A model generated the notes under the pieces. That model was not told the DNA's origin. It saw only the letters and a program-made list of their open reading frames with translations, and made no database searches. Position numbers and translations under genes: made by a program. This document shows positions 1 to 64,000 of a DNA stretch of 64,000 nt, piece by piece (the first letter of the stretch is position 1; every line of letters begins with the position of its first letter). Source of the stretch: Bacillus sp. 103mf (GTDB lineage Bacteria; Bacillota; Bacilli; Bacillales; Bacillaceae_G); the NCBI RefSeq assembly GCF_900116295.1, contig NZ_FPAF01000003.1, forward strand, positions 124,001 through 188,000, written 5' to 3'.

Positions 1-487
1 GCGGTTAGAAGTTGCATGCGAGAAGCATGGAGCAGAAATTAAATCTAATACTACAGAAAATTTCATTGTGGCAACGGTAGATGTATCTCTGTTTGCTCAA
101 AATTTAGCGCTTGCCGCTGAATCTCTCGGATACGGCATTTGTTATATTGGGGGAATTCGTAATAACCCAGAACAAGTAAGTGAATTACTACATTTGCCGG
201 ATAACGTGTACCCAGTCTTTGGAATGACAGTTGGTGTACCAGATGAAAAACATGGCGTGAAACCTCGCTTACCAGTTGGAGCTATTCTACATGAAAACAC
301 ATATGATGAGAACAAATATAACGAACTACTAGATGAGTATGATCGTACGACCAATGAATATTATAAGGAAAGATTGACAAATCAAAAGGATATAACGTGG
401 ACAGGATCAATGAGCGAGTTTATGTCACAGGAGAAGCGATTGCATATGAAAGAGTTTTTGGTTAAAAAGGGATTTAATCAAAAATAA
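1..487 (+). CDS. NADPH-dependent nitroreductase/FMN oxidoreductase (NfrA/NfsA type), 5'-truncated by window edge
   Basis: The frame is open from base 2, so this is the C-terminal ~160 residues of a longer protein. Residues such as AESLGYGICYIGGIRNN and FGMTVGVPDEK match the FMN-binding, glycine-rich part of the NfsA/NfrA1 nitroreductase family; members reduce flavins, nitro compounds or quinones with NADPH in the cytoplasm. The rest, including the usual start, lies before base 1. A GTG at 68 is in frame but cuts into conserved sequence, so it is not the start. The tail KEFLVKKGFNQK is typical of Bacillus members. A Rho-independent terminator follows directly. The family call is from recognition of conserved segments, without alignment. 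Confidence 0.85.
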   Translation, partial: RLEVACEKHGAEIKSNTTENFIVATVDVSLFAQNLALAAESLGYGICYIGGIRNNPEQVSELLHLPDNVYPVFGMTVGVPDEKHGVKPRLPVGAILHENTYDENKYNELLDEYDRTTNEYYKERLTNQKDITWTGSMSEFMSQEKRLHMKEFLVKKGFNQK

Positions 488-492
488 TGTAG

Positions 493-527
493 AAAAAGCA
501 AATCTGTTTAGACAGGTTTGCTTTTTT
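493..527 (+). terminator. Rho-independent terminator after the nitroreductase gene
   Basis: AAAGCAAATCTGT and GACAGGTTTGCTTTTTT form a stem with a 3-nt loop and one mismatch, followed by a T run, six bases after the stop codon. Confidence 0.9.
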
Positions 528-535
528 GCATGATT

Positions 536-714
536 AAAAAACCGACATAAAATCATTCTTTTTTGGTGGGCGAGAGCATCTAGCCATGCATAGAAGCGGT
601 CAGTGCCCTTTCCTGCCACATGCAAGTTTTAAAACAAAAGGAGAAAGCAAGTGCAGATCATGTTGTATTCGGTATAGCAGCGACTTATATGTCGGAAAAT
701 TAAAATGGATATAT
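536..714 (+). repeat. bcr1-like interspersed repeat, copy A
   Basis: This begins ACCGACATAAAA, holds the central hairpin block (CATCTAGCC...GAAGCGGTCAG) and ends GCAGCGACTTATATGTCGGAAAAT...ATGGATATAT. The same order of blocks recurs at 10524, 17053, 27918, 33196 and 52243, with shortened copies at 23734 and 26118. The terminal blocks CCGACATAA and TTATATGTCGG are inverted complements, so the unit can fold as a whole. It matches my memory of the B. cereus-group bcr1 family; that name is from recollection. Confidence 0.8.
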
Positions 715-839
715 ATAGGTAAGAAAGAAGGAGTTTATTGGTCCAATTAGAAGATAGAAAGTGGTTTTGATATTTAGATTGCAAAAGTACAGCTAATATA
801 TTTGAAATAATTTTATACTCAATGAAAGAAGGAGATTGC

Positions 840-1679
840 GTGATATATGAATTAGAACAGCAGCAATTTATTCGTTGTAAGCATCTTTTACAGCAAGAGA
901 GACACCTTGAGGTACAAGCGATTATTGAAGGGAATAATCCAGGGCGTGTGTTTGTTGATCATGTTGAGTTTCCACAGTCAGGCCTAGTATGGCTTGGTAA
1001 TTTGGATGGTTTTATTTTTATTGGTAATTCGAATAATGAATCGTTTAATTCTGAAATAAAGAAGTTTTTAAATGAAAAAATTGCTAAAGAAGCGATTGAA
1101 CTAGGTGTACATTGGTTCGAAGGATTTGGCCATGGAACAAATTGGGATGAAACAATTAGAAATATATTGAATGGCTATTTATATGAGGAATCTAATCAAA
1201 GAGTATACAAATTATATGAAAATCAGTACCAGATTGAAAGTGAACCGAAAATTGATGAGGCATATACAGTTTTTAAAATAACAAAAGAAAATGTAATTGC
1301 TAATCGCTTATATGATCATTCATTTTTGGTATCAAAACTTTCATTATTTTGGGATTCTATAGAATCTTTCTTGGAAAAAGGCATTGGATATGTGATTATG
1401 TATAAAAATGAAGTAGTAAGTATTTGTTTTTCAGGATTTGTTAGTGAAAATACACATGCAGTAGATATTGAAACAACGAAAGAGCATCGCGGGAAAAAAT
1501 TAGCTCAGAAAGTTGCACATGCATTTGTACAGGATTGTCTCGCTAATGGGAAAACTCCTTATTGGGATTGTATGGAAGAGAACACATCTTCAATTGTGAT
1601 TGCAGAGAGTTTAGGATTTGTAAATGTGTTTAATTATATAGTATATGACTATCAGTTTTTACCTGAAGGACAAGAATAG
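840..1679 (+). CDS. GNAT family N-acetyltransferase (PF12746-like)
   Basis: This is a ~280-residue acetyltransferase of the two-part GNAT type seen in Bacillus. The C-terminal third carries the acetyl-CoA binding pattern: ETTKEHRGKKLAQKVAHAFV, then WDCMEENTSSIVIAESLGF. The N-terminal half (RVFVDHVEFPQSGLVWLGN) is typical of the same family; its substrate is unknown. I chose the GTG at 840 rather than the ATG at 822 because GGAG at 831-834 sits 5 bases before the GTG, while the ATG has no ribosome site. It is monocistronic, preceded by a bcr1-like repeat. Function beyond acetyl transfer cannot be read from sequence. Confidence 0.8.
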   Translation: MIYELEQQQFIRCKHLLQQERHLEVQAIIEGNNPGRVFVDHVEFPQSGLVWLGNLDGFIFIGNSNNESFNSEIKKFLNEKIAKEAIELGVHWFEGFGHGTNWDETIRNILNGYLYEESNQRVYKLYENQYQIESEPKIDEAYTVFKITKENVIANRLYDHSFLVSKLSLFWDSIESFLEKGIGYVIMYKNEVVSICFSGFVSENTHAVDIETTKEHRGKKLAQKVAHAFVQDCLANGKTPYWDCMEENTSSIVIAESLGFVNVFNYIVYDYQFLPEGQE

Positions 1680-1802
1680 TAAGAATAAACCAATCTGAAA
1701 AAGGAATGAACCAGGCGTGTTGATTATCCAGTAAAAAACCATAAATACATACAAAAATGAAGAGAAATTCCCAGGTGTTTTTAAATTATAAAAGAATCAC
1801 CA

Positions 1803-1838
1803 GAAAAGATTTTAGTAGAAGCTAAAGTCTTTTTTTGT
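1803..1838 (+). terminator. Terminator between the GNAT gene and the ArsR-type regulator
   Basis: GATTTTAG and CTAAAGTC pair (one G-T) around a 6-nt loop, followed by seven T. Confidence 0.7.
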
Positions 1839-1962
1839 TTGTAAAATAAAAATATTTCCAATTTTCGATTGACGATTTATTCCTATACTGCTAATATACT
1901 GAATAATTTTGCAAAATTATAAAACTGATTCGATAGATACCGAATCAAAGAGAGGGGACCAT

Positions 1963-2934
1963 ATGGTACACATTACATCTTGGTTTGAACGACATGTCAA
2001 AGTTGTTTATTCACCATTTCGCGAAATGTTATTGAGTTTACACGTTTTATCTAATCCAGCGCATCATGTGAAACGACTACCGTGGGCAGAAAATCTATTG
2101 AGTATGATGAATGAAAACGAAAAGGAATTACTGCATGAAATTAATAGAAAAAGTGATGATTGGTTTCGATTCATTGACTGGTGTTCAGAGTTTCCAGTTG
2201 AAGTGTATGTAGAAGAAGGGATTGAAAGATTACGAGCTACAGATGAAAAGGTATTTCAAAGATTTTTTCCGGATTTAGAGAAAGAAACGATTTGTAATTT
2301 TTTATACGAATACCATCAATGTTATTTCGCAAGGGAGCTTTTTCGAATTGAACCTTGGCTCCAGCAATCCGTACATGATTTGAAAGAAATGATAAAACAA
2401 AATCCATTATCGCTTTCTAAGAGGTTACATCCAAGGTTTTTAATTGAAGGGGAGCAAATCACATTTTTAAAAGCACGTACATGGCAGTATCGTTTTGTAG
2501 ATTTATCTGCGATTACGTTTTATCCATCAACTTTTATCGCACCTCATTTGCTAATGGATAACTTCATTTCTACTCATATAAAAGTGTATTATGAAGTCGA
2601 AATTGCTTCATCCTATCCAGATGAAGTACCAAAGGATTTATTGCAAATTTTACAAGCGATATCAGATGAAACACGCTTAAAAATGTTGCGAGATTTATCA
2701 TTTCAATCGTTTTGTACGCAGCAATTAACAGAGAGGTACAACCTTACGAAATCGACTGTTTCGAATCATTTAAAAATACTTGAAGCAACTGAACTAGTAC
2801 AAAAAGAGCGAAAAGGATATTACGTATTTTATCAAACAAATCGTGAAAAGCTGGAACAAATTCGAGTGGATTTAGATCAATTTATGGACTTTCCAGCCTT
2901 TCATAAAACAGAGGAGGAAAAAACGTGTGGCTAA
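1963..2934 (+). CDS. ArsR-family transcriptional regulator with long N-terminal domain
   Basis: The C-terminal ~90 residues are an ArsR winged helix: ILQAISDETRLKMLRDL, recognition helix LTKSTVSNHLKILE, then a wing around ERKGYYVFYQT. The preceding ~230 residues form a separate domain, probably ligand-sensing, common in Bacillus ArsR-like regulators of ABC exporters. I chose the ATG at 1963 because GAGAGGGG precedes it; the ATG at 1909 has no ribosome site. The stop overlaps the start of the next gene, so it leads a five-gene run with the ABC-2 exporter and the Nudix fusion. It probably regulates this operon. The inducer is unknown; no metal-binding cysteine cluster typical of ArsR metal sensors is visible. 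Confidence 0.85.
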   Translation: MVHITSWFERHVKVVYSPFREMLLSLHVLSNPAHHVKRLPWAENLLSMMNENEKELLHEINRKSDDWFRFIDWCSEFPVEVYVEEGIERLRATDEKVFQRFFPDLEKETICNFLYEYHQCYFARELFRIEPWLQQSVHDLKEMIKQNPLSLSKRLHPRFLIEGEQITFLKARTWQYRFVDLSAITFYPSTFIAPHLLMDNFISTHIKVYYEVEIASSYPDEVPKDLLQILQAISDETRLKMLRDLSFQSFCTQQLTERYNLTKSTVSNHLKILEATELVQKERKGYYVFYQTNREKLEQIRVDLDQFMDFPAFHKTEEEKTCG

Positions 2935-3734
2935 CGTTTTGGGCTACATTTCGTCGTGATTTTTATACGATGCGGAGAGCATATCCATGGGCATTTTTTC
3001 TAGGACATATTTTAAGTGGTATTTATATTGTGTTGTTTTCTTATTTAACATATCACTTTATGTTCCAAGGGAAATTAAATGATAGCTTTATGAAACTAGG
3101 AAAAACAGATGATTATCTTTCCTACGTTATACTAGGTGCTGTTTTTTATTCGTTTGCCGTTTCTTTATTAATGATTGTGAGCCGAACGTTAATTACGGAA
3201 TTACGTGAAGGAACTTTAGATGTACTGTTGTTAACTCCATCATCTCGGCAAGGATATTTTTTAGGAGCAGCTGCACAAGGAATGCTTCGAGTTGGACTTG
3301 AATTTATTGCAATTTTTATGTTTGGTTTGTTGTTTGGATTACAATTTCGTGAAATGAATATCGCTGCTGTGTCACTGTTATTACTTGTTTTATTTTTTTC
3401 AATTTTTGCACAAGCATTAGTGCTTGGAGCTTTCATGCTTTATTTTCGAGATACATATTTAACGCAAAATACATTGTTTATTTTTATGAGTCTTGTTAGC
3501 GGAGTATTTTTTCCGGTAGGCTATCTTCCTGCGGTTTTACAGACTATAAGTTTGCTCATGCCATTATCACATGGCTTATCAGCATTTCGATTATGCATGA
3601 TCGAGGGCGGGAATGTAACTGCTATACAATCTGATCTTATATGGTTATTGGGATTAGGGGTTGTTTATTTTGTAATTGGTGTAATGGCCATAAAACGAAT
3701 GGAAAAGTATGTTATTGAAAAACATTTTGCATAG
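2925..3734 (+). CDS. ABC-2 type transporter permease (first of two)
   Basis: A 269-residue integral membrane protein with about six hydrophobic segments and the ABC-2 layout: coupling region LREGTLDVLLLTPSSRQGYFLGA after TM2 and VSGVFFPVGYLP before the last helices. Such permeases export drugs, peptides or polysaccharides. Translation starts at GTG 2925, with GAGGAGG just upstream and a 10-nt overlap with the regulator gene. It pairs with the ATPase at 3746 and the second permease at 4726, probably as a heterodimeric channel. Substrate unknown. Confidence 0.88.
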   Translation: MWLTFWATFRRDFYTMRRAYPWAFFLGHILSGIYIVLFSYLTYHFMFQGKLNDSFMKLGKTDDYLSYVILGAVFYSFAVSLLMIVSRTLITELREGTLDVLLLTPSSRQGYFLGAAAQGMLRVGLEFIAIFMFGLLFGLQFREMNIAAVSLLLLVLFFSIFAQALVLGAFMLYFRDTYLTQNTLFIFMSLVSGVFFPVGYLPAVLQTISLLMPLSHGLSAFRLCMIEGGNVTAIQSDLIWLLGLGVVYFVIGVMAIKRMEKYVIEKHFA

Positions 3735-3745
3735 GGGAGATTTGG

Positions 3746-4729
3746 ATGATACGGGCGAAACAACTTGTGAAACGCTATGAATTAAAAGAAAAAATAGGTT
3801 TTTTTCGCAAAAAAAGAAAAATAATTGAGGCAGTGAACGGGTTAGATTTAACGATTGAGAAAGGAGAAATTGTCGGTTTGTTAGGTGTGAATGGTGCTGG
3901 AAAAACAACAACTATTAAAATGTTAGCTACGCTTCTTGAACCGACTTCAGGTGTGATTGAAATTGATGGAACAGATAGTACAAAGCAGGATATTCTTGTG
4001 AAGAAAAAAATTAATATGATTGCTGGTGGGGAGCGTATGCTTTATTGGCGCTTAACAGGGAAAGAAAACCTTCAGTATTTTGGAAGTCTATATGGTTTAA
4101 AAGGAGCAGAATTAGAAGAACGCATTCATTTTCTTTTGAAGCAAGTGGAGTTAGAAGAAGCTGCTAATACACCTGTTGAACGATATTCAAAGGGAATGAA
4201 ACAGCGTTTACAAATTGCAAGAGGACTCATCAATGATCCTGATTATTTATTTCTTGATGAGCCGACATTAGGATTAGATGCACCAGTAGCAAAAAAATTA
4301 CGAGAAATGGTATATAAATTAGCGAAAGAACAGAATAAAGGAATTTTATTAACAAGTCACTATCTTGAAGAAGTAGAAGAGCTTTGCGATCGCCTTTATA
4401 TTATTGAAAAAGGAAGCCTTCTGTATGAAGGAACTCCTCAAGATATTATACAATCTATCGTACGCGAGTATCATTTAGAAATTGTGATTTCTGTGTTATC
4501 AAATGAATTAACAGAACAATTGGAGCGCTCTTTCGGAAAAAGAGAAATAAAGTTTGTAAAGGAACATATAGGAGATGGACTGCGCTATGAACTAACAGCA
4601 TCCTTTGATATGACCACGGTAGTTTTATCGTTATTAGCAAAACATCAAATTAGCATACTACAATTAGAAACACATAAAGCGAGGTTAGAGGATGCAATCT
4701 TGCAAATTGCAAATGGGGTGAGTGCGTGA
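3746..4729 (+). CDS. ABC-2 exporter ATP-binding protein
   Basis: A 327-residue ATPase with Walker A GVNGAGKTT (about residue 50), ABC signature YSKGMKQR, Walker B DYLFLDEPTLGLD and switch His in LLTSHYLEEVEE. A C-terminal extension of ~90 residues is typical of drug/antibiotic ABC-2 ATPases (CcmA/DrrA-like). ATG at 3746 is preceded by GGGGAG. It lies between the two permease genes, ends in a GTGA overlap with the second, and energises that pair at the inner face of the membrane. Confidence 0.92.
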   Translation: MIRAKQLVKRYELKEKIGFFRKKRKIIEAVNGLDLTIEKGEIVGLLGVNGAGKTTTIKMLATLLEPTSGVIEIDGTDSTKQDILVKKKINMIAGGERMLYWRLTGKENLQYFGSLYGLKGAELEERIHFLLKQVELEEAANTPVERYSKGMKQRLQIARGLINDPDYLFLDEPTLGLDAPVAKKLREMVYKLAKEQNKGILLTSHYLEEVEELCDRLYIIEKGSLLYEGTPQDIIQSIVREYHLEIVISVLSNELTEQLERSFGKREIKFVKEHIGDGLRYELTASFDMTTVVLSLLAKHQISILQLETHKARLEDAILQIANGVSA

Positions 4730-5529
4730 ATATGTTTTTTGCAGAATGGAAGAAGAGTCACCGTAATCATTTTCATAGTAAAATGGTCTATTTTTCTTTA
4801 TTCATTTGGCCTGTATTATTATTTGCGACTGCTTATTTTTCGGTGAAACCATTTGATACATCAAATAGTAGCCCACTGACAAAATGGATGGATCCAAAGC
4901 AAATTAGCTTTTTTCTCATTACAGGTTATATCGGCTATGTTTTCTTTTGGAGTCTTGTTCAATCAGCATGGCAAATGTCATGGGAACGTCAAAATGGAAC
5001 ATTAGAGCTCATTTTTTTAACACCTGTATCACGCGTATGGATGATGTATTGCCGGGCGGGAGCAAATTTAATAGAAGGTGTATGGATGTTCACCGTTTTC
5101 TCTATACTCATTGTCTTATTTCTTGATGATGTGAAGGTACCACCAGTTGAAAATATTGTATTTGCTTTTATTGTGTTATGTATTTCAGCAGTTGTATGGG
5201 GAGGGGTCTTGAACACTATCTTTTTATTTTCAAGAGATGCGAGCATTCTCTTTACAATTTTAGAAGAACCGATGCAATTTTTTGCTGGTGTACGTATTCC
5301 TGTTGTTGTGTTACCTCTATGGGGAAAAATAATGGCAGCATTGTTTCCATTAACATATGTGCTGCAAATATTTCGCTCGCTATTGATGGAGGGAGAGAGT
5401 GTTATAGATTTATTCCCAAACTTATGCTTGTTATTTAGTATGTTAGCCTTGTTGGTGGTCATATCTTATTTGCTCGTTCGAAAGGCAGAAAAGCATGCAA
5501 AACGAACAGGGAATATGATTTTGTTTTAA
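4726..5529 (+). CDS. ABC-2 type transporter permease (second of two)
   Basis: A 267-residue membrane protein with six predicted hydrophobic helices. The coupling region WERQNGTLELIFLTPVSRVWMMYC matches the equivalent LREGTLDVLLLTP segment of the first permease, showing the two are paralogous half-transporters. GTG at 4726 overlaps the stop of the ATPase gene by four bases (GTGA), so the genes are translationally coupled. Substrate unknown. Confidence 0.88.
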   Translation: MNMFFAEWKKSHRNHFHSKMVYFSLFIWPVLLFATAYFSVKPFDTSNSSPLTKWMDPKQISFFLITGYIGYVFFWSLVQSAWQMSWERQNGTLELIFLTPVSRVWMMYCRAGANLIEGVWMFTVFSILIVLFLDDVKVPPVENIVFAFIVLCISAVVWGGVLNTIFLFSRDASILFTILEEPMQFFAGVRIPVVVLPLWGKIMAALFPLTYVLQIFRSLLMEGESVIDLFPNLCLLFSMLALLVVISYLLVRKAEKHAKRTGNMILF

Positions 5530-5544
5530 GAGGAGGGAGAAAAA

Positions 5545-6597
5545 ATGGAGATTTTTCAAGGTGCAGCAGCATTATGTATAAACAAAGATGGAAATTTATT
5601 AATGGTATTACAAGGACGACCAGATGTAAAAGAGGAGGAATTAAAATGGTCCGTTCCATCTGGTGGAAAATTTGAAAATGAAACATTTGAACAGTGTTGT
5701 ATACGTGAAGTAAAAGAAGAAACGGGATATGATGTACGAATCATTCAAAAGGTACATGAAAAAATTGGTGACAGCAATGGGTATAACGTTCATATTGTGT
5801 ACTATGAAGTAGAAGTGATTGGCGGAAAAGCAGAAATATGTGATCCGGACGGTTTAATTCATGAAATTAGCTGGAAAAGTTTGAGTGAAATAGAAGGAAT
5901 CCACTTATCTTTTCCAGAGGATAAAGAGTTGTTTCATCAATTTGTTTTAGGTGGAAATGAATCTTTTGTACATAATGAAAGAAGGGAAGTAATTGTAAAG
6001 AAACCTGAAAAAATGGAGGTAATTATGAAAACTTTCATATATATGGTGAGACATGGGGATTCACCGAAATATGGAAAAGAAAAAACGAGAGGATTAACTG
6101 AAAAAGGAAAATTAGATGTTCACCGAATAACAGATGTATTACAAGGTGAGGGAATTGACGTTGTTATCTCAAGTCCATACAATCGTTCAATTCTAACTGT
6201 TCAGCAGTTAGCGAAGCAAATAGGACAAGAAGTTTTAGTATTTGAAGACTTAAAAGAGAGAATTTTTATTGCTGAAGAGGAACGAATGTCGGATAAAGAA
6301 TTATTCCCTTTGATAACAAAGTCATTCTTAGAACCCGAATTTGCTTTAACGAGAGGAGAGTCTAATGTCGACTGTCAGAAACGTGCTATAAAAGTCTTAA
6401 AAGAATTATTAAACACCTATCGAGGTCAGAAAGTAGTATTAGGCACTCATGGAGCTGTTATGACTTTGATGATGGGGTATTATGACAGTAAGTATGATTT
6501 GAATTTTTTACTACAGACATCAAAACCAGATATATACAGAATGGAATTCAATGGACAGGAATTGGTGGAGGTTAAAAGATTGTGGGGAATTTCATAG
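5545..6597 (+). CDS. Nudix hydrolase-histidine phosphatase fusion protein
   Basis: This 350-residue ORF joins two enzymes. Residues 1-150 are a Nudix hydrolase with a full box: G40, E46, then REVKEETG at 54-61. Residues 161-350 are a phosphoglycerate-mutase-type histidine phosphatase (VRHG at 168-171, second histidine in GTHGAVM). Both act on phosphorylated small molecules or nucleotides, so a two-step hydrolysis is plausible. GGAGG precedes ATG 5545. An internal in-frame ATG at 6025 has its own site (TGGAGGT, 4-nt gap), so the phosphatase may also be made alone. The stand-alone phosphatase at 20663 shares much of its sequence. It lies 15 bp after the ABC permease gene, likely the same operon. 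Confidence 0.88.
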   Translation: MEIFQGAAALCINKDGNLLMVLQGRPDVKEEELKWSVPSGGKFENETFEQCCIREVKEETGYDVRIIQKVHEKIGDSNGYNVHIVYYEVEVIGGKAEICDPDGLIHEISWKSLSEIEGIHLSFPEDKELFHQFVLGGNESFVHNERREVIVKKPEKMEVIMKTFIYMVRHGDSPKYGKEKTRGLTEKGKLDVHRITDVLQGEGIDVVISSPYNRSILTVQQLAKQIGQEVLVFEDLKERIFIAEEERMSDKELFPLITKSFLEPEFALTRGESNVDCQKRAIKVLKELLNTYRGQKVVLGTHGAVMTLMMGYYDSKYDLNFLLQTSKPDIYRMEFNGQELVEVKRLWGIS

Positions 6598-6778
6598 ATT
6601 GACTGTATTCATCCATAGCTTCTCCAAATGACGTGTATTATAAACAATAGGGTTACTGCGGTAACTCTTTTTCTTATTGCACTAATGGGGGATTGAGTTC
6701 AACAATCTAAAAAATCCGGTTCCTTAGCGTACAAAATTCACGTTTTGTTCTTGCTATCCCGAGATGAAATGGGAGGGA

Positions 6779-7168
6779 ATGGTTTTTGGGCAGAATACCT
6801 TTAAAGTTATTTTTTAAATCAATCCTATTTTTTTCTTATGCGGTATTGTTGTTTATTCTATATTTCAGATTATTTTTGTCTGGAGTGTTTCGACAGGATT
6901 AGGGAGGGATGATATAGTCGGATTTTCTGATAATAAGTATGTAATTGGTCGTCCACCTGTTAGCTATAATTTATATAAAAAAGATAGTGGGGAAACTATA
7001 TTAGATAATGTTATTGGTTATAAAAAGGGAAAAACTAAAAGCTATGTTCGGAATGAAATTGAATTTGCAGTGATAAATGAGATAAAGGGTAGCTATGAAC
7101 TGTATAAAATAGAAAATGCTTCAGAAAAGGATATAGAACAGCTAAAAGAAATGAAGAAATTAGAATAA
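6779..7168 (+). pseudogene. Probable frameshifted small membrane-anchored protein gene
   Basis: From about 6815 to the stop at 7166 one frame reads coherently (GFSDNKYVIGRPPVSYNLYK ... EQLKEMKKLE), with no recognised family. No good start exists in that frame: ATG 6779 (after GGGAGG) meets a stop at about 6815. In another frame, TTG 6786 gives a convincing signal-anchor (KLFFKSILFFSYAVLLFILY) that stops near 6901. A single frameshift near 6880-6900 would join anchor and body into a ~125-residue protein. It could be a decayed gene or a sequencing error. Identity unknown. Confidence 0.45.
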
Positions 7169-7291
7169 AAGAGACTACCTGAAAGGTAAAAATGTACACT
7201 TGTTATTGTTAGATCTAAAAAATGGTTTAGACTGATAACTGGGTTTTATTTTATGAAAAGAGTTATTATTAAAATAAAGTATTAGGGATTC

Positions 7292-7429
7292 AGTCCCATG
7301 CCCCTCAAGCTAATATTTTGAAGTGTCCTCAAAACGAAAATTTTCTTCGTTTTGGGGAACTACCAATTTCTTAAGTTGATGGGCATGAGGTATTTGTATT
7401 TCTTAGCTTGATAGCGATGGGGTGGGACT
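7292..7429 (+). repeat. Long imperfect inverted repeat (MITE- or structured-RNA-like)
   Basis: AGTCCCATGCCCCTCAAGCTA at 7292-7312 is the near-inverse of TAGCTTGATAGCGATGGGG plus TGGGACT at 7404-7429. Inside sits a second hairpin (CAAAACGAAAATTTTCTTCGTTTTGGGG) and a further ATGGGCATGAGG copy of the arm. The whole 138-bp block can fold into a branched structure and contains no ORF. It resembles short non-coding repeats of the cereus group, but no second copy occurs in this window. Confidence 0.6.
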
Positions 7430-7439
7430 CCTATATAAA

Positions 7440-7475
7440 TAAAGGCGAAGTCTTCAAAGAGACTCCGCTTTTTCA
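7440..7475 (+). terminator. Terminator-like hairpin
   Basis: AAAGGCGAAGTCT and AGACTCCGCTTTTT form an imperfect stem (loop TCAAAG), with a T run. It ends the non-coding stretch 7169-7475; nothing else gene-like is seen from there to 7724 apart from an AT-rich promoter region. Confidence 0.65.
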
Positions 7476-7723
7476 ACGTACAATGAACTTCAACAATTAC
7501 TAGCTACTTCCTAAACATTGTTCCTCATTTACCAACCTGTTTATGCTTTTTTCAAACTTTGCACCAGAACCTTTCAATCTATAAAAATAAAAAATAAAAA
7601 AATTCTGAAATATATTTACATATACATTATTTGTAAGATATGATTAGGTGTATCTTCCTAATATACCAAAAAGTTGGAAGTTTTGTAATTTTTGTTAATA
7701 ATTCGAAAATAGAGGGGTGTAAT

Positions 7724-8461
7724 ATGAAAAAATTACATGCATTAGCATTAACAATGGGTTTAATGACTTCAGCTGTGGTTGTACCTACTGCTACTTTTGC
7801 AGGAAGTGATGATTTACCTTATTTGAATGAAATTAAGAAAATGCAACCAGATTTGAGTACATCGGAATTAATATCAAGTATTAATGAAATGGCAAAGAAT
7901 ACAGGAAATACGAAAGAGGCAATTTCTGAACAGATTTATAAAGAACTCAAAGCAGATGAAGCTCAAAGTAAAAAAGAAGCAAGTAAAAAAGTAAATACGT
8001 TAGGAGGAGGAGGTGGTACAGTATCTGTAGGTAATAGCAATATGGGCGATTTCTTTTATACTGGTTCATATACTGCATATTTGAATCATGGACATGTTGG
8101 TATGTACTATAGTTCAAATACAATAGTAGAATCAGTTCCAGGTGACGGAGTACGTACACTTAGTACAACAGCTCGCAAAGTCGATAAAGGCGACGCTGTT
8201 GTCAAATCTGTAAATACTACTTGGCAAAATAAAAATGATGCTGCATGGTGGGTGAAAGATCGTGTAGGTAAAGACGGATATTCTTATAATTTCGCTACGA
8301 ATAGAATTACCACTCATTATGGAGACAAAAATTGTTCAAAACTTATCTGGTCAGCTTATAAGCTTAATGGTGGTTTAGATTTAGACAAAGATGGTGGCGC
8401 TGGCGTATATCCACGAGATGTTCGTGATGCGGAACAAACATCAGTAGTTCGACATATTTAA
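7724..8461 (+). CDS. Secreted YiiX/YaeF-type permuted papain-fold (NlpC/P60-like) cysteine hydrolase
   Basis: A 245-residue exported protein: signal peptide MKKLHALALTMGLMTSAVVVP...TFA, a charged helical spacer (residues ~28-95), then a catalytic domain. NHGHVGMYY supplies the histidine and IVESVPGDGV follows it; DKNCSKLIWSAYKLNGG near the C-terminus supplies the cysteine. This order (His before Cys) is the circular permutation of the YiiX/YycO group, which cleaves peptide or lipid amide bonds, usually at the cell envelope. ATG 7724 is preceded by GAGGGGTG; an upstream in-frame ATG at 7640 lacks a ribosome site and would bury the signal peptide. It is followed by a terminator and then an anchored protein gene. 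Confidence 0.82.
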   Translation: MKKLHALALTMGLMTSAVVVPTATFAGSDDLPYLNEIKKMQPDLSTSELISSINEMAKNTGNTKEAISEQIYKELKADEAQSKKEASKKVNTLGGGGGTVSVGNSNMGDFFYTGSYTAYLNHGHVGMYYSSNTIVESVPGDGVRTLSTTARKVDKGDAVVKSVNTTWQNKNDAAWWVKDRVGKDGYSYNFATNRITTHYGDKNCSKLIWSAYKLNGGLDLDKDGGAGVYPRDVRDAEQTSVVRHI

Positions 8462-8463
8462 TA

Positions 8464-8504
8464 GAAAGAAGTGCAACGAATACATTTGTTGCACTTCTTC
8501 TTGT
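8464..8504 (+). terminator. Terminator/attenuator after the YiiX-like gene
   Basis: AGAAGTGCAACGAA and TTTGTTGCACTTCTTCTT form a long perfect-core stem just after the stop codon. The next gene starts at 8521, so some read-through is possible. Confidence 0.8.
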
Positions 8505-8520
8505 AAGAAAGGAATATATC

Positions 8521-9717
8521 ATGATGAAAAAACTACTATTTGTTATTTTAGGTGTAATTGTGATTACAGTATTAGTCTATTTTTTCTTTTTCAGTAACTC
8601 AAATGTGGATTTGATATCTGAGGAAGATGTTCAAAAAAAAGATTTTTTGAAGGATAAACACGCTGTGATATACCTTTCTTCTACAGCTGATCAAGACATG
8701 GATGGTAAGGGTATTAGTTATGCAGTGTTTATTAATAAGAATGGGGAAGCAAGTGGTTATAAAATGAATGGTTTAGAGCTTGGTGGTATAGGAGTATCAG
8801 AAAATAAAAAAGAACTTCTATTAGAAAGTAAGGATAAGCTTAAAATTGTAGGGGAGAACTTTAAAGAGTTTAAGATGAAATACCAACATACAGGAGATTA
8901 CAGAGCATATTTAAAGAACAGCGACTTGTTTGTAAATATCTATAATTCTGGTAGTAATCCTGATACCGGAGGATATGATTCAAATGTTGTATATGGTAAT
9001 AAAAAGGGCATTCATAAAGGAAATATTCCACATTATCTTATGAGCTCTGGAGTGGATGAAGAAACTATTTTAGTCATAACTCAAGATATAGACAAAAAAG
9101 AATATAGTCTAAAAAAATTAGCATTTAATGATCTAAAGATGAAACTTGAAGATGTTACAGAAATTAGTTTAGATAAAATTATGTCATATTCTAGTTATTC
9201 TTCTATTTTAAGTGATTCAAATTATTACTATACGGTTTTAGTTGAAAATGATAATACGATTAAAGGAAAAGTTTATTTGTTGCGTATCGATAAAACGACA
9301 TTAAAACAAGAATTAATTTTGTTGTCTTCCGAAGAGAACACTACAGCTTCAATACCATTTACAAAACATAATTCCGCGTATTTACATAACAATGAACTCT
9401 ATTTTATAAATGGATTAGGTAACGTTATTACGTTTAATACACAGACAAATACAGTAAATACTAAATTTAAGATTGACTATCATGTAACAGATGGTGTTAG
9501 ATACAATGAGCAAACTTTCTTCAAGGGCGATCAATTATATGTCTTACGGTATGATGAAAATCGAAAAGATAAATATTATATAGAAATTTATTCTTTAAAA
9601 AATGGTAAGAAAATTAAAGAAAGTGAAGTTATAGGTATGGAAGAAATCATTAACTCTGTCCAGGGAGGGAAATCAATTCATGCTTATGATTTTAAAGTGT
9701 TAGGTTCAAAAAATTAA
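8521..9717 (+). CDS. Membrane-anchored extracytoplasmic protein of unknown function
   Basis: A 398-residue protein with an N-terminal transmembrane anchor (KKLLFVILGVIVITVLVYFFFF) and a long extracytoplasmic part without cysteines. The body has repeating strand-like stretches, e.g. HAVIYLSSTADQDMDG, YYYTVLVENDNTIKGKVYLLRI, SAYLHNNELYFINGLGNVITF and QTFFKGDQLYVLRYDENRKDKYYIEIYSL, suggesting a beta-propeller fold. I recognise no family. AAAGGAA precedes tandem ATGs at 8521/8524. It lies 60 bp after the YiiX-like hydrolase gene, so the two may work together at the envelope; that is inference. Confidence 0.75.
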   Translation: MMKKLLFVILGVIVITVLVYFFFFSNSNVDLISEEDVQKKDFLKDKHAVIYLSSTADQDMDGKGISYAVFINKNGEASGYKMNGLELGGIGVSENKKELLLESKDKLKIVGENFKEFKMKYQHTGDYRAYLKNSDLFVNIYNSGSNPDTGGYDSNVVYGNKKGIHKGNIPHYLMSSGVDEETILVITQDIDKKEYSLKKLAFNDLKMKLEDVTEISLDKIMSYSSYSSILSDSNYYYTVLVENDNTIKGKVYLLRIDKTTLKQELILLSSEENTTASIPFTKHNSAYLHNNELYFINGLGNVITFNTQTNTVNTKFKIDYHVTDGVRYNEQTFFKGDQLYVLRYDENRKDKYYIEIYSLKNGKKIKESEVIGMEEIINSVQGGKSIHAYDFKVLGSKN

Positions 9718-9774
9718 ATAAGTGATCTAATATAAACTTCTGGATTTGAGTCAATATTTTGGACACAAGAAAAT

Positions 9775-10150
9775 TAAGTCTATGCTACTTTTTTAGCTAG
9801 ATCTTCTATTGCTTGGGGAGTTTTATAACCAATACTACTATGAATTCTCTTGCGGTTATACCATCCCTCAATGTATTGAAATAGTGCTACGTTTGCTTGT
9901 TCAAATGTGGCATATTTTGTACGATATACTTTTCTTTCTTTAAATTTGCATGAAATGATTCGGTACAAGCGTTATCATACGGGCAGCCTTTCTTACTGAA
10001 AGAGGGCTTTATTTTATAATTCGTAAGTATGGTTTGAAATTCTTGACTTGTATATTGGGTGCCTAAGTCGGTATGTAGAATAAGGCCTTCTGATGGCGTT
10101 TGAGTATAGTGAGCGCTTTCTAACGCTTTTATCACAAGGTTCTGGCGGGA
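9775..10150 (-). pseudogene. IS3-family (IS150 group) transposase remnant
   Basis: On the minus strand one frame reads LHTDLGTQYTSQEF and FSKKGCPYDNACTESFHANLKKE, the second Asp and final Glu regions of the IS3 DDE integrase core. The frame then shifts near 9950, and a second frame (YATFEQANVALFQYIEGWYN, RIHSSIGYKTPQAIE) supplies the C-terminus. The N-terminal two thirds, orfA and the left end are missing. Upstream of codon one the reading passes into unrelated sequence. TCAATATTTTGGACAC at 9751-9766 is probably the surviving IS end. It is non-functional. Confidence 0.88.
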
Positions 10151-10182
10151 CCCCATAATGAAAGAAGAGAATAGTAATATAG

Positions 10183-10222
10183 AAGAAACCACATGGAAAT
10201 TTTTCATGCGGTTTCTTTTTTA
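10183..10222 (+). terminator. Rho-independent terminator-like hairpin
   Basis: AGAAACCACATG and CATGCGGTTTCTTTTTT pair imperfectly with a T run on the plus strand. No intact gene precedes it; it is probably left from the DNA disrupted by the IS3 element. Confidence 0.6.
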
Positions 10223-10279
10223 TAATTAGTAGTAACTTTCAATCATGAATTATATAAATCTATTTTAATTTTTTAACAT

Positions 10280-10523
10280 CTTTGTCTAGCTCTGTCTCCT
10301 AAGCCCTCATGTCTAAGAACCTTCCACACGAGAAGGTAAAAACACCTTCTGTGTGAAAGAACCTTAGCCAGCGGGCCTAAACGGTCGGCTCCGCTTTTCT
10401 TTATAATCCAGCTCCAGCGGCTAGAACAGTCGGTGGCTTTCGCGTCTTCCGCCGAGGCAAAAAGCGCCTCTATGTCAGAAGCTCCATCCCCCTCTTGTTC
10501 TGAGCGAGCCACTTCCGCTTTTC
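10280..10523. repeat. GC-rich repeat block, two related units (second shared with 44638-44758)
   Basis: Unlike its AT-rich surroundings, this block is GC-rich. Unit 1 runs from 10280 to about 10405 and ends CTCCGCTTTTCTTTATA. Unit 2 (10408-10523) reads CCAGCTCCAGCGGCTAGAA ... GAGGCAAAAAGCGCCTCT ... TTCTGAGCGAGCCACTTCCGC and closes with the same CCGCTTTTCTTTATA. Unit 2 is clearly the same sequence as 44638-44758. Internal short hairpins (GAGGC...GCCTC, AAGGT...ACCTT) are visible. ORFs across it are not coding: they occur on both strands with no ribosome sites. A bcr1-like copy abuts it directly. Confidence 0.8.
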
Positions 10524-10672
10524 TTTATAAGTCGCTGCCGTGCAGAATAAAACATGATAGCTACTTGCTTTCTCCCTTTGTTTTAAAGGCAGGGAAAGAC
10601 CCTGACCGCTTCTATGCACAGCCAGATGCTCTGGTCCCATCATTAAAAAAGGGGTTTTATGTCAGTTTTTCA
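10524..10672 (-). repeat. bcr1-like interspersed repeat, copy B
   Basis: Minus-strand copy: ATAAGTCGCTGCCGTGCAGAATAAAACATG, CTCCCTTTGTTTTAAA, CCCTGACCGCTTCTATGCACAGCCAGATGCTCT and GGGGTTTTATGTCA occur in the same order as in the other copies. It directly joins the GC-rich block to its left, giving a composite repeat of ~390 bp between the IS3 remnant and the HD hydrolase gene. Confidence 0.8.
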
Positions 10673-10688
10673 AATTGTATTTAGAATA

Positions 10689-11291
10689 TTACTGCTTACA
10701 AGCCTCAACATCGATCCCAGCAGCAATTAATTTTTTTTCTCCTTCTTTTTCAATAATCTTTTGTAACTTTGATAAGAATGAATCAAAATCTGTATGCTGT
10801 GCAACTTGGAATGTCATTTTATGTTCAATAGGAATCCACGTATCGATGTCTGCTTCATTATGTTGAATTTTTACTTCTAGCTTATCTAAAGCATTTGCTA
10901 CTTTTGCTTCATACGTTTCTTTTTCTTCAAACTCCATCCATAGTTCATATAATTCTTCCCCAAGTGGCCCTGACAGTGTATGTTTAATATTTAGAATCGC
11001 TTGTTGTTCGTTTTCTTGTTTTTTTCGTTGTAATTCTTCACTATTCATCGTATCGAATGCAGGGATATCACCAGCTTCAGCTTCGACTAAATCGTGGATA
11101 ATTACCATCTTAAGTAACTTTTCGATATTCACTTTTTTATCTAAATAAGGATGAACGAGGATAGCCATGAGTGACATACGCCATGTATGCTCTGCTACAC
11201 TCTCTTGACGGCCGTTAGAAAGCCAACTGTGCCGCATTTCATATTTTAGTTTTTCTGCTAGTGCAATAACTTTTAAAATATTATATTCCAT
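10689..11291 (-). CDS. HD-domain phosphohydrolase (YfbR/HDDC2-like 5'-deoxynucleotidase)
   Basis: A 200-residue cytoplasmic enzyme with HD metal-site motifs in order: SVAEHTWRMS (first His), MVIIHDLVEAEAGDI (HD pair) and NALDKLEVKIQHNE (distal Asp). This spacing and the WxSxxxRQESVAEHTWR opening match the YfbR/HDDC2 group, which removes 5' phosphate from deoxynucleoside monophosphates. ATG at 11291 is preceded on its strand by GGAGGGGA. It is monocistronic and divergent from the methyltransferase-like gene. Its exact nucleotide preference cannot be told from sequence. Confidence 0.85.
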   Translation of the reverse strand: MEYNILKVIALAEKLKYEMRHSWLSNGRQESVAEHTWRMSLMAILVHPYLDKKVNIEKLLKMVIIHDLVEAEAGDIPAFDTMNSEELQRKKQENEQQAILNIKHTLSGPLGEELYELWMEFEEKETYEAKVANALDKLEVKIQHNEADIDTWIPIEHKMTFQVAQHTDFDSFLSKLQKIIEKEGEKKLIAAGIDVEACKQ

Positions 11292-11436
11292 ATAAATTCC
11301 CCTCCATATATTTTAATCTTAATACGAAAGTAGAATGTGTCAAATTTATATTAAATAATTTCAGGGGTTATTTGGAATTGAATGTAATAGTATGAGTTTT
11401 TTTGTATGTTAAAATAAGGAAGGGGGAGTGAAGAAA

Positions 11437-12123
11437 ATGAAATTAGATATTGAAAGAGTTGTATTTATTGGCCGTACGTTTGAAGAGTATTGTGATATGT
11501 TCCAATTATGTGATGAGGACATACAAAATAAGAAAATACTAGATTGCCCAGCTGGTGCTTGTTCATTTACTGCAGTCGCAAATACAAAGGGCGGAGATGT
11601 AACAGCTTGTGATGTTGTATATCAATTTGATGGGGAAGCTTTATATGAAAAAGGATTACAAGATGTAATACATACGATGGAACATATGGAAAAAGCAAAA
11701 GCCAATTACATATGGAATTATTTTTCTAGTGTAGAAGATTTACGGAAGCACCGTTTAGAAGCACTTCAAGTTTGCGGAGCGGACATGAAACATAATCAAG
11801 AGAAGTATGTGTATGCTACGTTACCTAATTTGCCTTTTCAAGATGAAGAATTTGATATGGTTTTATCAGCACATTTTCTATTTATGTATGGTGATCGCTT
11901 CGATTATAAGTTCCATGTTGATACGATTACAGAATTGCTCCGCGTTGCGAAACAAGAAATTAGAATTTTCCCATGTATCGATTTAAAGGGTGAACGATAT
12001 GAATTTTTAGACGAGCTCATAGAAAATTTACGAAACAAAGGGTGTGAAGTAGCAGAAGTACAGGTCCCATATGAGTTTCAAAAGAATGGGAATATGATGC
12101 TGCAAATTAAGAAGGGCTGTTAG
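11437..12123 (+). CDS. SAM-dependent methyltransferase-like protein
   Basis: A ~229-residue class I methyltransferase fold: ILDCPAGACSFTAVANTKGGDVTACD gives motif I and the acidic end of strand 2 (normal glycine-rich DxGxGxG is partly replaced: DCPAGACS). LPFQDEEFDMVLSAHFLF gives motif IV with its usual aspartate, and later strands follow. The C-terminal part is hydrophilic. ATG 11437 is preferred because AGGGGGAG lies at proper distance; GTG 11428 overlaps the ribosome site. The substrate is unknown. Terminator-like hairpin follows at 12184. Confidence 0.75.
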   Translation: MKLDIERVVFIGRTFEEYCDMFQLCDEDIQNKKILDCPAGACSFTAVANTKGGDVTACDVVYQFDGEALYEKGLQDVIHTMEHMEKAKANYIWNYFSSVEDLRKHRLEALQVCGADMKHNQEKYVYATLPNLPFQDEEFDMVLSAHFLFMYGDRFDYKFHVDTITELLRVAKQEIRIFPCIDLKGERYEFLDELIENLRNKGCEVAEVQVPYEFQKNGNMMLQIKKGC

Positions 12124-12183
12124 TGGAATAGTAAAAAAGTACCTGCTTTAAGTAAGTAACGGAATATTAATATACAGAAATCA

Positions 12184-12232
12184 AAAAGAAGATAATTTCC
12201 TATATAGCTAGAAAGTTATCTTCTTTTTTTCT
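12184..12232 (+). terminator. Terminator after the methyltransferase-like gene
   Basis: AAGAAGATAATTT and AAAGTTATCTTCTTTTTTT pair around a ~17-nt loop containing TATAGCTA, then run into T. Confidence 0.8.
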
Positions 12233-12310
12233 TTTAAGGTTATTTTTTTATTGGTTGAAAATTCGGAATATTATTGATTTGGTAAGGGTATGACAGAAGG
12301 AGTGTACCTA

Positions 12311-12430
12311 TGCATAGAAGCGACTTATATGTTGGAAATCAAAATGGATCAGCAGTATCAGGAATTTATAGAAATGAAGGAATCAGGGGCTGTGAAAACA
12401 TATGATTCAGCTTTAGTTCACCTTATATAA
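12311..12430 (+). other. bcr1-like fragment and a 33-codon ORF of doubtful status
   Basis: The stretch 12124-12450 has no clear gene. 12311-12355 repeats the 3' end of the bcr1-like element (CATAGAAGCGACTTATATGTTGGAAATCAAAATGGAT). Overlapping it, ATG 12329 opens 33 codons ending at 12430 (MDQQYQEFIEMKESGAVKTY near the middle). It lacks a ribosome site at either ATG and begins inside repeat DNA, so it is probably a remnant of a longer gene. Confidence 0.4.
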
Positions 12431-12450
12431 GGGTAAAGGAGGAATGTGGA

Positions 12451-13170
12451 GTGGAACGAGCAACAGTGATACAGTCGCAAGATAACACGTTCATGCAAGG
12501 CGTGAAAGACTGTTTGCCGACAGTTCTTGGTTATTTAAGTATCGGAGTAGCATCAGGTGTTATTGAAAAAACAGCTGGATTTTCATTAACAGAAATTGCG
12601 CTTATTTCGTTGCTGATTTATGCAGGTTCAGCGCAGTTTATTATGGCTGGAATGTTTGTAGCAGGTGCACCAGCTTCTACTATTATTTTTACAGTTTTTT
12701 TTGTGAATTTAAGACATTTTTTAATGAGCGCAGCATTAGCTCCCTATTTAAAAAAAGTATCGGTTTGGAAAAACATAGTGATCGGTTCGCAACTTACAGA
12801 TGAAACATTTGGTGTTGCAGCCCAGCATGTAACAGGAAAACAATATGTAAGTGAAAAATGGATGCTCGGTTTAAATATGACAGGTTATATAAATTGGGTA
12901 GCAGCAAATATCATTGGTGGTATTTTGGGAGACTGGATACGAGATCCGCATACATACGGGATGGATTATGCAATTCCAGCGATGTTCATCGGCTTGTTTG
13001 TTTTACAATTTGTGAGCAGTCGTCCGGAGCTATTTGTTCATCTTTGCGTTGCAATTGTATCAATGATCATTGCATATGGTGCTCATTTCTTTGTATCAAA
13101 TAGCGTAGCTGTTATTATTGCCACACTTGCAGCAGCGACAATTGGGATGGTGATTGAAAAATGGAAGTAA
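12451..13170 (+). CDS. azlC: AzlC family branched-chain amino acid exporter, large subunit
   Basis: A 239-residue membrane protein with the AzlC signature: GYLSIGVASGVIEKTAGFSL, IYAGSAQFIMAGMF and FFVNLRHFLMSAALAPYL. With AzlD it forms an inner-membrane exporter for branched-chain amino acids or analogues (azaleucine resistance in B. subtilis). Translation starts at GTG 12451, after AAAGGAGGA. Its end overlaps azlD by 10 bp, so the two are coupled. No regulator gene adjoins it. Confidence 0.93.
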   Translation: MERATVIQSQDNTFMQGVKDCLPTVLGYLSIGVASGVIEKTAGFSLTEIALISLLIYAGSAQFIMAGMFVAGAPASTIIFTVFFVNLRHFLMSAALAPYLKKVSVWKNIVIGSQLTDETFGVAAQHVTGKQYVSEKWMLGLNMTGYINWVAANIIGGILGDWIRDPHTYGMDYAIPAMFIGLFVLQFVSSRPELFVHLCVAIVSMIIAYGAHFFVSNSVAVIIATLAAATIGMVIEKWK

Positions 13171-13478
13171 GATGGGGTTTGTTACTTGTTGTGCTCGGGT
13201 CCGCAATTGTCACATTTCTTCCGAGAGTCGTACCACTACTTGTATTAAGTAAAGTAGAAATTCCAGAATGGGGATTGAAATGGCTGAGTCATATTCCAAT
13301 TGCAATATTAGCAGCATTGTTAGCACAAACGTTATTTATGCATGAAACAGTGAAAGTAGATTATTTAGTAGCTGCTATTCCAACGTTCTTTGTTGCGATT
13401 TTCACACGGAGTTTGCTTGGGGCTGTATTAACAGGAGTCATTGTGGTGTTTTTGTTACGTTTATTTTTTTCGGTTTAA
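13161..13478 (+). CDS. azlD: AzlD family branched-chain amino acid exporter, small subunit
   Basis: A 105-residue protein of four hydrophobic helices with the AzlD opening (LGSAIVTFLPRVVPLLVLSKVEIPEW) and LSHIPIAILAALLAQ. It is the obligate partner of AzlC. The ATG at 13161 lies within the last codons of azlC. The usual length for the family is ~100-110 residues, so it is complete. A strong terminator follows. Confidence 0.93.
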   Translation: MEVRWGLLLVVLGSAIVTFLPRVVPLLVLSKVEIPEWGLKWLSHIPIAILAALLAQTLFMHETVKVDYLVAAIPTFFVAIFTRSLLGAVLTGVIVVFLLRLFFSV

Positions 13479-13520
13479 TAAAGAAAATTTTCTTTGAAAG
13501 AAGTTTCAGTTTTTAGGATA

Positions 13521-13568
13521 AAGCGGTCATTCATCTCCACATTTCAATGGGGAGATGAATGACTGCCT
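13521..13568 (+). terminator. Terminator after azlCD
   Basis: AAGCGGTCATTCATCTCC and GGAGATGAATGACTGCCTT form a long stem with one mismatch, followed by TCTTTGTGTT. The symmetry would also stop minus-strand transcripts. Confidence 0.85.
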
Positions 13569-13653
13569 TCTTTGTGTTATCTACACACTATATGTACTAT
13601 ACTTGATGATTTGAATTATTGATAATATTTAGAAATTATTTTATGCTATATGT

Positions 13654-14070
13654 ATGGAAAATAAGTCAAATCTTAAACATGCGAGAACTTGTGTTTATAA
13701 CGTTAACTATCATATCGTTTGGTCGGTCAAATATCGAAGAAAGCTGCTAACAGGAAAAATTGAACAGTATCTGAAGGAGCTTTTTCAGGAATTTGTCAAT
13801 GAAAAAGGGTTTGAAGTCGTCATGATGGAGGTTGGCGAACAAGACCATGTTCATGTATTTGCTTCAGCCCATCCTAAAGTGGCTCCCTCTTATATTGTTA
13901 AAATGTTAAAAGGAATCTCAGGGCGAAAATTGTTTTTGGAATTCCCTAAAGTTAAAGGGGAATCATGGAAATTGAATTTATAGAATCGTAGGTTCTATAT
14001 TGAAACGGTTGGTTCTATAAACGAAGAAGCGATTAAAAAGTATATTGCAAAACAATCGAAAGGTGGGTGA
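13654..14070 (+). pseudogene. tnpA: IS200/IS605 family transposase TnpA, interrupted by an in-frame TAG
   Basis: This is a Y1 HUH transposase: YNVNYHIVWSVKYRRKLL near the start, the HUH pair within EQDHVHVFASAHP (HVH), and GISGRKLFLEF. The frame stops with TAG at 13981-13983 after residue 109. It stays in the same frame afterwards, reading NRRFYIETVGSINEEAIKKYIAKQSKGG to a second stop at 14068-14070, the normal family C-terminus. The expected catalytic tyrosine region (FYIETVG) therefore lies beyond the stop. The gene is inactive unless TAG is read through, or unless this is a sequencing error. Confidence 0.88.
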
Positions 14071-15341
14071 GTCATGTGATTCGTGCATCTTATTTTATAT
14101 TCAAGCCGAATAACGAAGTAGATCGGATTTTAATTCAGTTGGGGTATGCAGCAAGAAAGTTATGGAATGTCGCAAACTATGAAAAAATGAACTGGAATAA
14201 GGAGTCTAATGCTCCTTTTCCTGATTGGTATGATCAGAAAAAGAGACTAAAAAAACATTTTTGGTACAAAAATTTGCCCTCGCAGTCAGCACAGGAAGTT
14301 TTAAAAGTTCTTCAAGAAGCGTGGGTATCGTTTTTTGAATTAAAAAAGTCAGGAGGGATTGAAAGCCCAAAGCCTCCACGCTTTAAGCAAAAAAACGTGA
14401 ATGTCAAGTTTTTGAATAATGGGTTTTGTCTAGATGGGAAAAATCTTCGGCTCTCGATCCCAGCACAACAAAAGGCTTATTTAAAAGAAAAGTATAACAT
14501 TAAAAAGAAGTTTATCTATATTCCCGTTCCTACTCATATCAAACTAGGTGTTATTAAAACCGTGGAAGTGAAGCTCATATCTGATGGAGAGTACAAGATT
14601 ATACTAGCTCAAGAATATCCAAATTGTTCGGTTTACGAAAAAAGTGATAAATGTATGGCGATAGATATCGGGGTCGCGAATGCCCTTACTTGTTATGATT
14701 ATCGAGGACATTCACACATCATTTCTGGTCGCCAATGGCTGTCTGTTGAACGGTATTTTCATAAGAAAATAGCTCATTATCAAGCTATTTCAGACGCTCA
14801 ACAATCAGTTAAAGGAATCGAATATCCGAAAAAATCTAAGAGAGTCCTTCAGTTATATAAGAAAAAGAGAGCTCAGACGTTTCATATCTTGCATTGTATG
14901 ACAAAGAGAGTAGTTGACATAGCAGTACAACAAGGAGTCGAGACCATTGTGATCGGCGATATTTCAGGGATTCGCGAAAAAGCTAACTTAGGGAAGAAGA
15001 ACAATCAAAAATTTCATGCTCTTCCATTTTTGAAAATGGTTCAAATGATTACTTATAAAGCAGAAGAAAAAGGAATAGCTGTTCAAATAATCAAAGAAGA
15101 TTATACTTCTCAGGTTTGCTCAATCTGTAAACCCATTCCTTCAAAGGAACATGCAAAAAAAGGTAATCGTAGACATAGAGGTCTTTATGTTTGCGAAGAA
15201 TGTAAAACGGTTATCAATGCAGATGTAAATGGAGCCATTAACATCTGTAAAAGGTATCTGAAAGAGCTAAATGTTCAATCAGTAGTGGTGTTGGACACGC
15301 CAAATGTGTATACGTTTAACGGACAACAGTTCGTGGCGTAG
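14067..15341 (+). CDS. tnpB: TnpB, RNA-guided endonuclease of an IS200/IS605 element
   Basis: A full-length 424-residue TnpB. RuvC motifs are split in the usual way: D200 in MAIDIGVANAL, D298 in VIGDISGIR (an aspartate where many relatives have glutamate) and D386 in NADVNGAINI. Between them lies a zinc ribbon (CSIC at 351-354, CEEC at 376-379). The N-terminal part (YAARKLWN, QSAQEVLKVLQEAW) matches the recognition and wedge region. GTG 14067 overlaps the tnpA stop. TnpB proteins cleave DNA guided by an omega RNA made from the element's 3' end and preserve the transposon. All residues look intact, unlike its TnpA partner. Confidence 0.92.
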   Translation: MSHVIRASYFIFKPNNEVDRILIQLGYAARKLWNVANYEKMNWNKESNAPFPDWYDQKKRLKKHFWYKNLPSQSAQEVLKVLQEAWVSFFELKKSGGIESPKPPRFKQKNVNVKFLNNGFCLDGKNLRLSIPAQQKAYLKEKYNIKKKFIYIPVPTHIKLGVIKTVEVKLISDGEYKIILAQEYPNCSVYEKSDKCMAIDIGVANALTCYDYRGHSHIISGRQWLSVERYFHKKIAHYQAISDAQQSVKGIEYPKKSKRVLQLYKKKRAQTFHILHCMTKRVVDIAVQQGVETIVIGDISGIREKANLGKKNNQKFHALPFLKMVQMITYKAEEKGIAVQIIKEDYTSQVCSICKPIPSKEHAKKGNRRHRGLYVCEECKTVINADVNGAINICKRYLKELNVQSVVVLDTPNVYTFNGQQFVA

Positions 15342-15441
15342 AACTTGAAGTTCACCATTTTAATGGCGATGTAGTTCACAAAGAGGAGTATTTCATATTA
15401 TATCGAACTTTGTAGTATAACGATTACTAAGGGAGGATGCC

Positions 15442-15654
15442 ATGCTTATTTTAGCAAGCGGAGTTGTTATGTTTATGCTTTTTCTCTGTGTTGTAATAGG
15501 ATTTACTGTATATAAAATGCGTGTTCAAAAAGTGACACCTCAAATTTACTACACGCCATTTGATTCCATTAGCGCACAATCGCGTGTGGAGTTTCATAAA
15601 GAGCAGGAAGATAGGGAAGAACGCACGGATGAAGGGGAAGATAACGATAGATAA
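15442..15654 (+). CDS. Small single-pass membrane protein (DUF3951-like)
   Basis: A 70-residue protein with one N-terminal transmembrane helix (LILASGVVMFMLFLCVVIGFTVY) and an acidic tail rich in E, D and R. The middle (YYTPFDSISAQSRVEFHKE) is the part I associate with DUF3951 of the cereus group. AGGGAGGATGCC supplies a strong ribosome site before ATG 15442. Function unknown. Confidence 0.75.
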   Translation: MLILASGVVMFMLFLCVVIGFTVYKMRVQKVTPQIYYTPFDSISAQSRVEFHKEQEDREERTDEGEDNDR

Positions 15655-15681
15655 AAACTATTTTATGTTGAAAGGGCAAAA

Positions 15682-15975
15682 ATGAAAAAGTTTAAAATAA
15701 TTTGTATTACTAGTGTTGTAACAATTTTGATTCTGCTTGGAATCTCTGTTTTTTCACCCTACAATGTTTTAAATCGTGTTCATGCAGAAGGGATTTTGCA
15801 AGAAAAAGAATTAAAAGATGAATTTGAAAGTAAAAACGTAAAGAGCGTTATATATAAAGGTGATCATACTTATGTTGTTAAAACGGATACGAAGGAATAT
15901 GTTGTAATTCAAGAATACTACACATTTATGAACTATAAATGGAAGGTATATGAACTTCAAAAAACGTGGGGTTAA
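15682..15975 (+). CDS. Small exported or membrane-anchored hypothetical protein
   Basis: A 97-residue protein with an N-terminal hydrophobic helix (IICITSVVTILILLGISVF) and a small outside domain with alternating strands (VKSVIYKGDHTYVVKTDTKEYVVIQEYY), similar in size to YpmB-like beta domains. AAAGGG precedes ATG 15682. It is 27 bp after the DUF3951-like gene, so the two are probably co-transcribed. No family recognised. Confidence 0.65.
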   Translation: MKKFKIICITSVVTILILLGISVFSPYNVLNRVHAEGILQEKELKDEFESKNVKSVIYKGDHTYVVKTDTKEYVVIQEYYTFMNYKWKVYELQKTWG

Positions 15976-15978
15976 AAT

Positions 15979-16020
15979 AAACATAACAGAGGAGTAGGTG
16001 CTACTTCTCTGTTATGTTTT
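15979..16020. terminator. Bidirectional terminator
   Basis: AACATAACAGAG-AGTAG and CTACT-CTCTGTTATGTTTT form a near-perfect hairpin between convergent genes. It overlaps the last codons of the minus-strand hydrolase gene. Confidence 0.88.
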
Positions 16021-16597
16021 GAAGAAAAGAACGTATCATCTCATACCCTTGATTCGCAGCTTCCTGGTTGTATGCTGAAGAAAATGGATCAAGAAATCCA
16101 TGCTCTCCGTTAAACTGTTTTATATTTAGAAGGGGATGGCCTTTACTTTGTAAACTCTCAATCAAAGTAGAAACTGAAAAACTAGTTTCGTTTGTTGGGA
16201 ATAATAAAAGCGCCTTGCATTTCGGTACAATATTTGTGTAATCACGAATGCGTGAACCATAGCAACCAATAACAAAATCAATTCTAGAATCTTCACTACA
16301 TAACCAAGCAATTGTTGCGCCAACGCTAAATCCGAGAACTCCTACATACGTATAGTTATTTCGTAGTTCAGCGAGCATATCTTCAATTTGTTGTTTTCCC
16401 TGTTGAAATCCAACGTTCTTCATAAAATGTAAATATGCCTCTGATTCCTTGTCGTAATGAAAGGGAGAGGAGCGCTGTAATAAATTCGGACAAATAACGT
16501 CTATAGTCGCAGAGGAAAGTGTATGAATGACATGTTCCATATGTTGATTGATTCCATATATTTCATGTAGAAGAAGAAGAGCAGTTTTCTGTTTCAT
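16001..16597 (-). CDS. Dienelactone hydrolase-family alpha/beta hydrolase
   Basis: A 198-residue cytoplasmic hydrolase. KTALLLLHEIYGINQHMEHV gives the DLH-family oxyanion opening, GVLGFSVGATIAW the nucleophile elbow (serine where classic dienelactone hydrolases have cysteine) and FNGEHGFLDPFSSAY the catalytic histidine. The 198-residue length is a little short for DLH proteins. The gene starts 4 bp downstream of the monooxygenase stop, so the two form an operon likely used against quinone or aromatic electrophiles; substrate unproven. Confidence 0.85.
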   Translation of the reverse strand: MKQKTALLLLHEIYGINQHMEHVIHTLSSATIDVICPNLLQRSSPFHYDKESEAYLHFMKNVGFQQGKQQIEDMLAELRNNYTYVGVLGFSVGATIAWLCSEDSRIDFVIGCYGSRIRDYTNIVPKCKALLLFPTNETSFSVSTLIESLQSKGHPLLNIKQFNGEHGFLDPFSSAYNQEAANQGYEMIRSFLQNITEK

Positions 16598-16600
16598 AGG

Positions 16601-16921
16601 TTAAGATTCTCCTTTTGCAATACGATACTCTCTTTCAACGAGACAAATTCTTGTATGAAACTGTTCATACCATTGTTCTCTTCCTCTTTTTCTGGCGATG
16701 GTATGGGAGGCGTGTTCTTTCCACTGCTTGATTGCTTCAAGCGATTCCCAATATGAAATAGTAATACCAAATCCCGCTTCATTACGAACGCTTTCAACAT
16801 CGATAAATCCGGGTTGCTGCGCTGCTAGTTTTACCATTTCATCTGCTACGATTTCGTAATCGTCAGTTTCAGATGATAGTTGAGAAGTGAAAATGACGGC
16901 ATAGTATGGAGCTTTGTTCAT
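16601..16921 (-). CDS. Antibiotic biosynthesis monooxygenase (ABM) domain protein
   Basis: A 106-residue single-domain ABM protein: YYAVIFTSQLS, MVKLAAQQPGFIDVESVRNEAGFGITISYWESLEAIKQW and RICLVEREYRI. The dimeric ferredoxin-like fold of this group is cofactor-free and acts on quinones or similar compounds. It is the first gene of an operon with the hydrolase. The upstream palindrome at 17002-17038 is a likely operator. GGGGGAAGC precedes its ATG on the minus strand. Confidence 0.88.
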   Translation of the reverse strand: MNKAPYYAVIFTSQLSSETDDYEIVADEMVKLAAQQPGFIDVESVRNEAGFGITISYWESLEAIKQWKEHASHTIARKRGREQWYEQFHTRICLVEREYRIAKGES

Positions 16922-17001
16922 TGTGCTTCCCCCTTACTATAAATTTTTTCTTTTTAGTTTATCACGAAATCTGAATAGTGTGTCACTTTTTGTCTGAATT
17001 A

Positions 17002-17038
17002 AATATTAATTTCACTTACCGTAGTAAGTGTAATATTA
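17002..17038. promoter_or_regulatory. Palindromic operator candidate before the ABM-hydrolase operon
   Basis: CACTTAC-CGTA-GTAAGTG at 17013-17030 is a perfect palindrome with a 4-nt spacer, flanked by TAATATT-type arms, about 80 bp upstream of the ABM start codon. It suits a dimeric winged-helix repressor such as the HxlR/MarR types that often control quinone-stress genes. No such regulator gene adjoins it. Confidence 0.6.
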
Positions 17039-17052
17039 AATAAGAAAGAGAA

Positions 17053-17234
17053 GTATATAAGTCCATTTTAATTTCCCGATATATAATTCGCTACCATGCA
17101 GAATACAACATGACCGCTATTTTCTCTCTTTGTTTTAAACATCGCATGTGGCAGGAAAAGGCCCTGACCGCTTCTAGGCGCGGCCAGATGTTCTTGTCCA
17201 TCCTAAAAAGAAAGGGGTTTTTATGTCATTTTTT
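17053..17234 (-). repeat. bcr1-like interspersed repeat, copy C
   Basis: Minus-strand copy with all blocks: ATATAAGTCCATTTTAATTT, CGCTACCATGCAGAATACAACATGACCGCTA, CATCGCATGTGGCAGGAAAAGGCCCTGACCGCTTCTAGGCGCGGCCAGATG and GGGGTTTTTATGTCA. It fills most of the otherwise empty 16922-17330 interval. Confidence 0.85.
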
Positions 17235-17290
17235 GTGTTTACATAGGCAATAAGACAGTTTCTTAAGCGGGGGAATTGCCTGCAAGTGAT

Positions 17291-17333
17291 AAAAGAACTC
17301 CCACTTCAAAATAAAATGAAGTGGGAGTTTTCA
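17291..17333. terminator. Terminator after sspH
   Basis: AACTCCCACTTCA (17296-17308) and TGAAGTGGGAGTT (17317-17329) are perfect inverse repeats with an 8-nt loop, with T-rich flanks on both strands. It lies at the 3' end of the minus-strand sspH gene. Confidence 0.88.
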
Positions 17334-17510
17334 TATTTCCTCTAAGCTGTTAATGGGAACGGTAAGTTCACGATTTGGATTTGTTGCCTCGTATATGCGC
17401 GCAGTTTCATTTGTTTCATCGACATGTTGAATCATAACAGACATGCCTTGAAATGTTACATTTGTTTGTTCCATTGATTCTGAAATTTCTTTTGCTCTTT
17501 GAATGTTCAT
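17331..17510 (-). CDS. sspH: H-type small acid-soluble spore protein
   Basis: A 59-residue protein MNIQRAKEISES...FQGMSVMIQHVDE...ETARIYEATNP...LTVPINSLEEI, the pattern of the SspH family. These are minor spore-core proteins made in the forespore. The start at 17510 follows GAGAGGAG on the minus strand; the longer reading from 17549 lacks a ribosome site and adds non-conserved residues. The family length is ~59, so it is complete. Its presence shows the host sporulates. It is separated from the upstream regulator gene by about 100 bp and probably has its own forespore promoter. Confidence 0.92.
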   Translation of the reverse strand: MNIQRAKEISESMEQTNVTFQGMSVMIQHVDETNETARIYEATNPNRELTVPINSLEEI

Positions 17511-17616
17511 TTTCAAACTCCTCTCTATATCCGATTGGTAAATCATCAAGATGGAAGTTTTCTTGTACTATTATTTTCCCTAAAAACAAGGGATAATATA
17601 CCAATTGGTAGAGAGT

Positions 17617-18828
17617 TCACAGTTTTTGAATCATTTGTAATGTTTCTTCAGTGAAAGAAGAGAACATTGGAGCATGGTAATCTTGAATAGCAGTGTGTGC
17701 TTGTTTTGCTTCATACAGTGCTTGTTCTTTATCTTTTAGGTGCATATAGCATAATGCACGAAAAGAGCCTGCTGTAGTCAGTAATGCTTGGTCTATTGGA
17801 TGATGCGTATAAGTAGGGATTGTCACTTGGTCCAATTCATGTAATGCTTCGTGATAACGTTTTAGACCATATAATGCTTTTCCTTTTTCAAGATAATAAA
17901 AGCCGTTTTTCTCGGATTCTAGCTTTGTTATCAGCTCTTTTCCATATGTTTCAACATAAGAAAGCGCTATTTCATATTGTTTCGTTATCGTATTATGAAA
18001 ATAAGCTTGCAATAGGTGAAGGGTGGTTAAGGACAACGTATTTTCTGTAAAGATGGCAAATTGCTTTGCTTTCTCTAAATTGTGTAAATATCCTTCTGTA
18101 TCTTTAACAAATATAGCTTGATAAGATAAAAGACGATAAAACTCATCCATTTTATAGTACACTTGATTTTTTTTAGAAAAATGAAGTGTTTGTAAAAGGA
18201 TATCTTTACATCCTTCATAATTCCCAAGTGCTAACAAAATAATAGCTTCATACCAAAAAAGCTCAATTTGCATGATTAAATCCATTTCTAAATGTTTTTC
18301 TTTATATTCGTCACGAATAGAATGAATCAATTGTAAGCACTCATTATATTCTTTGTGTCGAAATAATGAGTAGTAGGATATCAGCTTTGTTTCTGTACTT
18401 TCCCGATATAAAGCGTATTTCTCAAAAATGATGATTGCTTTTTCGGTATACGCATGTACATCGTAGTTTCCCGTATAAGTTGCTACTTTTGCATATTGTT
18501 TATATAAACGTGCAGCGTTTAATGTAGAAGGCAATACATTATGAACAATAGGATGAAGTGTTTCGTACACATCTTTAAAACGCATTTCTTGTATATACTG
18601 CTCCATTTTTTGTACAAGAGTAGTGTATTCATTTTCCTCTTCTAACAAAAAGCTTGCATCACAGCCGAGCTTGTCAGCAAGATAATGTAATGTTTTTATA
18701 GAAGGAGTCGCTTTCCCATTTTCAATTTGACTAAGCATACTTTTAGTCAATACTGTCCCAGCAAGTTCAGATTGGGTAAGTTTCTTTTCTTTTCGTAACG
18801 TCCGTATTTTTTCTCCGAGAGTAGCCAT
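17617..18828 (-). CDS. HTH (XRE)-TPR transcriptional regulator
   Basis: A 403-residue regulator: residues 1-60 are a Cro/cI-type HTH (LGEKIRTLRKEKKLTQSELAGTVLTKSMLSQIENGKATPSIKTLHYLADKLG). The rest is a run of TPR-like helical hairpins (e.g. YLEKGKALYGLKRYHEALHELDQV; ALCYMHLKDKEQALYEAKQA). The layout resembles RNPP/PlcR-type sensors. ATG 18828 follows AAGGAGGATTTCC; the longer ORF start at 18849 lacks a site. It is divergent from the MFS gene with AAGTTTAA-type boxes between them, so it likely controls that pump and itself. No signal-peptide gene is seen nearby. Confidence 0.87.
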   Translation of the reverse strand: MATLGEKIRTLRKEKKLTQSELAGTVLTKSMLSQIENGKATPSIKTLHYLADKLGCDASFLLEEENEYTTLVQKMEQYIQEMRFKDVYETLHPIVHNVLPSTLNAARLYKQYAKVATYTGNYDVHAYTEKAIIIFEKYALYRESTETKLISYYSLFRHKEYNECLQLIHSIRDEYKEKHLEMDLIMQIELFWYEAIILLALGNYEGCKDILLQTLHFSKKNQVYYKMDEFYRLLSYQAIFVKDTEGYLHNLEKAKQFAIFTENTLSLTTLHLLQAYFHNTITKQYEIALSYVETYGKELITKLESEKNGFYYLEKGKALYGLKRYHEALHELDQVTIPTYTHHPIDQALLTTAGSFRALCYMHLKDKEQALYEAKQAHTAIQDYHAPMFSSFTEETLQMIQKL

Positions 18829-18844
18829 GGAAATCCTCCTTTTA

Positions 18845-18927
18845 CACAAAAAAGTTAAATATAATTAAACTTTTTGTTGCTGAATTCAGAAAATTAATTA
18901 TATAATAAGTTTAACACAATTTAACTT
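18845..18927. promoter_or_regulatory. Divergent promoter with repeated AAGTTTAA boxes
   Basis: ACAAAAAAGTTAAAT and ATTAAACTTTTTGT (18845-18876) form an inverted repeat. A second, shorter one lies at 18907-18927 (AAGTTTAA CACAA TTTAACTT). Both contain the same half-site and flank the space between the HTH-TPR gene and the MFS gene, fitting cooperative binding by that regulator. Confidence 0.6.
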
Positions 18928-18946
18928 TTAAAGGGAGAGTGATTAT

Positions 18947-20218
18947 ATGGAGGGTGTATTAAAAAATCAAGATGATACACGATTGAAAATTGCAAAGCGA
19001 AATATTGTTTTGATGATGATTGGAAAATTATCATCAATGCTTGGGGCAAATATTTATACGTTCGCAATGGGGCTATACGTTTTAAAAACGACAGGGTCTG
19101 GTATGGGATTTGCGATTACACTTGTTTGTGGTGCCGTTCCGCGTTTAATTTGTGGGCCAATTGCCGGGGCAGCAGCAGACCGAATGAACCGGAAGAAGCT
19201 CGCTGTTGGAGCTGATATATTAAGTGCTCTTATTATGTTCACCATGTTTTTACTTTCAACTTCATTTGAACTTTCATTAATCTTCATCTATGTATCCGCA
19301 GCACTGTTATCGATGTGTGCAAGTTTTTTCTCTATCGCTTTAACATCTTCAATTCCATCTCTAGTTGATACAACACGTATTCAAAAAGCAAATTCATTAA
19401 ATCAAACAGCTACATCGCTTGCAACCATTTTAGGACCGGTTATTGGTGGTCTTGTATACGGCTTATTTTCTATAAAATTCTTTTTTTTACTGAATGGTAT
19501 TACATTTGCTCTTGCGGCAATGATAGAAGTATTTATGGTCTTTGACTTGTATAAAGCAAACAAAAAAGAAGAGAAGGGTCATTTTTTAACGAGTATAAAA
19601 GAAGGTTTTATATATGTGAAAGAGCAAAGTGATATCTTCTCGATGTTGAAATTTTCACTTTGGCTCAATTTCTTTTTTTGTGCAGTTTCGGTCTCGCTTC
19701 CGTATATTATTGTTCAAAAATTATCACTTTCTTCTCAGCAATTTGGAGTCATTGAAGCAATGCTTGCTGCCGGGATGCTATTTGCTTCTATTCTTTTATC
19801 TGTTCGAGCAGAGGCAACAAATAAGTTTCAGACGATTCGCAGGAACCTTTTCATACTATCAGCCTTATTGTTTTGCATTGCATTACCGATGTTTCTTCCG
19901 TTAACTAAAACAATGATTTTTATATATTACATTACCCTTATGATCCTTTTTGGGGTGAATCTCATTACGATTAATGTTCCGTTACAAGTATTCGTTCAAA
20001 AAGCGACGGCACCTGAATATTTAGGACGTGTATTCGGATTAATTGAAACGATGTCAACAGCAATTGTCCCTCTTGGAACACTTTTGTATGGTGTACTTTT
20101 AGACTATATACCAGCATCCACTGTTATTTTCATATCTGCGTTTGGACTGTTTGTTGTTGTTTTCATAGGAACGAAGCACTGGAAGGATATCCAGCAACAA
20201 GAGGGAGTGTCTATGTAG
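18947..20218 (+). CDS. MFS efflux transporter
   Basis: A 423-residue, 12-helix major facilitator. The cytoplasmic loop after helix 2 has the MFS motif A form (AGAAADRMNRKKLAVGAD), and helix 5 has ATILGPVIGGLVYGLF. The length and motif set fit the macrolide/drug efflux group (MFS_3-like). ATG 18947 follows AAAGGGAGAG. It is divergent from the HTH-TPR regulator with shared operator-like boxes, which suggests induction by its substrate. Substrate unknown. Confidence 0.88.
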   Translation: MEGVLKNQDDTRLKIAKRNIVLMMIGKLSSMLGANIYTFAMGLYVLKTTGSGMGFAITLVCGAVPRLICGPIAGAAADRMNRKKLAVGADILSALIMFTMFLLSTSFELSLIFIYVSAALLSMCASFFSIALTSSIPSLVDTTRIQKANSLNQTATSLATILGPVIGGLVYGLFSIKFFFLLNGITFALAAMIEVFMVFDLYKANKKEEKGHFLTSIKEGFIYVKEQSDIFSMLKFSLWLNFFFCAVSVSLPYIIVQKLSLSSQQFGVIEAMLAAGMLFASILLSVRAEATNKFQTIRRNLFILSALLFCIALPMFLPLTKTMIFIYYITLMILFGVNLITINVPLQVFVQKATAPEYLGRVFGLIETMSTAIVPLGTLLYGVLLDYIPASTVIFISAFGLFVVVFIGTKHWKDIQQQEGVSM

Positions 20219-20318
20219 TAAAAATGAACAGTCATTGTTACAAAAATATGAACTTCCTACATTGAGAGAAAAAAAGGAGTATACTAGTATCATAATCCAA
20301 TTACAAGGAAGTGTCGTA

Positions 20319-20480
20319 ATGAGTACGGTTAGTGCTGTATATGGAGTTATTCTTTCTTCTCTTTTTGTTTCTTTCATTATAGGCGTAACACGTTATATTC
20401 ATAAATGGAAAGAAGGGAATGCAAAGTTAGACCATATTGAAGAAGAAGTAAGTGATTTCATGTTACATCACGGGAAATAG
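20319..20480 (+). CDS. Small membrane protein, hypothetical
   Basis: A 53-residue protein with a single transmembrane helix (VYGVILSSLFVSFIIGVTRYI) and a charged C-terminal tail with a short helical heptad pattern (AKLDHIEEEVSDFML). AAGGAAG precedes ATG 20319; upstream in-frame codons from 20235 have no ribosome site. It lies 100 bp after the MFS gene. No family recognised. Confidence 0.6.
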   Translation: MSTVSAVYGVILSSLFVSFIIGVTRYIHKWKEGNAKLDHIEEEVSDFMLHHGK

Positions 20481-20542
20481 TTTTTCCGAAATGTATTGTT
20501 CGTAGTATTTTTAACCTCATAATTTTATTATGTAAACAAAAG

Positions 20543-20577
20543 AGGCGTGGTGTTTGAATAAAACACCATGCTTTTTG
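20543..20577 (+). terminator. Terminator
   Basis: GGCGTGGTGTTT and AAACACCATGC pair across GAATA, followed by TTTTTG. Confidence 0.85.
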
Positions 20578-20662
20578 CTAAGTAAAGTATGATGTTAATT
20601 AATTATTAAACTTAGATAAATACAGATAAAAAATGATAAATAAAGTAAAAGGGGATAAGGGA

Positions 20663-21235
20663 ATGACTACTATTTATTTTGTACGACATGCGCATTCTAC
20701 ATATACACCTGATGAGAGGGAAAGGCCGTTATCTGAGAATGGTTGGCAAGCTGCAGAGAGAGTGACAGAAGTATTGAAAAATGAACCTATAGATGTTGTA
20801 ATTGCTAGTCCATATAAGAGAGCTATTCAAACAGTAGAAGGGGTTGCCAAACATTTTCAATTATCAATTGAATTAGAGGAAGATGTAAGAGAGCGTTTAT
20901 TAAGCTTGGAGCCTGTTCAAGATTTTGAGCAAGTTATTACAAAAGTATGGGAAAATCCTTTGTTTCATATAGAAGGTGGAGAATCGAACATTATTGCTCA
21001 GGAGCGCGGGGTTTCTTGTATAATGAAAATCTTGGAGAAATATAAAGGGAAAAACATTGTTATAGGAACACATGGAAATATTATGGTCCTTATCATGAAT
21101 TATTTCGATTCCAAATATGATTTTTTATTTTGGAAGGGGTTACAAATGCCTGACATATATAAACTGACATTTACAGAAAATCAACTTGTTCAAGTAAATC
21201 AAATTTGGAAAGAAGACTTTGTAAAGAATGTGTGA
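20663..21235 (+). CDS. Histidine phosphatase family protein (phosphoglycerate mutase-like)
   Basis: A 190-residue stand-alone phosphatase: IYFVRHAHSTY (catalytic RH), VIASPYKRAIQTV, EGGESN and GTHGNIMVLIMNYFDSKYD. It matches the C-terminal half of the Nudix fusion at 5545 in almost every block (VISSPYNRSILTV, RGESN, GTHGAVMTLMMGYYDSKYD), so the two are paralogues. ATG 20663 follows GGGGATAAGG; an ATG at 20633 has no site. The substrate of this cluster of small Bacillus phosphatases is not known. Confidence 0.88.
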   Translation: MTTIYFVRHAHSTYTPDERERPLSENGWQAAERVTEVLKNEPIDVVIASPYKRAIQTVEGVAKHFQLSIELEEDVRERLLSLEPVQDFEQVITKVWENPLFHIEGGESNIIAQERGVSCIMKILEKYKGKNIVIGTHGNIMVLIMNYFDSKYDFLFWKGLQMPDIYKLTFTENQLVQVNQIWKEDFVKNV

Positions 21236-21324
21236 AGATTAACGAAAAGAGAAGGAGATTATACAGCAGCCATAGAAATAAATGGCTGGAATATAAAAGC
21301 TTTTAATAAAAGGAGGCTGTTCAT

Positions 21325-21714
21325 ATGTTCGAGAAAAACAATCGATTTTCATCCATGCCAGAAGAAGTTGTGGAAGTTCATAATGTATATGAGATTTTAC
21401 CACCTGACGGAACGATTATTGGTATGGCAACACCTGAAGAAATGGAAATTGCTGCAGAACTAGAACTAAAACATTATGCCTTTTCACGTTTAATGGAAGC
21501 TAATATTCAATTAGACGGTGCCTCCTATAAAGAGATGCTAGAAGAATTTGAAGAATATGAAAGAAAATCAATGGCTTTCTGGCGGGCATTGCATGAAAGA
21601 TTATCTGTGCCATGGGCGTGGGTATTACGTGTTGATGTCGCAAACGGTCCTATTCATGTAAGTACTGGGAACTTGTTTTATGATGTAGAAGAGTTAGAAG
21701 AAAACTTTGAATAA
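21325..21714 (+). CDS. Hypothetical soluble acidic protein
   Basis: A 129-residue protein without signal peptide or membrane helix. The central part is strongly helical and acidic (EEMEIAAELELKHYAF; YKEMLEEFEEYERKSMAFWRALHERL), and the end is strand-like (WVLRVDVANGPIHVSTG). AGGAGGCTG precedes ATG 21325. I recognise no domain. A clean terminator follows, so it is a single-gene unit. Confidence 0.65.
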   Translation: MFEKNNRFSSMPEEVVEVHNVYEILPPDGTIIGMATPEEMEIAAELELKHYAFSRLMEANIQLDGASYKEMLEEFEEYERKSMAFWRALHERLSVPWAWVLRVDVANGPIHVSTGNLFYDVEELEENFE

Positions 21715-21758
21715 AAAGAAGAGGAAAGCAGTGATTCTATTGCTTTCCTCTTCTTTTT
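21714..21758 (+). terminator. Terminator
   Basis: AAAGAAGAGGAAAGCA and TGCTTTCCTCTTCTTTTT form a perfect long stem. Confidence 0.92.
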
Positions 21759-21763
21759 ACAAG

Positions 21764-21898
21764 TTATGTAGATTTTTTATTGCTTCTATTATAATGTCTG
21801 GTCGATCTCATACCGGTTTGAATCACAACAGTTTGCGTACCTTCTCCTGTAATTAGCACTTCAACTTTTTTGCCGAAAACATCTACATGAGTAATCAA
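21764..21898 (-). pseudogene. N-terminal remnant of an alpha/beta hydrolase gene
   Basis: From TTG 21898 (ribosome site AAGGGGGCG) the minus strand reads ITHVDVFGKKVEVLITGEG then TQTVVIQTGM, a typical opening of an alpha/beta hydrolase just before the oxyanion region. It then passes into unrelated residues (RSTRHYNRSNKKST) and stops at 44 codons. The catalytic core is missing. It could still be expressed as the last gene of the MarR-DUF3147 operon, but it cannot be a hydrolase. Confidence 0.55.
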
Positions 21899-21910
21899 AA
21901 TAACGCCCCC

Positions 21911-22240
21911 TTAAGTTTGAAAAAATCTCTGACAAGCTAATAATATTCCCCATACTCCTATACCGAATAGAATAGAAGTGCTAAGTGAAAATGAGTTGCG
22001 AAGCCCTAAATATACAATGAATAATAGCAAGGCTGATGCAGGAAATCCATATAACACACCAAGTGCAAAATCACTTAATTTTTCCCTAGAACCTCCCTCA
22101 ACAGAAATCCAAAATAAACTAAGCAAACTAATTAACGGAAGTGCGGCAATGAAGCCGCCAAGTGTACTATAGTGCTTGGCAATCTCTGTAACGCCCCCAA
22201 TAATAAGTGCAGAGACGATTACTTTAATGAGAAAAGACAT
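21911..22240 (-). CDS. DUF3147 family membrane protein
   Basis: A 109-residue protein of four hydrophobic helices: IKVIVSALIIGGVTEIAK, LGGFIAALPLISLLSLFWI, LGVLYGFPASALLLFIVYL and LSTSILFGIGVWGILL. This pattern matches DUF3147. Its start overlaps the MarR gene end by 17 bp, so it is co-translated with that regulator and probably under its control. Function unknown. Confidence 0.82.
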   Translation of the reverse strand: MSFLIKVIVSALIIGGVTEIAKHYSTLGGFIAALPLISLLSLFWISVEGGSREKLSDFALGVLYGFPASALLLFIVYLGLRNSFSLSTSILFGIGVWGILLACQRFFQT

Positions 22241-22631
22241 CGTAGGCCTCCTTTGCTAATAATTCGAATGCAGATTGAATCAGCTTTTTTTCTTCTTCAG
22301 ATAATTTCTCTTCTATTTTTTTTAGTTTTGTCTCATCGAGTAGTGTGTGTGTAGCTAATGCTTGCTGTCCTTTTTCTGTTAGCTTTACAATTACAACTCG
22401 TTCATCTTGTTGACTACGCTCCTTTATTACAAACTCTTTTTGAATTAATCGTTTAATATGTTCAGAAGCCGTGTTATGTGAGAGATGTAGTTTTGCTGCG
22501 ATAGTACTAATGGTTTGTGCTTCTTGTCGAGAAATCATTTGTAAAATACGAATAGCTTGGTGAGTTAAATTATCTTCATATTCATGACGAAGATAAAAAT
22601 AAATTGTTTCCCAATGTTTATTTATTAGCAT
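22224..22631 (-). CDS. MarR-family transcriptional regulator
   Basis: A 135-residue winged-helix regulator: AIRILQMISRQEAQTISTIAAKLHLSHNTASEHIKRLIQKEFVIKERSQQDERVVIVKLTEKGQQAL covers the HTH and the D-x-R wing. The ATG at 22631 is followed upstream by a perfect 11-bp-arm palindrome, its likely operator. It is the first gene of an operon with the DUF3147 gene, as in many auto-repressed MarR systems. The ligand is unknown. Confidence 0.9.
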   Translation of the reverse strand: MLINKHWETIYFYLRHEYEDNLTHQAIRILQMISRQEAQTISTIAAKLHLSHNTASEHIKRLIQKEFVIKERSQQDERVVIVKLTEKGQQALATHTLLDETKLKKIEEKLSEEEKKLIQSAFELLAKEAYDVFSH

Positions 22632-22648
22632 GATTACAACTCCTTTTT

Positions 22649-22671
22649 TTATATCGTATAATACGATATAA
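22649..22671. promoter_or_regulatory. Perfect palindromic operator before the MarR gene
   Basis: TTATATCGTAT-A-ATACGATATAA: 11-bp arms with a 1-nt centre, 17 bp upstream of the MarR start codon. It is the usual size and place for autoregulation by a MarR dimer. Confidence 0.75.
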
Positions 22672-22783
22672 TTGTTTGTAAAGATATATAGTTTTATTTG
22701 TGAAATTTTTCTTTGGAAAAGTATCTTTTTTTTAGTAGATAATATAAGCTTATCTTATAATCACAATGAAACGAGGGATGGGG

Positions 22784-23548
22784 ATGAAGGCTGTACATAC
22801 CTTTAAATGGATTGGTGATAAAAAAGCGTATTTAAATGAAATTCATGTTGAAGAGCTAGGTCCTCTTTCTATCGGATTATATGGCGGGAATTCAGAGGGA
22901 AGTGCAGTTGAAAATGAGGAAGCTGTCCTTGCTTGGTGTGATCCACATGGTACATGGGAATTTGTGATGATTTTTGATGCAGAGCATACAATTGAAAGAG
23001 CGCAGTTTATTATAAATATAATTTGTGAAAGAAAAGAGAAATTACTACAACTATTTTCATATCCAAACCATTTAGTTTTTCATCATACACATATGTATTT
23101 ATTATCTCTATTTACAGATGAAACATTTATTGAAGAAAGTGAGAAGATGCAAGGGAAAACAGAGTGTCTCATTTGTCTTCGGAAAGATCAGCTCGTGTAT
23201 TGGTTGTCGGTAGGAGAGTGCTTCATTTATTTATTCCATCCAGAGTTACAACAATGTAAACAGGGCCGTTTAAATGAGCAACGGTTTTATGAGCGAATTG
23301 GTAGACGAAATGTTTTTGCAGCAGCAACGCCTTGCTTTACATCAGGTGTTCGTGAATTACAGAAAGGAACAAATCATATTGTGGTAGCAACAGATAGAAT
23401 CATCACATGTGGCGAACAAATGTTTAAAGAGGAACATTTCTTATATGAGTCGTTGCTTAATGTTAGATATATATTAGAAAAGATGAATACTTGGAAAGAA
23501 ACAAATAGTGCTGCAATTATAGGTTGGACCGTGGATGTGGGCGGATAG
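22784..23548 (+). CDS. PP2C-like protein, divergent
   Basis: A ~254-residue cytoplasmic protein of a Bacillus group related to PP2C phosphatases: the opening GPLSIGLYGGNSEGSAVENEEAVLAWCDPHGTWEFVMIFDAEHT resembles the GxxR-N-ED and DGHGG regions in order, but the metal-binding aspartates are largely altered (CDPHGTW). LVYWLSVGECFIYLF corresponds to the GDSR-type strand. It is probably a degenerate or pseudo-phosphatase. ATG 22784 follows GAGGGATGGGG; ATG 22766 lacks a site. Assignment is by pattern only. Confidence 0.6.
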   Translation: MKAVHTFKWIGDKKAYLNEIHVEELGPLSIGLYGGNSEGSAVENEEAVLAWCDPHGTWEFVMIFDAEHTIERAQFIINIICERKEKLLQLFSYPNHLVFHHTHMYLLSLFTDETFIEESEKMQGKTECLICLRKDQLVYWLSVGECFIYLFHPELQQCKQGRLNEQRFYERIGRRNVFAAATPCFTSGVRELQKGTNHIVVATDRIITCGEQMFKEEHFLYESLLNVRYILEKMNTWKETNSAAIIGWTVDVGG

Positions 23549-23659
23549 ATTGTATTTGTAAGAATATGTTAATTATTGAATTATCTCCTTATAAGGATAA
23601 ATATTACTATCTCTCTTATTACTAAATAGTAGGATGAGGGGCTATGGATTTTATGAACT

Positions 23660-23715
23660 GTAAGCCCCCGCCTAGATTTTTTTGATTCTTTACAATCTTA
23701 GGAGGGGCTGATATT
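23660..23715. other. Imperfect hairpin in the 23549-23852 non-coding interval
   Basis: AGCCCCCGCCTAGATT and AATCTTAGGAGGGGCT can pair around a 15-nt loop holding a T run. It may terminate the PP2C-like gene transcript. The rest of the interval is a truncated bcr1-like copy; I see no gene. Confidence 0.5.
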
Positions 23716-23733
23716 GAGGTGAAAGTAGGATTT

Positions 23734-23822
23734 ATATAAAGCTATTTTCATTTTTCGACATATAAGTCACTGCTATACAGAATAAAACGTTACCTGTATT
23801 CGCTTGCTTCCTTTGTTTTAAG
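23734..23822 (-). repeat. bcr1-like interspersed repeat, truncated copy D
   Basis: Only the 3' half of the unit remains (on the minus strand): ATATAAAGCTATTTTCATTTTTCGACATATAAGTCACTGCTATACAG and TTGCTTCCTTTGTTTTAAG. The central GGCAGGAAA...GCCAGATG hairpin and the other end are missing. Confidence 0.75.
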
Positions 23823-23852
23823 TCTAGCTATATATAATGATTGTCATTCTTT

Positions 23853-25673
23853 TTATAGTTTAATATGGTATATCTTTAGCCATTCATTTACTTGAAGCAT
23901 ATATTCCATGATACTTCTAACTTGAAGTTCATCAATATGAAAACTTTTTCCTTCGGCAATGGTTCGTAATTTTGTTTTATCAACGAGACTAAAGATAGGA
24001 GCATTATGATCAGATAACATTTCAAGTGTTAAGTTACGAATCATTTGTAAATAATTTGGATCTTGTGAAGTAGGATAGGCACTCTTTCTTCTATTTCGAA
24101 CATCATCAGGTAAAATATCTTTAAATGCTCTTCGTAAAATCCCTTTTTCGATGTTATCAATGCTTTTTATATGGAATGGTACGTTCCATAAATATTCGAC
24201 AAGTCTGTAATCACAAAACGGTACTCGTACTTCAAAGCCAACATTCATACTCATTCGATCTTTACGATCCAGTAGAAATGGTAGGAAACGTGTTAAAAAT
24301 AAATAGAACATTTGCCGCTGTCTGGCAGATTTGTAGTCCTCGCCTGGTAGACTTGGTACTTCTGCAACAGCTTCTTGAAATCGCTGTTGTATATAGGAAT
24401 CTGTGTTTAATTGGTGTTTTACATCTTCTAATAGTAAGTTTGATGCATTGTTCATACTATAGAGCCAAGGAAATGTATTGATAGATAGGAATTCTTCCTG
24501 ATGAAACCAAGGATATCCTCCAAATACTTCATCTGCCGATTCCCCAGATAATGCAACTGTGGCATCTTTTTTCATTTCCTGAAATAGTAAATAAAGTGAA
24601 GTTTCCATTTCACCAGCACCTGGTAAATCACGTGCGCGTAGAGGCACAAATAAATGACTTACTAGTTTATTTGCATCTACAATAATGTCATGATGGTTTG
24701 TGCCGACATATTCTGATACCCGATTTATCCACGGGGCGTCTAATCCTGTACGAGAAAACGTAAGTTCAAAGTCTTGGGCACTGTTCACAAAATCAATAGA
24801 ATATGTGTTTAAAATTTTGTTATCTTTTTGGAATTCTTTTCTAGCCAATGCTGTAATACCGCTTGAATCTAAACCACCTGACAACATACATACGAGAGGA
24901 ACATCGGCGATTAATTGCCTTTTTACTGTATCTTGTAGAATACTACGAATATGTGCTGCTGTTGTATCTGGATCCTCTGTGTGTATTTTGCTTTCCAGTG
25001 TCCAATATCTTTTTACTTCTGTTTTGTTACGTGTACAAGTTAGATAATGACCTGCACGTACTTCTTGTATATGCTTAAATACTCCACATCCAGGTGTGCG
25101 AAATAAATGTAACCCAAATATTTCATTTAGGCCACCTGTATCTATTTCCGTTTGAACAGCAGGGTGGGAGAGAAGAACTTTTAATTCTGAACCGAAAATG
25201 ATACTACTGCCTTGCTGTATATAGAATAGTGGTTTCACTCCTAAATGATCGCGTGCCATAAATAATTGCTGCTTTTGTTCATCCCAAATTGCAAAAGCAA
25301 AAATACCATTTAGATGTTGAACACATTCTTCGTGCCATTGTAAATACGCATGTAATAATACTTCTGTATCAGAATGAGTGTAAAATGTATGACCGTGTTG
25401 TTTTAATATTTCTCGAAGTTCACGAAAGTTATAAATTTCTCCATTATACGTAATTGCATACGTATAATCTCCAGCTTGATATGTTTTTGGTTGAGAACCA
25501 CCTTGTGGATCAATTACAATTAATCTCCGATGAGCGAAGGCCGCATGTGTAGAAAACCAATAACCTTCTGCATCAGGACCTCGATGTTCAATACTATTCG
25601 CCATTTTTTCAAGAATTGGACGTTCATTTGAAATATCCTTCAACCAATCAACCCAACCTGCAATACCACACAT
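23853..25673 (-). CDS. asnB: Asparagine synthetase (glutamine-hydrolysing)
   Basis: A 606-residue class II amidotransferase/synthetase that makes asparagine from aspartate, ATP and glutamine. MCGIAGW supplies the N-terminal nucleophile Cys2, with EHRGPD and THSDTEVLLHAY following. The synthetase half has the ATP loop LSGGLDSSGI, SIDFVNS and ALSGESADEVFGGYPW. The start at 25673 exposes Cys2 after removal of Met; the longer ORF (25682) would block it. Length and order resemble the sporulation-linked AsnO type of Bacillus, so the subtype is left open. It is monocistronic. Confidence 0.92.
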   Translation of the reverse strand: MCGIAGWVDWLKDISNERPILEKMANSIEHRGPDAEGYWFSTHAAFAHRRLIVIDPQGGSQPKTYQAGDYTYAITYNGEIYNFRELREILKQHGHTFYTHSDTEVLLHAYLQWHEECVQHLNGIFAFAIWDEQKQQLFMARDHLGVKPLFYIQQGSSIIFGSELKVLLSHPAVQTEIDTGGLNEIFGLHLFRTPGCGVFKHIQEVRAGHYLTCTRNKTEVKRYWTLESKIHTEDPDTTAAHIRSILQDTVKRQLIADVPLVCMLSGGLDSSGITALARKEFQKDNKILNTYSIDFVNSAQDFELTFSRTGLDAPWINRVSEYVGTNHHDIIVDANKLVSHLFVPLRARDLPGAGEMETSLYLLFQEMKKDATVALSGESADEVFGGYPWFHQEEFLSINTFPWLYSMNNASNLLLEDVKHQLNTDSYIQQRFQEAVAEVPSLPGEDYKSARQRQMFYLFLTRFLPFLLDRKDRMSMNVGFEVRVPFCDYRLVEYLWNVPFHIKSIDNIEKGILRRAFKDILPDDVRNRRKSAYPTSQDPNYLQMIRNLTLEMLSDHNAPIFSLVDKTKLRTIAEGKSFHIDELQVRSIMEYMLQVNEWLKIYHIKL

Positions 25674-25932
25674 TCTTTTCATCCTCTCTTAATACAAGAA
25701 ATTGATAGTTAGACTTGAAAATACTATTTATAAAATTATACAAATAGTAACTTTATAAATAGTATATTAGATTAACTAAAAGATAAGTTTGAGAAAGTTT
25801 TTATTGATGTAGACACCTTTCTTACAAATCCTGTTTATAAGGTGGAATCTTTTTTATTTACCATCATACATATATATAATGTGGCCACAAAACGTTCATG
25901 CAGTATAGTGTCGAAAGGAGTTTGGAAAAAGA

Positions 25933-26118
25933 ATGAGTTATGGGCTTCGTTATGCTGTAGAAAAAAGGAAGAAACTATTGATTGAGAAGTTAATTGATGT
26001 AGGGATATATAAAGTATTAAATAAGCAGTTGTACGAATTAACTTTGGATGAATTGGAAAAAGAATATCAGGATCTTTTAAAATATGAAGGGGTGCCAGTT
26101 TATATAAATATAAATTAA
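25933..26118 (+). CDS. Fur-regulated basic protein (FbpA family)
   Basis: A 61-residue protein (YGLRYAVEKRKKLLIEKLI, QLYELTLDELEKEYQDLL) matching the small FbpA-type family, known from Bacillus iron-sparing responses in which such peptides act with the FsrA small RNA. GTCGAAAGGAG precedes ATG 25933. I see no good Fur box directly upstream, so its iron regulation here is only inferred from the family. It is isolated, with a bcr1-like repeat immediately after its stop codon, about 2 kb from the siderophore locus. Confidence 0.78.
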   Translation: MSYGLRYAVEKRKKLLIEKLIDVGIYKVLNKQLYELTLDELEKEYQDLLKYEGVPVYININ

Positions 26119-26230
26119 AGAATCGACATAAAAACCCTTTTTCTTTTTAGGCGGGAGAGAGCAAGTAGCGGTCATGTTGGATTCTGCATAGCAGCGACTT
26201 ATATGGCGAAAAAATAAAATGGATATATAG
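26118..26230 (+). repeat. bcr1-like interspersed repeat, copy E with central deletion
   Basis: The left end (AATCGACATAAAAACCC...TTTTTAGGCGGGAGAGAGC) joins directly to the right half (AAGTAGCGGTCATGTTGGATTCTGCATAGCAGCGACTTATAT). The whole middle hairpin (CATCTGGCC...GGCAGG...ACATG) is missing. It probably arose by recombination at the repeated GAGA(G/A)AGC. Confidence 0.82.
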
Positions 26231-26317
26231 TTTATTCAGTATTCTCCTTTTTAGAAGAATTCAAGATGATAGATACGGTTTGCTATCGGTAAGAGATATA
26301 GAAAGCTTTATTTATGA

Positions 26318-26360
26318 ATTCCCCTTTCTCAGCGTCATGAGGAGAAAGGGGAGTTTTTTT
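26318..26360 (+). terminator. Terminator downstream of the fbpA-like gene
   Basis: ATTCCCCTTTCTC and GGAGAAAGGGGAGT pair across AGCGTCATGA, followed by seven T. Confidence 0.9.
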
Positions 26361-26361
26361 A

Positions 26362-26690
26362 ATAAGCAGTCATAAATGGAGGGATAGGATCATGGAATAT
26401 ATCCCAGTTTTCATACATTTCTTGTTCAGTTAATAAGCAGTGGTCTAAAGATTTCTCTATTTTTTTCTGTTCATGTCAATACCAATAAAGACTAATTCTG
26501 TAATTCGATCCCCGTATGTGTCATCCCAGCGGTTTAAAATGTCAAGATCTTCTGCGATGAGTTGTTCTTCTTCTTCTTCTTCTTCTTTTGAAGTAGCTGA
26601 AACCCACTCACCAGCTCTTTGGATGATAAAAAAAGAAACCTTTTGAACTAACGGTATAGGTTACTTGAAATGATTTACAGGATATTTCTG
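26362..26690 (-). pseudogene. C-terminal remnant of a CobW/YciC-type GTPase metallochaperone
   Basis: The minus strand reads RAGEWVSATSKEEEEEEEQ, then WDDTYGDRITELVFIGIDMNR, the highly conserved tail of CobW/YciC zinc chaperones. After that the frame breaks in a run of seven A and continues in another frame as IEKSLDHCLLTEQEMYENWDIF. The GTPase domain is absent. The poly-Glu stretch is a GAA repeat (TTC tract at 26570-26588), possibly expanded during decay. It is non-functional; function of the parent (zinc or cobalt delivery) is from family knowledge. Confidence 0.78.
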
Positions 26691-26852
26691 GAATGGTAAA
26701 CTTAAGTAACCTGTAATAATGGATTGCAAAGTGTGATGCTTTCTTTATTTAGGATTACATATAGTGGGGGTAGCTGCCAATAACATATACCTATTTTAAA
26801 ATTTGTTTTTGCCTATTTAAAATGGCGTACAAATTATGATAGGAGTGTAATA

Positions 26853-27383
26853 ATGATTGAATTAAACACTGAAAGATTAAGACTAATTCCTCTGAGTGCA
26901 GAAAATCTGAAATTACTAATTGATAATCCAAAGAAAATGGAACTAAGGTTATCTTTAAGTGAATCAAATAAATTTCTTAGCTTAGAACTTAAACAAGCTA
27001 TGGAAACAAGGCTTTCAAAGCTGTTAGTTGATGAGGAAAATTATATATGGTATACTAATTGGTTAATTGTTTCGAAAGATAAAAACTGTAATGTTGGGGG
27101 AATCATGTTAAAAGGTCTTCCAAATGAAAATGGTGAAGTAGTAATTGGTTACTATACTCTTCCTGAATATCAAGGAAACGGCTATATGACGGAAACAATT
27201 AATACTATGAAAAACTGGTTGTTAAATCAGACGGGTGTTATGTACATTATTGCTGATACTGATAAAGATAATATTCCATCGCACCGGGTATTAGAAAAAT
27301 CAGGGGGGGAAATGTATAAAGAAACAGATGAATTATACTTTTGGAGATTTGTCCGAAATAAGTTCCATGAAAAAAATAACTAA
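26853..27383 (+). CDS. GNAT N-acetyltransferase (RimJ/RimL type)
   Basis: A 176-residue acetyltransferase: LNTERLRLIPLSAENL at the start, VIGYYTLPEYQGNGYMTETINTMKNWL (acetyl-CoA pyrophosphate loop QGNGYM) and DKDNIPSHRVLEKSGG at the end. It matches the ribosomal-protein/antibiotic acetyltransferase group. GATAGGAGTG precedes ATG 26853. Codon use and AT content match the neighbours. Substrate unknown. Confidence 0.85.
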   Translation: MIELNTERLRLIPLSAENLKLLIDNPKKMELRLSLSESNKFLSLELKQAMETRLSKLLVDEENYIWYTNWLIVSKDKNCNVGGIMLKGLPNENGEVVIGYYTLPEYQGNGYMTETINTMKNWLLNQTGVMYIIADTDKDNIPSHRVLEKSGGEMYKETDELYFWRFVRNKFHEKNN

Positions 27384-27579
27384 GAGTCATCATTTTATAG
27401 TGCTGGCTCTTAGTTAAGGCATCAGTACAATGTTGATCAATAGAATGGCAAAACCTTGTTCAATTAACGAGTGCTTCAGTTGAACAAAAAATAATTGAAT
27501 TTTTTATAAAAGAGTAATACATTAGAATATTTTAAGAGCGTGTTTTGATTAAACTTTTTTCAAAACACGCTCTTTTTTT
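27380..27579 (+). terminator. Two successive terminators after the GNAT gene, with a short coding remnant between
   Basis: CTAAGAGTCA...GGCTCTTAG (27380-27416) overlaps the GNAT stop region. A stronger hairpin, AGAGCGTGTTTTGA and TCAAAACACGCTCTTTTTTT, lies at 27535-27579. Between them one frame reads WQNLVQLTSASVEQKIIEFF then stops; this looks like the tail of a lost gene that once used the second terminator. Confidence 0.7.
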
Positions 27580-27699
27580 GTTCGTTTGTCAAGGTTATTA
27601 GCATTGATTTGTACAAACATGATTCCAAAGCAACAGCAAGCATAAATATACAATCACAACATAATGGAGGAGATTGCATGGTATTTCCACTTGTAAAAA

Positions 27700-27812
27700 T
27701 AAAGTGAAACTTCTGTCAGTGGTGGGGGCTTCATCCCCCACCTATCTTCTTTGCTTCTTTCTGAATCTTGAGGTGGGGGTCTTACTGTCCGTTAATGCGG
27801 GATAAATAAAGT
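27700..27812 (+). repeat. AAGTGAAACTTC hairpin repeat, copy 1
   Basis: AAGTGAAACTTCTGTCAGTGGTGGGGGCTTCATCCCCCACC..., then CTTGAGGTGGGGGTCTTACTGTCCGTTAATGCGGGATAAATA. GTGGGGG/CCCCCAC form strong stems. The same opening and closing words recur at 34485, 37632, 44577, 44986 and 47618. There is no coding content between 27580 and 28083. Confidence 0.75.
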
Positions 27813-27860
27813 AGAAAAATAGAAACCGTATGCATATGAAAAATTAAAATCATAAAGAAA

Positions 27861-27890
27861 AAGATGAGCCCGAAACTGAGCTCATCTTAA
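27861..27890. terminator. Terminator-like hairpin
   Basis: AAGATGAGC and GAGCTCATCTT pair, with an AT-rich flank but no strong T run. It could weakly end minus-strand transcripts from the sfaD-like gene. Confidence 0.45.
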
Positions 27891-27917
27891 TTTATGGCTC
27901 ATCTTCACAACTGATTT

Positions 27918-28083
27918 TACAATTTATCCATATAAATCGCTGCTATGCAGAATAAAACATGACCTGCACTTGCTTCCTCCCTTTGTTTAAACCTCGCATG
28001 TGGCAGGAAAAGGCCCTGACCGCTTCTACGCACGGCCAGATGCTCTCGTCTTCCTCTAAAAGAAAAAGGGGGTTATGTCATTT
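27918..28083 (-). repeat. bcr1-like interspersed repeat, copy F
   Basis: Full minus-strand copy: TATAAATCGCTGCTATGCAGAATAAAACATGACC, CCTCGCATGTGGCAGGAAAAGGCCCTGACCGCTTCTACGCACGGCCAGATGCTCTCG and GGGGGTTATGTCA. It directly follows the end of the sfaD-like gene, so it will be part of the 3' end of that transcript. Confidence 0.85.
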
Positions 28084-28090
28084 GTATATT

Positions 28091-30070
28091 TCAATTACAT
28101 AATGGATTTTTAACTTTTACATAAAAATAAGCATGAGCTTCTCCCATCATACGCATAAGGGTTAAAGCTTTATAATCTACTTGATCTGCAAAAAAGACAG
28201 CATAGTCAGATAGTGCACACTCTTTGTAGTTAGGATTTTTTTGTAAATCTACAAAAATATTGTGTAAGACTCGTTTTACTATATTCCATAGCAGTTGTTC
28301 ATCTAATTCATAGAACTGACTTATATGCAAAAATAACTCGCCAAAGTGATTTTGCATGACAGAATAAAATACTTTATTACGCATACTTTTTTCATCATCT
28401 ACTAGAATTCTTGATTTATGATGAAACATGTTTATATCAAATCCTGCATTTTGTAAACGGTTACGATGAACACGAATACCTTCCCAATCACGCACGAGTA
28501 GTCGATCCGGTGTACCATCTTTTTTAAAGACAGGAACTGTATTTTGCAGGTGACCTTCTAAACCGATGCCGTATTTCACCATGAGCGGAATAAAACCGGT
28601 AAGGGCATTTGTTACATATTTCTCTATGAATTGAACAATTGCATCTTGTAATGATAGGTCATAGTTCTCTTTGTATAGCTCAATTAGTTCTACTATGACT
28701 GGTTTATTTGTACCGTGTACGGAAGCGACAAGGGCAGATCCGACAATAGCCCATTCATCTTGATTCACATAAGCATGAATATTATCACGAATGACACAAG
28801 CGAGATTTTCACTCCGTAATGTTTGGAATTCCTCGTCTACATCATTTGGATGAAGAAAATGAGCGCCAGCTCGCTCCATAATTGGAACAAAACGATTTCC
28901 ATCAATCATTTTATCATGAGTAACAATTTGTTTTAAAATATTGCTCATGATTGGTCCGTTATGAATCGTTTGTTCTGATAATGTTCGTACTTCTCCAGTT
29001 AAATGAATATTTGTTGTTAGTTTATAATGTGGTCTAATCGTATCATGTTGTGCAGGAAAGATTGTGCGAAAAGACATGCCCGCTAAATATGTTGCTCTAT
29101 AATCCAATAAAATAATAGTTTGTTTTTCAAGTTCTTCACTATAAATTTCACGTAACGTATGAGTAGCTTGCCATGGATGAATTGGTAATAGTATGTAGTC
29201 GTCTATCTTATCACCAAGTTTCAGTTCGGCTTCTACTTGAAGTGCAGGTTCAAAAGAAAATAATACTGCATTCCAAGTTTGTTCTTCCATAAAAGCTGAG
29301 CTTATGTAATTTTGGTGTACAGCTACAAAGCAGAGTGGAATGGTATTTTTAAACTCTGCTGAATAAGCCAATGTTTCTTCTGGGCTTAAACCCTTTCTCA
29401 TTTTGGCACCAGGATGACAAGGGTGTCCTTCAATAACGAGCTGTTCAAAAAAGGCATAGGAATCTTGGGCCTGAGAAGCAGCTTGTAGCGTTGAAGTATT
29501 CTCGGTTTGTTCATGAAATGTATAAGCAAGAGCTAAATTAGCAGCACTATTTGTAACATCGTCTTTAAACATCTGAAAATAGGAAGGATGCCCCTGCCAA
29601 TTTTCTTGCATTAGCAATGTCAATACTTCATTCGGATGCTTAATTTCTTTTTCATTAGATGGTGATACAAGAATATATGGTCCACTTATAACTGGTCGTT
29701 CAAAAGCATATATGTGTTGAATCGGTATAAGCAGGTATGCGTTTTGTTTCTTGAAACATAATCCTTGTATCATTGAAAACTCGTCAAATTGATGAGTATG
29801 AGTATTTATATAATCTAGTAAATAGTCTGGACAATGCTGCTTTGAAAATGAAGCAAATACCCCTTTATGTTTGCGAAGCAAAATCCCATTCTCTGTCATG
29901 TTACATATATTTTCACGTATGAAGGAAGATAGTAATCGTTCAAGTATACCAGCTCGTCCTTTTTGAATCATTTGTTGATAGGTTTCATGTAGTGGTGCGT
30001 GATGATGTTGTAAAAAAGAAAGCAAGTTTTGTTCCTCTAATTCTAATGTTTGAATTTTATTGAGATGCAT
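28091..30070 (-). CDS. sfaD: SfaD-like NRPS-independent siderophore (IucA/IucC) synthetase
   Basis: A 659-residue NIS synthetase. Family motifs appear in order: VIEGHPCHPGAKMRKGLSPEE (ATP and substrate binding), LPIHPWQATHTLREIY, LTTNIHLTGEVRTLSEQTIHNGP, and GLEGHLQNTVPVF with LVRDWEGIRVHRNRL. In Staphylococcus SfaD joins citrate to D-ornithine as the first step of staphyloferrin A. The ATG at 30070 follows AAAGGTGG on its strand. It is divergent from the sfaABC-like genes across a Fur box, the same arrangement as in staphylococci. The sfaD assignment rests on locus content; the enzyme family itself is certain. Confidence 0.85.
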   Translation of the reverse strand: MHLNKIQTLELEEQNLLSFLQHHHAPLHETYQQMIQKGRAGILERLLSSFIRENICNMTENGILLRKHKGVFASFSKQHCPDYLLDYINTHTHQFDEFSMIQGLCFKKQNAYLLIPIQHIYAFERPVISGPYILVSPSNEKEIKHPNEVLTLLMQENWQGHPSYFQMFKDDVTNSAANLALAYTFHEQTENTSTLQAASQAQDSYAFFEQLVIEGHPCHPGAKMRKGLSPEETLAYSAEFKNTIPLCFVAVHQNYISSAFMEEQTWNAVLFSFEPALQVEAELKLGDKIDDYILLPIHPWQATHTLREIYSEELEKQTIILLDYRATYLAGMSFRTIFPAQHDTIRPHYKLTTNIHLTGEVRTLSEQTIHNGPIMSNILKQIVTHDKMIDGNRFVPIMERAGAHFLHPNDVDEEFQTLRSENLACVIRDNIHAYVNQDEWAIVGSALVASVHGTNKPVIVELIELYKENYDLSLQDAIVQFIEKYVTNALTGFIPLMVKYGIGLEGHLQNTVPVFKKDGTPDRLLVRDWEGIRVHRNRLQNAGFDINMFHHKSRILVDDEKSMRNKVFYSVMQNHFGELFLHISQFYELDEQLLWNIVKRVLHNIFVDLQKNPNYKECALSDYAVFFADQVDYKALTLMRMMGEAHAYFYVKVKNPLCN

Positions 30071-30138
30071 AGAAACCACCTTTCTCAAATTTTTCTATCT
30101 TTACAGATAAAAAAGAATATTTTATATTATTTTACATA

Positions 30139-30157
30139 GATAATGATAATCAATTTC
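30139..30157. promoter_or_regulatory. Fur box in the divergent sfaD-sfaA promoter
   Basis: GATAATGATAATCAATTTC matches the 19-bp Fur consensus GATAATGATAATCATTATC at 17 positions. It lies 69 bp upstream of the sfaD start and about 45 bp upstream of sfaA, so iron-bound Fur could repress both directions. Confidence 0.88.
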
Positions 30158-30200
30158 AATTATAAAGGGCGCATGTAAAAATGCAACCAAAAATTTCGGG

Positions 30201-31394
30201 GTGGTTTTTATTCGCAAACTATTTTTTAGTAGTTCATTTTTCTTATTTATGGGGAATTGGCTTGGAATGACTGCAATCAATTGGTACGTCTATGACTTGT
30301 ATCACAGTGCCACATATTTAGGATGGATCAACTTTGTACGGCTGATTCCTATTGCATTGTTTAGTGTATATGCAGGGAAGCTTTGTGATTTGTATCCACG
30401 TATTAAGTTAATGAAGTCCTATTCATTTTGGGGATTAGTGGTTACAACAGTACTTGCTATTTATGTTGTGTTTATTACTCCTTCTTTTTTTATTTTTCTT
30501 CTTTTCTCATTTGTGAGAGGAATAATTAGTGCATTAGAAACACCAAATCGAAATACGATTCTTTCAGATATTGATACGAACCAGCAAATTAGTAAATTGA
30601 TATCTATGAACTCATTTGTGATGAATGTTTGTCGCTCAACAGGGCCAGCTGTTGCTGGTTTTTTGATTGCAGGAGGACATATTGAGCTGACATTTATGAT
30701 GCAGGCAGTTTGTTCACTTATTGCATTCATTCTCGTATTACCGATGAAAGATCGAACGATGAAAAAACGAAAAGAAAAGAAAAAAGCAAGCTGGGAACAA
30801 ATTGTTCAATATTTTTCTCATGATACTATGGGAAAAAATATTTTTATGGCATCAATGATTACAATGGCTTTTGGCTTTTCGTATACGTCTGTATTGCCTG
30901 TACTTGTTTCTCATCAATTTACAGGAAAAGCGGAAGTGTTCGGTATTGCGATGTCTGCGGCAGCAATTGGGGCAATTATAGCAACGATTATTCTTCCTAG
31001 AATACTAGAGTATATTTCAGAAATTAAGATTTATTACATGAGTTTACTTTTGTTTTCCATTAGTATAGCGCTTCTTGTTATTAGTAATACGTTTACGTTT
31101 TTTATACTATTATTCTCTATCGGCCTTTTTGGACAGTTGTTACGCTCTAGTAACCGTGTCTATTTTCAAAATAATGTTCGTGAAGAAGAACGAGGCCTCA
31201 TGCTTAGTGTTGTATTAATGGACCGAGGAATGATTCCGCTCGGTTCGATTGTAGTAAGTTATGCAATTGAATATGTGGGTATTTCCGAAACATTTGTGAT
31301 GATGGGGATTTTATGTATTATCCCATTTGTATTTCAATATATAAAAGTGAAAAAACAAAACAGGAAGGTGAAGAATGTTGTCCATTCAAAGTAA
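30201..31394 (+). CDS. sfaA: SfaA-like MFS siderophore exporter
   Basis: A 397-residue 12-helix MFS protein: LGMTAINWYVYDLYHSATYLGWI in helix 1, YAGKLCDLYPRIKLM as the A-like loop, and MNVCRSTGPAVAGFLIAGG in helix 5. Its place between the two NIS synthetase genes matches SfaA, the staphyloferrin A exporter. The start is uncertain. GTG 30201 gives the listed length but overlaps the ribosome site; GGGGTGG at 30198-30204 sits five bases before an ATT at 30210, spaced as in the sfaD gene. It overlaps sfaB by 20 bp. Confidence 0.83.
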   Translation: MVFIRKLFFSSSFFLFMGNWLGMTAINWYVYDLYHSATYLGWINFVRLIPIALFSVYAGKLCDLYPRIKLMKSYSFWGLVVTTVLAIYVVFITPSFFIFLLFSFVRGIISALETPNRNTILSDIDTNQQISKLISMNSFVMNVCRSTGPAVAGFLIAGGHIELTFMMQAVCSLIAFILVLPMKDRTMKKRKEKKKASWEQIVQYFSHDTMGKNIFMASMITMAFGFSYTSVLPVLVSHQFTGKAEVFGIAMSAAAIGAIIATIILPRILEYISEIKIYYMSLLLFSISIALLVISNTFTFFILLFSIGLFGQLLRSSNRVYFQNNVREEERGLMLSVVLMDRGMIPLGSIVVSYAIEYVGISETFVMMGILCIIPFVFQYIKVKKQNRKVKNVVHSK

Positions 31395-33198
31395 ACAATT
31401 CAATCGAGTACAAGCAGAATATCGTATTTTAAATCGTTTTTGTAATGCGTTAATTCGTGAAAAAAATTTATTAGAAAGTTGTGCTGTGCTAAAGCATGAG
31501 CATGGTATTGAAATTATAGATTGTATGAACGAAGCGGAATTATTACTAGAGGTGCAACAAGAAGGAGCATTTGAACGATACGAATTTGCGTTTCCACTTC
31601 GTTTTAAAGTAAGGGGACATGTTAGGTGGATTGGTTCATTACAATCGTTTTTTGAGGAAGTAGCACCATTCTTTCAGCTTCATGTTTCAGATGCTTTGCA
31701 AAATGAATTACAGAACAGCGTTGAGAACTTGGAAATGGCCTATGAGGCATGGGAGCAAAAACAAGAATGGGTAAAACAACAGCTTGAAACAAACATGATG
31801 TTTTTTGCGAAATATAAACCAAATAATCTATATCAATTCTTCGAAGAATTAAAAAGATGTACGTCATTTGACGAATTATTATATACAGAGTCATTAGTAA
31901 TTGAAGGACATCCACTGCACCCTTCAACAAAGACGAAACTTGGTTTATCGAAAGAAGAAGTAAAGCGCTATGCACCTGAATTTGAACAGATTGTTCCGCT
32001 ATATGTATTACTTATTCATAAAGATGTAATAGCAGTTACAGGAGATAGTTTTGAAAAAACATTATTATATGAAGTTATGCCAGACTTATATGAAACAGCA
32101 TATGAAACATTAACAAATCAAAGAAAACAAATGGGGGATTATTATCCATTTCTTGTTCACCCGTGGCAATATGAACATGTACTAATCAAAGAGTATGATA
32201 AGGATTTGGAGGAAGCACGTATTATTCCAATTCCTTATCAACTTTCGTCCCGGGCGACGCTTTCATTTCGAACGATGAATCTACTAGAATTGCCATACCA
32301 TGTAAAGCTTCCAGTACGCGCGCAAGCTACGAGTGCGGTCAGAACGGTATCACCAGAAATAACGATAAACGGACCCATTCTTTCTTCACTGTTTGATACG
32401 ATTTACGCAAATGAGAAAGAGTTATCGCAGTCAGTAGTAGTTGTTCGTGAACGAGTTGGGGCTACTTTTACGAAAAATGATGATGCTCATTTAGGTCGAA
32501 ATCTGGCATTTATTTTACGAGAAAGCCCAAATGTTTATAGGAAAGAAGGAGAATTACTATGGGTTGGAGCTAGTTTAACCGCAAGTAATCCATTAAAAGA
32601 AGATGAACCCGTTATTGTAGATATAATGCGCGCATATTTTGAAACAGAAACGATTGGAAAAAAAGAGGTATTTCATTATGTTGCTCATTATACTGAAAAA
32701 GTTATGATTCCTTTACTACAGCTAGTTTTACGATATGGAATTGCTTTAGAAGGACATATGCAAAACTCTATTATTGTTACAAAGGGAGGAGAAATTCAAC
32801 GGATTTTTGTGCGTGATTTAGGAGGCGTGCGAATTCATAAGCAGACATTAGGAAAGGTAGTAGATATTGCGAATCTGAAAGAAGCAGTTGTATTTACAGA
32901 TGATAGAAATGAAGTTTATAACAAGTTTATTCATTCCGTATTGCAAAATCACTTTGGAGATGTGTTATTTACGTTAGCTCGTGCGATAGACGACGTACAG
33001 GAAAAAGAATTATGGAGAATCGTTGCTGCGATTGTGAAAGAGTATATGGTAGATGCAACAGAGGAGCAAAAAGCAGCTATATTCGCAGATCAAATTGAAA
33101 CAAAAGCATTGTTCTCAATGAGAATACAAGATCAAGCGAAATCTTATTTGTATACAAAGTTTCATAATCCGCTTTGTGCGTATATAAATACAAATTGA
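31375..33198 (+). CDS. sfaB: SfaB-like NRPS-independent siderophore (IucA/IucC) synthetase
   Basis: A 607-residue NIS synthetase paralogous to the one at 28091: VIEGHPLHPSTKTKLGLSKEE, LVHPWQYEHVLIKEY, LPVRAQATSAVRTVSPEITINGP, and ALEGHMQNSIIV with FVRDLGGVRIHKQ. In staphylococci SfaB adds a second citrate to the citryl-ornithine intermediate, completing staphyloferrin A. AGGAAGGTGAAGA precedes ATG 31375, inside the end of sfaA, so translation is coupled. A bcr1-like repeat separates it from the racemase gene. Confidence 0.85.
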   Translation: MLSIQSKQFNRVQAEYRILNRFCNALIREKNLLESCAVLKHEHGIEIIDCMNEAELLLEVQQEGAFERYEFAFPLRFKVRGHVRWIGSLQSFFEEVAPFFQLHVSDALQNELQNSVENLEMAYEAWEQKQEWVKQQLETNMMFFAKYKPNNLYQFFEELKRCTSFDELLYTESLVIEGHPLHPSTKTKLGLSKEEVKRYAPEFEQIVPLYVLLIHKDVIAVTGDSFEKTLLYEVMPDLYETAYETLTNQRKQMGDYYPFLVHPWQYEHVLIKEYDKDLEEARIIPIPYQLSSRATLSFRTMNLLELPYHVKLPVRAQATSAVRTVSPEITINGPILSSLFDTIYANEKELSQSVVVVRERVGATFTKNDDAHLGRNLAFILRESPNVYRKEGELLWVGASLTASNPLKEDEPVIVDIMRAYFETETIGKKEVFHYVAHYTEKVMIPLLQLVLRYGIALEGHMQNSIIVTKGGEIQRIFVRDLGGVRIHKQTLGKVVDIANLKEAVVFTDDRNEVYNKFIHSVLQNHFGDVLFTLARAIDDVQEKELWRIVAAIVKEYMVDATEEQKAAIFADQIETKALFSMRIQDQAKSYLYTKFHNPLCAYINTN

Positions 33199-33372
33199 AA
33201 ACCACTTTCTTTTAGGTAGGTGAGAGCATCTGGCCGTGCATAGAAGCGGTCAGGGCATTTCCTGCCACATGCAAGGATTAAGGCAAAGGAGAGAAAGCGA
33301 GTAGCGGTCATGTTTTGTTCTACATAGCAGAGCTAGACAAAGATGTTGAAAAATTAAAATGTATTTATGTAG
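33196..33372 (+). repeat. bcr1-like interspersed repeat, copy G, inside the siderophore operon
   Basis: The element begins at the sfaB stop codon and ends just before the ribosome site of the sfaC-like gene: AAACCACTTTCTTTTAGGTAGGTGAGAGC, ATCTGGCCGTGCATAGAAGCGGTCAGGGC, GGAGAGAAAGCGAGTAGCGGTCATG and AAATTAAAATGTATTTATG. It occupies the entire sfaB-sfaC gap, so it is transcribed with the operon. Confidence 0.85.
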
Positions 33373-33386
33373 TAGGAGGAATGAAC

Positions 33387-34484
33387 ATGCTGCCTATTAT
33401 GAAAGTAAATCTTTCAAAATTGAAGCATAATGCCATGATGATGAAGCAATTATGTGAGCGCTCAAATATGATATGTTTTCCAGTGACAAAAGGGGTCGGC
33501 GCTGTGAAAGAGGTAATTGAAACGCTTCAAGAGGCAAAGTATACAAGGTTTGCTGATTCTAGATTACAGCATCTTCATCACATTCGTTCTATTGTCGGAA
33601 AAGAAGCTGAGCTCTTATTGATTCGTACGCCAGCTTTGTCGGAGGTAGAAGAAACGGTTCTTTGTGCGGATATTAGTTTGAATTCTGAACTATGTATTAT
33701 AGAAGCATTAGGAAGAGCGGCGAGAACATATGGAAAAATACATCGTGTAATTTTAATGGTTGATTTAGGTGATCTTCGCGAAGGAATGATGTCGCATCAA
33801 GTGGTAGAAGCAGCACAAAGAGTATCGAATATACCTGGAATTGCACTCGATGGTATTGGAGCAAATTTCACTTGCTTTAGCGGTGTGATTCCAACTGAGA
33901 GTTCTTTGCAAGAATTAACACAATTAGCAAAGTTAGTAGAGAAAAAAATAGGAACACAGCTTCGGCTTATTTCAGGAGGTAATTCAAGTTCGTTACCACT
34001 TATTATGCAAAAAAAACATATTGGACGTGTCAACTCTTTACGGATTGGAGAAGCCATTTTTCTAGGAAAAGAAACAGCATATGGGAAACGTATTCCTTTT
34101 ATGTACCAAGATGTATTTTCAATTGAAGCAGAAATCATTGAAATAAAAAGAAAGCCGTCTATGCCAAGGGGAGTCATTGGAAGAGATGCGTTTGGCCAAG
34201 TTCCGTCTTTTGAAGATAAAGGAGAGCGACTACGAGCAATTGTTGCAATAGGAAGACAGGATCTTGATATTAGCGGTTTACAAGCTTCTGATAAGAATAT
34301 TGAAATTCTTGGTGGAAGTAGTGATCATTTAATTGTTGATATAACGGATAGTACACTGCATAGCATAGGGGATATAATGACATTTATTCCGGCGTATAGT
34401 GCATTGCAAAGCGGTATGGTTTCTTCACTTGTACGAAAACAATATGTGTATGATGAGGTGCTTCAAAAATCGCTTATTTTATAA
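33387..34484 (+). CDS. sfaC: SfaC-like PLP-dependent racemase (alanine racemase fold type III)
   Basis: A 365-residue protein of the alanine/ornithine racemase fold: IMKVNLSKLKHNAMMM at the start, CFPVTKGVGAVKEV holding the presumed PLP lysine, ILMVDLGDLREGM, LRLISGGNSSSLP and a C-terminal beta domain. In staphyloferrin A systems SfaC is thought to supply D-ornithine. The ATG at 33387 follows AGGAGG with a 7-nt gap; the ATG at 33381 is too close, and the longer reading from 33315 runs through repeat DNA. It is third in the sfaABC-like operon. Substrate is inferred from context. Confidence 0.83.
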   Translation: MLPIMKVNLSKLKHNAMMMKQLCERSNMICFPVTKGVGAVKEVIETLQEAKYTRFADSRLQHLHHIRSIVGKEAELLLIRTPALSEVEETVLCADISLNSELCIIEALGRAARTYGKIHRVILMVDLGDLREGMMSHQVVEAAQRVSNIPGIALDGIGANFTCFSGVIPTESSLQELTQLAKLVEKKIGTQLRLISGGNSSSLPLIMQKKHIGRVNSLRIGEAIFLGKETAYGKRIPFMYQDVFSIEAEIIEIKRKPSMPRGVIGRDAFGQVPSFEDKGERLRAIVAIGRQDLDISGLQASDKNIEILGGSSDHLIVDITDSTLHSIGDIMTFIPAYSALQSGMVSSLVRKQYVYDEVLQKSLIL

Positions 34485-34530
34485 AGTGAAACTTCCATCA
34501 GTAGGGGCTACTGCTCGCGAATCGAGTGTA
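34485..34530 (+). repeat. AAGTGAAACTTC hairpin repeat, copy 2 (degenerate)
   Basis: AAGTGAAACTTCCATCAGTAGGGGCTACTGCTCGCGAATCG keeps the opening word and the CGCGAAT closing word but has lost the inner C-rich arm. It lies directly after the sfaC-like stop. Confidence 0.7.
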
Positions 34531-34602
34531 TGAATCATTCCAAAAAATATTTTTTTTGGAAAAATAATAGACAATTTCTAAAATTATGCTATCATATTAA
34601 CT

Positions 34603-34621
34603 GAAATTGATTATCAATATT
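34603..34621. promoter_or_regulatory. Fur box candidate before the htsA-like gene
   Basis: GAAATTGATTATCAATATT has the perfect core TTGATTATCAA and matches a GATAATGATTATCATTATC consensus at 15 of 19 positions. It lies 22-40 bp before the ATG, so it should block this promoter when iron is plentiful. Confidence 0.75.
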
Positions 34622-34642
34622 GTTGGTATGGGGGACTACATA

Positions 34643-35605
34643 ATGAACAGGAAAAAAGTAAGTACTTTACTTGTAGCTATGTCATTAGCGGTGGGAGCGC
34701 TTGCTGGTTGCAGTGGAGGAGCAAAAGAAACGACTAAAAAAGAAGATAAAGCAGAAGCAAACAGTCAAACAGGATCAGTGAAAATTAAACATGAGTGGGG
34801 AGAAACAGAGTTAAAAGAAACACCAAAAAATATTGTAACTCTTGACTTTTCATTTATTGATACATTAGTAGATTTAGGTGTTACACCAGTTGCAAATGCT
34901 GGAGTAGGGAAAACGAAAATTCCAGAATATTTACAAGATAAAGCATCAAAAGTTAAAGATGTTGGGGAGCGAAAAGCACCAAACTTAGAAGTTATTTCAT
35001 CTGTGAAACCAGATTTAATTATTGCAAGTAAAGATCGCCACAATATGATTCAAAAAGAATTAAAAGATATTGCTCCAACGATTGCATTTGATGACAATAG
35101 TTATGAAGAAGTAATGAAAAATATGGATACCATTGCTAAAGCAGTTGGAAAAGAAGAGCAAGCGAAAAAGATTCGTACAGATTTACAAGATAAAATTTCA
35201 AAAGCAAAAGAGAAAGTAAAAGGAAATCCAACAGTACTGGTTATTGGTGCTTTTGATGATGAGTTTTCAGTATGGATTAAAGATTCATTTATTGGCTCGT
35301 TAATGACGGATGTTGGTGTGAAGTATGCATATGAAGGTAAAAAAGAAAAAACAGAAGGTAAAGCAGAAATTGCAAAAATTACGATGGAACGTCTAAATGA
35401 AATTAATCCAGACTATATCTTCTTATATGGAGAAAATGTAGAGAAGTTTAAAAATAATCCACTATACAATAACTTAAAAGCAGTAAAAGAAAAGCATGTA
35501 ATTGATGTTGATCGTAATCTTTGGGCACGTGGGCGCGGACCAATTGCAGCAAATAAAATTTTAGATGAGGCACTTCCAGCATTAACAGGTCAGTCTTCTA
35601 AATAA
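34643..35605 (+). CDS. htsA: HtsA-like iron-siderophore binding lipoprotein
   Basis: A 320-residue substrate-binding lipoprotein: signal peptide ending LAGC (Cys22), then NIVTLDFSFIDTLVDLGVTPV, SSVKPDLIIASKDRH, and RLNEINPDYIFLYGEN near the end, the layout of the FhuD/FecB class III binding proteins. It is anchored outside the membrane and passes Fe-staphyloferrin A to the permeases if the locus is as inferred. GGGGGACTAC precedes ATG 34643; the upstream TTG at 34607 overlaps the Fur box. It starts the importer operon. Confidence 0.86.
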   Translation: MNRKKVSTLLVAMSLAVGALAGCSGGAKETTKKEDKAEANSQTGSVKIKHEWGETELKETPKNIVTLDFSFIDTLVDLGVTPVANAGVGKTKIPEYLQDKASKVKDVGERKAPNLEVISSVKPDLIIASKDRHNMIQKELKDIAPTIAFDDNSYEEVMKNMDTIAKAVGKEEQAKKIRTDLQDKISKAKEKVKGNPTVLVIGAFDDEFSVWIKDSFIGSLMTDVGVKYAYEGKKEKTEGKAEIAKITMERLNEINPDYIFLYGENVEKFKNNPLYNNLKAVKEKHVIDVDRNLWARGRGPIAANKILDEALPALTGQSSK

Positions 35606-35618
35606 GGAGTTGGAGACT

Positions 35619-36650
35619 TTGTATCATACACAAACTAGAAGCAGACGGGCGTTAAACCCGTATGCTTCTTCTACTTTGCAATTTATTTTCTTTTTTCTAT
35701 TATTAGTAATGGTGGGAGCTTTCTCCGCATTATTTCGTGTAAAAGGATTATCATTTCATAACATATCAGAAGTATTTGCAGCGGATACAAAAAATTTAAT
35801 TTACTATACAGTTTGGCAAGTACGTATACCACGTGTAGTGTTAGGAGCTTTACTTGGCGCGGCATTAGCTGTTGCCGGGTGTCTTTTACAAGGAATTACG
35901 CGAAATCCGTTATCTGACCCAGAAAATATGGGAATAAATCAAGGGGCTTCTTGTTTTGTTGTTATTGCCCTTTTAGTATTTGGAGAGAAGGATACGAGTT
36001 TCGTTATTTTACTAGCAGCTTTTCTCGGGGCCGCAGCAGGAGGAAGCGTTATTTATTCATTAGCATTTCGCGGCGAATATACACCTTCACGTCTTGTGCT
36101 TGCTGGTATTGCAGTGAGTCTATTCCTTGGATCATTAACGACAGGAGCGATTTTGTTATACGAAACACAACTAACAGAGATTTTATATTGGATGGCCGGA
36201 AAGTTATCAGGGGCAAGCTGGCAAGATATAAAAATGATGTTAGTATCAGCAGTTCCTGTTATAATTCTTGTTTTTTTTCTAGCAAATCAATTGAATATTT
36301 TATCGCTTGGTGAGGAGACAGCGCGTGGACTTGGTGTAAATGTTCTTCGTATTCGGAGAGTATTTGCGTTTTTAATTGTTCTTCTTGTCGGTAGTGCAGT
36401 TGCGGTAGCTGGACCGATTGGTTTTATCGGACTGATAGTTCCGCATATTGCAAGAAAATTAGTTGGTCAAGATTATCGAATCATTTTACCATTTTCTGCA
36501 TTGCTCGGCGCTAATCTTCTTGTCATCGCAGATTTTGCAGCGCAATGGGTGTCTTATCCAGCAGATACACCTGTTGGCGTTATAACAGCGCTTTTAGGTA
36601 CACCGTTCTTCATTTATTTAATGAGAAGGAAGAGAGGTGCTGTTAAATGA
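35619..36650 (+). CDS. htsB: HtsB-like FecCD siderophore permease
   Basis: A ~343-residue FecCD permease with about ten helices. Family motifs are present: WQVRIPRVVLGALLGAALAVAGCLLQGITRNPLSDPENMGI, LGEETARGLGV (ATPase coupling) and GPIGFIGLIVPHIARKLVG. The TTG at 35619 has AAGGAG nine bases upstream; the TTG at 35610 abuts the site. It ends in an ATGA overlap with the next permease. The two make the membrane channel for the ferric siderophore. Confidence 0.9.
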   Translation: MYHTQTRSRRALNPYASSTLQFIFFFLLLVMVGAFSALFRVKGLSFHNISEVFAADTKNLIYYTVWQVRIPRVVLGALLGAALAVAGCLLQGITRNPLSDPENMGINQGASCFVVIALLVFGEKDTSFVILLAAFLGAAAGGSVIYSLAFRGEYTPSRLVLAGIAVSLFLGSLTTGAILLYETQLTEILYWMAGKLSGASWQDIKMMLVSAVPVIILVFFLANQLNILSLGEETARGLGVNVLRIRRVFAFLIVLLVGSAVAVAGPIGFIGLIVPHIARKLVGQDYRIILPFSALLGANLLVIADFAAQWVSYPADTPVGVITALLGTPFFIYLMRRKRGAVK

Positions 36651-37624
36651 AGAAGTTTGGCCGGTTTACTATTGTTATAATAGTAGGTCTTATATTGCTA
36701 ATTGCACTTTCTTTACTAAGTTTGCGGCTTGGCGCGGTACCAACGCCATTTGCTGAGATTATAGAAGGACTGATGACAGGAGAAGGTGTTGTCTTAAAAT
36801 ATCGTTTACCACGTCTTATCATAGCGATTTTAGTTGGAATTAACATGGCGTTATCAGGATCCATTTTACAAAGTGTTACAAGAAATCCACTTGCAGCACC
36901 TGATGTTATTGGAGTTTCTGCTGGTGGAGGATTAGCGGCTGTTATTATGCTCCTTATGTTTCCGAGTGTGCCGGCAATTATGCTCCCAGTTGCTGCATTT
37001 GCTGGGGCAATGATTGCAAGTTTGCTTGTGTATGTATTATCGTATCAAAAAGGAGGAGTAAAACCGGAACGTCTTGCACTATGCGGCGTTGCGATTTCTA
37101 CGGGTTTACAGGCTCTTATTACATTTATTATTGTGAAATTTGCAGTTGATTCCTCACAAGCACTTGTGTGGCTAAAGGGGAGTTTATATGCAAGATCTTG
37201 GGAACATGTTGACATGCTATGGCCGTGGACGATCATTGGAGCGGTCATTACATTTGCAAGTTATAAGCAAATTAATCTTTTGTTATTAAATGAAGAAACA
37301 GTAAAAGGTTTAGGCATGCGTATTAATGCTGTTCGTCTTGTTCTGATCGGTGTGGCCGTTGCCTTAGCTGCAAGTTCAGTAGCAGTAGCAGGGACAATTA
37401 GTTTTGTAGGGCTTGTTATCCCGCATGCAGCGCGTCTGCTTATTGGTTCAGACAGTAGATTGTTCTTGCCAATTTCAGCGTTACTTGGTGCATTACTCGT
37501 TACGGGTGCAGATATGGTGGGGAGAATTATAATTCCGCCAATTGAAATACCAGCTGGTATTATAACAGCACTTATTGGCGCACCGTATTTTATATATTTA
37601 CTCGTGATTAGAAAAGGAACATAG
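36647..37624 (+). CDS. htsC: HtsC-like FecCD siderophore permease
   Basis: A 325-residue FecCD permease paralogous to its neighbour: LPRLIIAILVGINMALSGSILQSVTRNPLAAPDVIGVSAG, LNEETVKGLGMRINAVR and GTISFVGLVIPHAARLLIG. ATG 36647 overlaps the htsB stop (ATGA), so the two are translated together and likely form a heterodimer. A hairpin repeat follows before the ATPase gene. Confidence 0.9.
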   Translation: MKKFGRFTIVIIVGLILLIALSLLSLRLGAVPTPFAEIIEGLMTGEGVVLKYRLPRLIIAILVGINMALSGSILQSVTRNPLAAPDVIGVSAGGGLAAVIMLLMFPSVPAIMLPVAAFAGAMIASLLVYVLSYQKGGVKPERLALCGVAISTGLQALITFIIVKFAVDSSQALVWLKGSLYARSWEHVDMLWPWTIIGAVITFASYKQINLLLLNEETVKGLGMRINAVRLVLIGVAVALAASSVAVAGTISFVGLVIPHAARLLIGSDSRLFLPISALLGALLVTGADMVGRIIIPPIEIPAGIITALIGAPYFIYLLVIRKGT

Positions 37625-37631
37625 TCTCCTA

Positions 37632-37712
37632 TAAAGTGAAACTTCCATCAGTGGAGAATTTTTTTCATCTCCCACTGATGGTTAGCCCGCGAATAGCGGG
37701 ATAAATAACAAA
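37632..37712 (+). repeat. AAGTGAAACTTC hairpin repeat, copy 3, between htsC and its ATPase gene
   Basis: AAAGTGAAACTTCCATCAGTGGAGA and TCTCCCACTGATGG can pair across a T-rich loop. Then TTAGCCCGCGAATAGCGGGATAAAT forms a second small hairpin. It sits inside the transporter operon and could trim or stabilise the message between the permease and ATPase genes. Confidence 0.78.
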
Positions 37713-37727
37713 TAAGGAGTGAACAAG

Positions 37728-38549
37728 ATGACAAGTTTACATACGGAACAGTTGGAGCTTACGTACGGAAATCAAACCATTATTAATCATCTTGATTTAC
37801 ATATTCCAGAAGGAAAAATTACGGCACTAGTTGGCCGAAATGGATGCGGAAAGTCAACGATTTTAAAATCGCTAGCACGATTGCTGCAACCAACTAAAGG
37901 TCACGTATATTTAGATGGTAAAGCAATTCATACGATGCCAACAAAAGAAGTATCAAAGAAATTGGCAATTTTACCACAATCACCGACGGCACCCGAAGGA
38001 TTAACAGTAGAAGGTCTCGTTTGGCATGGTCGTTATCCGCACCAACACTTACTGGGAAAGCGAACGGAGAAAGACCATGAAATGGTAAACTGGGCGCTTG
38101 AAGTAACGGGAATGCATCAATTTACAGATCGTACATTAGATGAACTTTCAGGTGGACAGCGTCAGCGTGTTTGGATTGCGATGGCACTTGCGCAAGATAC
38201 AGAGTTATTATTACTAGATGAACCGACAACGTATTTAGATATGGCCCACCAGTTAGAAATATTAGAGTTATTGAGAAAGTTAAATGAAGAAGAAAATCGA
38301 ACGGTTGTTATGGTTGTACATGATTTAAATCATGCGGCTAAATATGCGCATCACATTGTTGCGATTAAAGATGGAGATAAAGTAATGGAAGGAGCACCAA
38401 GTGATATTTTAAATGATGAATTGTTTGAAACAGTGTTTGGTGTGAAAGCACGTGTTGTATATGATCCAGTTGCGATGACATATATGTGTACACCTTATGC
38501 GTTACTCTCAGAAAAAAAAGAACAGCAAAAAGAAAGAATTGTTGGATAA
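37728..38549 (+). CDS. FhuC/FecE-like siderophore ABC ATPase
   Basis: A 273-residue ATPase: Walker A GRNGCGKST, then ILPQSPTAPEGLTVEGLVWHGRYPHQ, signature LSGGQRQRVWIAMALAQD, Walker B LLLLDEPTTYLD and switch MVVHDLNHA. This set is typical of FhuC/FecE-like iron-siderophore importers. ATG 37728 follows AAGGAGTG with an 8-nt gap. It closes the htsABC-like operon. Staphylococcal htsABC lacks its own ATPase and borrows FhuC, so a linked ATPase is a notable difference. Confidence 0.9.
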   Translation: MTSLHTEQLELTYGNQTIINHLDLHIPEGKITALVGRNGCGKSTILKSLARLLQPTKGHVYLDGKAIHTMPTKEVSKKLAILPQSPTAPEGLTVEGLVWHGRYPHQHLLGKRTEKDHEMVNWALEVTGMHQFTDRTLDELSGGQRQRVWIAMALAQDTELLLLDEPTTYLDMAHQLEILELLRKLNEEENRTVVMVVHDLNHAAKYAHHIVAIKDGDKVMEGAPSDILNDELFETVFGVKARVVYDPVAMTYMCTPYALLSEKKEQQKERIVG

Positions 38550-38586
38550 AAAAACTGTTGAGAAAAGATTCTCAGCAGTTTTTTTA
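38549..38586 (+). terminator. Terminator after the siderophore transport operon
   Basis: AAAACTGTTGAGAA and TTCTCAGCAGTTTTTTT form a near-perfect stem at the stop codon, marking the end of the sfa/hts locus. Confidence 0.9.
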
Positions 38587-38784
38587 TTGGGAATTTTGGG
38601 CAGTAAGATCGCTTCTCAAGAATGAGGGAGAAATGAAATAATAAAGTTATTTCATTTTATTTTTAGGCTGTTTTCTCAAAGATTTTTGTTTTTGCAACAT
38701 AAAATAAAAGTAAGAACATATGTTTGTTTGTTGTGGATTTTATGTTATGATTATATTAACTTAATTTAGAAAAGAGGGATTAAT

Positions 38785-39291
38785 TTGAGTGAGGTAAAAA
38801 GTATAATTCGTCATTTTAATCATTATTCATCCTGGCTAATCACTTTAGAAGAAGTCGATGAAACTTTATGGTTTAAACCGATAGCCGATGGTAAATGGTC
38901 TGTAAGTGAGATAATAGCACATATTATGAATTGGGATAATCATCTATTAACAGAAATCCTCCCATCTGTACAAAATGAAAAGGGAATGGAGTTTCCCGAT
39001 TTTGGTATACATAATCAAAAGGCATCAAACTACGCAAAATCAGGCATATCACAATCAAAACTTCTTGAAGAAGCAAAAGATACAAGGGAACTACTTGTAA
39101 AAGAACTTAATGAACTGCCAATCGAAAAGCTAAAAAAGCCATTAACTGCAAACGGTGTAACTCATTGTCCACATACAGGAACGCCTTATTCACTTATATA
39201 TATTGTTAAGGAATTTACAGACCACGATAACCACCACCAAAGACAAATTATACAATTCCTAAGGGAAAACAGCCTATTTTTAAAAATATAA
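38785..39291 (+). CDS. DinB/YfiT-like metal-dependent four-helix protein
   Basis: A 168-residue DinB-superfamily protein: IIAHIMNWDNHLL (first His pair region), an HCPHTGTP insertion and EFTDHDNHHQRQIIQFL (histidine cluster). The three-histidine metal site of this fold is therefore present. Members include thiol transferases and stress-induced proteins; the specific role is unknown. The start is TTG 38785 after AAGAGGGA. It is monocistronic. Confidence 0.82.
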   Translation: MSEVKSIIRHFNHYSSWLITLEEVDETLWFKPIADGKWSVSEIIAHIMNWDNHLLTEILPSVQNEKGMEFPDFGIHNQKASNYAKSGISQSKLLEEAKDTRELLVKELNELPIEKLKKPLTANGVTHCPHTGTPYSLIYIVKEFTDHDNHHQRQIIQFLRENSLFLKI

Positions 39292-39358
39292 AGGTGTAGC
39301 TTTATAATCAGGTTTGATTTAAAGTGTTTCTCAAAACTGGATGATACAACCAAATAAA

Positions 39359-39402
39359 AAGAAGCCATTTTGAAAAAGCTTAGTCAAAATGGTTTTCATT
39401 TT
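39359..39402 (+). terminator. Terminator between convergent DinB and CMD genes
   Basis: AAGCCATTTTGA and TCAAAATGGTTTTCATTTTT pair across a 12-nt loop. Confidence 0.75.
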
Positions 39403-39489
39403 TGAAATTAGATTTTTGGTTTTATAAAAAAGTTGATTATTTCTTTGGCTGTTAATATAGATGCCTTAAGAAATACTATATTGTTATTT

Positions 39490-39798
39490 TTAACTCAGTA
39501 TTTTATTTATCGCTGTAGTTGCTTTGGGCCATCCAACATAAAAAGCCATATGTGTTATCAAAGCAATAATCTCCTTTTCGTTAATTCCATTCTTTTTAGC
39601 TAATTGTAGATGAAATGGTAGTTGTTCAGTATTGCCAATACTAATTAGAGCGGAAAGGGTAATTAAACTTCTTTCTTTTGATGTTAATGTCGGATCTCTC
39701 CATACTTTTTCAAATAATATATTTTCACCGTAATCAACAAAATCAGGAGCAATATCTCGCATTTCCTTTGGTATATTGGATTCGATACGATCATTCAC
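39490..39798 (-). CDS. Carboxymuconolactone decarboxylase-family protein
   Basis: A 102-residue helical protein: FEKVWRDPTLTSKERSLITLSALISIGNTEQLPFHLQLAKKNGI then ITHMAFYVGWPKATTAI. This is the CMD fold with the conserved R/E/H set (SLITLSAL, PFHL, HMAFYVGWP). It lacks the redox CxxC of AhpD-like members, so it is likely a decarboxylase/lactonase-type enzyme rather than a peroxidase. It overlaps the tautomerase gene by 8 bp and is expressed after it. Confidence 0.88.
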   Translation of the reverse strand: MNDRIESNIPKEMRDIAPDFVDYGENILFEKVWRDPTLTSKERSLITLSALISIGNTEQLPFHLQLAKKNGINEKEIIALITHMAFYVGWPKATTAINKILS

Positions 39799-40210
39799 TA
39801 TTTTTTTCCTCCTTCATAGTAACCATTTGTGCTATTCCTTGACCAAATGACCAGTTTTCAGCAGATGTCTCGTTTAATGTAATAAAAATATCAGTTGTAG
39901 AGATGTTTAAATGATTATAAAAAGCTTCCGCGATGGATTGATACAAATCTCTTTTTTGATTTATTGTTCTTCCTGGTCCACATGTAATAGAAACGTGTAG
40001 TATTTTATCTGTTCTCTTTTGCTCTCTTTCTAAGAGATAATACGGGTCGTAAAAAAACTGATTAGATTGGTAAGGTAAAAACATGTGAAAGTAATCATTT
40101 TCGGGAATTTTAAAATGTTCAATTAATGAATGATGAATACAATTGCTCACCTTTTTTAACTCTTCTTTATTCAATTGCCCTTCTGGATAATAAACATTAA
40201 CAAATGGCAT
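39791..40210 (-). CDS. Tautomerase family protein (Tautomerase_2-like)
   Basis: A 139-residue protein that keeps Pro2 (MPFVNVYYPEG), the catalytic base of the 4-oxalocrotonate tautomerase superfamily after Met removal. RDLYQSIAEAFYNHLNISTTDIFITLNET follows in the second beta-alpha-beta half. The length suits the fused two-unit Tautomerase_2 group. GGAAGTG precedes its ATG. It forms an operon with the CMD gene, divergent from the LysR gene, suggesting catabolism or detoxification of an enol/keto acid. Confidence 0.87.
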   Translation of the reverse strand: MPFVNVYYPEGQLNKEELKKVSNCIHHSLIEHFKIPENDYFHMFLPYQSNQFFYDPYYLLEREQKRTDKILHVSITCGPGRTINQKRDLYQSIAEAFYNHLNISTTDIFITLNETSAENWSFGQGIAQMVTMKEEKNSE

Positions 40211-40227
40211 ATTTTCACTTCCTTCCT

Positions 40228-40306
40228 GACAACTTTATTGTACTTCTGGAATATTGATTTGTATAATTGAAAATAAATAATATTATTATCAATAAAACCG
40301 ATAGAG
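40228..40306. promoter_or_regulatory. Divergent promoter with LysR-type inverted repeat
   Basis: TATTGAT at 40252 and ATCAATA near 40290 are inverse repeats, enclosing AATAATATTATT, another palindrome. The region separates the LysR gene from the tautomerase-CMD operon, where a LysR tetramer would bind. Confidence 0.55.
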
Positions 40307-40319
40307 ATTAGGTGTAAAA

Positions 40320-41195
40320 TTGGAAATAAAAGAGTTAAATACATTTAAAAAGATTATTGAAGAAGGAACTTTTTCACTCGCAGCTAAAAAATTAAACTAT
40401 GCTCAATCAACGGTAACAACACATATAAAAAAATTAGAAAATGAGCTTGGCTTTCTTTTATTTGAACGAGGGTGGGATGCTCGATTAACAGATGAAGGTG
40501 TATTATTTGCTGAGGAAGTAGATAACTTATTAATGCATTGGGATTATTCTGTATCTCAAGCGCAGCGCATAAGTAATGAAGAGAAGGGGGATTTAAGAAT
40601 AGGATTATTGGAATCAGTTGCAGAAAAATTAATTCCACCTATATTAAAATATTTAAACGATAAAAAACCATACATACATTGTGATTTTGTCGTGGGAAAT
40701 ACAGCGCTTTTATCACAAATGATCGATCAAAATAAGATTGATTTTGCCGTTTGTGGAAACAACAAAAATATTTCCAATGTGAATTTTACTCCACTTTGCA
40801 AAGAACAAATCGAATTTATAGTAAGTAATCCAAATCATCCAGTATTATCAAAAGAATCAGTTGAAATATCTGATATTATTAATTATCCCATTTTGGTTGG
40901 AGAGAATAGTTGTTATTATTATCAATCTGTGAATGCTTTTTTATCAGAGAACAATTTATCTTTTAAAAGGGTCTATAATTGTAGTGCCCTGCATCTTATT
41001 CCACAAATGGTTTTTGGGGATGCGATAGGTATAATCCCTAAAGGAACTATTTTAAAACAAAATTCAATATCATTTAAGGTTGAGGGATTTGATCCTAAAA
41101 TGCCTATAGGATTAGTAATTTCTTCTAAAAAAAGAAACTATTTAAGCCAGACGAAACAGCAACTTATGAAATTGATTGAATCGATGTTGTTATAA
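40320..41195 (+). CDS. LysR-family transcriptional regulator
   Basis: A 291-residue LTTR: HTH within LNTFKKIIEEGTFSLAAKKLNYAQSTVTTHIKKLENELGFLLFER, then a periplasmic-binding-like effector domain starting at GDLRIGLLESVAEKLIPPIL. Translation starts at TTG 40320; the ribosome site is weak (TTAGGTG). It is divergent from the tautomerase-CMD pair and most likely activates it with an aromatic or organic acid as co-inducer. Confidence 0.9.
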   Translation: MEIKELNTFKKIIEEGTFSLAAKKLNYAQSTVTTHIKKLENELGFLLFERGWDARLTDEGVLFAEEVDNLLMHWDYSVSQAQRISNEEKGDLRIGLLESVAEKLIPPILKYLNDKKPYIHCDFVVGNTALLSQMIDQNKIDFAVCGNNKNISNVNFTPLCKEQIEFIVSNPNHPVLSKESVEISDIINYPILVGENSCYYYQSVNAFLSENNLSFKRVYNCSALHLIPQMVFGDAIGIIPKGTILKQNSISFKVEGFDPKMPIGLVISSKKRNYLSQTKQQLMKLIESMLL

Positions 41196-41271
41196 ATAAC
41201 GTTTTCGATTACTTATTATCTAAGTTGATTTGATTAAATACACCATATAAATCTTTAAAAGTTGAGAATAC

Positions 41272-41313
41272 AAAAAGAAGCTATTTTTATCAATTTTAAA
41301 ATAGCTTCTTTTT
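41272..41313 (+). terminator. Terminator after the LysR gene
   Basis: AAAAAGAAGCTATTTT and AAAATAGCTTCTTTTT form a perfect 16-bp stem. The rest of 41196-41537 is AT-rich and without a convincing gene; a 62-codon ORF at 41353 has no ribosome site or recognisable content. Confidence 0.9.
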
Positions 41314-41537
41314 AATGACTCGGAGTGAATATGATGAGATACGAAAAAAATAATGTATTTTTTCAAATTAGCATTGCGAAATATAGGTTGTACTTTTAAA
41401 ATAAAAAGGTCGTGTATTTATTATACTAAAAAAACAAATCGAAATAATGTGAATATTTATGTTTTATCTAGTTATGTTTATGTAAAAATAACTAAACGAC
41501 ATGCATCATGTTATTGCTTCATAAGGAGAGAAGAAAT

Positions 41538-42941
41538 TTGAAAAGTGTAAGATTACCATCGATGATAGAAATCATCATTCTTTTGCTGTTATTTTTAGGC
41601 GTTGTCTTTTCATTTCAGACAATTTTTGATTTACCGATTCAGCTTGCGTTATTTATTTCATGGTTTCTTGTCATTGCGCTTGGATTAAGGCTTGGATTTC
41701 GTTATCAAGAATTACAAGATGCGATTACAAAAGGAATTTCGAATGGACTCGAAGCAGTTTTAATATTAGTAGCGGTTGGTGCTCTTATTGGAACTTGGAT
41801 TGCTGGCGGTGTTGTGCCAACACTTATTTATTATGGTTTAGAATTTATTCACCCAAGTATCTTTCTATTAGCAACATTAATTATTTGTTCGATTACATCT
41901 ATCGCAACAGGTACTTCTTGGGGGACGGTAGGTACAGCTGGTATTGCCATGATGGCAATCGGAGAAGGACTTGGATTACCACTTCCTCTTGTAGCTGGTG
42001 CAGTTCTGTCCGGTGCGTATTTCGGAGATAAATTATCACCATTATCTGATAGCACCGTACTTGCAGCTTCTATGGCGAAAGTAGATGTTATTGCGCACGT
42101 TCGTGCTATGTTGTATTTAGATGTTCCAGCTTATATTATTACCGGTATTATGTTTACAGTTGCCGGCTGGATATATGGCGGAAAAAATGTAGATTTAGAA
42201 AAAGTAGATTTTCTAAAGGCATCTTTACTAAAGCAATTTGATATTCACATTTGGATGCTCGTTCCAGCAGTCGTTGTCATTATACTGTTAGCGATGAAAC
42301 GTCCATCTATGCCTACAATTGCAATGGGGGCTCTTCTTGGTGCCATCTGGGCAGCTGTGTTCCAAGGCATGCCTTTTGGAGAAGCGATTGGCACAGCTTA
42401 CAAAGGATTTTCTATCGATTCTGGTATCGATTTCATTGATAAGTTATTAAATCGCGGCGGAATTGAAGGAATGCTCAGCTCAGTTGCTGTTATTATTTTC
42501 GGACTTGGTTTTGGTGGTTTACTAGAAAAGCTTGGCGTTTTGAAAGTTATTGTTTCGAAGTTTGAGAAAAAATTAACATCTGCAGGTAATGTAACACTTT
42601 CGACTTTAATTGTTGCATTTTTAGCAAACGTATTTGGCTGCGCCATGTATGTATCATTAATTTTAACGCCAAAAATTATGGAAGAAAGCTACGATAAATT
42701 AAAATTAGATCGCCGCATTTTAGCTCGTAACTCAGAAGTCGGTGGAACGCTCACATCAGGAATGGTTCCATGGTCTGATAACGGTATTTTTATGGCGGGT
42801 ATTCTAGGCGTTTCGACGTTATCTTATCTGCCATTTATGTGGTTGAGCTTTGTATCATTAGCGCTTGCTGTTATTTACGGATATACAGGTAAATTTATTT
42901 GGTATGTAAATGATGTAGAGAAAGAAAAGCAAGTATCATAG
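41538..42941 (+). CDS. nhaC: NhaC-family Na+/H+ antiporter
   Basis: A 467-residue membrane antiporter with about 12 helices and NhaC signatures: GISNGLEAVLILVAVGALIGTWI, SITSIATGTSWGTVGTAGIAMM, VAGAVLSGAYFGDKLSPLSDSTVLA and RNSEVGGTLTSGMVPWSDNG. It exchanges sodium for protons, or malate-coupled sodium in the MleN subgroup. TTG 41538 follows AAGGAGAG; the upstream ATG at 41508 has no site. The fumarase gene follows, which would fit a malate/fumarate-linked MleN type, but that is inference. Confidence 0.92.
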   Translation: MKSVRLPSMIEIIILLLLFLGVVFSFQTIFDLPIQLALFISWFLVIALGLRLGFRYQELQDAITKGISNGLEAVLILVAVGALIGTWIAGGVVPTLIYYGLEFIHPSIFLLATLIICSITSIATGTSWGTVGTAGIAMMAIGEGLGLPLPLVAGAVLSGAYFGDKLSPLSDSTVLAASMAKVDVIAHVRAMLYLDVPAYIITGIMFTVAGWIYGGKNVDLEKVDFLKASLLKQFDIHIWMLVPAVVVIILLAMKRPSMPTIAMGALLGAIWAAVFQGMPFGEAIGTAYKGFSIDSGIDFIDKLLNRGGIEGMLSSVAVIIFGLGFGGLLEKLGVLKVIVSKFEKKLTSAGNVTLSTLIVAFLANVFGCAMYVSLILTPKIMEESYDKLKLDRRILARNSEVGGTLTSGMVPWSDNGIFMAGILGVSTLSYLPFMWLSFVSLALAVIYGYTGKFIWYVNDVEKEKQVS

Positions 42942-42945
42942 TATG

Positions 42946-42984
42946 AAAAAATCATCCTTTCGCTTATAGCGGGGATGATTTTTT
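42946..42984 (+). terminator. Terminator after nhaC
   Basis: AAAAAATCATCC and GGATGATTTTTT pair, with an inner CGCTATAGCG-like loop. Confidence 0.9.
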
Positions 42985-43139
42985 GTTTTTATGGGCTAAT
43001 TTATTATCTTTGTGCAGTAATTTATATTATCAAAATCATCATTCAATAGATGACTTTCATTTTTAGTGGTAATATTTATTATTTTTAGTTTTTTCAGTAA
43101 AATGAAAGAGAAGGTATTTAATTCTAAGGGGATGAAAAC

Positions 43140-44528
43140 ATGGAGTACAGAATTGAAAGAGATACATTAGGAGAAATGAAAGTTCCAGCTGATAAATTAT
43201 GGGCAGCACAAACGCAGCGTAGTAAGGAGAACTTTCCGATTGGAACAGAGTGTATGCCGCTTGAAATTGTTCGGGCATTTGCAATTTTAAAGAAAAGTGC
43301 AGCGATTAGTAATCAAAAGTTAGGGAAGCTAGCAGACGAAAAGGCAAATGCAATTGTAGAGGCAGTTGATGAAATTTTATCGGGAAAATGGGATGAGCAT
43401 TTTCCGCTTGTTGTTTGGCAGACAGGAAGTGGTACACAATCTAATATGAATGTGAATGAAGTAATTGCTAACCGTGGAAATCAAATTTTAAGAGAAAAAG
43501 GGCTTGATCTACATATTCATCCAAACGATGATGTAAATATGTCTCAAAGCTCAAATGATACATTTCCAACAGCACTTCATATTGCGTGCGTGATAGCTGT
43601 AGAAGAGCAAGTATTGCCAGCAGTAGAAAAATTAAAAGGCACGTTAAAAGAAAAAGTAAACGAGTTCTCTCATATAATTAAAATTGGTCGTACTCATTTG
43701 CAGGATGCAACGCCGTTAACGTTAGGTCAAGAAGTGAGTGGCTGGCATCGTATGCTTGAAAAGACAGAGCGGATGATTATAGAAAGTAGTACATATATGA
43801 AAGAGCTTGCAATTGGTGGTACTGCGGTTGGAACAGGGATTAATGCCCACCCAAAATTCGGTGATATGGTTGCAGAAGAAATTAGTAATTTTACAGGAAA
43901 ACATTTTGTATCAGCACTAAATAAATTTCATGCGTTAACAAGTCATGACGAAGTTGTTTATACGCACGGGGCGTTAAAAGCGTTAGCAGCTGATGTAATG
44001 AAAATTGCAAACGATGTCCGCTGGCTTGCAAGCGGACCGCGTAGCGGCCTTGGGGAAATTACGATTCCAACCAATGAGCCAGGGAGCTCTATTATGCCAG
44101 GAAAAGTAAATCCAACGCAAAGTGAATCTTTAACGATGGTTGCAGCACAGGTCATGGGAAATGATGCAACCATCGGCTTTGCGGCAAGTCAAGGGAACTT
44201 TGAGTTAAATGTCTTTAAGCCAGTCATTGCTTATAATTTCTTACAATCTGCTAGATTATTAGCAGATGCGCTTGTTTCATTTAATGATAAATGTGCAGTA
44301 GGTATTGAAGCAAATGAAGAAATTACCAGACAGCACTTAAATAACTCGTTAATGCTTGTAACAGCGTTAAATCCGCACATTGGTTATGAAAATGCAGCAA
44401 ACATTGCCAAGCATGCACATAAAGAGGGATTAACACTAAAAGAAGCGGCACTGCAATCAGGTTTGTTAACAGAGGAACAATTTGATGAAATTGTAGATCC
44501 GAAGAAAATGATTGAGCCGAAGGAATGA
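43140..44528 (+). CDS. fumC: Class II fumarate hydratase (fumarase C)
   Basis: A 462-residue tetrameric TCA-cycle enzyme that interconverts fumarate and malate. Motifs: [39 protein letters not shown] (substrate-binding His) and the signature [15 protein letters not shown] with the catalytic serine loop. Full length for the family. AAGGGGATG precedes ATG 43140. It is monocistronic with its own terminator. Nothing unusual. Confidence 0.97.
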
Positions 44529-44540
44529 AATACTTTATAA

Positions 44541-44577
44541 AAGATAGGATTCTCAAGTGAGGATCCTATCTTTTTAG
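44541..44577 (+). terminator. Terminator after fumC
   Basis: AAAGATAGGATTCTCA and TGAGGATCCTATCTTTTT pair around AG. Confidence 0.92.
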
Positions 44578-44862
44578 TTTATCCCGCTATTTTGGGGCAG
44601 TAAGACCCCCACCTCAAGATTCAGAGAGAAGCATTGTCCAGCTCTAGCGGCTAGAATCTCCGGTCGTTTCGCCCCCTCGGACGAGGCAAAAAGCACCTCT
44701 TTGTCAGGGACTCCAACGTCCTACGATTCTGAGCGAGCCGCTTCCGCCTTTCTAAAGAAGATAGGTGGGAGATAACTGCCCGTAAAAGCCCGATTGGGTA
44801 GGCTTTCCATCCGTAGGGGATGAAGAAAACCCCCACGGATGGAAGTTTCACTTTATAAAGGG
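44577..44862. repeat. AAGTGAAACTTC hairpin repeat, copy 4, with a nested GC-rich repeat
   Basis: The outer part is an inverted copy of the hairpin family: TATCCCGCTATTTTGGGGCAGTAAGACCCCCACC at the left, and CCCCCACGGATGGAAGTTTCACTTTATA at the right. Inside, 44638-44758 (CCAGCTCTAGCGGCTAGAA...GAGCGAGCCGCTTCCGCC) is the same GC-rich unit seen at 10408-10523. So one repeat is inserted in another. No gene here; ORFs across it are not supported. Confidence 0.8.
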
Positions 44863-44985
44863 ATTATATATATGAATCAATTTCATAATTGTTTCTTTTC
44901 CTGAGTTGGATTGGCAGAATTTTAGAAGTATGTTTTTTGAAAATACTAAGCGGTTTTTCCATCATGTAAGTAGTTTAGAAAAGAT

Positions 44986-45066
44986 AAAATGAAATTTCCA
45001 TTAGTATGGATCTTACTGCCTGCGAATAGCGGAATAAAAAAATCCCCGTTATAAACGGAGATTAGA
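44986..45066 (+). repeat. AAGTGAAACTTC hairpin repeat, copy 5 (short), plus hairpin
   Basis: AAATGAAATTTCCATTAGTATGGATCTTACTGCCTGCGAATAGCGGAATAAA is a decayed short copy. It is followed by AATCCCCGTTATAAACGGAGATT, a small stem-loop (45040-45066). The rest of 44863-45218 holds nothing I can call a gene. Confidence 0.6.
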
Positions 45067-45218
45067 AGGAAGGAATGAAAGAAATAAATAATAAAGTTGT
45101 ATTTTGAATCTATTACTAATTTTGGGGCAATATAAGATTATATTTTCCTTAAGTTTTAAATAAATAATGAAACAACTTTTGGATGCATTTTATTAATCTC
45201 TGCAAGCAATTCGTTTTT

Positions 45219-45464
45219 TTAATAGACGCGAAAAAACAAACCAGTAAGTTCAGAGTTAACACTAAAATCATCATTTAACGTGATAGAGAAACAAGCAGTT
45301 AAAGGTAACGTAATTACGACAGATCCATCTGCTTTTACTTCGATTGTAGGACTTGTCCCACATGCATCAGCACAATCCACAGCTACTTCAGCTTCACTAC
45401 CTGGTGTAATGGTAATTGTAAGACATATATCAAAACAAACATTCTCTTTTGTACAAGCCATCAT
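45219..45464 (-). CDS. Small cysteine-containing beta-rich protein, unknown
   Basis: An ~81-residue protein with alternating strands: ENVCFDICLTITITPGSEAEVAVDCADACGTSPTIEVKADGSVVITLPLTACFSITL. It has six cysteines (ACTKENVC...DIC; DCADAC; TAC), no signal peptide and no membrane helix. AAAGGAGG precedes tandem ATGs at 45464/45461. Compact Cys-bearing beta proteins of this size in the cereus group are often spore surface or appendage proteins, but I cannot assign a family. Its neighbours give no functional hint. Confidence 0.6.
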   Translation of the reverse strand: MMACTKENVCFDICLTITITPGSEAEVAVDCADACGTSPTIEVKADGSVVITLPLTACFSITLNDDFSVNSELTGLFFRVY

Positions 45465-45791
45465 TTTCCCTCCTTTAATAGAATTCACTGATAGATTATG
45501 TAATAAAGAGAGAAAATGTACCTTATAATTCATATATTAAGTTTAAAATGAGGCATATACTCTATATTTTCTCTTGAAAAATGTTGTTATTATTTATGGC
45601 TTATATTCTTTATTAACAACATTTGCTCTTATTTTTCTTTCTATATATAGAATCCACTTATCGATTTAACTAAGTTGCACTTTATAGTGAAAAAATATTA
45701 TTTTCCAAATCATACAAAATTACTTCACAAATTCCACACAATTGTTTGTTATCCTTCATATAGGTCGACTTGATTTAGAGGAGATTGCCAT

Positions 45792-47069
45792 ATGAAAATA
45801 ACTCGAGTTTTTTTTCTCTTTTGTATAATTTTTTTAAGTTTTTCATTCCATACTTATGCACAGGATACGTTACAATCTCAAATTGACGCTGCTCCTGAAT
45901 ATGGAATTGTAAAAATACCGAGTGGTATCTATAACGAGACACTCGTTCTTTCAAAGCCTGTTACTTTAGAAGGGACAGGGGAAGTCACTGTTCGTTCTTG
46001 TAGTAAAGAGCCTGTTATTACGGTAAAAGGACAATCTGTCACCTTGAAGCATATAAAGGTAGAACAATGCAGCAGTAGAGCAGACACGGAGGCTATTCGT
46101 GTTACTGGTAAGAATCATAGGTTGAATAATCTTCAAATCTACACAAAGCAGTTCGGGATTAAATTTAACGAGACAAGTGATACGGTTGTAGAAGGTGGTT
46201 TTATTAAAGGGAATTCGAAAGGAAACGGAATCGACTTATGGGAATCAAATAACAATATGATTCAAGGAGTCGAGATTGATAGAGTAAGAGATGGCATTTA
46301 TATTGAAAATAGTCATTTTAATCGAATAACCCGCAATGCTATCGGAAATTCTCGTTATGGCATACATATTATGTTTTCTAATCACATAACCGTACAGGAT
46401 AACAAGTCTCACAACAATATTACAGGTGCCATGGTGATGGGAACAAAAGAGACAAAAATTAAAAGGAACGAGTTAACTTTCAATAATCGTAATGTTAATG
46501 CACAGGGTTTATTGCTGTATGATGCAGAGAAAACAGAAGCGATTGGCAATCGAATTTCTTATAATCGTGTTGGAATGTATGTGGAAAATGCAAATAACAA
46601 CCGTATTTCAGATAATGAAGTAAATGGGAATTTTATTGGCATGCAAATTAAAAATGCTAATGAAAATAATGTGTCTGACAATGTCTTTATTGGAAATGTA
46701 AATGAGTCTCAAGCGATAAACAGCACTGAAAACAAAATTATACATAATTATTGGGACGCATCCTTGAAACTGGATACAAAGGGAAATGGTATTAGCAGCA
46801 TTCCGCACAGAGCAGATCCATTTTTTCTAACACTAACAAATGAAGTCCCCGAATATCAGTTGTTTTTCCAAGCGCCTGGTATGCTTGTACTCCAAGCATT
46901 GTTAAAAAGTCCTGAAAATCAAGTTTTAACTGATTATGAACCTAGGATGACAATTAGAGGGAAAAAGGAAGAAAACAATTCTTCATTTAAGATGCAAATC
47001 GGAATAATCAGTATGAGTATGTTAGCAATAAGTATTACTTTATTTAAAATTGGGAGGAAAAGAAGATGA
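45792..47069 (+). CDS. nosD: NosD-like periplasmic-type copper processing protein
   Basis: A 425-residue exported right-handed beta-helix: signal peptide ending FHTYAQ, then repeats such as NGIDLWESNNNMIQGVEI, DGIYIENSHFNRITRNAI, YGIHIMFSNHITVQDN and VGMYVENANNNRISDN (CASH/NosD domain). The C-terminus has APGMLVLQALLKSP, seen in NosD, and a closing transmembrane helix. NosD works with NosF/NosY to mature the copper centre of nitrous oxide reductase. GAGGAGAT precedes ATG 45792. It overlaps nosL by 4 bp. No nosZ lies in the window. Confidence 0.87.
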   Translation: MKITRVFFLFCIIFLSFSFHTYAQDTLQSQIDAAPEYGIVKIPSGIYNETLVLSKPVTLEGTGEVTVRSCSKEPVITVKGQSVTLKHIKVEQCSSRADTEAIRVTGKNHRLNNLQIYTKQFGIKFNETSDTVVEGGFIKGNSKGNGIDLWESNNNMIQGVEIDRVRDGIYIENSHFNRITRNAIGNSRYGIHIMFSNHITVQDNKSHNNITGAMVMGTKETKIKRNELTFNNRNVNAQGLLLYDAEKTEAIGNRISYNRVGMYVENANNNRISDNEVNGNFIGMQIKNANENNVSDNVFIGNVNESQAINSTENKIIHNYWDASLKLDTKGNGISSIPHRADPFFLTLTNEVPEYQLFFQAPGMLVLQALLKSPENQVLTDYEPRMTIRGKKEENNSSFKMQIGIISMSMLAISITLFKIGRKRR

Positions 47070-47584
47070 AATGGAAAGGTTTATTTATTACAATAGTTGC
47101 AGCTCTTTTATTGACAGTAGTTGGCTGCGGGAAAAAGGAAGTTAAGCCAGTATCAATTGACGAGAAAACTGATAAATGTGCCAACTGTAATATGGCTGTG
47201 ACGAACGATCAATTCGGAACAGAAGTAATTCTTGAAAACGGTAAATCATTAAAATTTGATGATCTTGGTTGTATGTACAAATGGATGAATAAAAACAAGA
47301 ACGAAAAGTTGCAAGCAAAATTTGTACGTGATTACAATACAAAAGAGTGGGTTGAAGTAGAGAAAGCGACTTATGTTTATGACAAAGATATTAAAACACC
47401 GATGGCTTATAATGTGATTTCTTTCAAAGATAAAAAAGATGCAGAAAGCTTTGTCTCTAAAAATAAAGGTGAAGTGTTAGAAGCAAAAGATTTGGAAAAG
47501 CATGAATGGAAAAAGAACATGGATATGATGATGAAAATAAAAGAAGAGAATGCAAAGAAAAAGGATATGAATCATTCTCATTAA
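47066..47584 (+). CDS. nosL: NosL-like copper chaperone lipoprotein
   Basis: A 172-residue lipoprotein: lipobox ending VVGC (Cys21), then the NosL copper site CANCNMAVTNDQFGTEVIL and FDDLGCMYKWM. NosL binds Cu(I) outside the membrane and feeds nitrous oxide reductase maturation. The ATG at 47066 overlaps the nosD stop (ATGA). The C-terminal tail is rich in K, M and D and ends in HSH, possibly extra metal ligands. A terminator follows, then a hairpin repeat before nosY. Confidence 0.9.
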   Translation: MKWKGLFITIVAALLLTVVGCGKKEVKPVSIDEKTDKCANCNMAVTNDQFGTEVILENGKSLKFDDLGCMYKWMNKNKNEKLQAKFVRDYNTKEWVEVEKATYVYDKDIKTPMAYNVISFKDKKDAESFVSKNKGEVLEAKDLEKHEWKKNMDMMMKIKEENAKKKDMNHSH

Positions 47585-47585
47585 T

Positions 47586-47620
47586 AAAAAAGGACAACCG
47601 CTCCGGTTGTCCTTTTTTAT
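47586..47620 (+). terminator. Terminator-like hairpin after nosL
   Basis: AAAAAGGACAACCG and CGGTTGTCCTTTTTT form a perfect stem with a 3-nt loop. It could split the cassette into nosDL and nosYF transcripts, or attenuate the latter. Confidence 0.9.
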
Positions 47621-47762
47621 CCTGCAATAAGAGGGAGTTAGCCCCACTTTAAGATTGAGAGAGAAGAAAATAGATGGGGGCTAACTGCTGGCATGCGCCC
47701 GATTGGTTCAATTAACCATCAGTGGGGGACTCCACTGATGGAAGTTTCACATTATGGAAAGA
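47618..47762. repeat. AAGTGAAACTTC hairpin repeat, copy 6, between nosL and nosY
   Basis: TATCCTGCAATAAGAGGGAGTTAGCCCC...GGGGGCTAACTGCTGGCATG and AACCATCAGTGGGGGACTCCACTGATGGAAGTTTCAC, an inverted-orientation copy. Strong stems TTAGCCCC/GGGGCTAA and CCATCAGTGG/CCACTGATGG are visible. Confidence 0.78.
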
Positions 47763-47770
47763 GGGATATT

Positions 47771-48583
47771 ATGTGGCACATTTGGCAATCTGAGTGGCGA
47801 ATCACGATAAGACAACGTTCATCTTATACATTTGTCATTCTTTGGACGAGCGTTTTGTCTTTACTATTTTTATTGGAGCGAAATACACCTACTATAACAG
47901 GATACACAAATATGACAGGTACAATGGTGAATTTAGTGCTGTATATTATACCGTTATTTATGCTTATTATCAGTTCTTTTTCTATTGCAAATGAAATGGA
48001 AAACGGACAGTGGCGGTTATTAAGTACGTATCCCATTTCTAGTGTTGCTTATGTAATGGGAAAAGCATTCGGACAATTTACAGCGCAGCTCATTATTTTT
48101 ACACTTAGTTATGGTATAAGCCTTATAATTGGTCTCATTAGTGGAAGTGCATTATCTATTAAATGGGTGCTAGCTCTTTATATATTCTCAATAGTATTAA
48201 TGCTTTTCTTTTTAATAATCGGTTTCGTGGTAGGTTCTTTTGTCGTAACAAGATGGCAGGCGCTAACAATATCTGTTGGGGTTTGGTTTTTCTTAATTAT
48301 GATTTGGCCTACTGCACTTATTGCTGTTCTTAGCTTTGTTCCGTATCCAATGATTGCTGTGTTCCTAAAAGTAGCTTTGTTTGTTAATCCTGCTGAACTG
48401 CTTCGCATCGTATTTGTTGTTCAATTAGGTGGTGGTGCAATATTTGGACAAGCATACGATACTCTTATTACTTTCTTACAATCTGAGGCGGCGTGGGGAG
48501 TTCTCATTTTATATACACTGATATATATGGCTTTGGGTTTTACTCTCTCTGCATGGAAGCTAGAAAGGAGAAAAATGCAATGA
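47771..48583 (+). CDS. nosY: NosY-like ABC-2 permease
   Basis: A ~270-residue permease with six hydrophobic segments. The coupling loop ANEMENGQWRLLSTYPISSVAYVMGKAFGQ and the length fit NosY, the membrane partner of NosF. ATG 47771 follows AAAGAGGG; the upstream ATG at 47693 lies in repeat DNA. It overlaps nosF by 4 bp. Its place after nosD-nosL supports the Nos assignment over a generic exporter. Confidence 0.83.
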   Translation: MWHIWQSEWRITIRQRSSYTFVILWTSVLSLLFLLERNTPTITGYTNMTGTMVNLVLYIIPLFMLIISSFSIANEMENGQWRLLSTYPISSVAYVMGKAFGQFTAQLIIFTLSYGISLIIGLISGSALSIKWVLALYIFSIVLMLFFLIIGFVVGSFVVTRWQALTISVGVWFFLIMIWPTALIAVLSFVPYPMIAVFLKVALFVNPAELLRIVFVVQLGGGAIFGQAYDTLITFLQSEAAWGVLILYTLIYMALGFTLSAWKLERRKMQ

Positions 48584-49278
48584 CACTTTTGCAAGTTAAA
48601 GAGGTTTCAAAAGAATATAAGACAAAACAAGCACTTTCTCACTTTTCGCTTCAAGTAGACGAGGGAATGTGCATCGTACTATGCGGGGGAAACGGTGCAG
48701 GAAAAAGTACACTTCTTCATATATTGGCAGGTATTTCAAAACCGACAGAAGGCACGATTGTATTGAATGGGATTGCTCTCCATGAAAACAGGAATGCATA
48801 CGTGTCACAAATTGGATATATGCCAGATGACTTCCATGCGCAGGAGATGATGACTGTGCATGAATTTCTTTCTTTTTATGGTGTGTTACGAAAGGCTAGT
48901 CAGCGACAAGTACAAGAGATTTTAGAAAAGATAGGTCTGATTGAAAAGAGGAATGAACTTGTAAAACATTTATCGAAGGGAATGCGTCAACGCTTAGTAT
49001 TTGGACAAGCGTTGTTAGGGAAACCGAAACTATTATTATTAGATGAACCGACGAATGGTTTGGATCCATTTTGGGTCGATGCATTTGTCGAGGTTTTACA
49101 GGACATTAAGAAGAATGGGACAATTGTTATTTTTTCCACACACATGATGGACGTGGCGGCGGAGATAGGGGATTGTATTTTGTTTATGAAAGATGGGATT
49201 GTGACAAAGCGTATTGAACATAAAGGAAGTAAAGAGGAGAAAACACTGCACTTGTTACAATTGCACCGGCAGGGATGA
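48580..49278 (+). CDS. nosF: NosF-like ABC ATPase
   Basis: A 232-residue ATPase: Walker A GGNGAGKST, signature LSKGMRQRLVFGQALLG, Walker B LLLLDEPTNGLDPFWVDAF and switch IFSTHMMDVAAEIGD. AAGGAGAAAAATGC precedes ATG 48580, which overlaps the nosY stop. NosF-type ATPases are short, as here, and energise NosY with NosD for copper-centre assembly. Confidence 0.87.
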   Translation: MTLLQVKEVSKEYKTKQALSHFSLQVDEGMCIVLCGGNGAGKSTLLHILAGISKPTEGTIVLNGIALHENRNAYVSQIGYMPDDFHAQEMMTVHEFLSFYGVLRKASQRQVQEILEKIGLIEKRNELVKHLSKGMRQRLVFGQALLGKPKLLLLDEPTNGLDPFWVDAFVEVLQDIKKNGTIVIFSTHMMDVAAEIGDCILFMKDGIVTKRIEHKGSKEEKTLHLLQLHRQG

Positions 49279-49314
49279 AATCGAAAAAATAAAAGTTTAA
49301 TAGTGATAATGAAC

Positions 49315-49347
49315 AATAGGACTAGTATGGTAGCTAGTCCTATTTGT
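49315..49347 (+). terminator. Terminator after nosF
   Basis: AATAGGACTAG and CTAGTCCTATTTGTT pair around TATGGTAG. The rest of 49279-49615 is AT-rich promoter-like sequence without a gene; GAGGGGAGTAAGACCACATTGATAG near 49400 is a decayed trace of the hairpin repeat. Confidence 0.85.
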
Positions 49348-49615
49348 TGTATTTTCGTATGCATATGTAAGCAAAATTTGTAGGTGCTTCTTCAGTTACT
49401 GAGGGGAGTAAGACCACATTGATAGAAATGTTGTTTTATTGAAAGGCATAAAACTTCCTTTTAATATCCATAAAACATAAACGTTATTTAATTTTGTTTG
49501 AAAATAGGCAAACAATATATTGGAATGTTTGTTTTTATTATGGTATTATAAATAAAAATAAACTAAATCATAATTCGTTTGTTTTTAAAATAAACTTTTT
49601 AGGGGATTGTTTAGC

Positions 49616-50380
49616 ATGAATGATATTTCAGAATGGTTTTGGAATGCCACGGTTGAGGAATTGAAAAAAGGATATGTATTTGAGAAGGACACTGAAGAAT
49701 ACGTTTGTTTAGCTTGTGGAGAAAAATTTGTGAAAGGTATTATTTATCAAGAAGAAAACGTTTTTTATGAAGCAGAGAAATTTACACAACTTCATATCGC
49801 AAATGAACATATTTCTATGTTCGACTATTTATTAGGGTTAGATAAGAAGTTAACAGGTTTAACAGATTTGCAGAAGAAGATGGTGCAGTTCTTTCAGATG
49901 GGTTTAAATGATAAAGAAATTGTAAAGGAAATGGACGGTGGAAGCACTTCAACAATTCGAAATCATCGTTTTACATTAAGGGAGAAGATGAAACAAGCCA
50001 AAGTGTTTCTTGCGCTTATGGAGCTCTCAGAAGAAAAAGCGACGAATCAACCTAAATTTCTTCCAATTCATCGTACAGCTACGATGGTTGATCAGCGGTA
50101 CAACATTACCGAAGAGGAGAATGAAGAAGTATTAAAATTACATTTTACAGAAGGATTAGAAGGACCACTCTCTAAATTTCCAAAGAAACAAAAGCGAAAG
50201 CTCATTATTTTGAAACATTTAGTGACAAAGTTTGATAGTAATCAAAAATATACAGAAAAGGAAGTTAATGAGATTTTAGAAAATGTATACCCTGATTATG
50301 TCACGTTAAGAAGGTATTTAATTGAATACGGTTTTCTTGATAGAACATCAGATGGAAGTCAGTACTGGGTGAAATTATAA
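49616..50380 (+). CDS. DUF2087-domain transcriptional regulator with LuxR-like HTH
   Basis: A ~254-residue protein in three parts: a zinc-ribbon-like N-terminus (VCLACGEKF with a later H-x-x-NEH), a helix-turn-helix (LTDLQKKMVQFFQMGLNDKEIVKEMDGGSTSTIRNHRFTLREKMKQ) and a DUF2087 domain (FPKKQKRKLIILKHLVTKFDSNQKYTEKEVNEIL then DYVTLRRYLIEYGFLDRTSDGSQYWV). The start is ATG 49616, or TTG 49607 closer to the site AGGGG. Its neighbours are GIY-YIG and MATE genes, which it may regulate. Confidence 0.85.
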   Translation: MNDISEWFWNATVEELKKGYVFEKDTEEYVCLACGEKFVKGIIYQEENVFYEAEKFTQLHIANEHISMFDYLLGLDKKLTGLTDLQKKMVQFFQMGLNDKEIVKEMDGGSTSTIRNHRFTLREKMKQAKVFLALMELSEEKATNQPKFLPIHRTATMVDQRYNITEEENEEVLKLHFTEGLEGPLSKFPKKQKRKLIILKHLVTKFDSNQKYTEKEVNEILENVYPDYVTLRRYLIEYGFLDRTSDGSQYWVKL

Positions 50381-50414
50381 ATAAAATGTAGAGAAAGTGA
50401 AAGGAGAAAGGAAA

Positions 50415-50771
50415 TTGAATAGAAGAGAAGAATTAAAACAAATGTATAAAGAAATAGAAATAGAAGGAGGGATTTATTGTATTAGAAATACAAAGAACGG
50501 AAAAGTGTATGTAGAGAGTACGAGAAACTTAAAAACGATAAGTGGAAGACGACTTTTACTTAATATGGGTTCTCATACGAATAAGGCATTGCAAGATGAT
50601 TGGAAGGAATACGGGGCAGATGCTTTTGAGTTTGAAATATTAGAAGTGTTGAAAAAGAAAGATACTGGATATTTTAACGCAAAAGAAGAATTGAAAAAAT
50701 TAGAAGAGAAGTGGTTAGAGAAATTGCAACCATACGGAGAGCGAGGATATAACCGTAAAATCTCTCAATAA
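50415..50771 (+). CDS. GIY-YIG nuclease-fold family protein
   Basis: A 118-residue single-domain protein: GGIYCIRNTKNGKVYVES corresponds to GIY and a variant YIG (YVE), with RRLLLNMGSHTNKALQDDWKEYGADAFEFEILE following and a charged tail. The usual catalytic arginine position follows ESTRNL; the Gly-to-Glu change in YIG makes catalytic status uncertain. TTG 50415 follows AAAGGAGAAAGG. It is preceded by the DUF2087 regulator (34 bp), as often seen in Bacillus, and followed by a MATE gene. Confidence 0.8.
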   Translation: MNRREELKQMYKEIEIEGGIYCIRNTKNGKVYVESTRNLKTISGRRLLLNMGSHTNKALQDDWKEYGADAFEFEILEVLKKKDTGYFNAKEELKKLEEKWLEKLQPYGERGYNRKISQ

Positions 50772-50786
50772 AAGGGGTTATGAAAT

Positions 50787-52163
50787 TTGAAAATAACTGA
50801 AGAAGGAACAGAAAATAAACCAATATGGCGTTCTATGTCTATGTTTCTCATTCCTTTACTGTTAAGTAATGTATTGCAGTCACTTGGACAGTTGTTTGGT
50901 ATGGTAGTGGTAGGGCGTTGGCTTGGTATTAATGAATTAGCTGCTATCTCGGCTTTCTTTCCGTTGTTTTTTCTACTCATTTCATTTGTCATTGGGATTG
51001 GTTCTGGTAGCTCGATTTTAATTGGTCAGGCTTTTGGGGCTCGTAATGAAGACCGCTTAAAGGCCATTGTCGGTACAACATTGACATTTACGTTCGTACT
51101 TGGAGCTGTTTTAGCAGTAGTGGGTAGTATGTTCGCACTGGATATTATGCGACTTGTTGGTACACCGGAAAATATCATTGATATAAGTGTTCATTATGCA
51201 CGAATTTTATTTATTTCCATGCCAGTGCTATTTTTGTATTTTGCATATACAACATTTATGCGCGGGGCAGGGGACTCTAAAACACCATTTTATTTTTTAA
51301 TTGTTAGCACAGGACTAAATACGGCATTATTACCTATTCTTATTTTTGGTTGGTTTGGACTGCCGAAGCTTGGTGTGTACGGGGCAGCATATGCTTCTGT
51401 TATATCAACAATTGTTACATTTATTATTCTGTTAGTTTATTTAAGAAAAACGAAACATCCATTGCAATTTGATGCAGCAGTTCGAAAGTATCTTCGCATG
51501 GATTGGGACTTGTTAAAATTATTATTACGTCTTGGTATTCCAGCAAGTATTAATATGATACTTGTTTCATTATCAGAGATTGCCGTTATTTCTTTTGTAA
51601 ACCGTTTCGGATCAGATGCAACTGCAGCATACGGAGTAGTGAACCAAGTGGCAAGTTATGTGCAGATGCCGGCAGTGAGCCTTGGGATTACCGTTTCCAT
51701 ATTTGCAGCGCAGTCCATTGGAGCAAATCAATTTGATCGCCTACAAAAAGTAATCCAAGCGGGACTTGTTATGAACTATGTAATTGGTGGAATATTAATC
51801 TCTTTTATTTATTTGTTCTCAAAAGAAATTTTAGCGCTCTTTTTAACGAGTCAGAGTACGATTGATATTGCACATAGTCTCGTTATGATTACGTTATGGA
51901 GTTACTTAATTTTTGGTCATGCGCAAATTATTGGTGCAACAATGCGAGCGAGCGGAACTGTATTGTGGCCGACTATTTTTGCGGTTATATCAATTTGGCT
52001 TGTGGAAGTTCCAGTGGCTTATTTCCTATCGTATCATACGAGCCTTGGGATAAAAGGAATATGGATTGGATATCCAGCTGCGTTTGTTGTGAGTTTGCTC
52101 CTGCAATATGGATATTACAGGTTGTCGTGGAAGAAGAAGCGAATTACGCGTCTTATAAGCTAG
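50787..52163 (+). CDS. MATE family multidrug efflux protein
   Basis: A 458-residue 12-helix protein: SNVLQSLGQLFGMVVVGRWLGINELAAISAFFPLFF, GIGSGSSILIGQAFGARNEDRL and the paired second-half motif IAAVISFVNRFGSDATAAYGVVNQVASYVQMPAVSLGITVSIFAAQSIGA (residue order approximate). It exports cationic drugs using Na+ or H+. TTG 50787 follows AAAAGGGG. It is 15 bp after the GIY-YIG gene, so the three form an operon. Confidence 0.92.
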   Translation: MKITEEGTENKPIWRSMSMFLIPLLLSNVLQSLGQLFGMVVVGRWLGINELAAISAFFPLFFLLISFVIGIGSGSSILIGQAFGARNEDRLKAIVGTTLTFTFVLGAVLAVVGSMFALDIMRLVGTPENIIDISVHYARILFISMPVLFLYFAYTTFMRGAGDSKTPFYFLIVSTGLNTALLPILIFGWFGLPKLGVYGAAYASVISTIVTFIILLVYLRKTKHPLQFDAAVRKYLRMDWDLLKLLLRLGIPASINMILVSLSEIAVISFVNRFGSDATAAYGVVNQVASYVQMPAVSLGITVSIFAAQSIGANQFDRLQKVIQAGLVMNYVIGGILISFIYLFSKEILALFLTSQSTIDIAHSLVMITLWSYLIFGHAQIIGATMRASGTVLWPTIFAVISIWLVEVPVAYFLSYHTSLGIKGIWIGYPAAFVVSLLLQYGYYRLSWKKKRITRLIS

Positions 52164-52183
52164 AATTAATTATGTAGATAAGG

Positions 52184-52220
52184 AATCCCCTCCAGATAAT
52201 CGATCTAAAGGGGATTTTTA
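52184..52220 (+). terminator. Terminator after the MATE gene
   Basis: AATCCCCT and AGGGGATTTTT pair with an inner GATAATCGATC loop. Confidence 0.85.
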
Positions 52221-52242
52221 TCGTTCTATATAAATAAAAATT

Positions 52243-52430
52243 AAAAAATCGACATAAAAACCCTCTTTCTTTTTAGGCGGGCGAGAGCATCTGACCATGC
52301 ATAGAAACGGTCAGGGCCTTTTCCTACCACATGCAAGGTTTAAAACAAAAGGAGAAAGTAAGTAGCGGTCATGTTGAATTCTGCACAGTAGCGACTTGTA
52401 TATTAAAAAATAAAAATGAATAAATATAAG
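52243..52430 (+). repeat. bcr1-like interspersed repeat, copy H
   Basis: Full plus-strand copy: AAATCGACATAAAAACCC, TTTTTAGGCGGGCGAGAGC, ATCTGACCATGCATAGAAACGGTCAGGGC, CCTACCACATGCAAGG, GGAGAAAGTAAGTAGCGGTCATG and GCGACTTGTATATT. It fills most of the gap before the SMP-30 gene. Confidence 0.88.
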
Positions 52431-52519
52431 CTAAAGAATATATGCCATTAATTCATATATAAAACGATTACATGTTATTATAAAAAGACAGAATATTCTT
52501 TAGGAAGGTGGGGATTACT

Positions 52520-53386
52520 TTGCTAGGTGAATTAGAATTAGTCATTGATGCGAAGGCTACTCTTGGAGAAGGGCCTTGCTGGGATAGTAAAAAGCAGTTA
52601 TTGTATTGGGTCGACATTTTGGAGAAGAAGGTTCATATGTATAATCCAGTTACAAATGAAGATAAGGAAATTTTTCTTGGACAAATGGTAGGATCAGTGG
52701 CTCCGAGTGAATGTGGTGAAATGATTCTTGCTCTAGAGAATGGCTTTTATTTCTTAAATCCGGATACGGAAGAACTACGGGCTATTTGTGACCCTGAAAG
52801 TCATTTGCAAGAAAATCGTTTTAATGATGGGAAATGTGATCCGGCAGGTCGTTTTTGGGCAGGCACCACAGAAGGTGTTGGTATTGATGGAAAGGGAGCT
52901 CTTTACTGTTTAGATACCGATTTGACTGTAAAAAAGAAAGTAGAACATGTAAGTACTTCTAATGGCATAGCGTGGTCACCAGACCATATGTATATGTATT
53001 TCATAGATACGCCTACAAGAAAAGTAGTTCGTTTTGATTATGATATTTGCACAGGTCATATTGAAAATCCACAAGATGTTGTTGTTGTGCACAAAGAAGA
53101 AGGATTTCCTGATGGAATGACAATTGATGAAGAAGGAATGTTGTGGATTGCCCATTGGGGTGGTTCTAAAGTATCGAGGTGGAATCCTATGAACGGAGAA
53201 CAGCTACTAAGTATTTCTATCCCAGTCTTAAATGTAACTTCTTGCACATTTGGTGGAAGTGACTTAAACGAGTTATACATTACAACAGCCAAAATGCATA
53301 CTACTGATGCAAGCGCTGGTGGAGTATTTCGAATAAAAGCGAATGTAAGAGGGTGCCCTACATATCGATTTAATAGACGTTACTAA
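52520..53386 (+). CDS. SMP-30/gluconolactonase/regucalcin family protein
   Basis: A 288-residue six-bladed beta-propeller lactonase. Metal ligands are in the usual places: Glu in TLGEGPCWD, Asn in ENRFNDGKCDPAGRFWAGT, Asn in TSNGIAWSPD and Asp in GFPDGMTIDEEG. Such enzymes open sugar lactones with a divalent metal. TTG 52520 follows AAGGTGGGG; GTG 52508 overlaps that site. It is monocistronic. The actual substrate is not known. Confidence 0.92.
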   Translation: MLGELELVIDAKATLGEGPCWDSKKQLLYWVDILEKKVHMYNPVTNEDKEIFLGQMVGSVAPSECGEMILALENGFYFLNPDTEELRAICDPESHLQENRFNDGKCDPAGRFWAGTTEGVGIDGKGALYCLDTDLTVKKKVEHVSTSNGIAWSPDHMYMYFIDTPTRKVVRFDYDICTGHIENPQDVVVVHKEEGFPDGMTIDEEGMLWIAHWGGSKVSRWNPMNGEQLLSISIPVLNVTSCTFGGSDLNELYITTAKMHTTDASAGGVFRIKANVRGCPTYRFNRRY

Positions 53387-53413
53387 ATATATTGTTTTTT
53401 AATGTAAGAAACA

Positions 53414-53462
53414 TAAAAAGAAGAAAAAACGTAGTTTGATCAAACTATGTTTTTTCTTCTTT
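53414..53462. terminator. Bidirectional terminator between SMP-30 gene and the RiPP operon
   Basis: AAGAAGAAAAAACGTAGTTTGA and TCAAACTATGTTTTTTCTTCTT form a ~22-bp stem (one mismatch) that would stop both converging transcripts. Confidence 0.9.
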
Positions 53463-53482
53463 AGATCAGGTTTTATAAATTT

Positions 53483-56035
53483 TTATTTACTTTGCAATAG
53501 ATGAATTGGTTTAGCTGATAAGGATTGTTTTGCTGCAATCCAAACAACAATCGCTGTTGTGATAACAGATAACAAGATGCCCAGAATAGACCAAGTTATA
53601 TCAATTTTCATTGGCATTTGGAATAAGAATCGTAAAACAACTCCTGAAAAAGCTAAAGCAATTCCAGCCCCAACGAATCCGGCTGATAAGGAAATGACCG
53701 TGTTTTCTAATAAAATGGATTTCATTAAATTGCCCGAAGACATACCAACTGTCTTTATAATGGCAACATCTCGTGTTTGTTGAAGTAAGCGAATAACCAC
53801 TTGATTTCCAATCGTCAGAACCGCAGTTAAGAATGCAAATAAGGCTACGATAGAAAAGAAAGCACTTTGCATACGAATAATATATTGTAGACTATCGATA
53901 GCTGTAGCGGAAATTGAGTAAGCCATTGCTGAATTTGGAAGTTTGTTGTTTAGATCTGTTAGAATGACATTCGTTTGCTTCGGATCGCTATCTATTGAAT
54001 AGGTAATGCGGTTCGGCTTTCCGTATGTAGCTAATGTTTTTGTTGGAATACGAATACCTACCGTTTTTACAATACCTGATTTAAAAAACCCTACAATTTC
54101 ACAATTCACCAATTCATTTCCTATTTGAATATCAACTGTATCACCTGTTTTGAGTCCTATCTTCTTATAACTATCCAACAGGATTGCTTTTTTTTCATCT
54201 GCATCTGCTGAAGTTAAATCGCGTCCTTCAGATATGGTATATGCTTTGGAAGTAAGAGAAGTATCTATACCTTCTACTGAAATTTTAGTTGAACTAAAAA
54301 ATTTGTCCTCTTTTATTTTTTGGGCGAATTTAGATGCGGCTTCTTCACCATTAATATTTTGGAGTCTTCCATCTAATTGATAGCCTTTTTTCCATGCTTT
54401 TATTTCCTTCATTGATTTAAGTTGTTTTTCAACTTTTTCTTCATCGTTCACTGAACTTGTAATTAGAAGATTTCCCATTGCTTCTTTTTCTAATTGTCCT
54501 TGAACAGATTCAATTAAATTATCAGCAAATACGTGGCTAGAAACTACAGAAACGACACCTATCGTTAAGGTAACTGCTAATAATCCATTTCGCTTATTCG
54601 TAGCTGCTATATTGTGTAAGGCAAGAAAAAGACCTTGTGGCATCCTATTTTTCATAGCCCCAATAGTTCGGAATAATAAAGCGTATATAAATCCAATCGA
54701 ACGAATGAAAGCAAAGATGAGTAACATGACTCCTGTTGTAAGTAGGAAAGCAAGAATCCATTTAAATATAAAACTACCATTTGCGCTGGTTGTAAATGCT
54801 ACTTTGTAAACATAAATAGAAAGAATACTACAAACTAAAATAAAAAGTTGAAGTTTTTTTCTAAAAGGTAATGAATAATTTACATTTGTATTCTCTGTAT
54901 CCCGTAACATTTGAAGAGGTGACACACGCATTCCACTTTTTACTGGTATCCATGATGCTAAAAAGGTTACGACGAATCCAACAACGATTGTAGTACCAAC
55001 AACAGACCATGACATCCCCCACGTAAGGGGTAATGAAAGTACATTTGATAAATATGAGGTGAGCCAAACACTAACTAATAATCCAATTCCAATACCACCA
55101 GTTGTTCCGAGGATTGCTAACCAGAATGCTTCTAGCAAAAAATATCGAACGATAGATCGCGTTTTCATTCCTACTGATTTCATGACAGCGATATCATGTG
55201 TGCGCGTGGCAATGATTACTTTCATTGTATTTGAAGTTGTGATTGCCGCGATTCCAAGAGCTAATATGCTAAATAGTTGAAGAAATGGCAGTAACATATG
55301 CAAATCTTTTTGTTTTTCTAATTCTTTATCACGAATGTCGATTACACTGCTTTGTGGGAATTGTTCTTGCACTTTACTTTTAAAAGTAGAAACGTTAACT
55401 TTATTATGCAATACAATTAAAGCTTCATTAATTGTATTTGCTGGTACATTTAAAAGTTGTTGTGCTTGATTTAAATGTAGATAAGCTGTTCCAAAGATAG
55501 AAGCATCACCATAAGATTCTTGAACGCCTTCGACAAGCCCACGAATTTTATAAGAAGACATCGCTCCGGTAGAACGATTCGGAATCTCCACATTATCTCC
55601 GACTTTCACTTGTAAACGATCCGCAGTACTTTTTGATAAAAGCACTTCATTCTCTTGTAAATTACGAACATTCGGAAACTGATTATCTCCATACAGCGGA
55701 TATTGCTTTGGTTCTATACCCTTTATTATTAAGCTTGTTGTTTTTTTATCAGACTTTACCATACTCTGACCTAATAAAGAAGTTGTAAGTGCTTTTTGTT
55801 CTTCTTTAGGAACAGAAGAGATCAATGTATCACGGTTAACAGGGTTTAAGTAGGATTGAATAGCTACGTCTCCTCCTAAAAGAATTTTAGAGGATTCGTG
55901 AATAGAACGAGGAACTAATTCGACTAACAGTGACATTGAGAAAAAGCTAGCTACCCCAATTACAATACTGAACATAGTAAAGAGGGTTCTCAAACGATTT
56001 CGTACTAAACTACGTAATGCTGATTTTAGTAACAT
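53483..56035 (-). CDS. MacB/FtsX-type ABC transporter permease of the RiPP cluster
   Basis: An 850-residue permease made of two FtsX-like halves. Half 1: RSLVRNRLRTLFTMFSIVIGVASFF, an extracytoplasmic domain (residues ~40-240) and helices with TTSNTMKVIIATRTHDIAVMKSVGMK. Half 2: a second long outside domain and VVIRLLQQTRDVAIIKTVGMSSGNLMKSILLENTVI. This is the lipoprotein/peptide-type ABC family rather than a peptidase-containing exporter. Its start overlaps the ATPase gene by 10 bp. In the operon it is the last gene before a terminator. A role in export of, or immunity to, the modified peptide is inferred. Confidence 0.9.
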   Translation of the reverse strand: MLLKSALRSLVRNRLRTLFTMFSIVIGVASFFSMSLLVELVPRSIHESSKILLGGDVAIQSYLNPVNRDTLISSVPKEEQKALTTSLLGQSMVKSDKKTTSLIIKGIEPKQYPLYGDNQFPNVRNLQENEVLLSKSTADRLQVKVGDNVEIPNRSTGAMSSYKIRGLVEGVQESYGDASIFGTAYLHLNQAQQLLNVPANTINEALIVLHNKVNVSTFKSKVQEQFPQSSVIDIRDKELEKQKDLHMLLPFLQLFSILALGIAAITTSNTMKVIIATRTHDIAVMKSVGMKTRSIVRYFLLEAFWLAILGTTGGIGIGLLVSVWLTSYLSNVLSLPLTWGMSWSVVGTTIVVGFVVTFLASWIPVKSGMRVSPLQMLRDTENTNVNYSLPFRKKLQLFILVCSILSIYVYKVAFTTSANGSFIFKWILAFLLTTGVMLLIFAFIRSIGFIYALLFRTIGAMKNRMPQGLFLALHNIAATNKRNGLLAVTLTIGVVSVVSSHVFADNLIESVQGQLEKEAMGNLLITSSVNDEEKVEKQLKSMKEIKAWKKGYQLDGRLQNINGEEAASKFAQKIKEDKFFSSTKISVEGIDTSLTSKAYTISEGRDLTSADADEKKAILLDSYKKIGLKTGDTVDIQIGNELVNCEIVGFFKSGIVKTVGIRIPTKTLATYGKPNRITYSIDSDPKQTNVILTDLNNKLPNSAMAYSISATAIDSLQYIIRMQSAFFSIVALFAFLTAVLTIGNQVVIRLLQQTRDVAIIKTVGMSSGNLMKSILLENTVISLSAGFVGAGIALAFSGVVLRFLFQMPMKIDITWSILGILLSVITTAIVVWIAAKQSLSAKPIHLLQSK

Positions 56036-56766
56036 GACGTTGTTTCACCTTCTTTGGGAGTTGTATGATTATTCACGTTTTCTTGAATTAACAATCCATC
56101 TTCTATTTGTAAAATACGATCTGAAAGCTTTGCTACATAAGAATCATGTGTAGCGATAATAAAAGTCATGTTAAGTTGATCACGTAGTTGAAAGATTAAA
56201 TCCAAAATAGTTTGTCCCGTTTTCGTATCTAAATTACCAGTAGGTTCATCTGCAATAACAATAGCGGGGTTGTTTACTAATGCACGGGCAATTGCAACGC
56301 GTTGTTGCTGACCTCCTGATAGCTGGCTTGGTAAATGATGATAACGTTCTTTCATCCCAACAAGATCGAGCATCTCTCTTGCCTTATGTATCATTTCTTT
56401 TCGACTCTTCATCCCGGCGCACATAAGTGCCATCATTACATTTTCCTCGGCTGTCATCGTTGTTACTAAATTATAGGATTGAAAAACAAAACCAATTTTT
56501 TTCGCACGAAAATCTGCTAAATTTTCTTCAGATAGGGATGTAATATCCTGTTGATCAATCATAATGCGTCCTTCGCTTGGGGTGTCTAATGATCCTAATA
56601 TCCCGAGTAATGTAGATTTTCCACTCCCACTAGGACCTATAATACTAACCACTTCTCCTCGATAAAATTGTGTATCAATTCCTTTTAAAATATGGATGAT
56701 TCCTGCTTCCGTTTCATAATTTTTCTTTATTCCCTGTACTTGAAGAATAGGGTGTTTTGTTGTCAT
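56026..56766 (-). CDS. MacB/LolD-type ABC ATPase of the RiPP cluster
   Basis: A 246-residue ATPase: IIGPSGSGKSTLLGILGSLDTPSEG (Walker A), LPSQLSGGQQQRVAIARALVNNP (signature), AIVIADEPTGNLDTKTG (Walker B and D-loop) and FIIATHDSYVA (switch His). GGAGGAACAAAGG precedes its ATG, and its first 53 bases overlap the end of the M50 gene. It pairs with the downstream FtsX-like permease. Such pairs export peptides or give immunity to them. Confidence 0.93.
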   Translation of the reverse strand: MTTKHPILQVQGIKKNYETEAGIIHILKGIDTQFYRGEVVSIIGPSGSGKSTLLGILGSLDTPSEGRIMIDQQDITSLSEENLADFRAKKIGFVFQSYNLVTTMTAEENVMMALMCAGMKSRKEMIHKAREMLDLVGMKERYHHLPSQLSGGQQQRVAIARALVNNPAIVIADEPTGNLDTKTGQTILDLIFQLRDQLNMTFIIATHDSYVAKLSDRILQIEDGLLIQENVNNHTTPKEGETTSCY

Positions 56767-57955
56767 CCTTTGTTCCTCCAGACTTTTTGAATTTTAGTGC
56801 GAAGACAATTATGGTTCTAATTAAAACTATAATGATTACAATGAACAAACCTTTTGCATTTCCCCAAGTAAAAGATTCTATAGATGTTAATAAATAAAAG
56901 ATGTATCGAATAATGAACCATATGGCAGTAATGACTGAACAAAAATATATACTGGCATATGTGAGAAATGCTATTTTGTAGTGTTTATTCATATTCCGAA
57001 TGGTATCATTGAATTGCTCTTTATAATCAGGTTTGAAAAACAAGTATCCTAGTAAACCGCTTTTTACCAATTTGAAAGTTCGAGTATGCAAGTTTGCGAT
57101 TCCTAGAATGTCGGTTAGAGCCCAAAAGCCATCATATTGTAAAAATGGATATAAGTTATATAAAACTGTAATGAGAATAAATTGATTTGCTACAAAAAGT
57201 TCTTGATACCCTGAAATCCAATAGCATAATTCTAAAAATATAAATATCCATAATTCAAAATAAATTCCCCCGAGATCAATAACTACTCTATACTTCCTAG
57301 GTAATCGCCAAGCATCACTTAAATCAACAAATAAAACAGGTCTCATCATATAAAGACCAGCTCCAACATCCTTTGGTTTTATCCCATAACGATAAGCGGC
57401 AACTATATGACCAAATTCGTGGATAATTATAGAAAATAAAAGTAGAAAAATTGCAATGAAAAATTTAGATACTGATCCAAATGTGTTAGCTATATTTTCA
57501 GTATTAATTTGAAAAAAATAATGTATTAGACTTATACTGAAACAGATGCAGAATAAAAATAATGCTCCCCATGAAAAAAAGAATTTGAAATATTGAGACG
57601 CTTTTTGTAAGCGTGATGCATGGAATATTGCTATTCTAAATGTAATTGCAGAGTGATGAGATGCTCTTTTTTCTGAACCAACTAAAATTCCCTTTGGCAA
57701 TAAATGCACATTTATAAGCTCTTCTAATTCGCTTATAGTTATATGTCCACCATAATCATTCTGTACAATTGTACAAATATCCTCTATTGAACTTGTTCCA
57801 TCCATATAATTAAATAGGTTTTTTAATGATTCTGTAACTTTTATCTGTAACCCGTTATCAAATTTAATTAAATAACGGGGCCCGTCCTCCCAAACATCCA
57901 TATTGTAAACTTTATAAGGGATTAGTTTTGGGAAAAAGATTTGTGAGGTTGTCAA
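56714..57955 (-). CDS. PqqD-like/M50 site-2 protease family membrane protein of the RiPP cluster
   Basis: About 413 residues. The N-terminal ~90 residues form a PqqD-like winged domain (RYLIKFDNGLQIKVTESLKNLFNYMDGTSSIEDICTIVQ), the fold that recognises RiPP leader peptides. Then come about eight membrane helices with the zinc motif HEFGH (first His near residue 179) and the second M50 motif N-x-x-P-x-x-x-x-DG (NLYPFLQYDGFW). TTG 57955 follows AAAGGAT with an 8-nt gap; the open frame extends to 57991 without a ribosome site. It is likely the leader-removing protease at the membrane, using its own leader-binding domain. The fusion is known in RiPP clusters but its role here is inferred. Confidence 0.85.
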   Translation of the reverse strand: MTTSQIFFPKLIPYKVYNMDVWEDGPRYLIKFDNGLQIKVTESLKNLFNYMDGTSSIEDICTIVQNDYGGHITISELEELINVHLLPKGILVGSEKRASHHSAITFRIAIFHASRLQKASQYFKFFFSWGALFLFCICFSISLIHYFFQINTENIANTFGSVSKFFIAIFLLLFSIIIHEFGHIVAAYRYGIKPKDVGAGLYMMRPVLFVDLSDAWRLPRKYRVVIDLGGIYFELWIFIFLELCYWISGYQELFVANQFILITVLYNLYPFLQYDGFWALTDILGIANLHTRTFKLVKSGLLGYLFFKPDYKEQFNDTIRNMNKHYKIAFLTYASIYFCSVITAIWFIIRYIFYLLTSIESFTWGNAKGLFIVIIIVLIRTIIVFALKFKKSGGTKDDNKTPYSSSTGNKEKL

Positions 57956-58021
57956 ATTTGTCACATCCTTTGAGAAGAAGTAACCCCACAATGATAAAGA
58001 TGTTTGTGGAGTTAGATATTT

Positions 58022-59476
58022 TTATTTGATTAGTTCTAAAAAAGCTGTTTCGTTTTGTTTTATATAAGTTGAAATTGTTTGATGTGAGTCATTACAATAA
58101 GGTTTATTAATGGCACCATTACGCATTAGATTGGCATAAGCGCAGCCCCCGCCACAAAATAATGAAATGCTACAGTTAATACATTGCTTTGAATCAGTGA
58201 TATCTTGATCCCAAATGGCATGTTTGCTAGGATCTAGATTATATTCAGGGAAAAAAGAACCTACTGCTGTTTGGGGTTTACCCACTGCTTCTGGACAAGC
58301 ATATATTAGACCTTCTGCACCAAACGCATAAAAACGATGTTCTCGTGCGCTGCATTCTTTAAAATAAGGTAAGCTATGCATAACAGGAGAACATGAATCG
58401 AGTTCGCTTACCTTTTCCCAATCAAAAGTACGTATAGCTTGACGGATCCTAGAAGTACGAATATTAAGGTCTGTACCGAGTTTGGCATTAAATTTATCCA
58501 TAAAGTCCTCTAAATCTCCAAAAATATTATAGATTTCGGCCAATAGTTCATGCTCTGGAAGATGGTTCGGTAGATTGTCTCCATAATGGTCTGTAACAGG
58601 GGACACCTGCCAACCAAAGTTAGGATAATTATGCCAATTTTTGTTTTCGATAAAAGTAGCTAATTCTTCTAAATGCTCGAGGTTATCTTTATTTACATTG
58701 GTACGCAAACCCACTGCGAAGCCGCGTTCTAATGCCATTGAGATATTAGCGGTAATTCGATCGAATGTTCCGGTACCACCCGCTGTAATACGCCGTTGAT
58801 CATGTATATGTTTTGGACCATCAATAGAAATTTGAAAATAATCCCAGTTATCTTTGTAGGGTTCTAAAAAATCTAAAAATTCGTGTAAAAACGTACCATT
58901 TGTAATTGCATACATGCGAAATCCATATTCTTTGGTTGCACGTTGAACAACTCTTTCGACAGTTTTTCGAGTTGTTGGTAATAATGGTTCACCACCATAC
59001 AGCATCATACGATGGGTTGCATCTTTAAAGCGTCCACGCTCATTCTCCATAGATAAAATGTTGTCCACTGCTTGAAACATTTTATCTACTTCTGTAGATG
59101 TTAAAGCATGTGAGATTTTATGTATGTCATGACCTTGGTAACAATAAGGACATCGAAGATTACACATATATGTTGTACATACGTTGAATGTAACACCGGA
59201 ATTGCTGCTTGCTAAAGATTGGGTCATCCGATCACGAATAATAGTAAGTGTGTTTAATTCTTCATCACGATCCTTAAAAAGGTAACCGCGTTTTGTTAAA
59301 AAAGAGAGGAGTTCCTCTAATTCAGGATAAGGAGTTAAATTTTTATTACGCCTAATATCATCTAAAACTTTTTTTATGTCCGCATTAATTACATCAAGGG
59401 CACCGCTTAGTGAGTTTATTAAAACAAAATTTCCATCAGATAATTTATATGTTGAATTATAAGTGCTTGCAATCAT
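58022..59476 (-). CDS. Radical SAM/SPASM peptide maturase 1
   Basis: A 484-residue enzyme. Residues 1-90 form a leader-binding-like N-terminal domain (LSDGNFVLINSLSGALDVINADIKKVLDDI). The radical SAM cluster is C105-x3-C109-x2-C112 (CNLRCPYC), with MLYGGEPLLP for SAM binding. The C-terminal SPASM region has seven or more cysteines (YACPEA; CINCSISLFCGGGCAYAN; PYC) to hold two auxiliary iron-sulphur clusters. Such enzymes form thioether or carbon-carbon crosslinks in peptides. It is paralogous to the upstream enzyme, 16 bp away, so the two are coupled. The target is inferred to be the Cys-rich peptide at 61035. Confidence 0.93.
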   Translation of the reverse strand: MIASTYNSTYKLSDGNFVLINSLSGALDVINADIKKVLDDIRRNKNLTPYPELEELLSFLTKRGYLFKDRDEELNTLTIIRDRMTQSLASSNSGVTFNVCTTYMCNLRCPYCYQGHDIHKISHALTSTEVDKMFQAVDNILSMENERGRFKDATHRMMLYGGEPLLPTTRKTVERVVQRATKEYGFRMYAITNGTFLHEFLDFLEPYKDNWDYFQISIDGPKHIHDQRRITAGGTGTFDRITANISMALERGFAVGLRTNVNKDNLEHLEELATFIENKNWHNYPNFGWQVSPVTDHYGDNLPNHLPEHELLAEIYNIFGDLEDFMDKFNAKLGTDLNIRTSRIRQAIRTFDWEKVSELDSCSPVMHSLPYFKECSAREHRFYAFGAEGLIYACPEAVGKPQTAVGSFFPEYNLDPSKHAIWDQDITDSKQCINCSISLFCGGGCAYANLMRNGAINKPYCNDSHQTISTYIKQNETAFLELIK

Positions 59477-59492
59477 AGCTTAGTCTCTCTCC

Positions 59493-60872
59493 CTATACTA
59501 AAATTTCTTCTTTAATGCTATCTAAATATTCGAAAACTTGTTTATTTGTTTGTGGACAGTTTGGCTGATTTAAATTCCCGTGAACAATAAGAGCCTCAGC
59601 AGCACAACCACCTCCGCATATAGGAGATGAAGCACAGGACTTACATTGTGGAATGGTAAGTGAATTGAATTCTTTCCACTTGTCCCATTTCCAATCTTGA
59701 CGAGCGAATTTAGGGAAATAATCTCCAATTTTGAATTCTGGTCGTCCAACTAAATCGGGACATGCGTAAATGTGGTTATCTGGTCCAAAGACCACTCGTT
59801 TTCCTTCGGCTGATTCACAATAGACTATATTTGGGACGATCATTTCAATTTTATTTTTTAATGCAGGGTCTAACTGCATAATTGGTTTGAAGAAACGATA
59901 CATATCAGCCGCAACGTTAAGCGATTTTTGAGCTTCTAATTTTTCAAAATCAGGAATGTTTTTCTGGAGTTTCTTTACAATTTCGTACCCTTTCATTAAA
60001 TCTTCTCCCAAGCCTTTGCATGTATGATCTGTAACAGGTGAAAAAGAAATTGAGAAATTTTCATTATTAAACAAGTTATTTTTTTGATAGTAGTCTATGA
60101 GAAGTGGGATGTAGTCAACGTTAGTTTGATCGATATTGACCCTTACAATGGTTCGGATACCATGATTAAGTGAATCGCAAATACCTTTTTGAATCTGATC
60201 AAATGTACCTTGTCCTCCAGTCATAATCCGTCGTTGATCGTGTATAGATTTAGGACCATCGACTGTAACCATAATATTCATTCGATCACGATAGTTTTTT
60301 AAAATTTGTACGAAAGAAGAAAGGTGATAGCCATTTGTATTGCAGCCAATTTTGAAGTTGCGTTTAACAGCTTCTTCGCAAATTTGTTTGACTATATTTT
60401 TGGTGAATGGAAGAAGTGGTTCACCTCCGAAAAGATTGATCATTCCAATTGTATAACCACTTTCTTGATGAAATATATCTATAGCGGCCATGATTGCTTG
60501 TAGCTGTTCGACGGTTAAAGCTGTTATTTTTTCATGAAGACTATGACTTTCAAAACAGTAAGGGCACCGAAAATTACATGTATATGTAGGACAAATTACA
60601 TATTGCATTTCATTTCCAGCATCTACAATATTTTTGGCTTGCCATAATCTGTGTTCCCTGTCTTCATTGTTTCTAAATATATACCCTCTATCTAGTAACA
60701 CTTTAGTGGCATCTTTCTCTTCGTTAGATAAATTTATTGGATCTATATGTGGTAATTTATCCATCAAGTCAATTAAATCTTGTGAAAAAAAATCAACAGC
60801 ACCTGTTAAGGTGTTAATCATTAAAACCTCTCCATTTAAAGGATAGCGTAAGTGATATTTATTAATAATCAT
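59493..60872 (-). CDS. Radical SAM/SPASM peptide maturase 2
   Basis: A 459-residue paralogue of the enzyme at 58022. N-terminal leader-binding-like domain LNGEVLMINTLTGAVDFFSQDLIDLMD, cluster motif C99-x3-C103-x2-C106 (CNFRCPYC), INLFGGEPLLP, VDGPKSIHDQRRIMTGGQGTFD and a SPASM tail (YACPDL; CKSCASSPICGGGCAAEA; PNC). AAGGGTG precedes its ATG. It lies 162 bp after the precursor gene, beyond a perfect 18-bp hairpin. Two maturases suggest either two kinds or two registers of crosslink, as in two-enzyme sactipeptide systems. Confidence 0.93.
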   Translation of the reverse strand: MIINKYHLRYPLNGEVLMINTLTGAVDFFSQDLIDLMDKLPHIDPINLSNEEKDATKVLLDRGYIFRNNEDREHRLWQAKNIVDAGNEMQYVICPTYTCNFRCPYCFESHSLHEKITALTVEQLQAIMAAIDIFHQESGYTIGMINLFGGEPLLPFTKNIVKQICEEAVKRNFKIGCNTNGYHLSSFVQILKNYRDRMNIMVTVDGPKSIHDQRRIMTGGQGTFDQIQKGICDSLNHGIRTIVRVNIDQTNVDYIPLLIDYYQKNNLFNNENFSISFSPVTDHTCKGLGEDLMKGYEIVKKLQKNIPDFEKLEAQKSLNVAADMYRFFKPIMQLDPALKNKIEMIVPNIVYCESAEGKRVVFGPDNHIYACPDLVGRPEFKIGDYFPKFARQDWKWDKWKEFNSLTIPQCKSCASSPICGGGCAAEALIVHGNLNQPNCPQTNKQVFEYLDSIKEEILV

Positions 60873-60930
60873 CGAATCACCCTTGTATGATAATATTTAT
60901 ACTTGTTGAAGTTATTAGTTAATTAGGATA

Positions 60931-60969
60931 AATATTTTCTGTTCTTGCACAGCAAGAACAGAAAATATT
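60931..60969. promoter_or_regulatory. Perfect 18-bp hairpin between precursor and maturase genes
   Basis: AATATTTTCTGTTCTTGC (60931-60948), a 3-nt loop and its exact complement at 60952-60969. On the minus strand, no T run follows it, so it is not a classic terminator. It probably slows transcription or guards the 3' end of a short precursor message, raising precursor over enzyme levels. Confidence 0.85.
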
Positions 60970-61034
60970 AGATTTAATACTTCAAAGTATTAAAGAATAC
61001 AATTACTTACCTTGTTTTTAACCATGAGTATAAA

Positions 61035-61199
61035 CTAGATTTGGAAACAACAATTAAAGCAACAATTATCGCAACAAATTGAGCAGTTGAAGCATCTCAT
61101 TTCATCTCGGTTTTCAAGTGTTTCCATTTGATCAGCTAGTTTTGTCCAAAGTTGATCGTTTTCATTAACAGAACGAATCTTAAAAGATTTATTTTCCAT
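61035..61199 (-). CDS. Cysteine-rich RiPP precursor peptide (candidate)
   Basis: A 54-residue ORF too small for most gene callers. Residues 1-35 are a charged leader without cysteine (MENKSFKIRSVNENDQLWTK then LADQMETLENRDEMR). Residues 36-54 are CFNCSICCDNCCFNCCFQI: eight cysteines at 36, 39, 42, 43, 46, 47, 50 and 51 in the pattern CxxCxxCCxxCCxxCC. AGAGGAGGA lies 7 bases before the ATG, an excellent ribosome site, and a -35/-10 pair precedes it. It is the first gene of the operon with two radical SAM enzymes, a protease and an ABC pair. A metal-binding role cannot be excluded, but the context makes a crosslinked peptide product far likelier. Confidence 0.87.
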   Translation of the reverse strand: MENKSFKIRSVNENDQLWTKLADQMETLENRDEMRCFNCSICCDNCCFNCCFQI

Positions 61200-61258
61200 T
61201 CTTAAATCCTCCTCTTGAGTTATTTTAATACGGTTACATACAATGAAACAAAAAGCGA

Positions 61259-61286
61259 ATTATAATATAAAAATAATTCTTGTGAA
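61259..61286 (-). promoter_or_regulatory. Sigma-A-type promoter for the RiPP operon
   Basis: On the minus strand: TTCACA (61286-61281), 16-nt spacer, TATAAT (61264-61259), about 50 bases before the precursor ATG. Confidence 0.65.
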
Positions 61287-61315
61287 AATAGGTTTAGCAT
61301 CTATTGAAAAAAATG

Positions 61316-61329
61316 TATGGTATACCATA
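61316..61329. promoter_or_regulatory. 14-bp perfect palindrome upstream of the RiPP promoter
   Basis: TATGGTATACCATA is its own reverse complement and lies 30 bases upstream of the -35 box, where an activator would bind. No regulator gene is in the cluster. The rest of the 61200-61589 interval is AT-rich, with no further precursor-like ORF seen on either strand. Confidence 0.5.
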
Positions 61330-61589
61330 TTATTACTGTATTTTTCCATTATTTGGAGTCGACTCAACTATTATAATAAACGAATCTATATTTAGTTAAC
61401 AAGAGTTAATATCTGAACATTCTGTGACAGACTTTTCAGACTAACAAGTCTATTAAATGCATTGAGTTCCACATTCTTGAATAATGATAACCAAAATTTT
61501 ATGTGTGATTTTTTTGATAAAGAATAGCATTGTTTTTCTTTTCAAGATAAAAGTTAAAAAAGATATAGAAGGAGCTTTTAGTGGATGAT

Positions 61590-61626
61590 AAAAAGGAGTT
61601 GACCTTTATTGGTCAACTCCTTTTTA
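61590..61626. terminator. Terminator after the DMT transporter gene
   Basis: AAAAAGGAGTTGACC and GGTCAACTCCTTTTT form a perfect 15-bp stem with T/A flanks on both strands. It ends the minus-strand transporter transcript and insulates the RiPP promoter. Confidence 0.92.
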
Positions 61627-61672
61627 TATTTTAAAGAACTATGATGTGATATAGTCAATATAAGGTAAAACG

Positions 61673-62599
61673 TTATTTGTTGCTAACACCTTTATTTTCA
61701 GAAAGTAGTATTTTTTTCTCTTTAGAAGATAAGTAGACGCCTATTCCAATTAAACAGGCTCCTAAAAGGAAAGTGATGCCTAAACTTTCATCAAGTAATA
61801 AAAAGCCTAACAAGCTACCAACTACAGGTTGAAGGAAAAAGAAGAGAGAACCAGTACTAGCATTTAAATATTCAAAGCCCTTGTTCCAAAAATAAAATGC
61901 TACTGCAGTTGATATAATTCCTAAGTACAATACTCCTAACCAAATCCATACATCTTCTGGTAAATCAGTAGGCGTAACTTCTTGTTCCCAAATTACAATG
62001 GGAATAGTAAAAATTACACCAAACAAATTAGACCAAGTAGTAACTGTAAGAGAAGAATATTTTTGTGTTTGGACTTTACTTAGTACTGTATAAATGGCCC
62101 AAGTAATAGCAGCACCGAATAGTATAATATTTCCAAGATACATACTTTCAGTTTGATTATTGGTTGATGGAAAACCGATAACACAAAGTACCCCAATTGT
62201 TGCTAGAATCAGTGCTGTTATTTTATTTATATGTAATCTTTCTTTTAAAATATAGAAAGCAAAGATAGAGATAAGTGCTGGAGAAGCAGCTGTAATTAAA
62301 GATCCCATAGCAGCACTAGATAGATCTGTCCCAACAAACTGCATTCCAATAGAACCAGTATATCCAACTAGACCAATCATAGCCATTTTAAAAACATCTT
62401 GTCGCTGGATTTTCCATAATCCTTTCCACCAAGTTATAAATCCTAAAACAAATAAACTAATAATAAAACGCATCTCTAATAATAACCAAGGTTGAATATA
62501 TCCTAAAATAATTTTACTTACTACATACATACCACCCCAAATAGCAGCGGCTAATGATAAAGCTAACGATCCTTTTAAAAAGTTCTTATTCATATGCAT
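61673..62599 (-). CDS. EamA/DMT superfamily transporter
   Basis: A 308-residue protein of ten helices in two EamA repeats: SLALSLAAAIWGGMYVVSKI... and IILFGAAITWAIYTVLSKVQ..., with YLGIISTAVAFYFWNKGFEYLNASTGSLFFFLQPVVGSLLGFLLLDE as the second-repeat signature. These export amino acids or small metabolites. The start at 62599 or 62593 is not certain. It follows the methyltransferase gene by 13 bp, so both are in one operon. Confidence 0.9.
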   Translation of the reverse strand: MHMNKNFLKGSLALSLAAAIWGGMYVVSKIILGYIQPWLLLEMRFIISLFVLGFITWWKGLWKIQRQDVFKMAMIGLVGYTGSIGMQFVGTDLSSAAMGSLITAASPALISIFAFYILKERLHINKITALILATIGVLCVIGFPSTNNQTESMYLGNIILFGAAITWAIYTVLSKVQTQKYSSLTVTTWSNLFGVIFTIPIVIWEQEVTPTDLPEDVWIWLGVLYLGIISTAVAFYFWNKGFEYLNASTGSLFFFLQPVVGSLLGFLLLDESLGITFLLGACLIGIGVYLSSKEKKILLSENKGVSNK

Positions 62600-62612
62600 A
62601 CCATCTTTTCAT

Positions 62613-63332
62613 TTATTTATATCCAATAGCAAGATACATTTGCCCCATTTTATTGGTAATTCTACTATAAATATACTCTTGAATCCCTAAAAATGCCTCA
62701 AATTCATTATCTGGCTGAAAAGAAGCCATTTGTTCGTCTGAAAAGGGAATGATATTTTGAATTTTAGCATACGGGAATATTGAATCCATTAATTTTTTAA
62801 ACTCGATAGCAGACATACTATTATTCTTTAATTTAACTTTTTCTTGTTCGTTATAAAAAGATAAAAATTCAGTGAAAGAACAATCCGGATCCCAAGAAGA
62901 AATAATCACAAAACCTCTTGGTTTTAAAATATATTTAACTTTTTTTAGAAAATGTTCATATTGCTCTTGGTTCATATGACAAATAGTACCCATCATACAT
63001 GTGATTAAGTCGAATGAATTTTCAGGGAAATCAAGTTCTGTTGCATCCATTTTAAATAAATTGACTTTATCAGAAACTCTTTCTTTCATAACATTGTTAG
63101 ACGCAATTGTTAGAGCGTCATCGGAAATATCTATTCCAGTAACCTCATATTTCTTTTTTGCAAATAAAATCGGATATCTTCCGGTAGCTGTACCAATATC
63201 TAGAATTTGTGAAATGTTTGGATTTTCACTTACAATTTTTAATACACTTTGTAGTTCTAAATATTTTTTTACTTCATCAGCATGAGGTAACTGCATATAG
63301 GTTTCATATCTTTTTTCATCATATTTAATCAT
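62613..63332 (-). CDS. Class I SAM-dependent methyltransferase
   Basis: A 239-residue methyltransferase: ILDIGTATGRYPILFAKKKYEVTGIDIS (motif I and acidic strand 2), LFKMDATELDFPENSFDLITCMMGTICHM (motifs II-IV) and LKPRGFVIISSWDPD. This Methyltransf_11/25 type acts on small molecules. AAGAGGGG precedes the ATG on the minus strand. It leads the operon with the DMT transporter; the substrate might be the exported compound, which is inference. Confidence 0.9.
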   Translation of the reverse strand: MIKYDEKRYETYMQLPHADEVKKYLELQSVLKIVSENPNISQILDIGTATGRYPILFAKKKYEVTGIDISDDALTIASNNVMKERVSDKVNLFKMDATELDFPENSFDLITCMMGTICHMNQEQYEHFLKKVKYILKPRGFVIISSWDPDCSFTEFLSFYNEQEKVKLKNNSMSAIEFKKLMDSIFPYAKIQNIIPFSDEQMASFQPDNEFEAFLGIQEYIYSRITNKMGQMYLAIGYK

Positions 63333-63458
63333 GTCTATCCCCTCTTTTTCAGTTGATAAAATCCATTTATAGAATTATATTACAATTAAAGCTCCTTATT
63401 TTTAAAGAAATAAAAATTTTCTCAAGTGAATTACCTTGGGGAATTTCCAATTTGAAAG

Positions 63459-63652
63459 TTTCATTCACTTTGTAAGCGGCTAGATCAAGAGACTGAATTT
63501 ATGATGTTAGAGCCAAATGAACGAAATATCACCATAGATGAACAAGAAAAACAAATACAAGACATTTTAGATAACAAAATTTCAACAAATAGTAATTTTA
63601 TATTCCAAAATGCCTTTGCCACATACCGTTCGGTTACTCTCTTTATACGTTT
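63459..63652 (+). pseudogene. GNAT acetyltransferase remnant
   Basis: One plus-strand frame reads LCKRLDQETEFMMLEPNERN then ITIDEQEKQIQDILD, the characteristic start region of a Bacillus GNAT acetyltransferase. It then drifts to unrelated residues and a stop at 63652. It has no start codon in the right place, and the acetyl-CoA-binding domain is gone. The flanking 63333-63742 interval has no other gene. Confidence 0.65.
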
Positions 63653-63742
63653 GAGGTGAGGGGCTTCATTCAGAAATATTTTGTGGACATTGTTCAAATA
63701 ATGATATTTAAAACATTTATTTACTGAAAGGAGGGTCTAGAA

Positions 63743-64000
63743 TTGTCCTTGAAAAAGGAGACAAAGTTCAACTTAACGATGACTCCGAATGAAACTAGTA
63801 AAAAAGAGTTGAATACAACTACATATTTACCTAGTTCCTATATGGTTTTTGTTTCTAGTTTACTAATTTCCAGACTCGGTGACTCTCTTTATACTTTTGC
63901 TCTTCCTTGGATTGCTTATGAGTTGACTGGTTCTGTCGTAGTTATGAGTTCACTTTTTGCTACCAGTGTATTACCTATTGTTTTATTTGGTCCTATCGTT
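63743..64000 (+). CDS. MFS transporter, 3' end beyond the window
   Basis: TTG 63743, after GAAAGGAGGGTC, opens 86 codons that run off the window. After a hydrophilic lead, helix 1 reads YMVFVSSLLISRLGDSLYTFALPWIAYELTGS and helix 2 VVVMSSLFATSVLPIVLFGPIV, the N-terminus of an MFS_3-type efflux pump. The rest cannot be judged. Confidence 0.8.
   Translation, partial: MSLKKETKFNLTMTPNETSKKELNTTTYLPSSYMVFVSSLLISRLGDSLYTFALPWIAYELTGSVVVMSSLFATSVLPIVLFGPIV

What the first reader, a model, noticed from the sequence alone, without database searches (positions are those of the whole stretch)
53483..61199. Six-gene radical-SAM RiPP operon with an unannotated Cys-rich precursor
Directly seen: a 54-residue precursor-like ORF, two paralogous radical SAM/SPASM proteins, a PqqD-like/M50 membrane protease, and a MacB-type ATPase and permease, all on the minus strand with tiny gaps or overlaps and one promoter and terminator. 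Established: SPASM enzymes with leader-binding domains crosslink RiPPs. Inferred: together these make, cut and export a thioether-rich peptide that I cannot match to thurincin, thuricin CD, SKF or SCIFF types.
Basis: partly seen in the sequence, partly recalled or inferred. Interest (0 to 1): 0.92.

Follow-up and report, generated by a model that had tools for sequence, protein, structure and literature searches.

The report
Two-enzyme cysteine-ladder peptide operon
A six-gene bacterial operon very probably makes a small, cysteine-packed modified peptide; relatives of the whole set, precursor included, sit together in a few genomes of the Paenibacillus family, and it reaches no named peptide family that we tested, so it is probably a new family of radical-SAM peptides (perhaps bacteriocins).

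Summary
Six minus-strand genes (53483-61199) encode a 54-residue precursor, two paralogous radical SAM/SPASM proteins, an RRE/M50-type membrane protease, and a MacB/YbbP-type ATPase and permease. The precursor is real: searching 394 Paenibacillaceae genomes found it in 6, and a separate search for the second enzyme found close orthologues in the same 6; a class-wide draw added one. Seven operons (window included) are complete, one is decayed. The leader (..LWTxL..LENRDEM) is conserved (mean 70% identity), the core varies (37%): 3-8 cysteines, the last C-C always preceded by N, D or T; in the window a C-C-x-N/Q ladder with a 12-nt tandem duplication. The five protein trees agree. Neither enzyme reaches a RiPP-family cut-off among the NCBIfam models shown; the precursor matches no family. 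The nearest solved structure is CteB, a ranthipeptide synthase; the protease is nearest the daptide RRE-intramembrane protease. Distant paired-enzyme clusters with LW leaders and CC cores occur in other Bacillota. Best reading: a new family of thioether-crosslinked RiPPs made by two cooperating enzymes. Crosslink type and activity are not shown. A new variant of a known kind.

The parts
61259..61286 (-). promoter-like site TTCACA-N16-TATAAT upstream of the precursor
   Evidence: 11 of 12 consensus matches, but site count in region not above shuffles
61035..61199 (-). precursor peptide, 54 aa; leader residues 1-34 (..NENDQLWTKLADQMETLENRDEM), core residues 35-54 RCFNCSICCDNCCFNCCFQI
   Evidence: ORF; leader conserved in 7 other loci; no credible NCBIfam or Pfam family
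61038..61097 (-). core-coding stretch: 8 Cys as C-(C)-x-x units; contains a 12-nt tandem duplication (61045-61068)
   Evidence: D2; codons
60931..60969 (-). perfect 18-bp stem-loop between precursor and rSAM1; probable leaky terminator/mRNA stabiliser that raises precursor over enzyme (inferred)
   Evidence: (z -5.1); a stem-loop follows the precursor gene in all 5 orthologous loci folded, without shuffle controls there; no Rfam match in window at gathering scores
59493..60872 (-). rSAM1: radical SAM/SPASM enzyme, 459 aa, N-terminal RRE-like region, CX3CX2C and 7 SPASM Cys
58022..59476 (-). rSAM2: radical SAM/SPASM enzyme, 484 aa, paralogue of rSAM1
56714..57991 (-). RRE-like N-terminal region fused to M50/site-2-type membrane protease (HEFGH; YDGFW), start TTG 57991 or 57955
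56026..56766 (-). ABC transporter ATPase, LolD/MacB/YbbA type, 246 aa
   Evidence: (PF00005)
53483..56035 (-). ABC permease, 850 aa, MacB_PCD and FtsX domains in two stretches each, YbbP/ADOP-like
53417..53462 (-). terminator-like hairpin after the permease
   Evidence: (z -6.1)

Best explanation
The operon makes one ribosomal peptide. The conserved leader of the 54-residue precursor is held by RRE domains on three proteins: both radical SAM/SPASM enzymes and the protease. The two enzymes, each with an intact SAM-cluster motif and a seven-cysteine SPASM domain, are non-redundant and probably act as a pair on the same core, installing thioethers from the cysteines to neighbouring Asn/Asp/Thr residues (ranthipeptide-type chemistry is my first choice, because in all eight precursors the last C-C is preceded by N, D or T and the nearest solved enzyme is CteB). 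The RRE-M50 membrane protease then removes the leader at or near ..LENRDEM, and the MacB/YbbP-type transporter exports the roughly 20-residue product and/or protects the producer. A stem-loop straight after the precursor gene probably keeps precursor mRNA in excess. The variable core under a constant leader, sporadic distribution and a decayed copy point to a bacteriocin-like role. Shown: genes, conservation, co-occurrence, co-inheritance, intact motifs. Inferred: RRE folds, crosslink chemistry, enzyme cooperation, cleavage site, export, biological role.
For: Six intact genes in order on one strand. Precursor and rSAM2 orthologues in the same 6 of 394 genomes. Seven complete operons and one decayed. 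Trees of rSAM1, rSAM2, M50, ATPase and permease from the seven complete operons have the same unrooted topology (one split of the ATPase tree has support only 0.70). Leader mean pairwise identity 69.9%, core 37.2%. Invariant CX3CX2C and C-C-CxxCx5Cx3C-C SPASM cysteines in all 7 members of both enzyme sets. Best solved relative of both enzymes is 5WGG, with the match starting at profile position 9, i.e. including the N-terminal RRE region; the review PMC8326336 (passages) calls CteB a ranthisynthase with an N-terminal RRE (that 5WGG is CteB is recalled). Same passages: NxxcA joins Cys23 to Asn20 and freyrasin Cys to Asp by C-beta thioethers. Protease: 7 of 7 orthologues match the daptide intramembrane protease model (best 2.9e-36, below cut-off), whose RRE-dependent leader removal is described in PMC10036551 (passages). 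Two rSAM enzymes forming a tight complex that neither can replace alone is reported for thuricin CD (PMC12093266, abstract). Stem-loop after the precursor gene in window and 5 of 5 orthologous loci folded.
Against: No product, no mass and no activity is known. Ranthi- versus sacti-type chemistry cannot be read from sequence. In order-B operons the precursor lies between rSAM2 and the protease, so the stem-loop there would lower the protease and transporter genes and not the enzymes; only the window's stem-loop was tested against shuffles. Core spacing is too variable to name one acceptor per cysteine: the 8-Cys cores have fewer Asn/Asp/Gln (5) than cysteines, so some cysteines must stay free, form disulfides or use other acceptors. 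The window's own protease matches Pfam Peptidase_M50 only at its gathering score (27.0-27.2 against 27.2). No regulator or separate immunity gene was seen. Structure prediction could not be run, so the RRE folds are untested. Besides the window, orthologues were found only in the family-of-G001 set and in G497, whose kinship is not told.
Confidence: 0.75

Rival explanations
1. Sactipeptide: the same operon, but the thioethers go to alpha-carbons, as in thuricin CD, which also uses two radical SAM enzymes.
For: Two paralogous rSAM/SPASM enzymes and an ABC transporter, as in thuricin CD (two enzymes: PMC12093266 abstract; its transporter is recalled). F/I/V/T residues beside the cysteines could serve as alpha-carbon acceptors.
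Against: Classical sactipeptide cores keep the cysteines in one half and acceptors in the other (recalled); here cysteines run to near the C-terminus in all 8 precursors. For rSAM1 the closest solved enzyme is 5WGG (CteB, a ranthisynthase), far ahead of SkfB (86.5 versus 35.3 bits); SkfB is not among the 5 matches of rSAM2.
Confidence: 0.25
2. The enzymes do different radical chemistry (cyclophane, ether, epimerisation), while the vicinal cysteines form disulfides or bind metal; the aromatic residue near the last CC (W/F) would then be a crosslink partner.
For: W or F stands two before the last CC in 6 of 8 cores. Models of the dynobactin (DynA) and cyclophane (YhhB) enzymes score, though low.
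Against: In the two 3-Cys cores that residue is I. DynA and YhhB score below CefB, TIGR04463, Clo7bot and PapB for both enzymes.
Confidence: 0.12
3. The peptide is a signal or self-regulator rather than an antimicrobial.
For: No immunity gene other than, perhaps, the transporter was seen; some ranthipeptides act in signalling (recalled).
Against: Variable core under a constant leader, presence in 6 of 394 genomes, decayed copy in L003. None of this is direct.
Confidence: 0.3
4. Member of the daptide class, given the daptide-type protease.
For: NF041824 matches over residues 39-329 of the window protein. The daptide paper says that some daptide clusters also encode radical SAM enzymes, and it reports a Bacillus cereus cluster (PMC10036551, passages).
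Against: Score 109 bits against cut-off 300; no C-terminal Thr and no ELExMEAP leader in any of 8 precursors; no decarboxylase, aminotransferase or methyltransferase gene inside the operon (a methyltransferase-like ORF lies outside it, at 62613-63332). Features from PMC10036551 (passages).
Confidence: 0.02

Closest known systems
Ranthipeptide systems (CteA/CteB SCIFF; PapA/PapB freyrasin; NxxcA)
   Same: RRE + radical SAM + SPASM enzyme, Cys-rich core, Asn/Asp/Thr near cysteines; 5WGG (CteB) is the best solved relative of both enzymes
   Different: Two enzymes instead of one; precursor matches no such family; PapB model 109 and 116 bits against cut-off 340, SCIFF maturase 98 and 75 against 425; core is CC-x-N/Q, not CX3D
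Thuricin CD (TrnA/TrnB, TrnC/TrnD)
   Same: Two rSAM enzymes in one cluster
   Different: One precursor found instead of two; different core layout; RRE-M50 protease present; direct sequence comparison with TrnC/TrnD not made
CefB 'Cys-every-fifth', TIGR04463 and Clo7bot maturases
   Same: Highest-scoring NCBIfam models for both enzymes
   Different: 142, 139, 131 bits (rSAM1) and 122, 120, 122 bits (rSAM2) against cut-offs 600, 525, 600
CLI_3235/CcpM sactipeptides such as SacP23 of Paenibacillus polymyxa
   Same: Cys-rich precursor with rSAM enzyme in Paenibacillus
   Different: CcpM model 75 and 96 bits against cut-off 500; SacP23 cluster (PMC10731318, abstract and passages) has one rSAM enzyme, an acyl-carrier-related protein and a subtilase-like protease; precursor sequence unlike
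Daptide RRE-intramembrane protease (MpaP, NF041824)
   Same: RRE-like N-terminus fused to an M50/site-2 protease for leader removal
   Different: Below family cut-off; rest of daptide set absent from the operon

Membership tests
Radical-SAM RiPP cluster (broad kind) | short precursor with conserved leader encoded beside its modifying enzyme across genomes | tested here: met
   same 6 of 394 genomes; 8 loci
Radical-SAM RiPP cluster (broad kind) | CX3CX2C motif and SPASM cysteines | tested here: met
   invariant in 7 of 7 for both enzymes; Pfam PF04055
Radical-SAM RiPP cluster (broad kind) | N-terminal RRE on the enzymes | tested here: inconclusive
   profile match to 5WGG starts at position 9; no fold prediction possible (15 busy answers, last)
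Ranthipeptide (PapB or SCIFF type) | enzyme reaches family cut-off | tested here: not met
Ranthipeptide (chemical class) | thioether to beta or gamma carbon | not testable with these tools
   needs mass spectrometry/NMR
Sactipeptide (chemical class) | thioether to alpha carbon | not testable with these tools
   needs mass spectrometry/NMR
Thuricin CD | two precursors | tested here: not met
   only one credible leader match in the window (the other, at 48957-49043, has E 9.1); a second precursor with another leader is not excluded
Thuricin CD | two rSAM enzymes form an obligate complex | not testable with these tools
   needs pull-down
CLI_3235/CcpM | enzyme reaches TIGR04068 cut-off; precursor matches an NCBIfam precursor family | tested here: not met
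CefB / TIGR04463 / Clo7bot | enzyme reaches cut-off | tested here: not met
   same for orthologues in L001 and L003
Daptide | C-terminal Thr, decarboxylase/aminotransferase/methyltransferase set | tested here: not met
   features from PMC10036551 (passages)

The most novel reading that the evidence does not exclude
The operon is one branch of an old, apparently undescribed superfamily of Bacillota RiPPs defined by a pair of non-redundant rSAM/SPASM enzymes, an LW-type leader and vicinal-cysteine cores. The two enzymes work as a heterodimer and lay a ladder of short thioether rings from each C-C to the residue beside it; the ladder grows by 12-nt codon-block duplication, so ring number is evolvable. 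Clostridial members (CCDQ repeats) and a second Paenibacillus branch (ACC core, in one locus with an extra B12-type rSAM) would share the logic.
Probability: 0.35. Interest if true: 0.75.

Novelty: new variant of a known kind. Interest (0 to 1): 0.56.

Why it matters
If true, it adds a RiPP family with an unusually dense cysteine core (8 of 20 residues), a leader read by three RRE proteins, and natural cores of 3, 4, 5 and 8 cysteines processed by orthologous enzymes. That series makes enzyme cooperation and ring-by-ring crosslinking directly testable, and may yield new bacteriocins.

Tried and rejected
Single-protein scan of GTDB r220 contigs with rSAM1 found nothing; an alignment of the two paralogues found the Paenibacillus orthologues. 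Plasmid searches with precursor and operon DNA gave nothing; with rSAM1, 70 records matched, all under 60% identity, 40 of them listed, the best 28.8%, none taken as orthologue. Viral contigs: none. Two weak precursor hits (G658, G726) were dropped: in-frame stops and none of the operon's genes nearby. Attempts to reach a cereus-group genome for an empty-site comparison failed: no cereus-like genome in the class draw (best fumarase DNA identity 74%), regions around 15 of these hits did not settle which order to use, and two orders searched gave 0 of 261 and 0 of 15; these zeros have no positive control. Horizontal island idea: GC of operon 0.342 versus 0.345 outside, no signal. SacP23 and the P. 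polymyxa Kp10 sactipeptides were considered as the same family and rejected (passages). Literature: seven searches; the motif strings hit four unrelated papers; no listing showed a paper on this precursor, but only a few papers were opened, and subscription papers are mostly not held. Structure prediction was answered 'busy' in all 15 attempts.
Full report
WHAT IS THERE. Six minus-strand genes fill 53483-61199: a 54-aa precursor, rSAM1 (459 aa), rSAM2 (484 aa), a membrane protease (425 aa from the first TTG), an ABC ATPase (246 aa) and an 850-aa permease. The gaps are short except for 162 nt between precursor and rSAM1, which hold a perfect 18-bp stem-loop (60931-60969; the stretch folds at z -5.1). 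A terminator-like hairpin follows the permease. The promoter is a fair consensus match but not above chance for the region. The window has no Rfam match at the gathering thresholds.

WHAT THE PROTEINS ARE. Both enzymes match Pfam Radical_SAM and many RiPP maturase models in NCBIfam, but far below their curated cut-offs: rSAM1 best 142.4 bits (CefB, cut-off 600), rSAM2 best 121.6 (CefB) and 121.5 (Clo7bot, cut-off 600). The 25 best of 67 and 72 models were shown; among them only the general SPASM domain model is passed, by rSAM1 (51.9 bits, cut-off 27). The enzymes are 30% identical to each other. Across seven orthologues each, the CX3CX2C cysteines and the seven SPASM cysteines are invariant (the SPASM spacing rule is recalled). 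The best solved relative of both profiles is 5WGG (E 1.3e-23 and 1.3e-15), with matches beginning at position 9, so the N-terminal region is included; that this entry is CteB is recalled, and that CteB is a ranthisynthase with an N-terminal RRE is from PMC8326336 (passages). The protease has an HExGH motif and a DGFW motif invariant in 7 of 7, matches Peptidase_M50 in 7 of 7 (best 6.3e-9; the window's own just at the gathering score) and the daptide intramembrane protease model in 7 of 7 (best 2.9e-36; window 109 bits, cut-off 300). In daptides the corresponding protein is an RRE fused to a site-2 protease that removes the leader (PMC10036551, passages). PqqD itself is matched only weakly and in 1 of 7 (E 0.014). 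The ATPase is LolD/MacB/YbbA-like and the permease carries MacB core and FtsX domains.

CO-CONSERVATION. An alignment of the two paralogues used on GTDB r220 contigs returned 27 loci; two Paenibacillus loci (L001 P. sambharensis, L002 P. tarimensis) carry rSAM1 at 53% identity and the full operon. L003 (P. brasilensis) keeps rSAM2 (less its start), precursor, ATPase and permease but has an IS3-like transposase (identified by eye) where rSAM1 should be and an interrupted protease. A precursor profile found 6 of 394 genomes in the family of G001, which is Paenibacillaceae. In an even draw of 398 genomes of the class it gave 5 hits at E 0.01 or better: 3 real (two already seen, one new, G497, whose kinship is not told) and 2 weak hits with in-frame stops and no operon genes nearby, which were dropped. 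A separate search with the rSAM2 profile in the same 394 genomes, limited to E 1e-60 and four scored candidates a genome, gave the same 6 above 900 bits; the next best was 348 bits. Under chance placement an exact coincidence of six has probability 2e-13; the genomes are related and the profiles were built from some of these loci, so this is only a yardstick. Two other orders gave 0 of 261 and 0 of 15, without positive control. So seven operons are complete (window, L001, L002, L038, L039, L040, L041) and one is decayed.

ORDER AND HISTORY. Two gene orders exist: precursor first (window, L038, L039, L040) and precursor between rSAM2 and protease (L001, L002, L041; also decayed L003). Trees of all five proteins from the seven complete operons have the same unrooted topology, with the window between L038-L040 and L001/L002/L041; the splits around the window have support 0.956 or more, except one split in the ATPase tree (0.70). 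The cassette therefore seems to have been inherited as a unit. In the window and all five orthologous loci folded (L001, L038, L039, L040, L041), a stem-loop follows the precursor gene wherever it sits; in L039 and L040 it ends in a run of U, like a leaky terminator (no shuffle control outside the window). GC content of the operon does not differ from its surroundings.

PRECURSOR. Leaders are alike (mean pairwise identity 69.9% over 28 residues) and cores are not (37.2%). Invariant: K7, N12, L17-W18-T19, L21, E26, L28-ENRDEM34, N38, C50-C51 (window numbering). Cores: RCFNCSICCDNCCFNCCFQI (window), LCFNCTICCDNCCWNCCIQF (L038), ACINLCCWNCCFQI (L039, L040), TTTNAVSPEITWCIDCCFQI (L001; L002 differs at one residue), SIINAGSCCFQPWTCCIKISFS (L041; L003 ends CCVKVN). 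The residue before the last C-C is N, D or T in all eight. In the window the core is a row of C-(C)-x-x units, part of which is a 12-nt tandem duplication. Close pairs differ in the leader mainly by synonymous changes (10:2, 10:2, 2:1); the core is mixed (3:0, 8:1, 3:3). No NCBIfam or Pfam family credibly fits any of the eight (the few hits, best E 0.0009, are to unrelated proteins such as FlaF).

WIDER KIN. A leader-only profile run over 10,488 stop-free segments of the window and 23 of the 86 loci held ranks the eight family members first, as it must (E 8.8e-22 to 4.9e-20). Nine further rows reach E 10. Seven of them are short Cys-Cys peptides beside or between other rSAM genes: L005 and L070 (same sequence, E 0.025), L006 (0.067), L069 (0.34), L068 (0.73), L067 and L075 (same sequence, 2.8). 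Two are unrelated: L039 (2.6) and the window at 48957-49043 (9.1). None of these E-values is convincing alone; their gene positions are what speaks. The LW peptides of L004 (CCDQ repeats) and L007 were seen by eye and were not recovered by that profile. A 23-row tree places rSAM2 with one enzyme of each of the other pairs (87/72; inner group 98/95), while the partner enzymes form separate well-supported groups whose order is unresolved. This suggests, but does not prove, that the paired arrangement is old.

MECHANISM. Shown: intact genes, conserved leader, co-occurrence, co-inheritance. From known families: RRE-guided rSAM crosslinking, RRE-guided membrane protease, ABC export. Inferred: both enzymes act on one core as a pair, as TrnC and TrnD do in thuricin CD (PMC12093266, abstract); thioethers to Asn/Asp/Thr, as in NxxcA (Cys to Asn) and freyrasin (Cys to Asp) (PMC8326336, passages); PapB tolerates Cys-Xn-Asp with n 0-6, poorly at the ends of that range (PMC9413430, passages including abstract), so short rings are chemically plausible. 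The 8-Cys cores hold more cysteines than Asn/Asp/Gln, so not every cysteine can be used in that way.

VERDICT. The finding is a real and apparently unnamed RiPP family, a new variant of a known kind.

Noticed in passing
L005:7335-12352; L067/L075 (G238), L068 (G213), L069 (G245), L070 (G201): A second Paenibacillus paired-rSAM family; a precursor beside or between the enzymes was read in these loci (e.g. L005:8782-8922, core ..ACCQKASIQINNPTKKAI). In L005 a large protein that looks like a B12-binding radical SAM enzyme and an MFS-like transporter follow (by eye). Best rSAM2-profile scores 277-348 bits in 8 of 394 genomes; G204, G208, G242 and G243 were not inspected.
   Followed up: partly
L004:2674-6552: Herbivorax sp.: two rSAM enzymes flank two precursors with CCDQ-type repeats and an LW leader; no cut-off met by either enzyme among models at E 1e-30 or better.
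   Followed up: partly
L003:7600-11500: Paenibacillus brasilensis copy of the operon is decayed: transposase-like gene in place of rSAM1 and an interrupted protease, while the precursor is intact.
   Followed up: partly
window 14067-15341 (+): TnpB-family RNA-guided endonuclease (NF040570, 212.5 bits, cut-off 100).
   Followed up: no
window 28091-38549: Two IucA/IucC-type siderophore synthetases (FslA model 223 and 208 bits, cut-off 1000), an MFS-like protein, an ornithine-racemase-like protein (394 bits, cut-off 480) and a siderophore-type ABC uptake set (by eye); resembles a staphyloferrin A-type cluster (recalled label).
   Followed up: partly
window 45792-49278: NosD-like protein (257 bits, cut-off 300) with a NosL-like lipoprotein and ABC permease/ATPase (by eye); no ORF of 150 aa or more between it and the fumarase gene. 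Nitrous oxide reductase itself was not searched for.
   Followed up: no
window 61588-61627: Perfect 17-bp hairpin between the upstream DMT-type permease gene and the operon, probably a two-way terminator.
   Followed up: no
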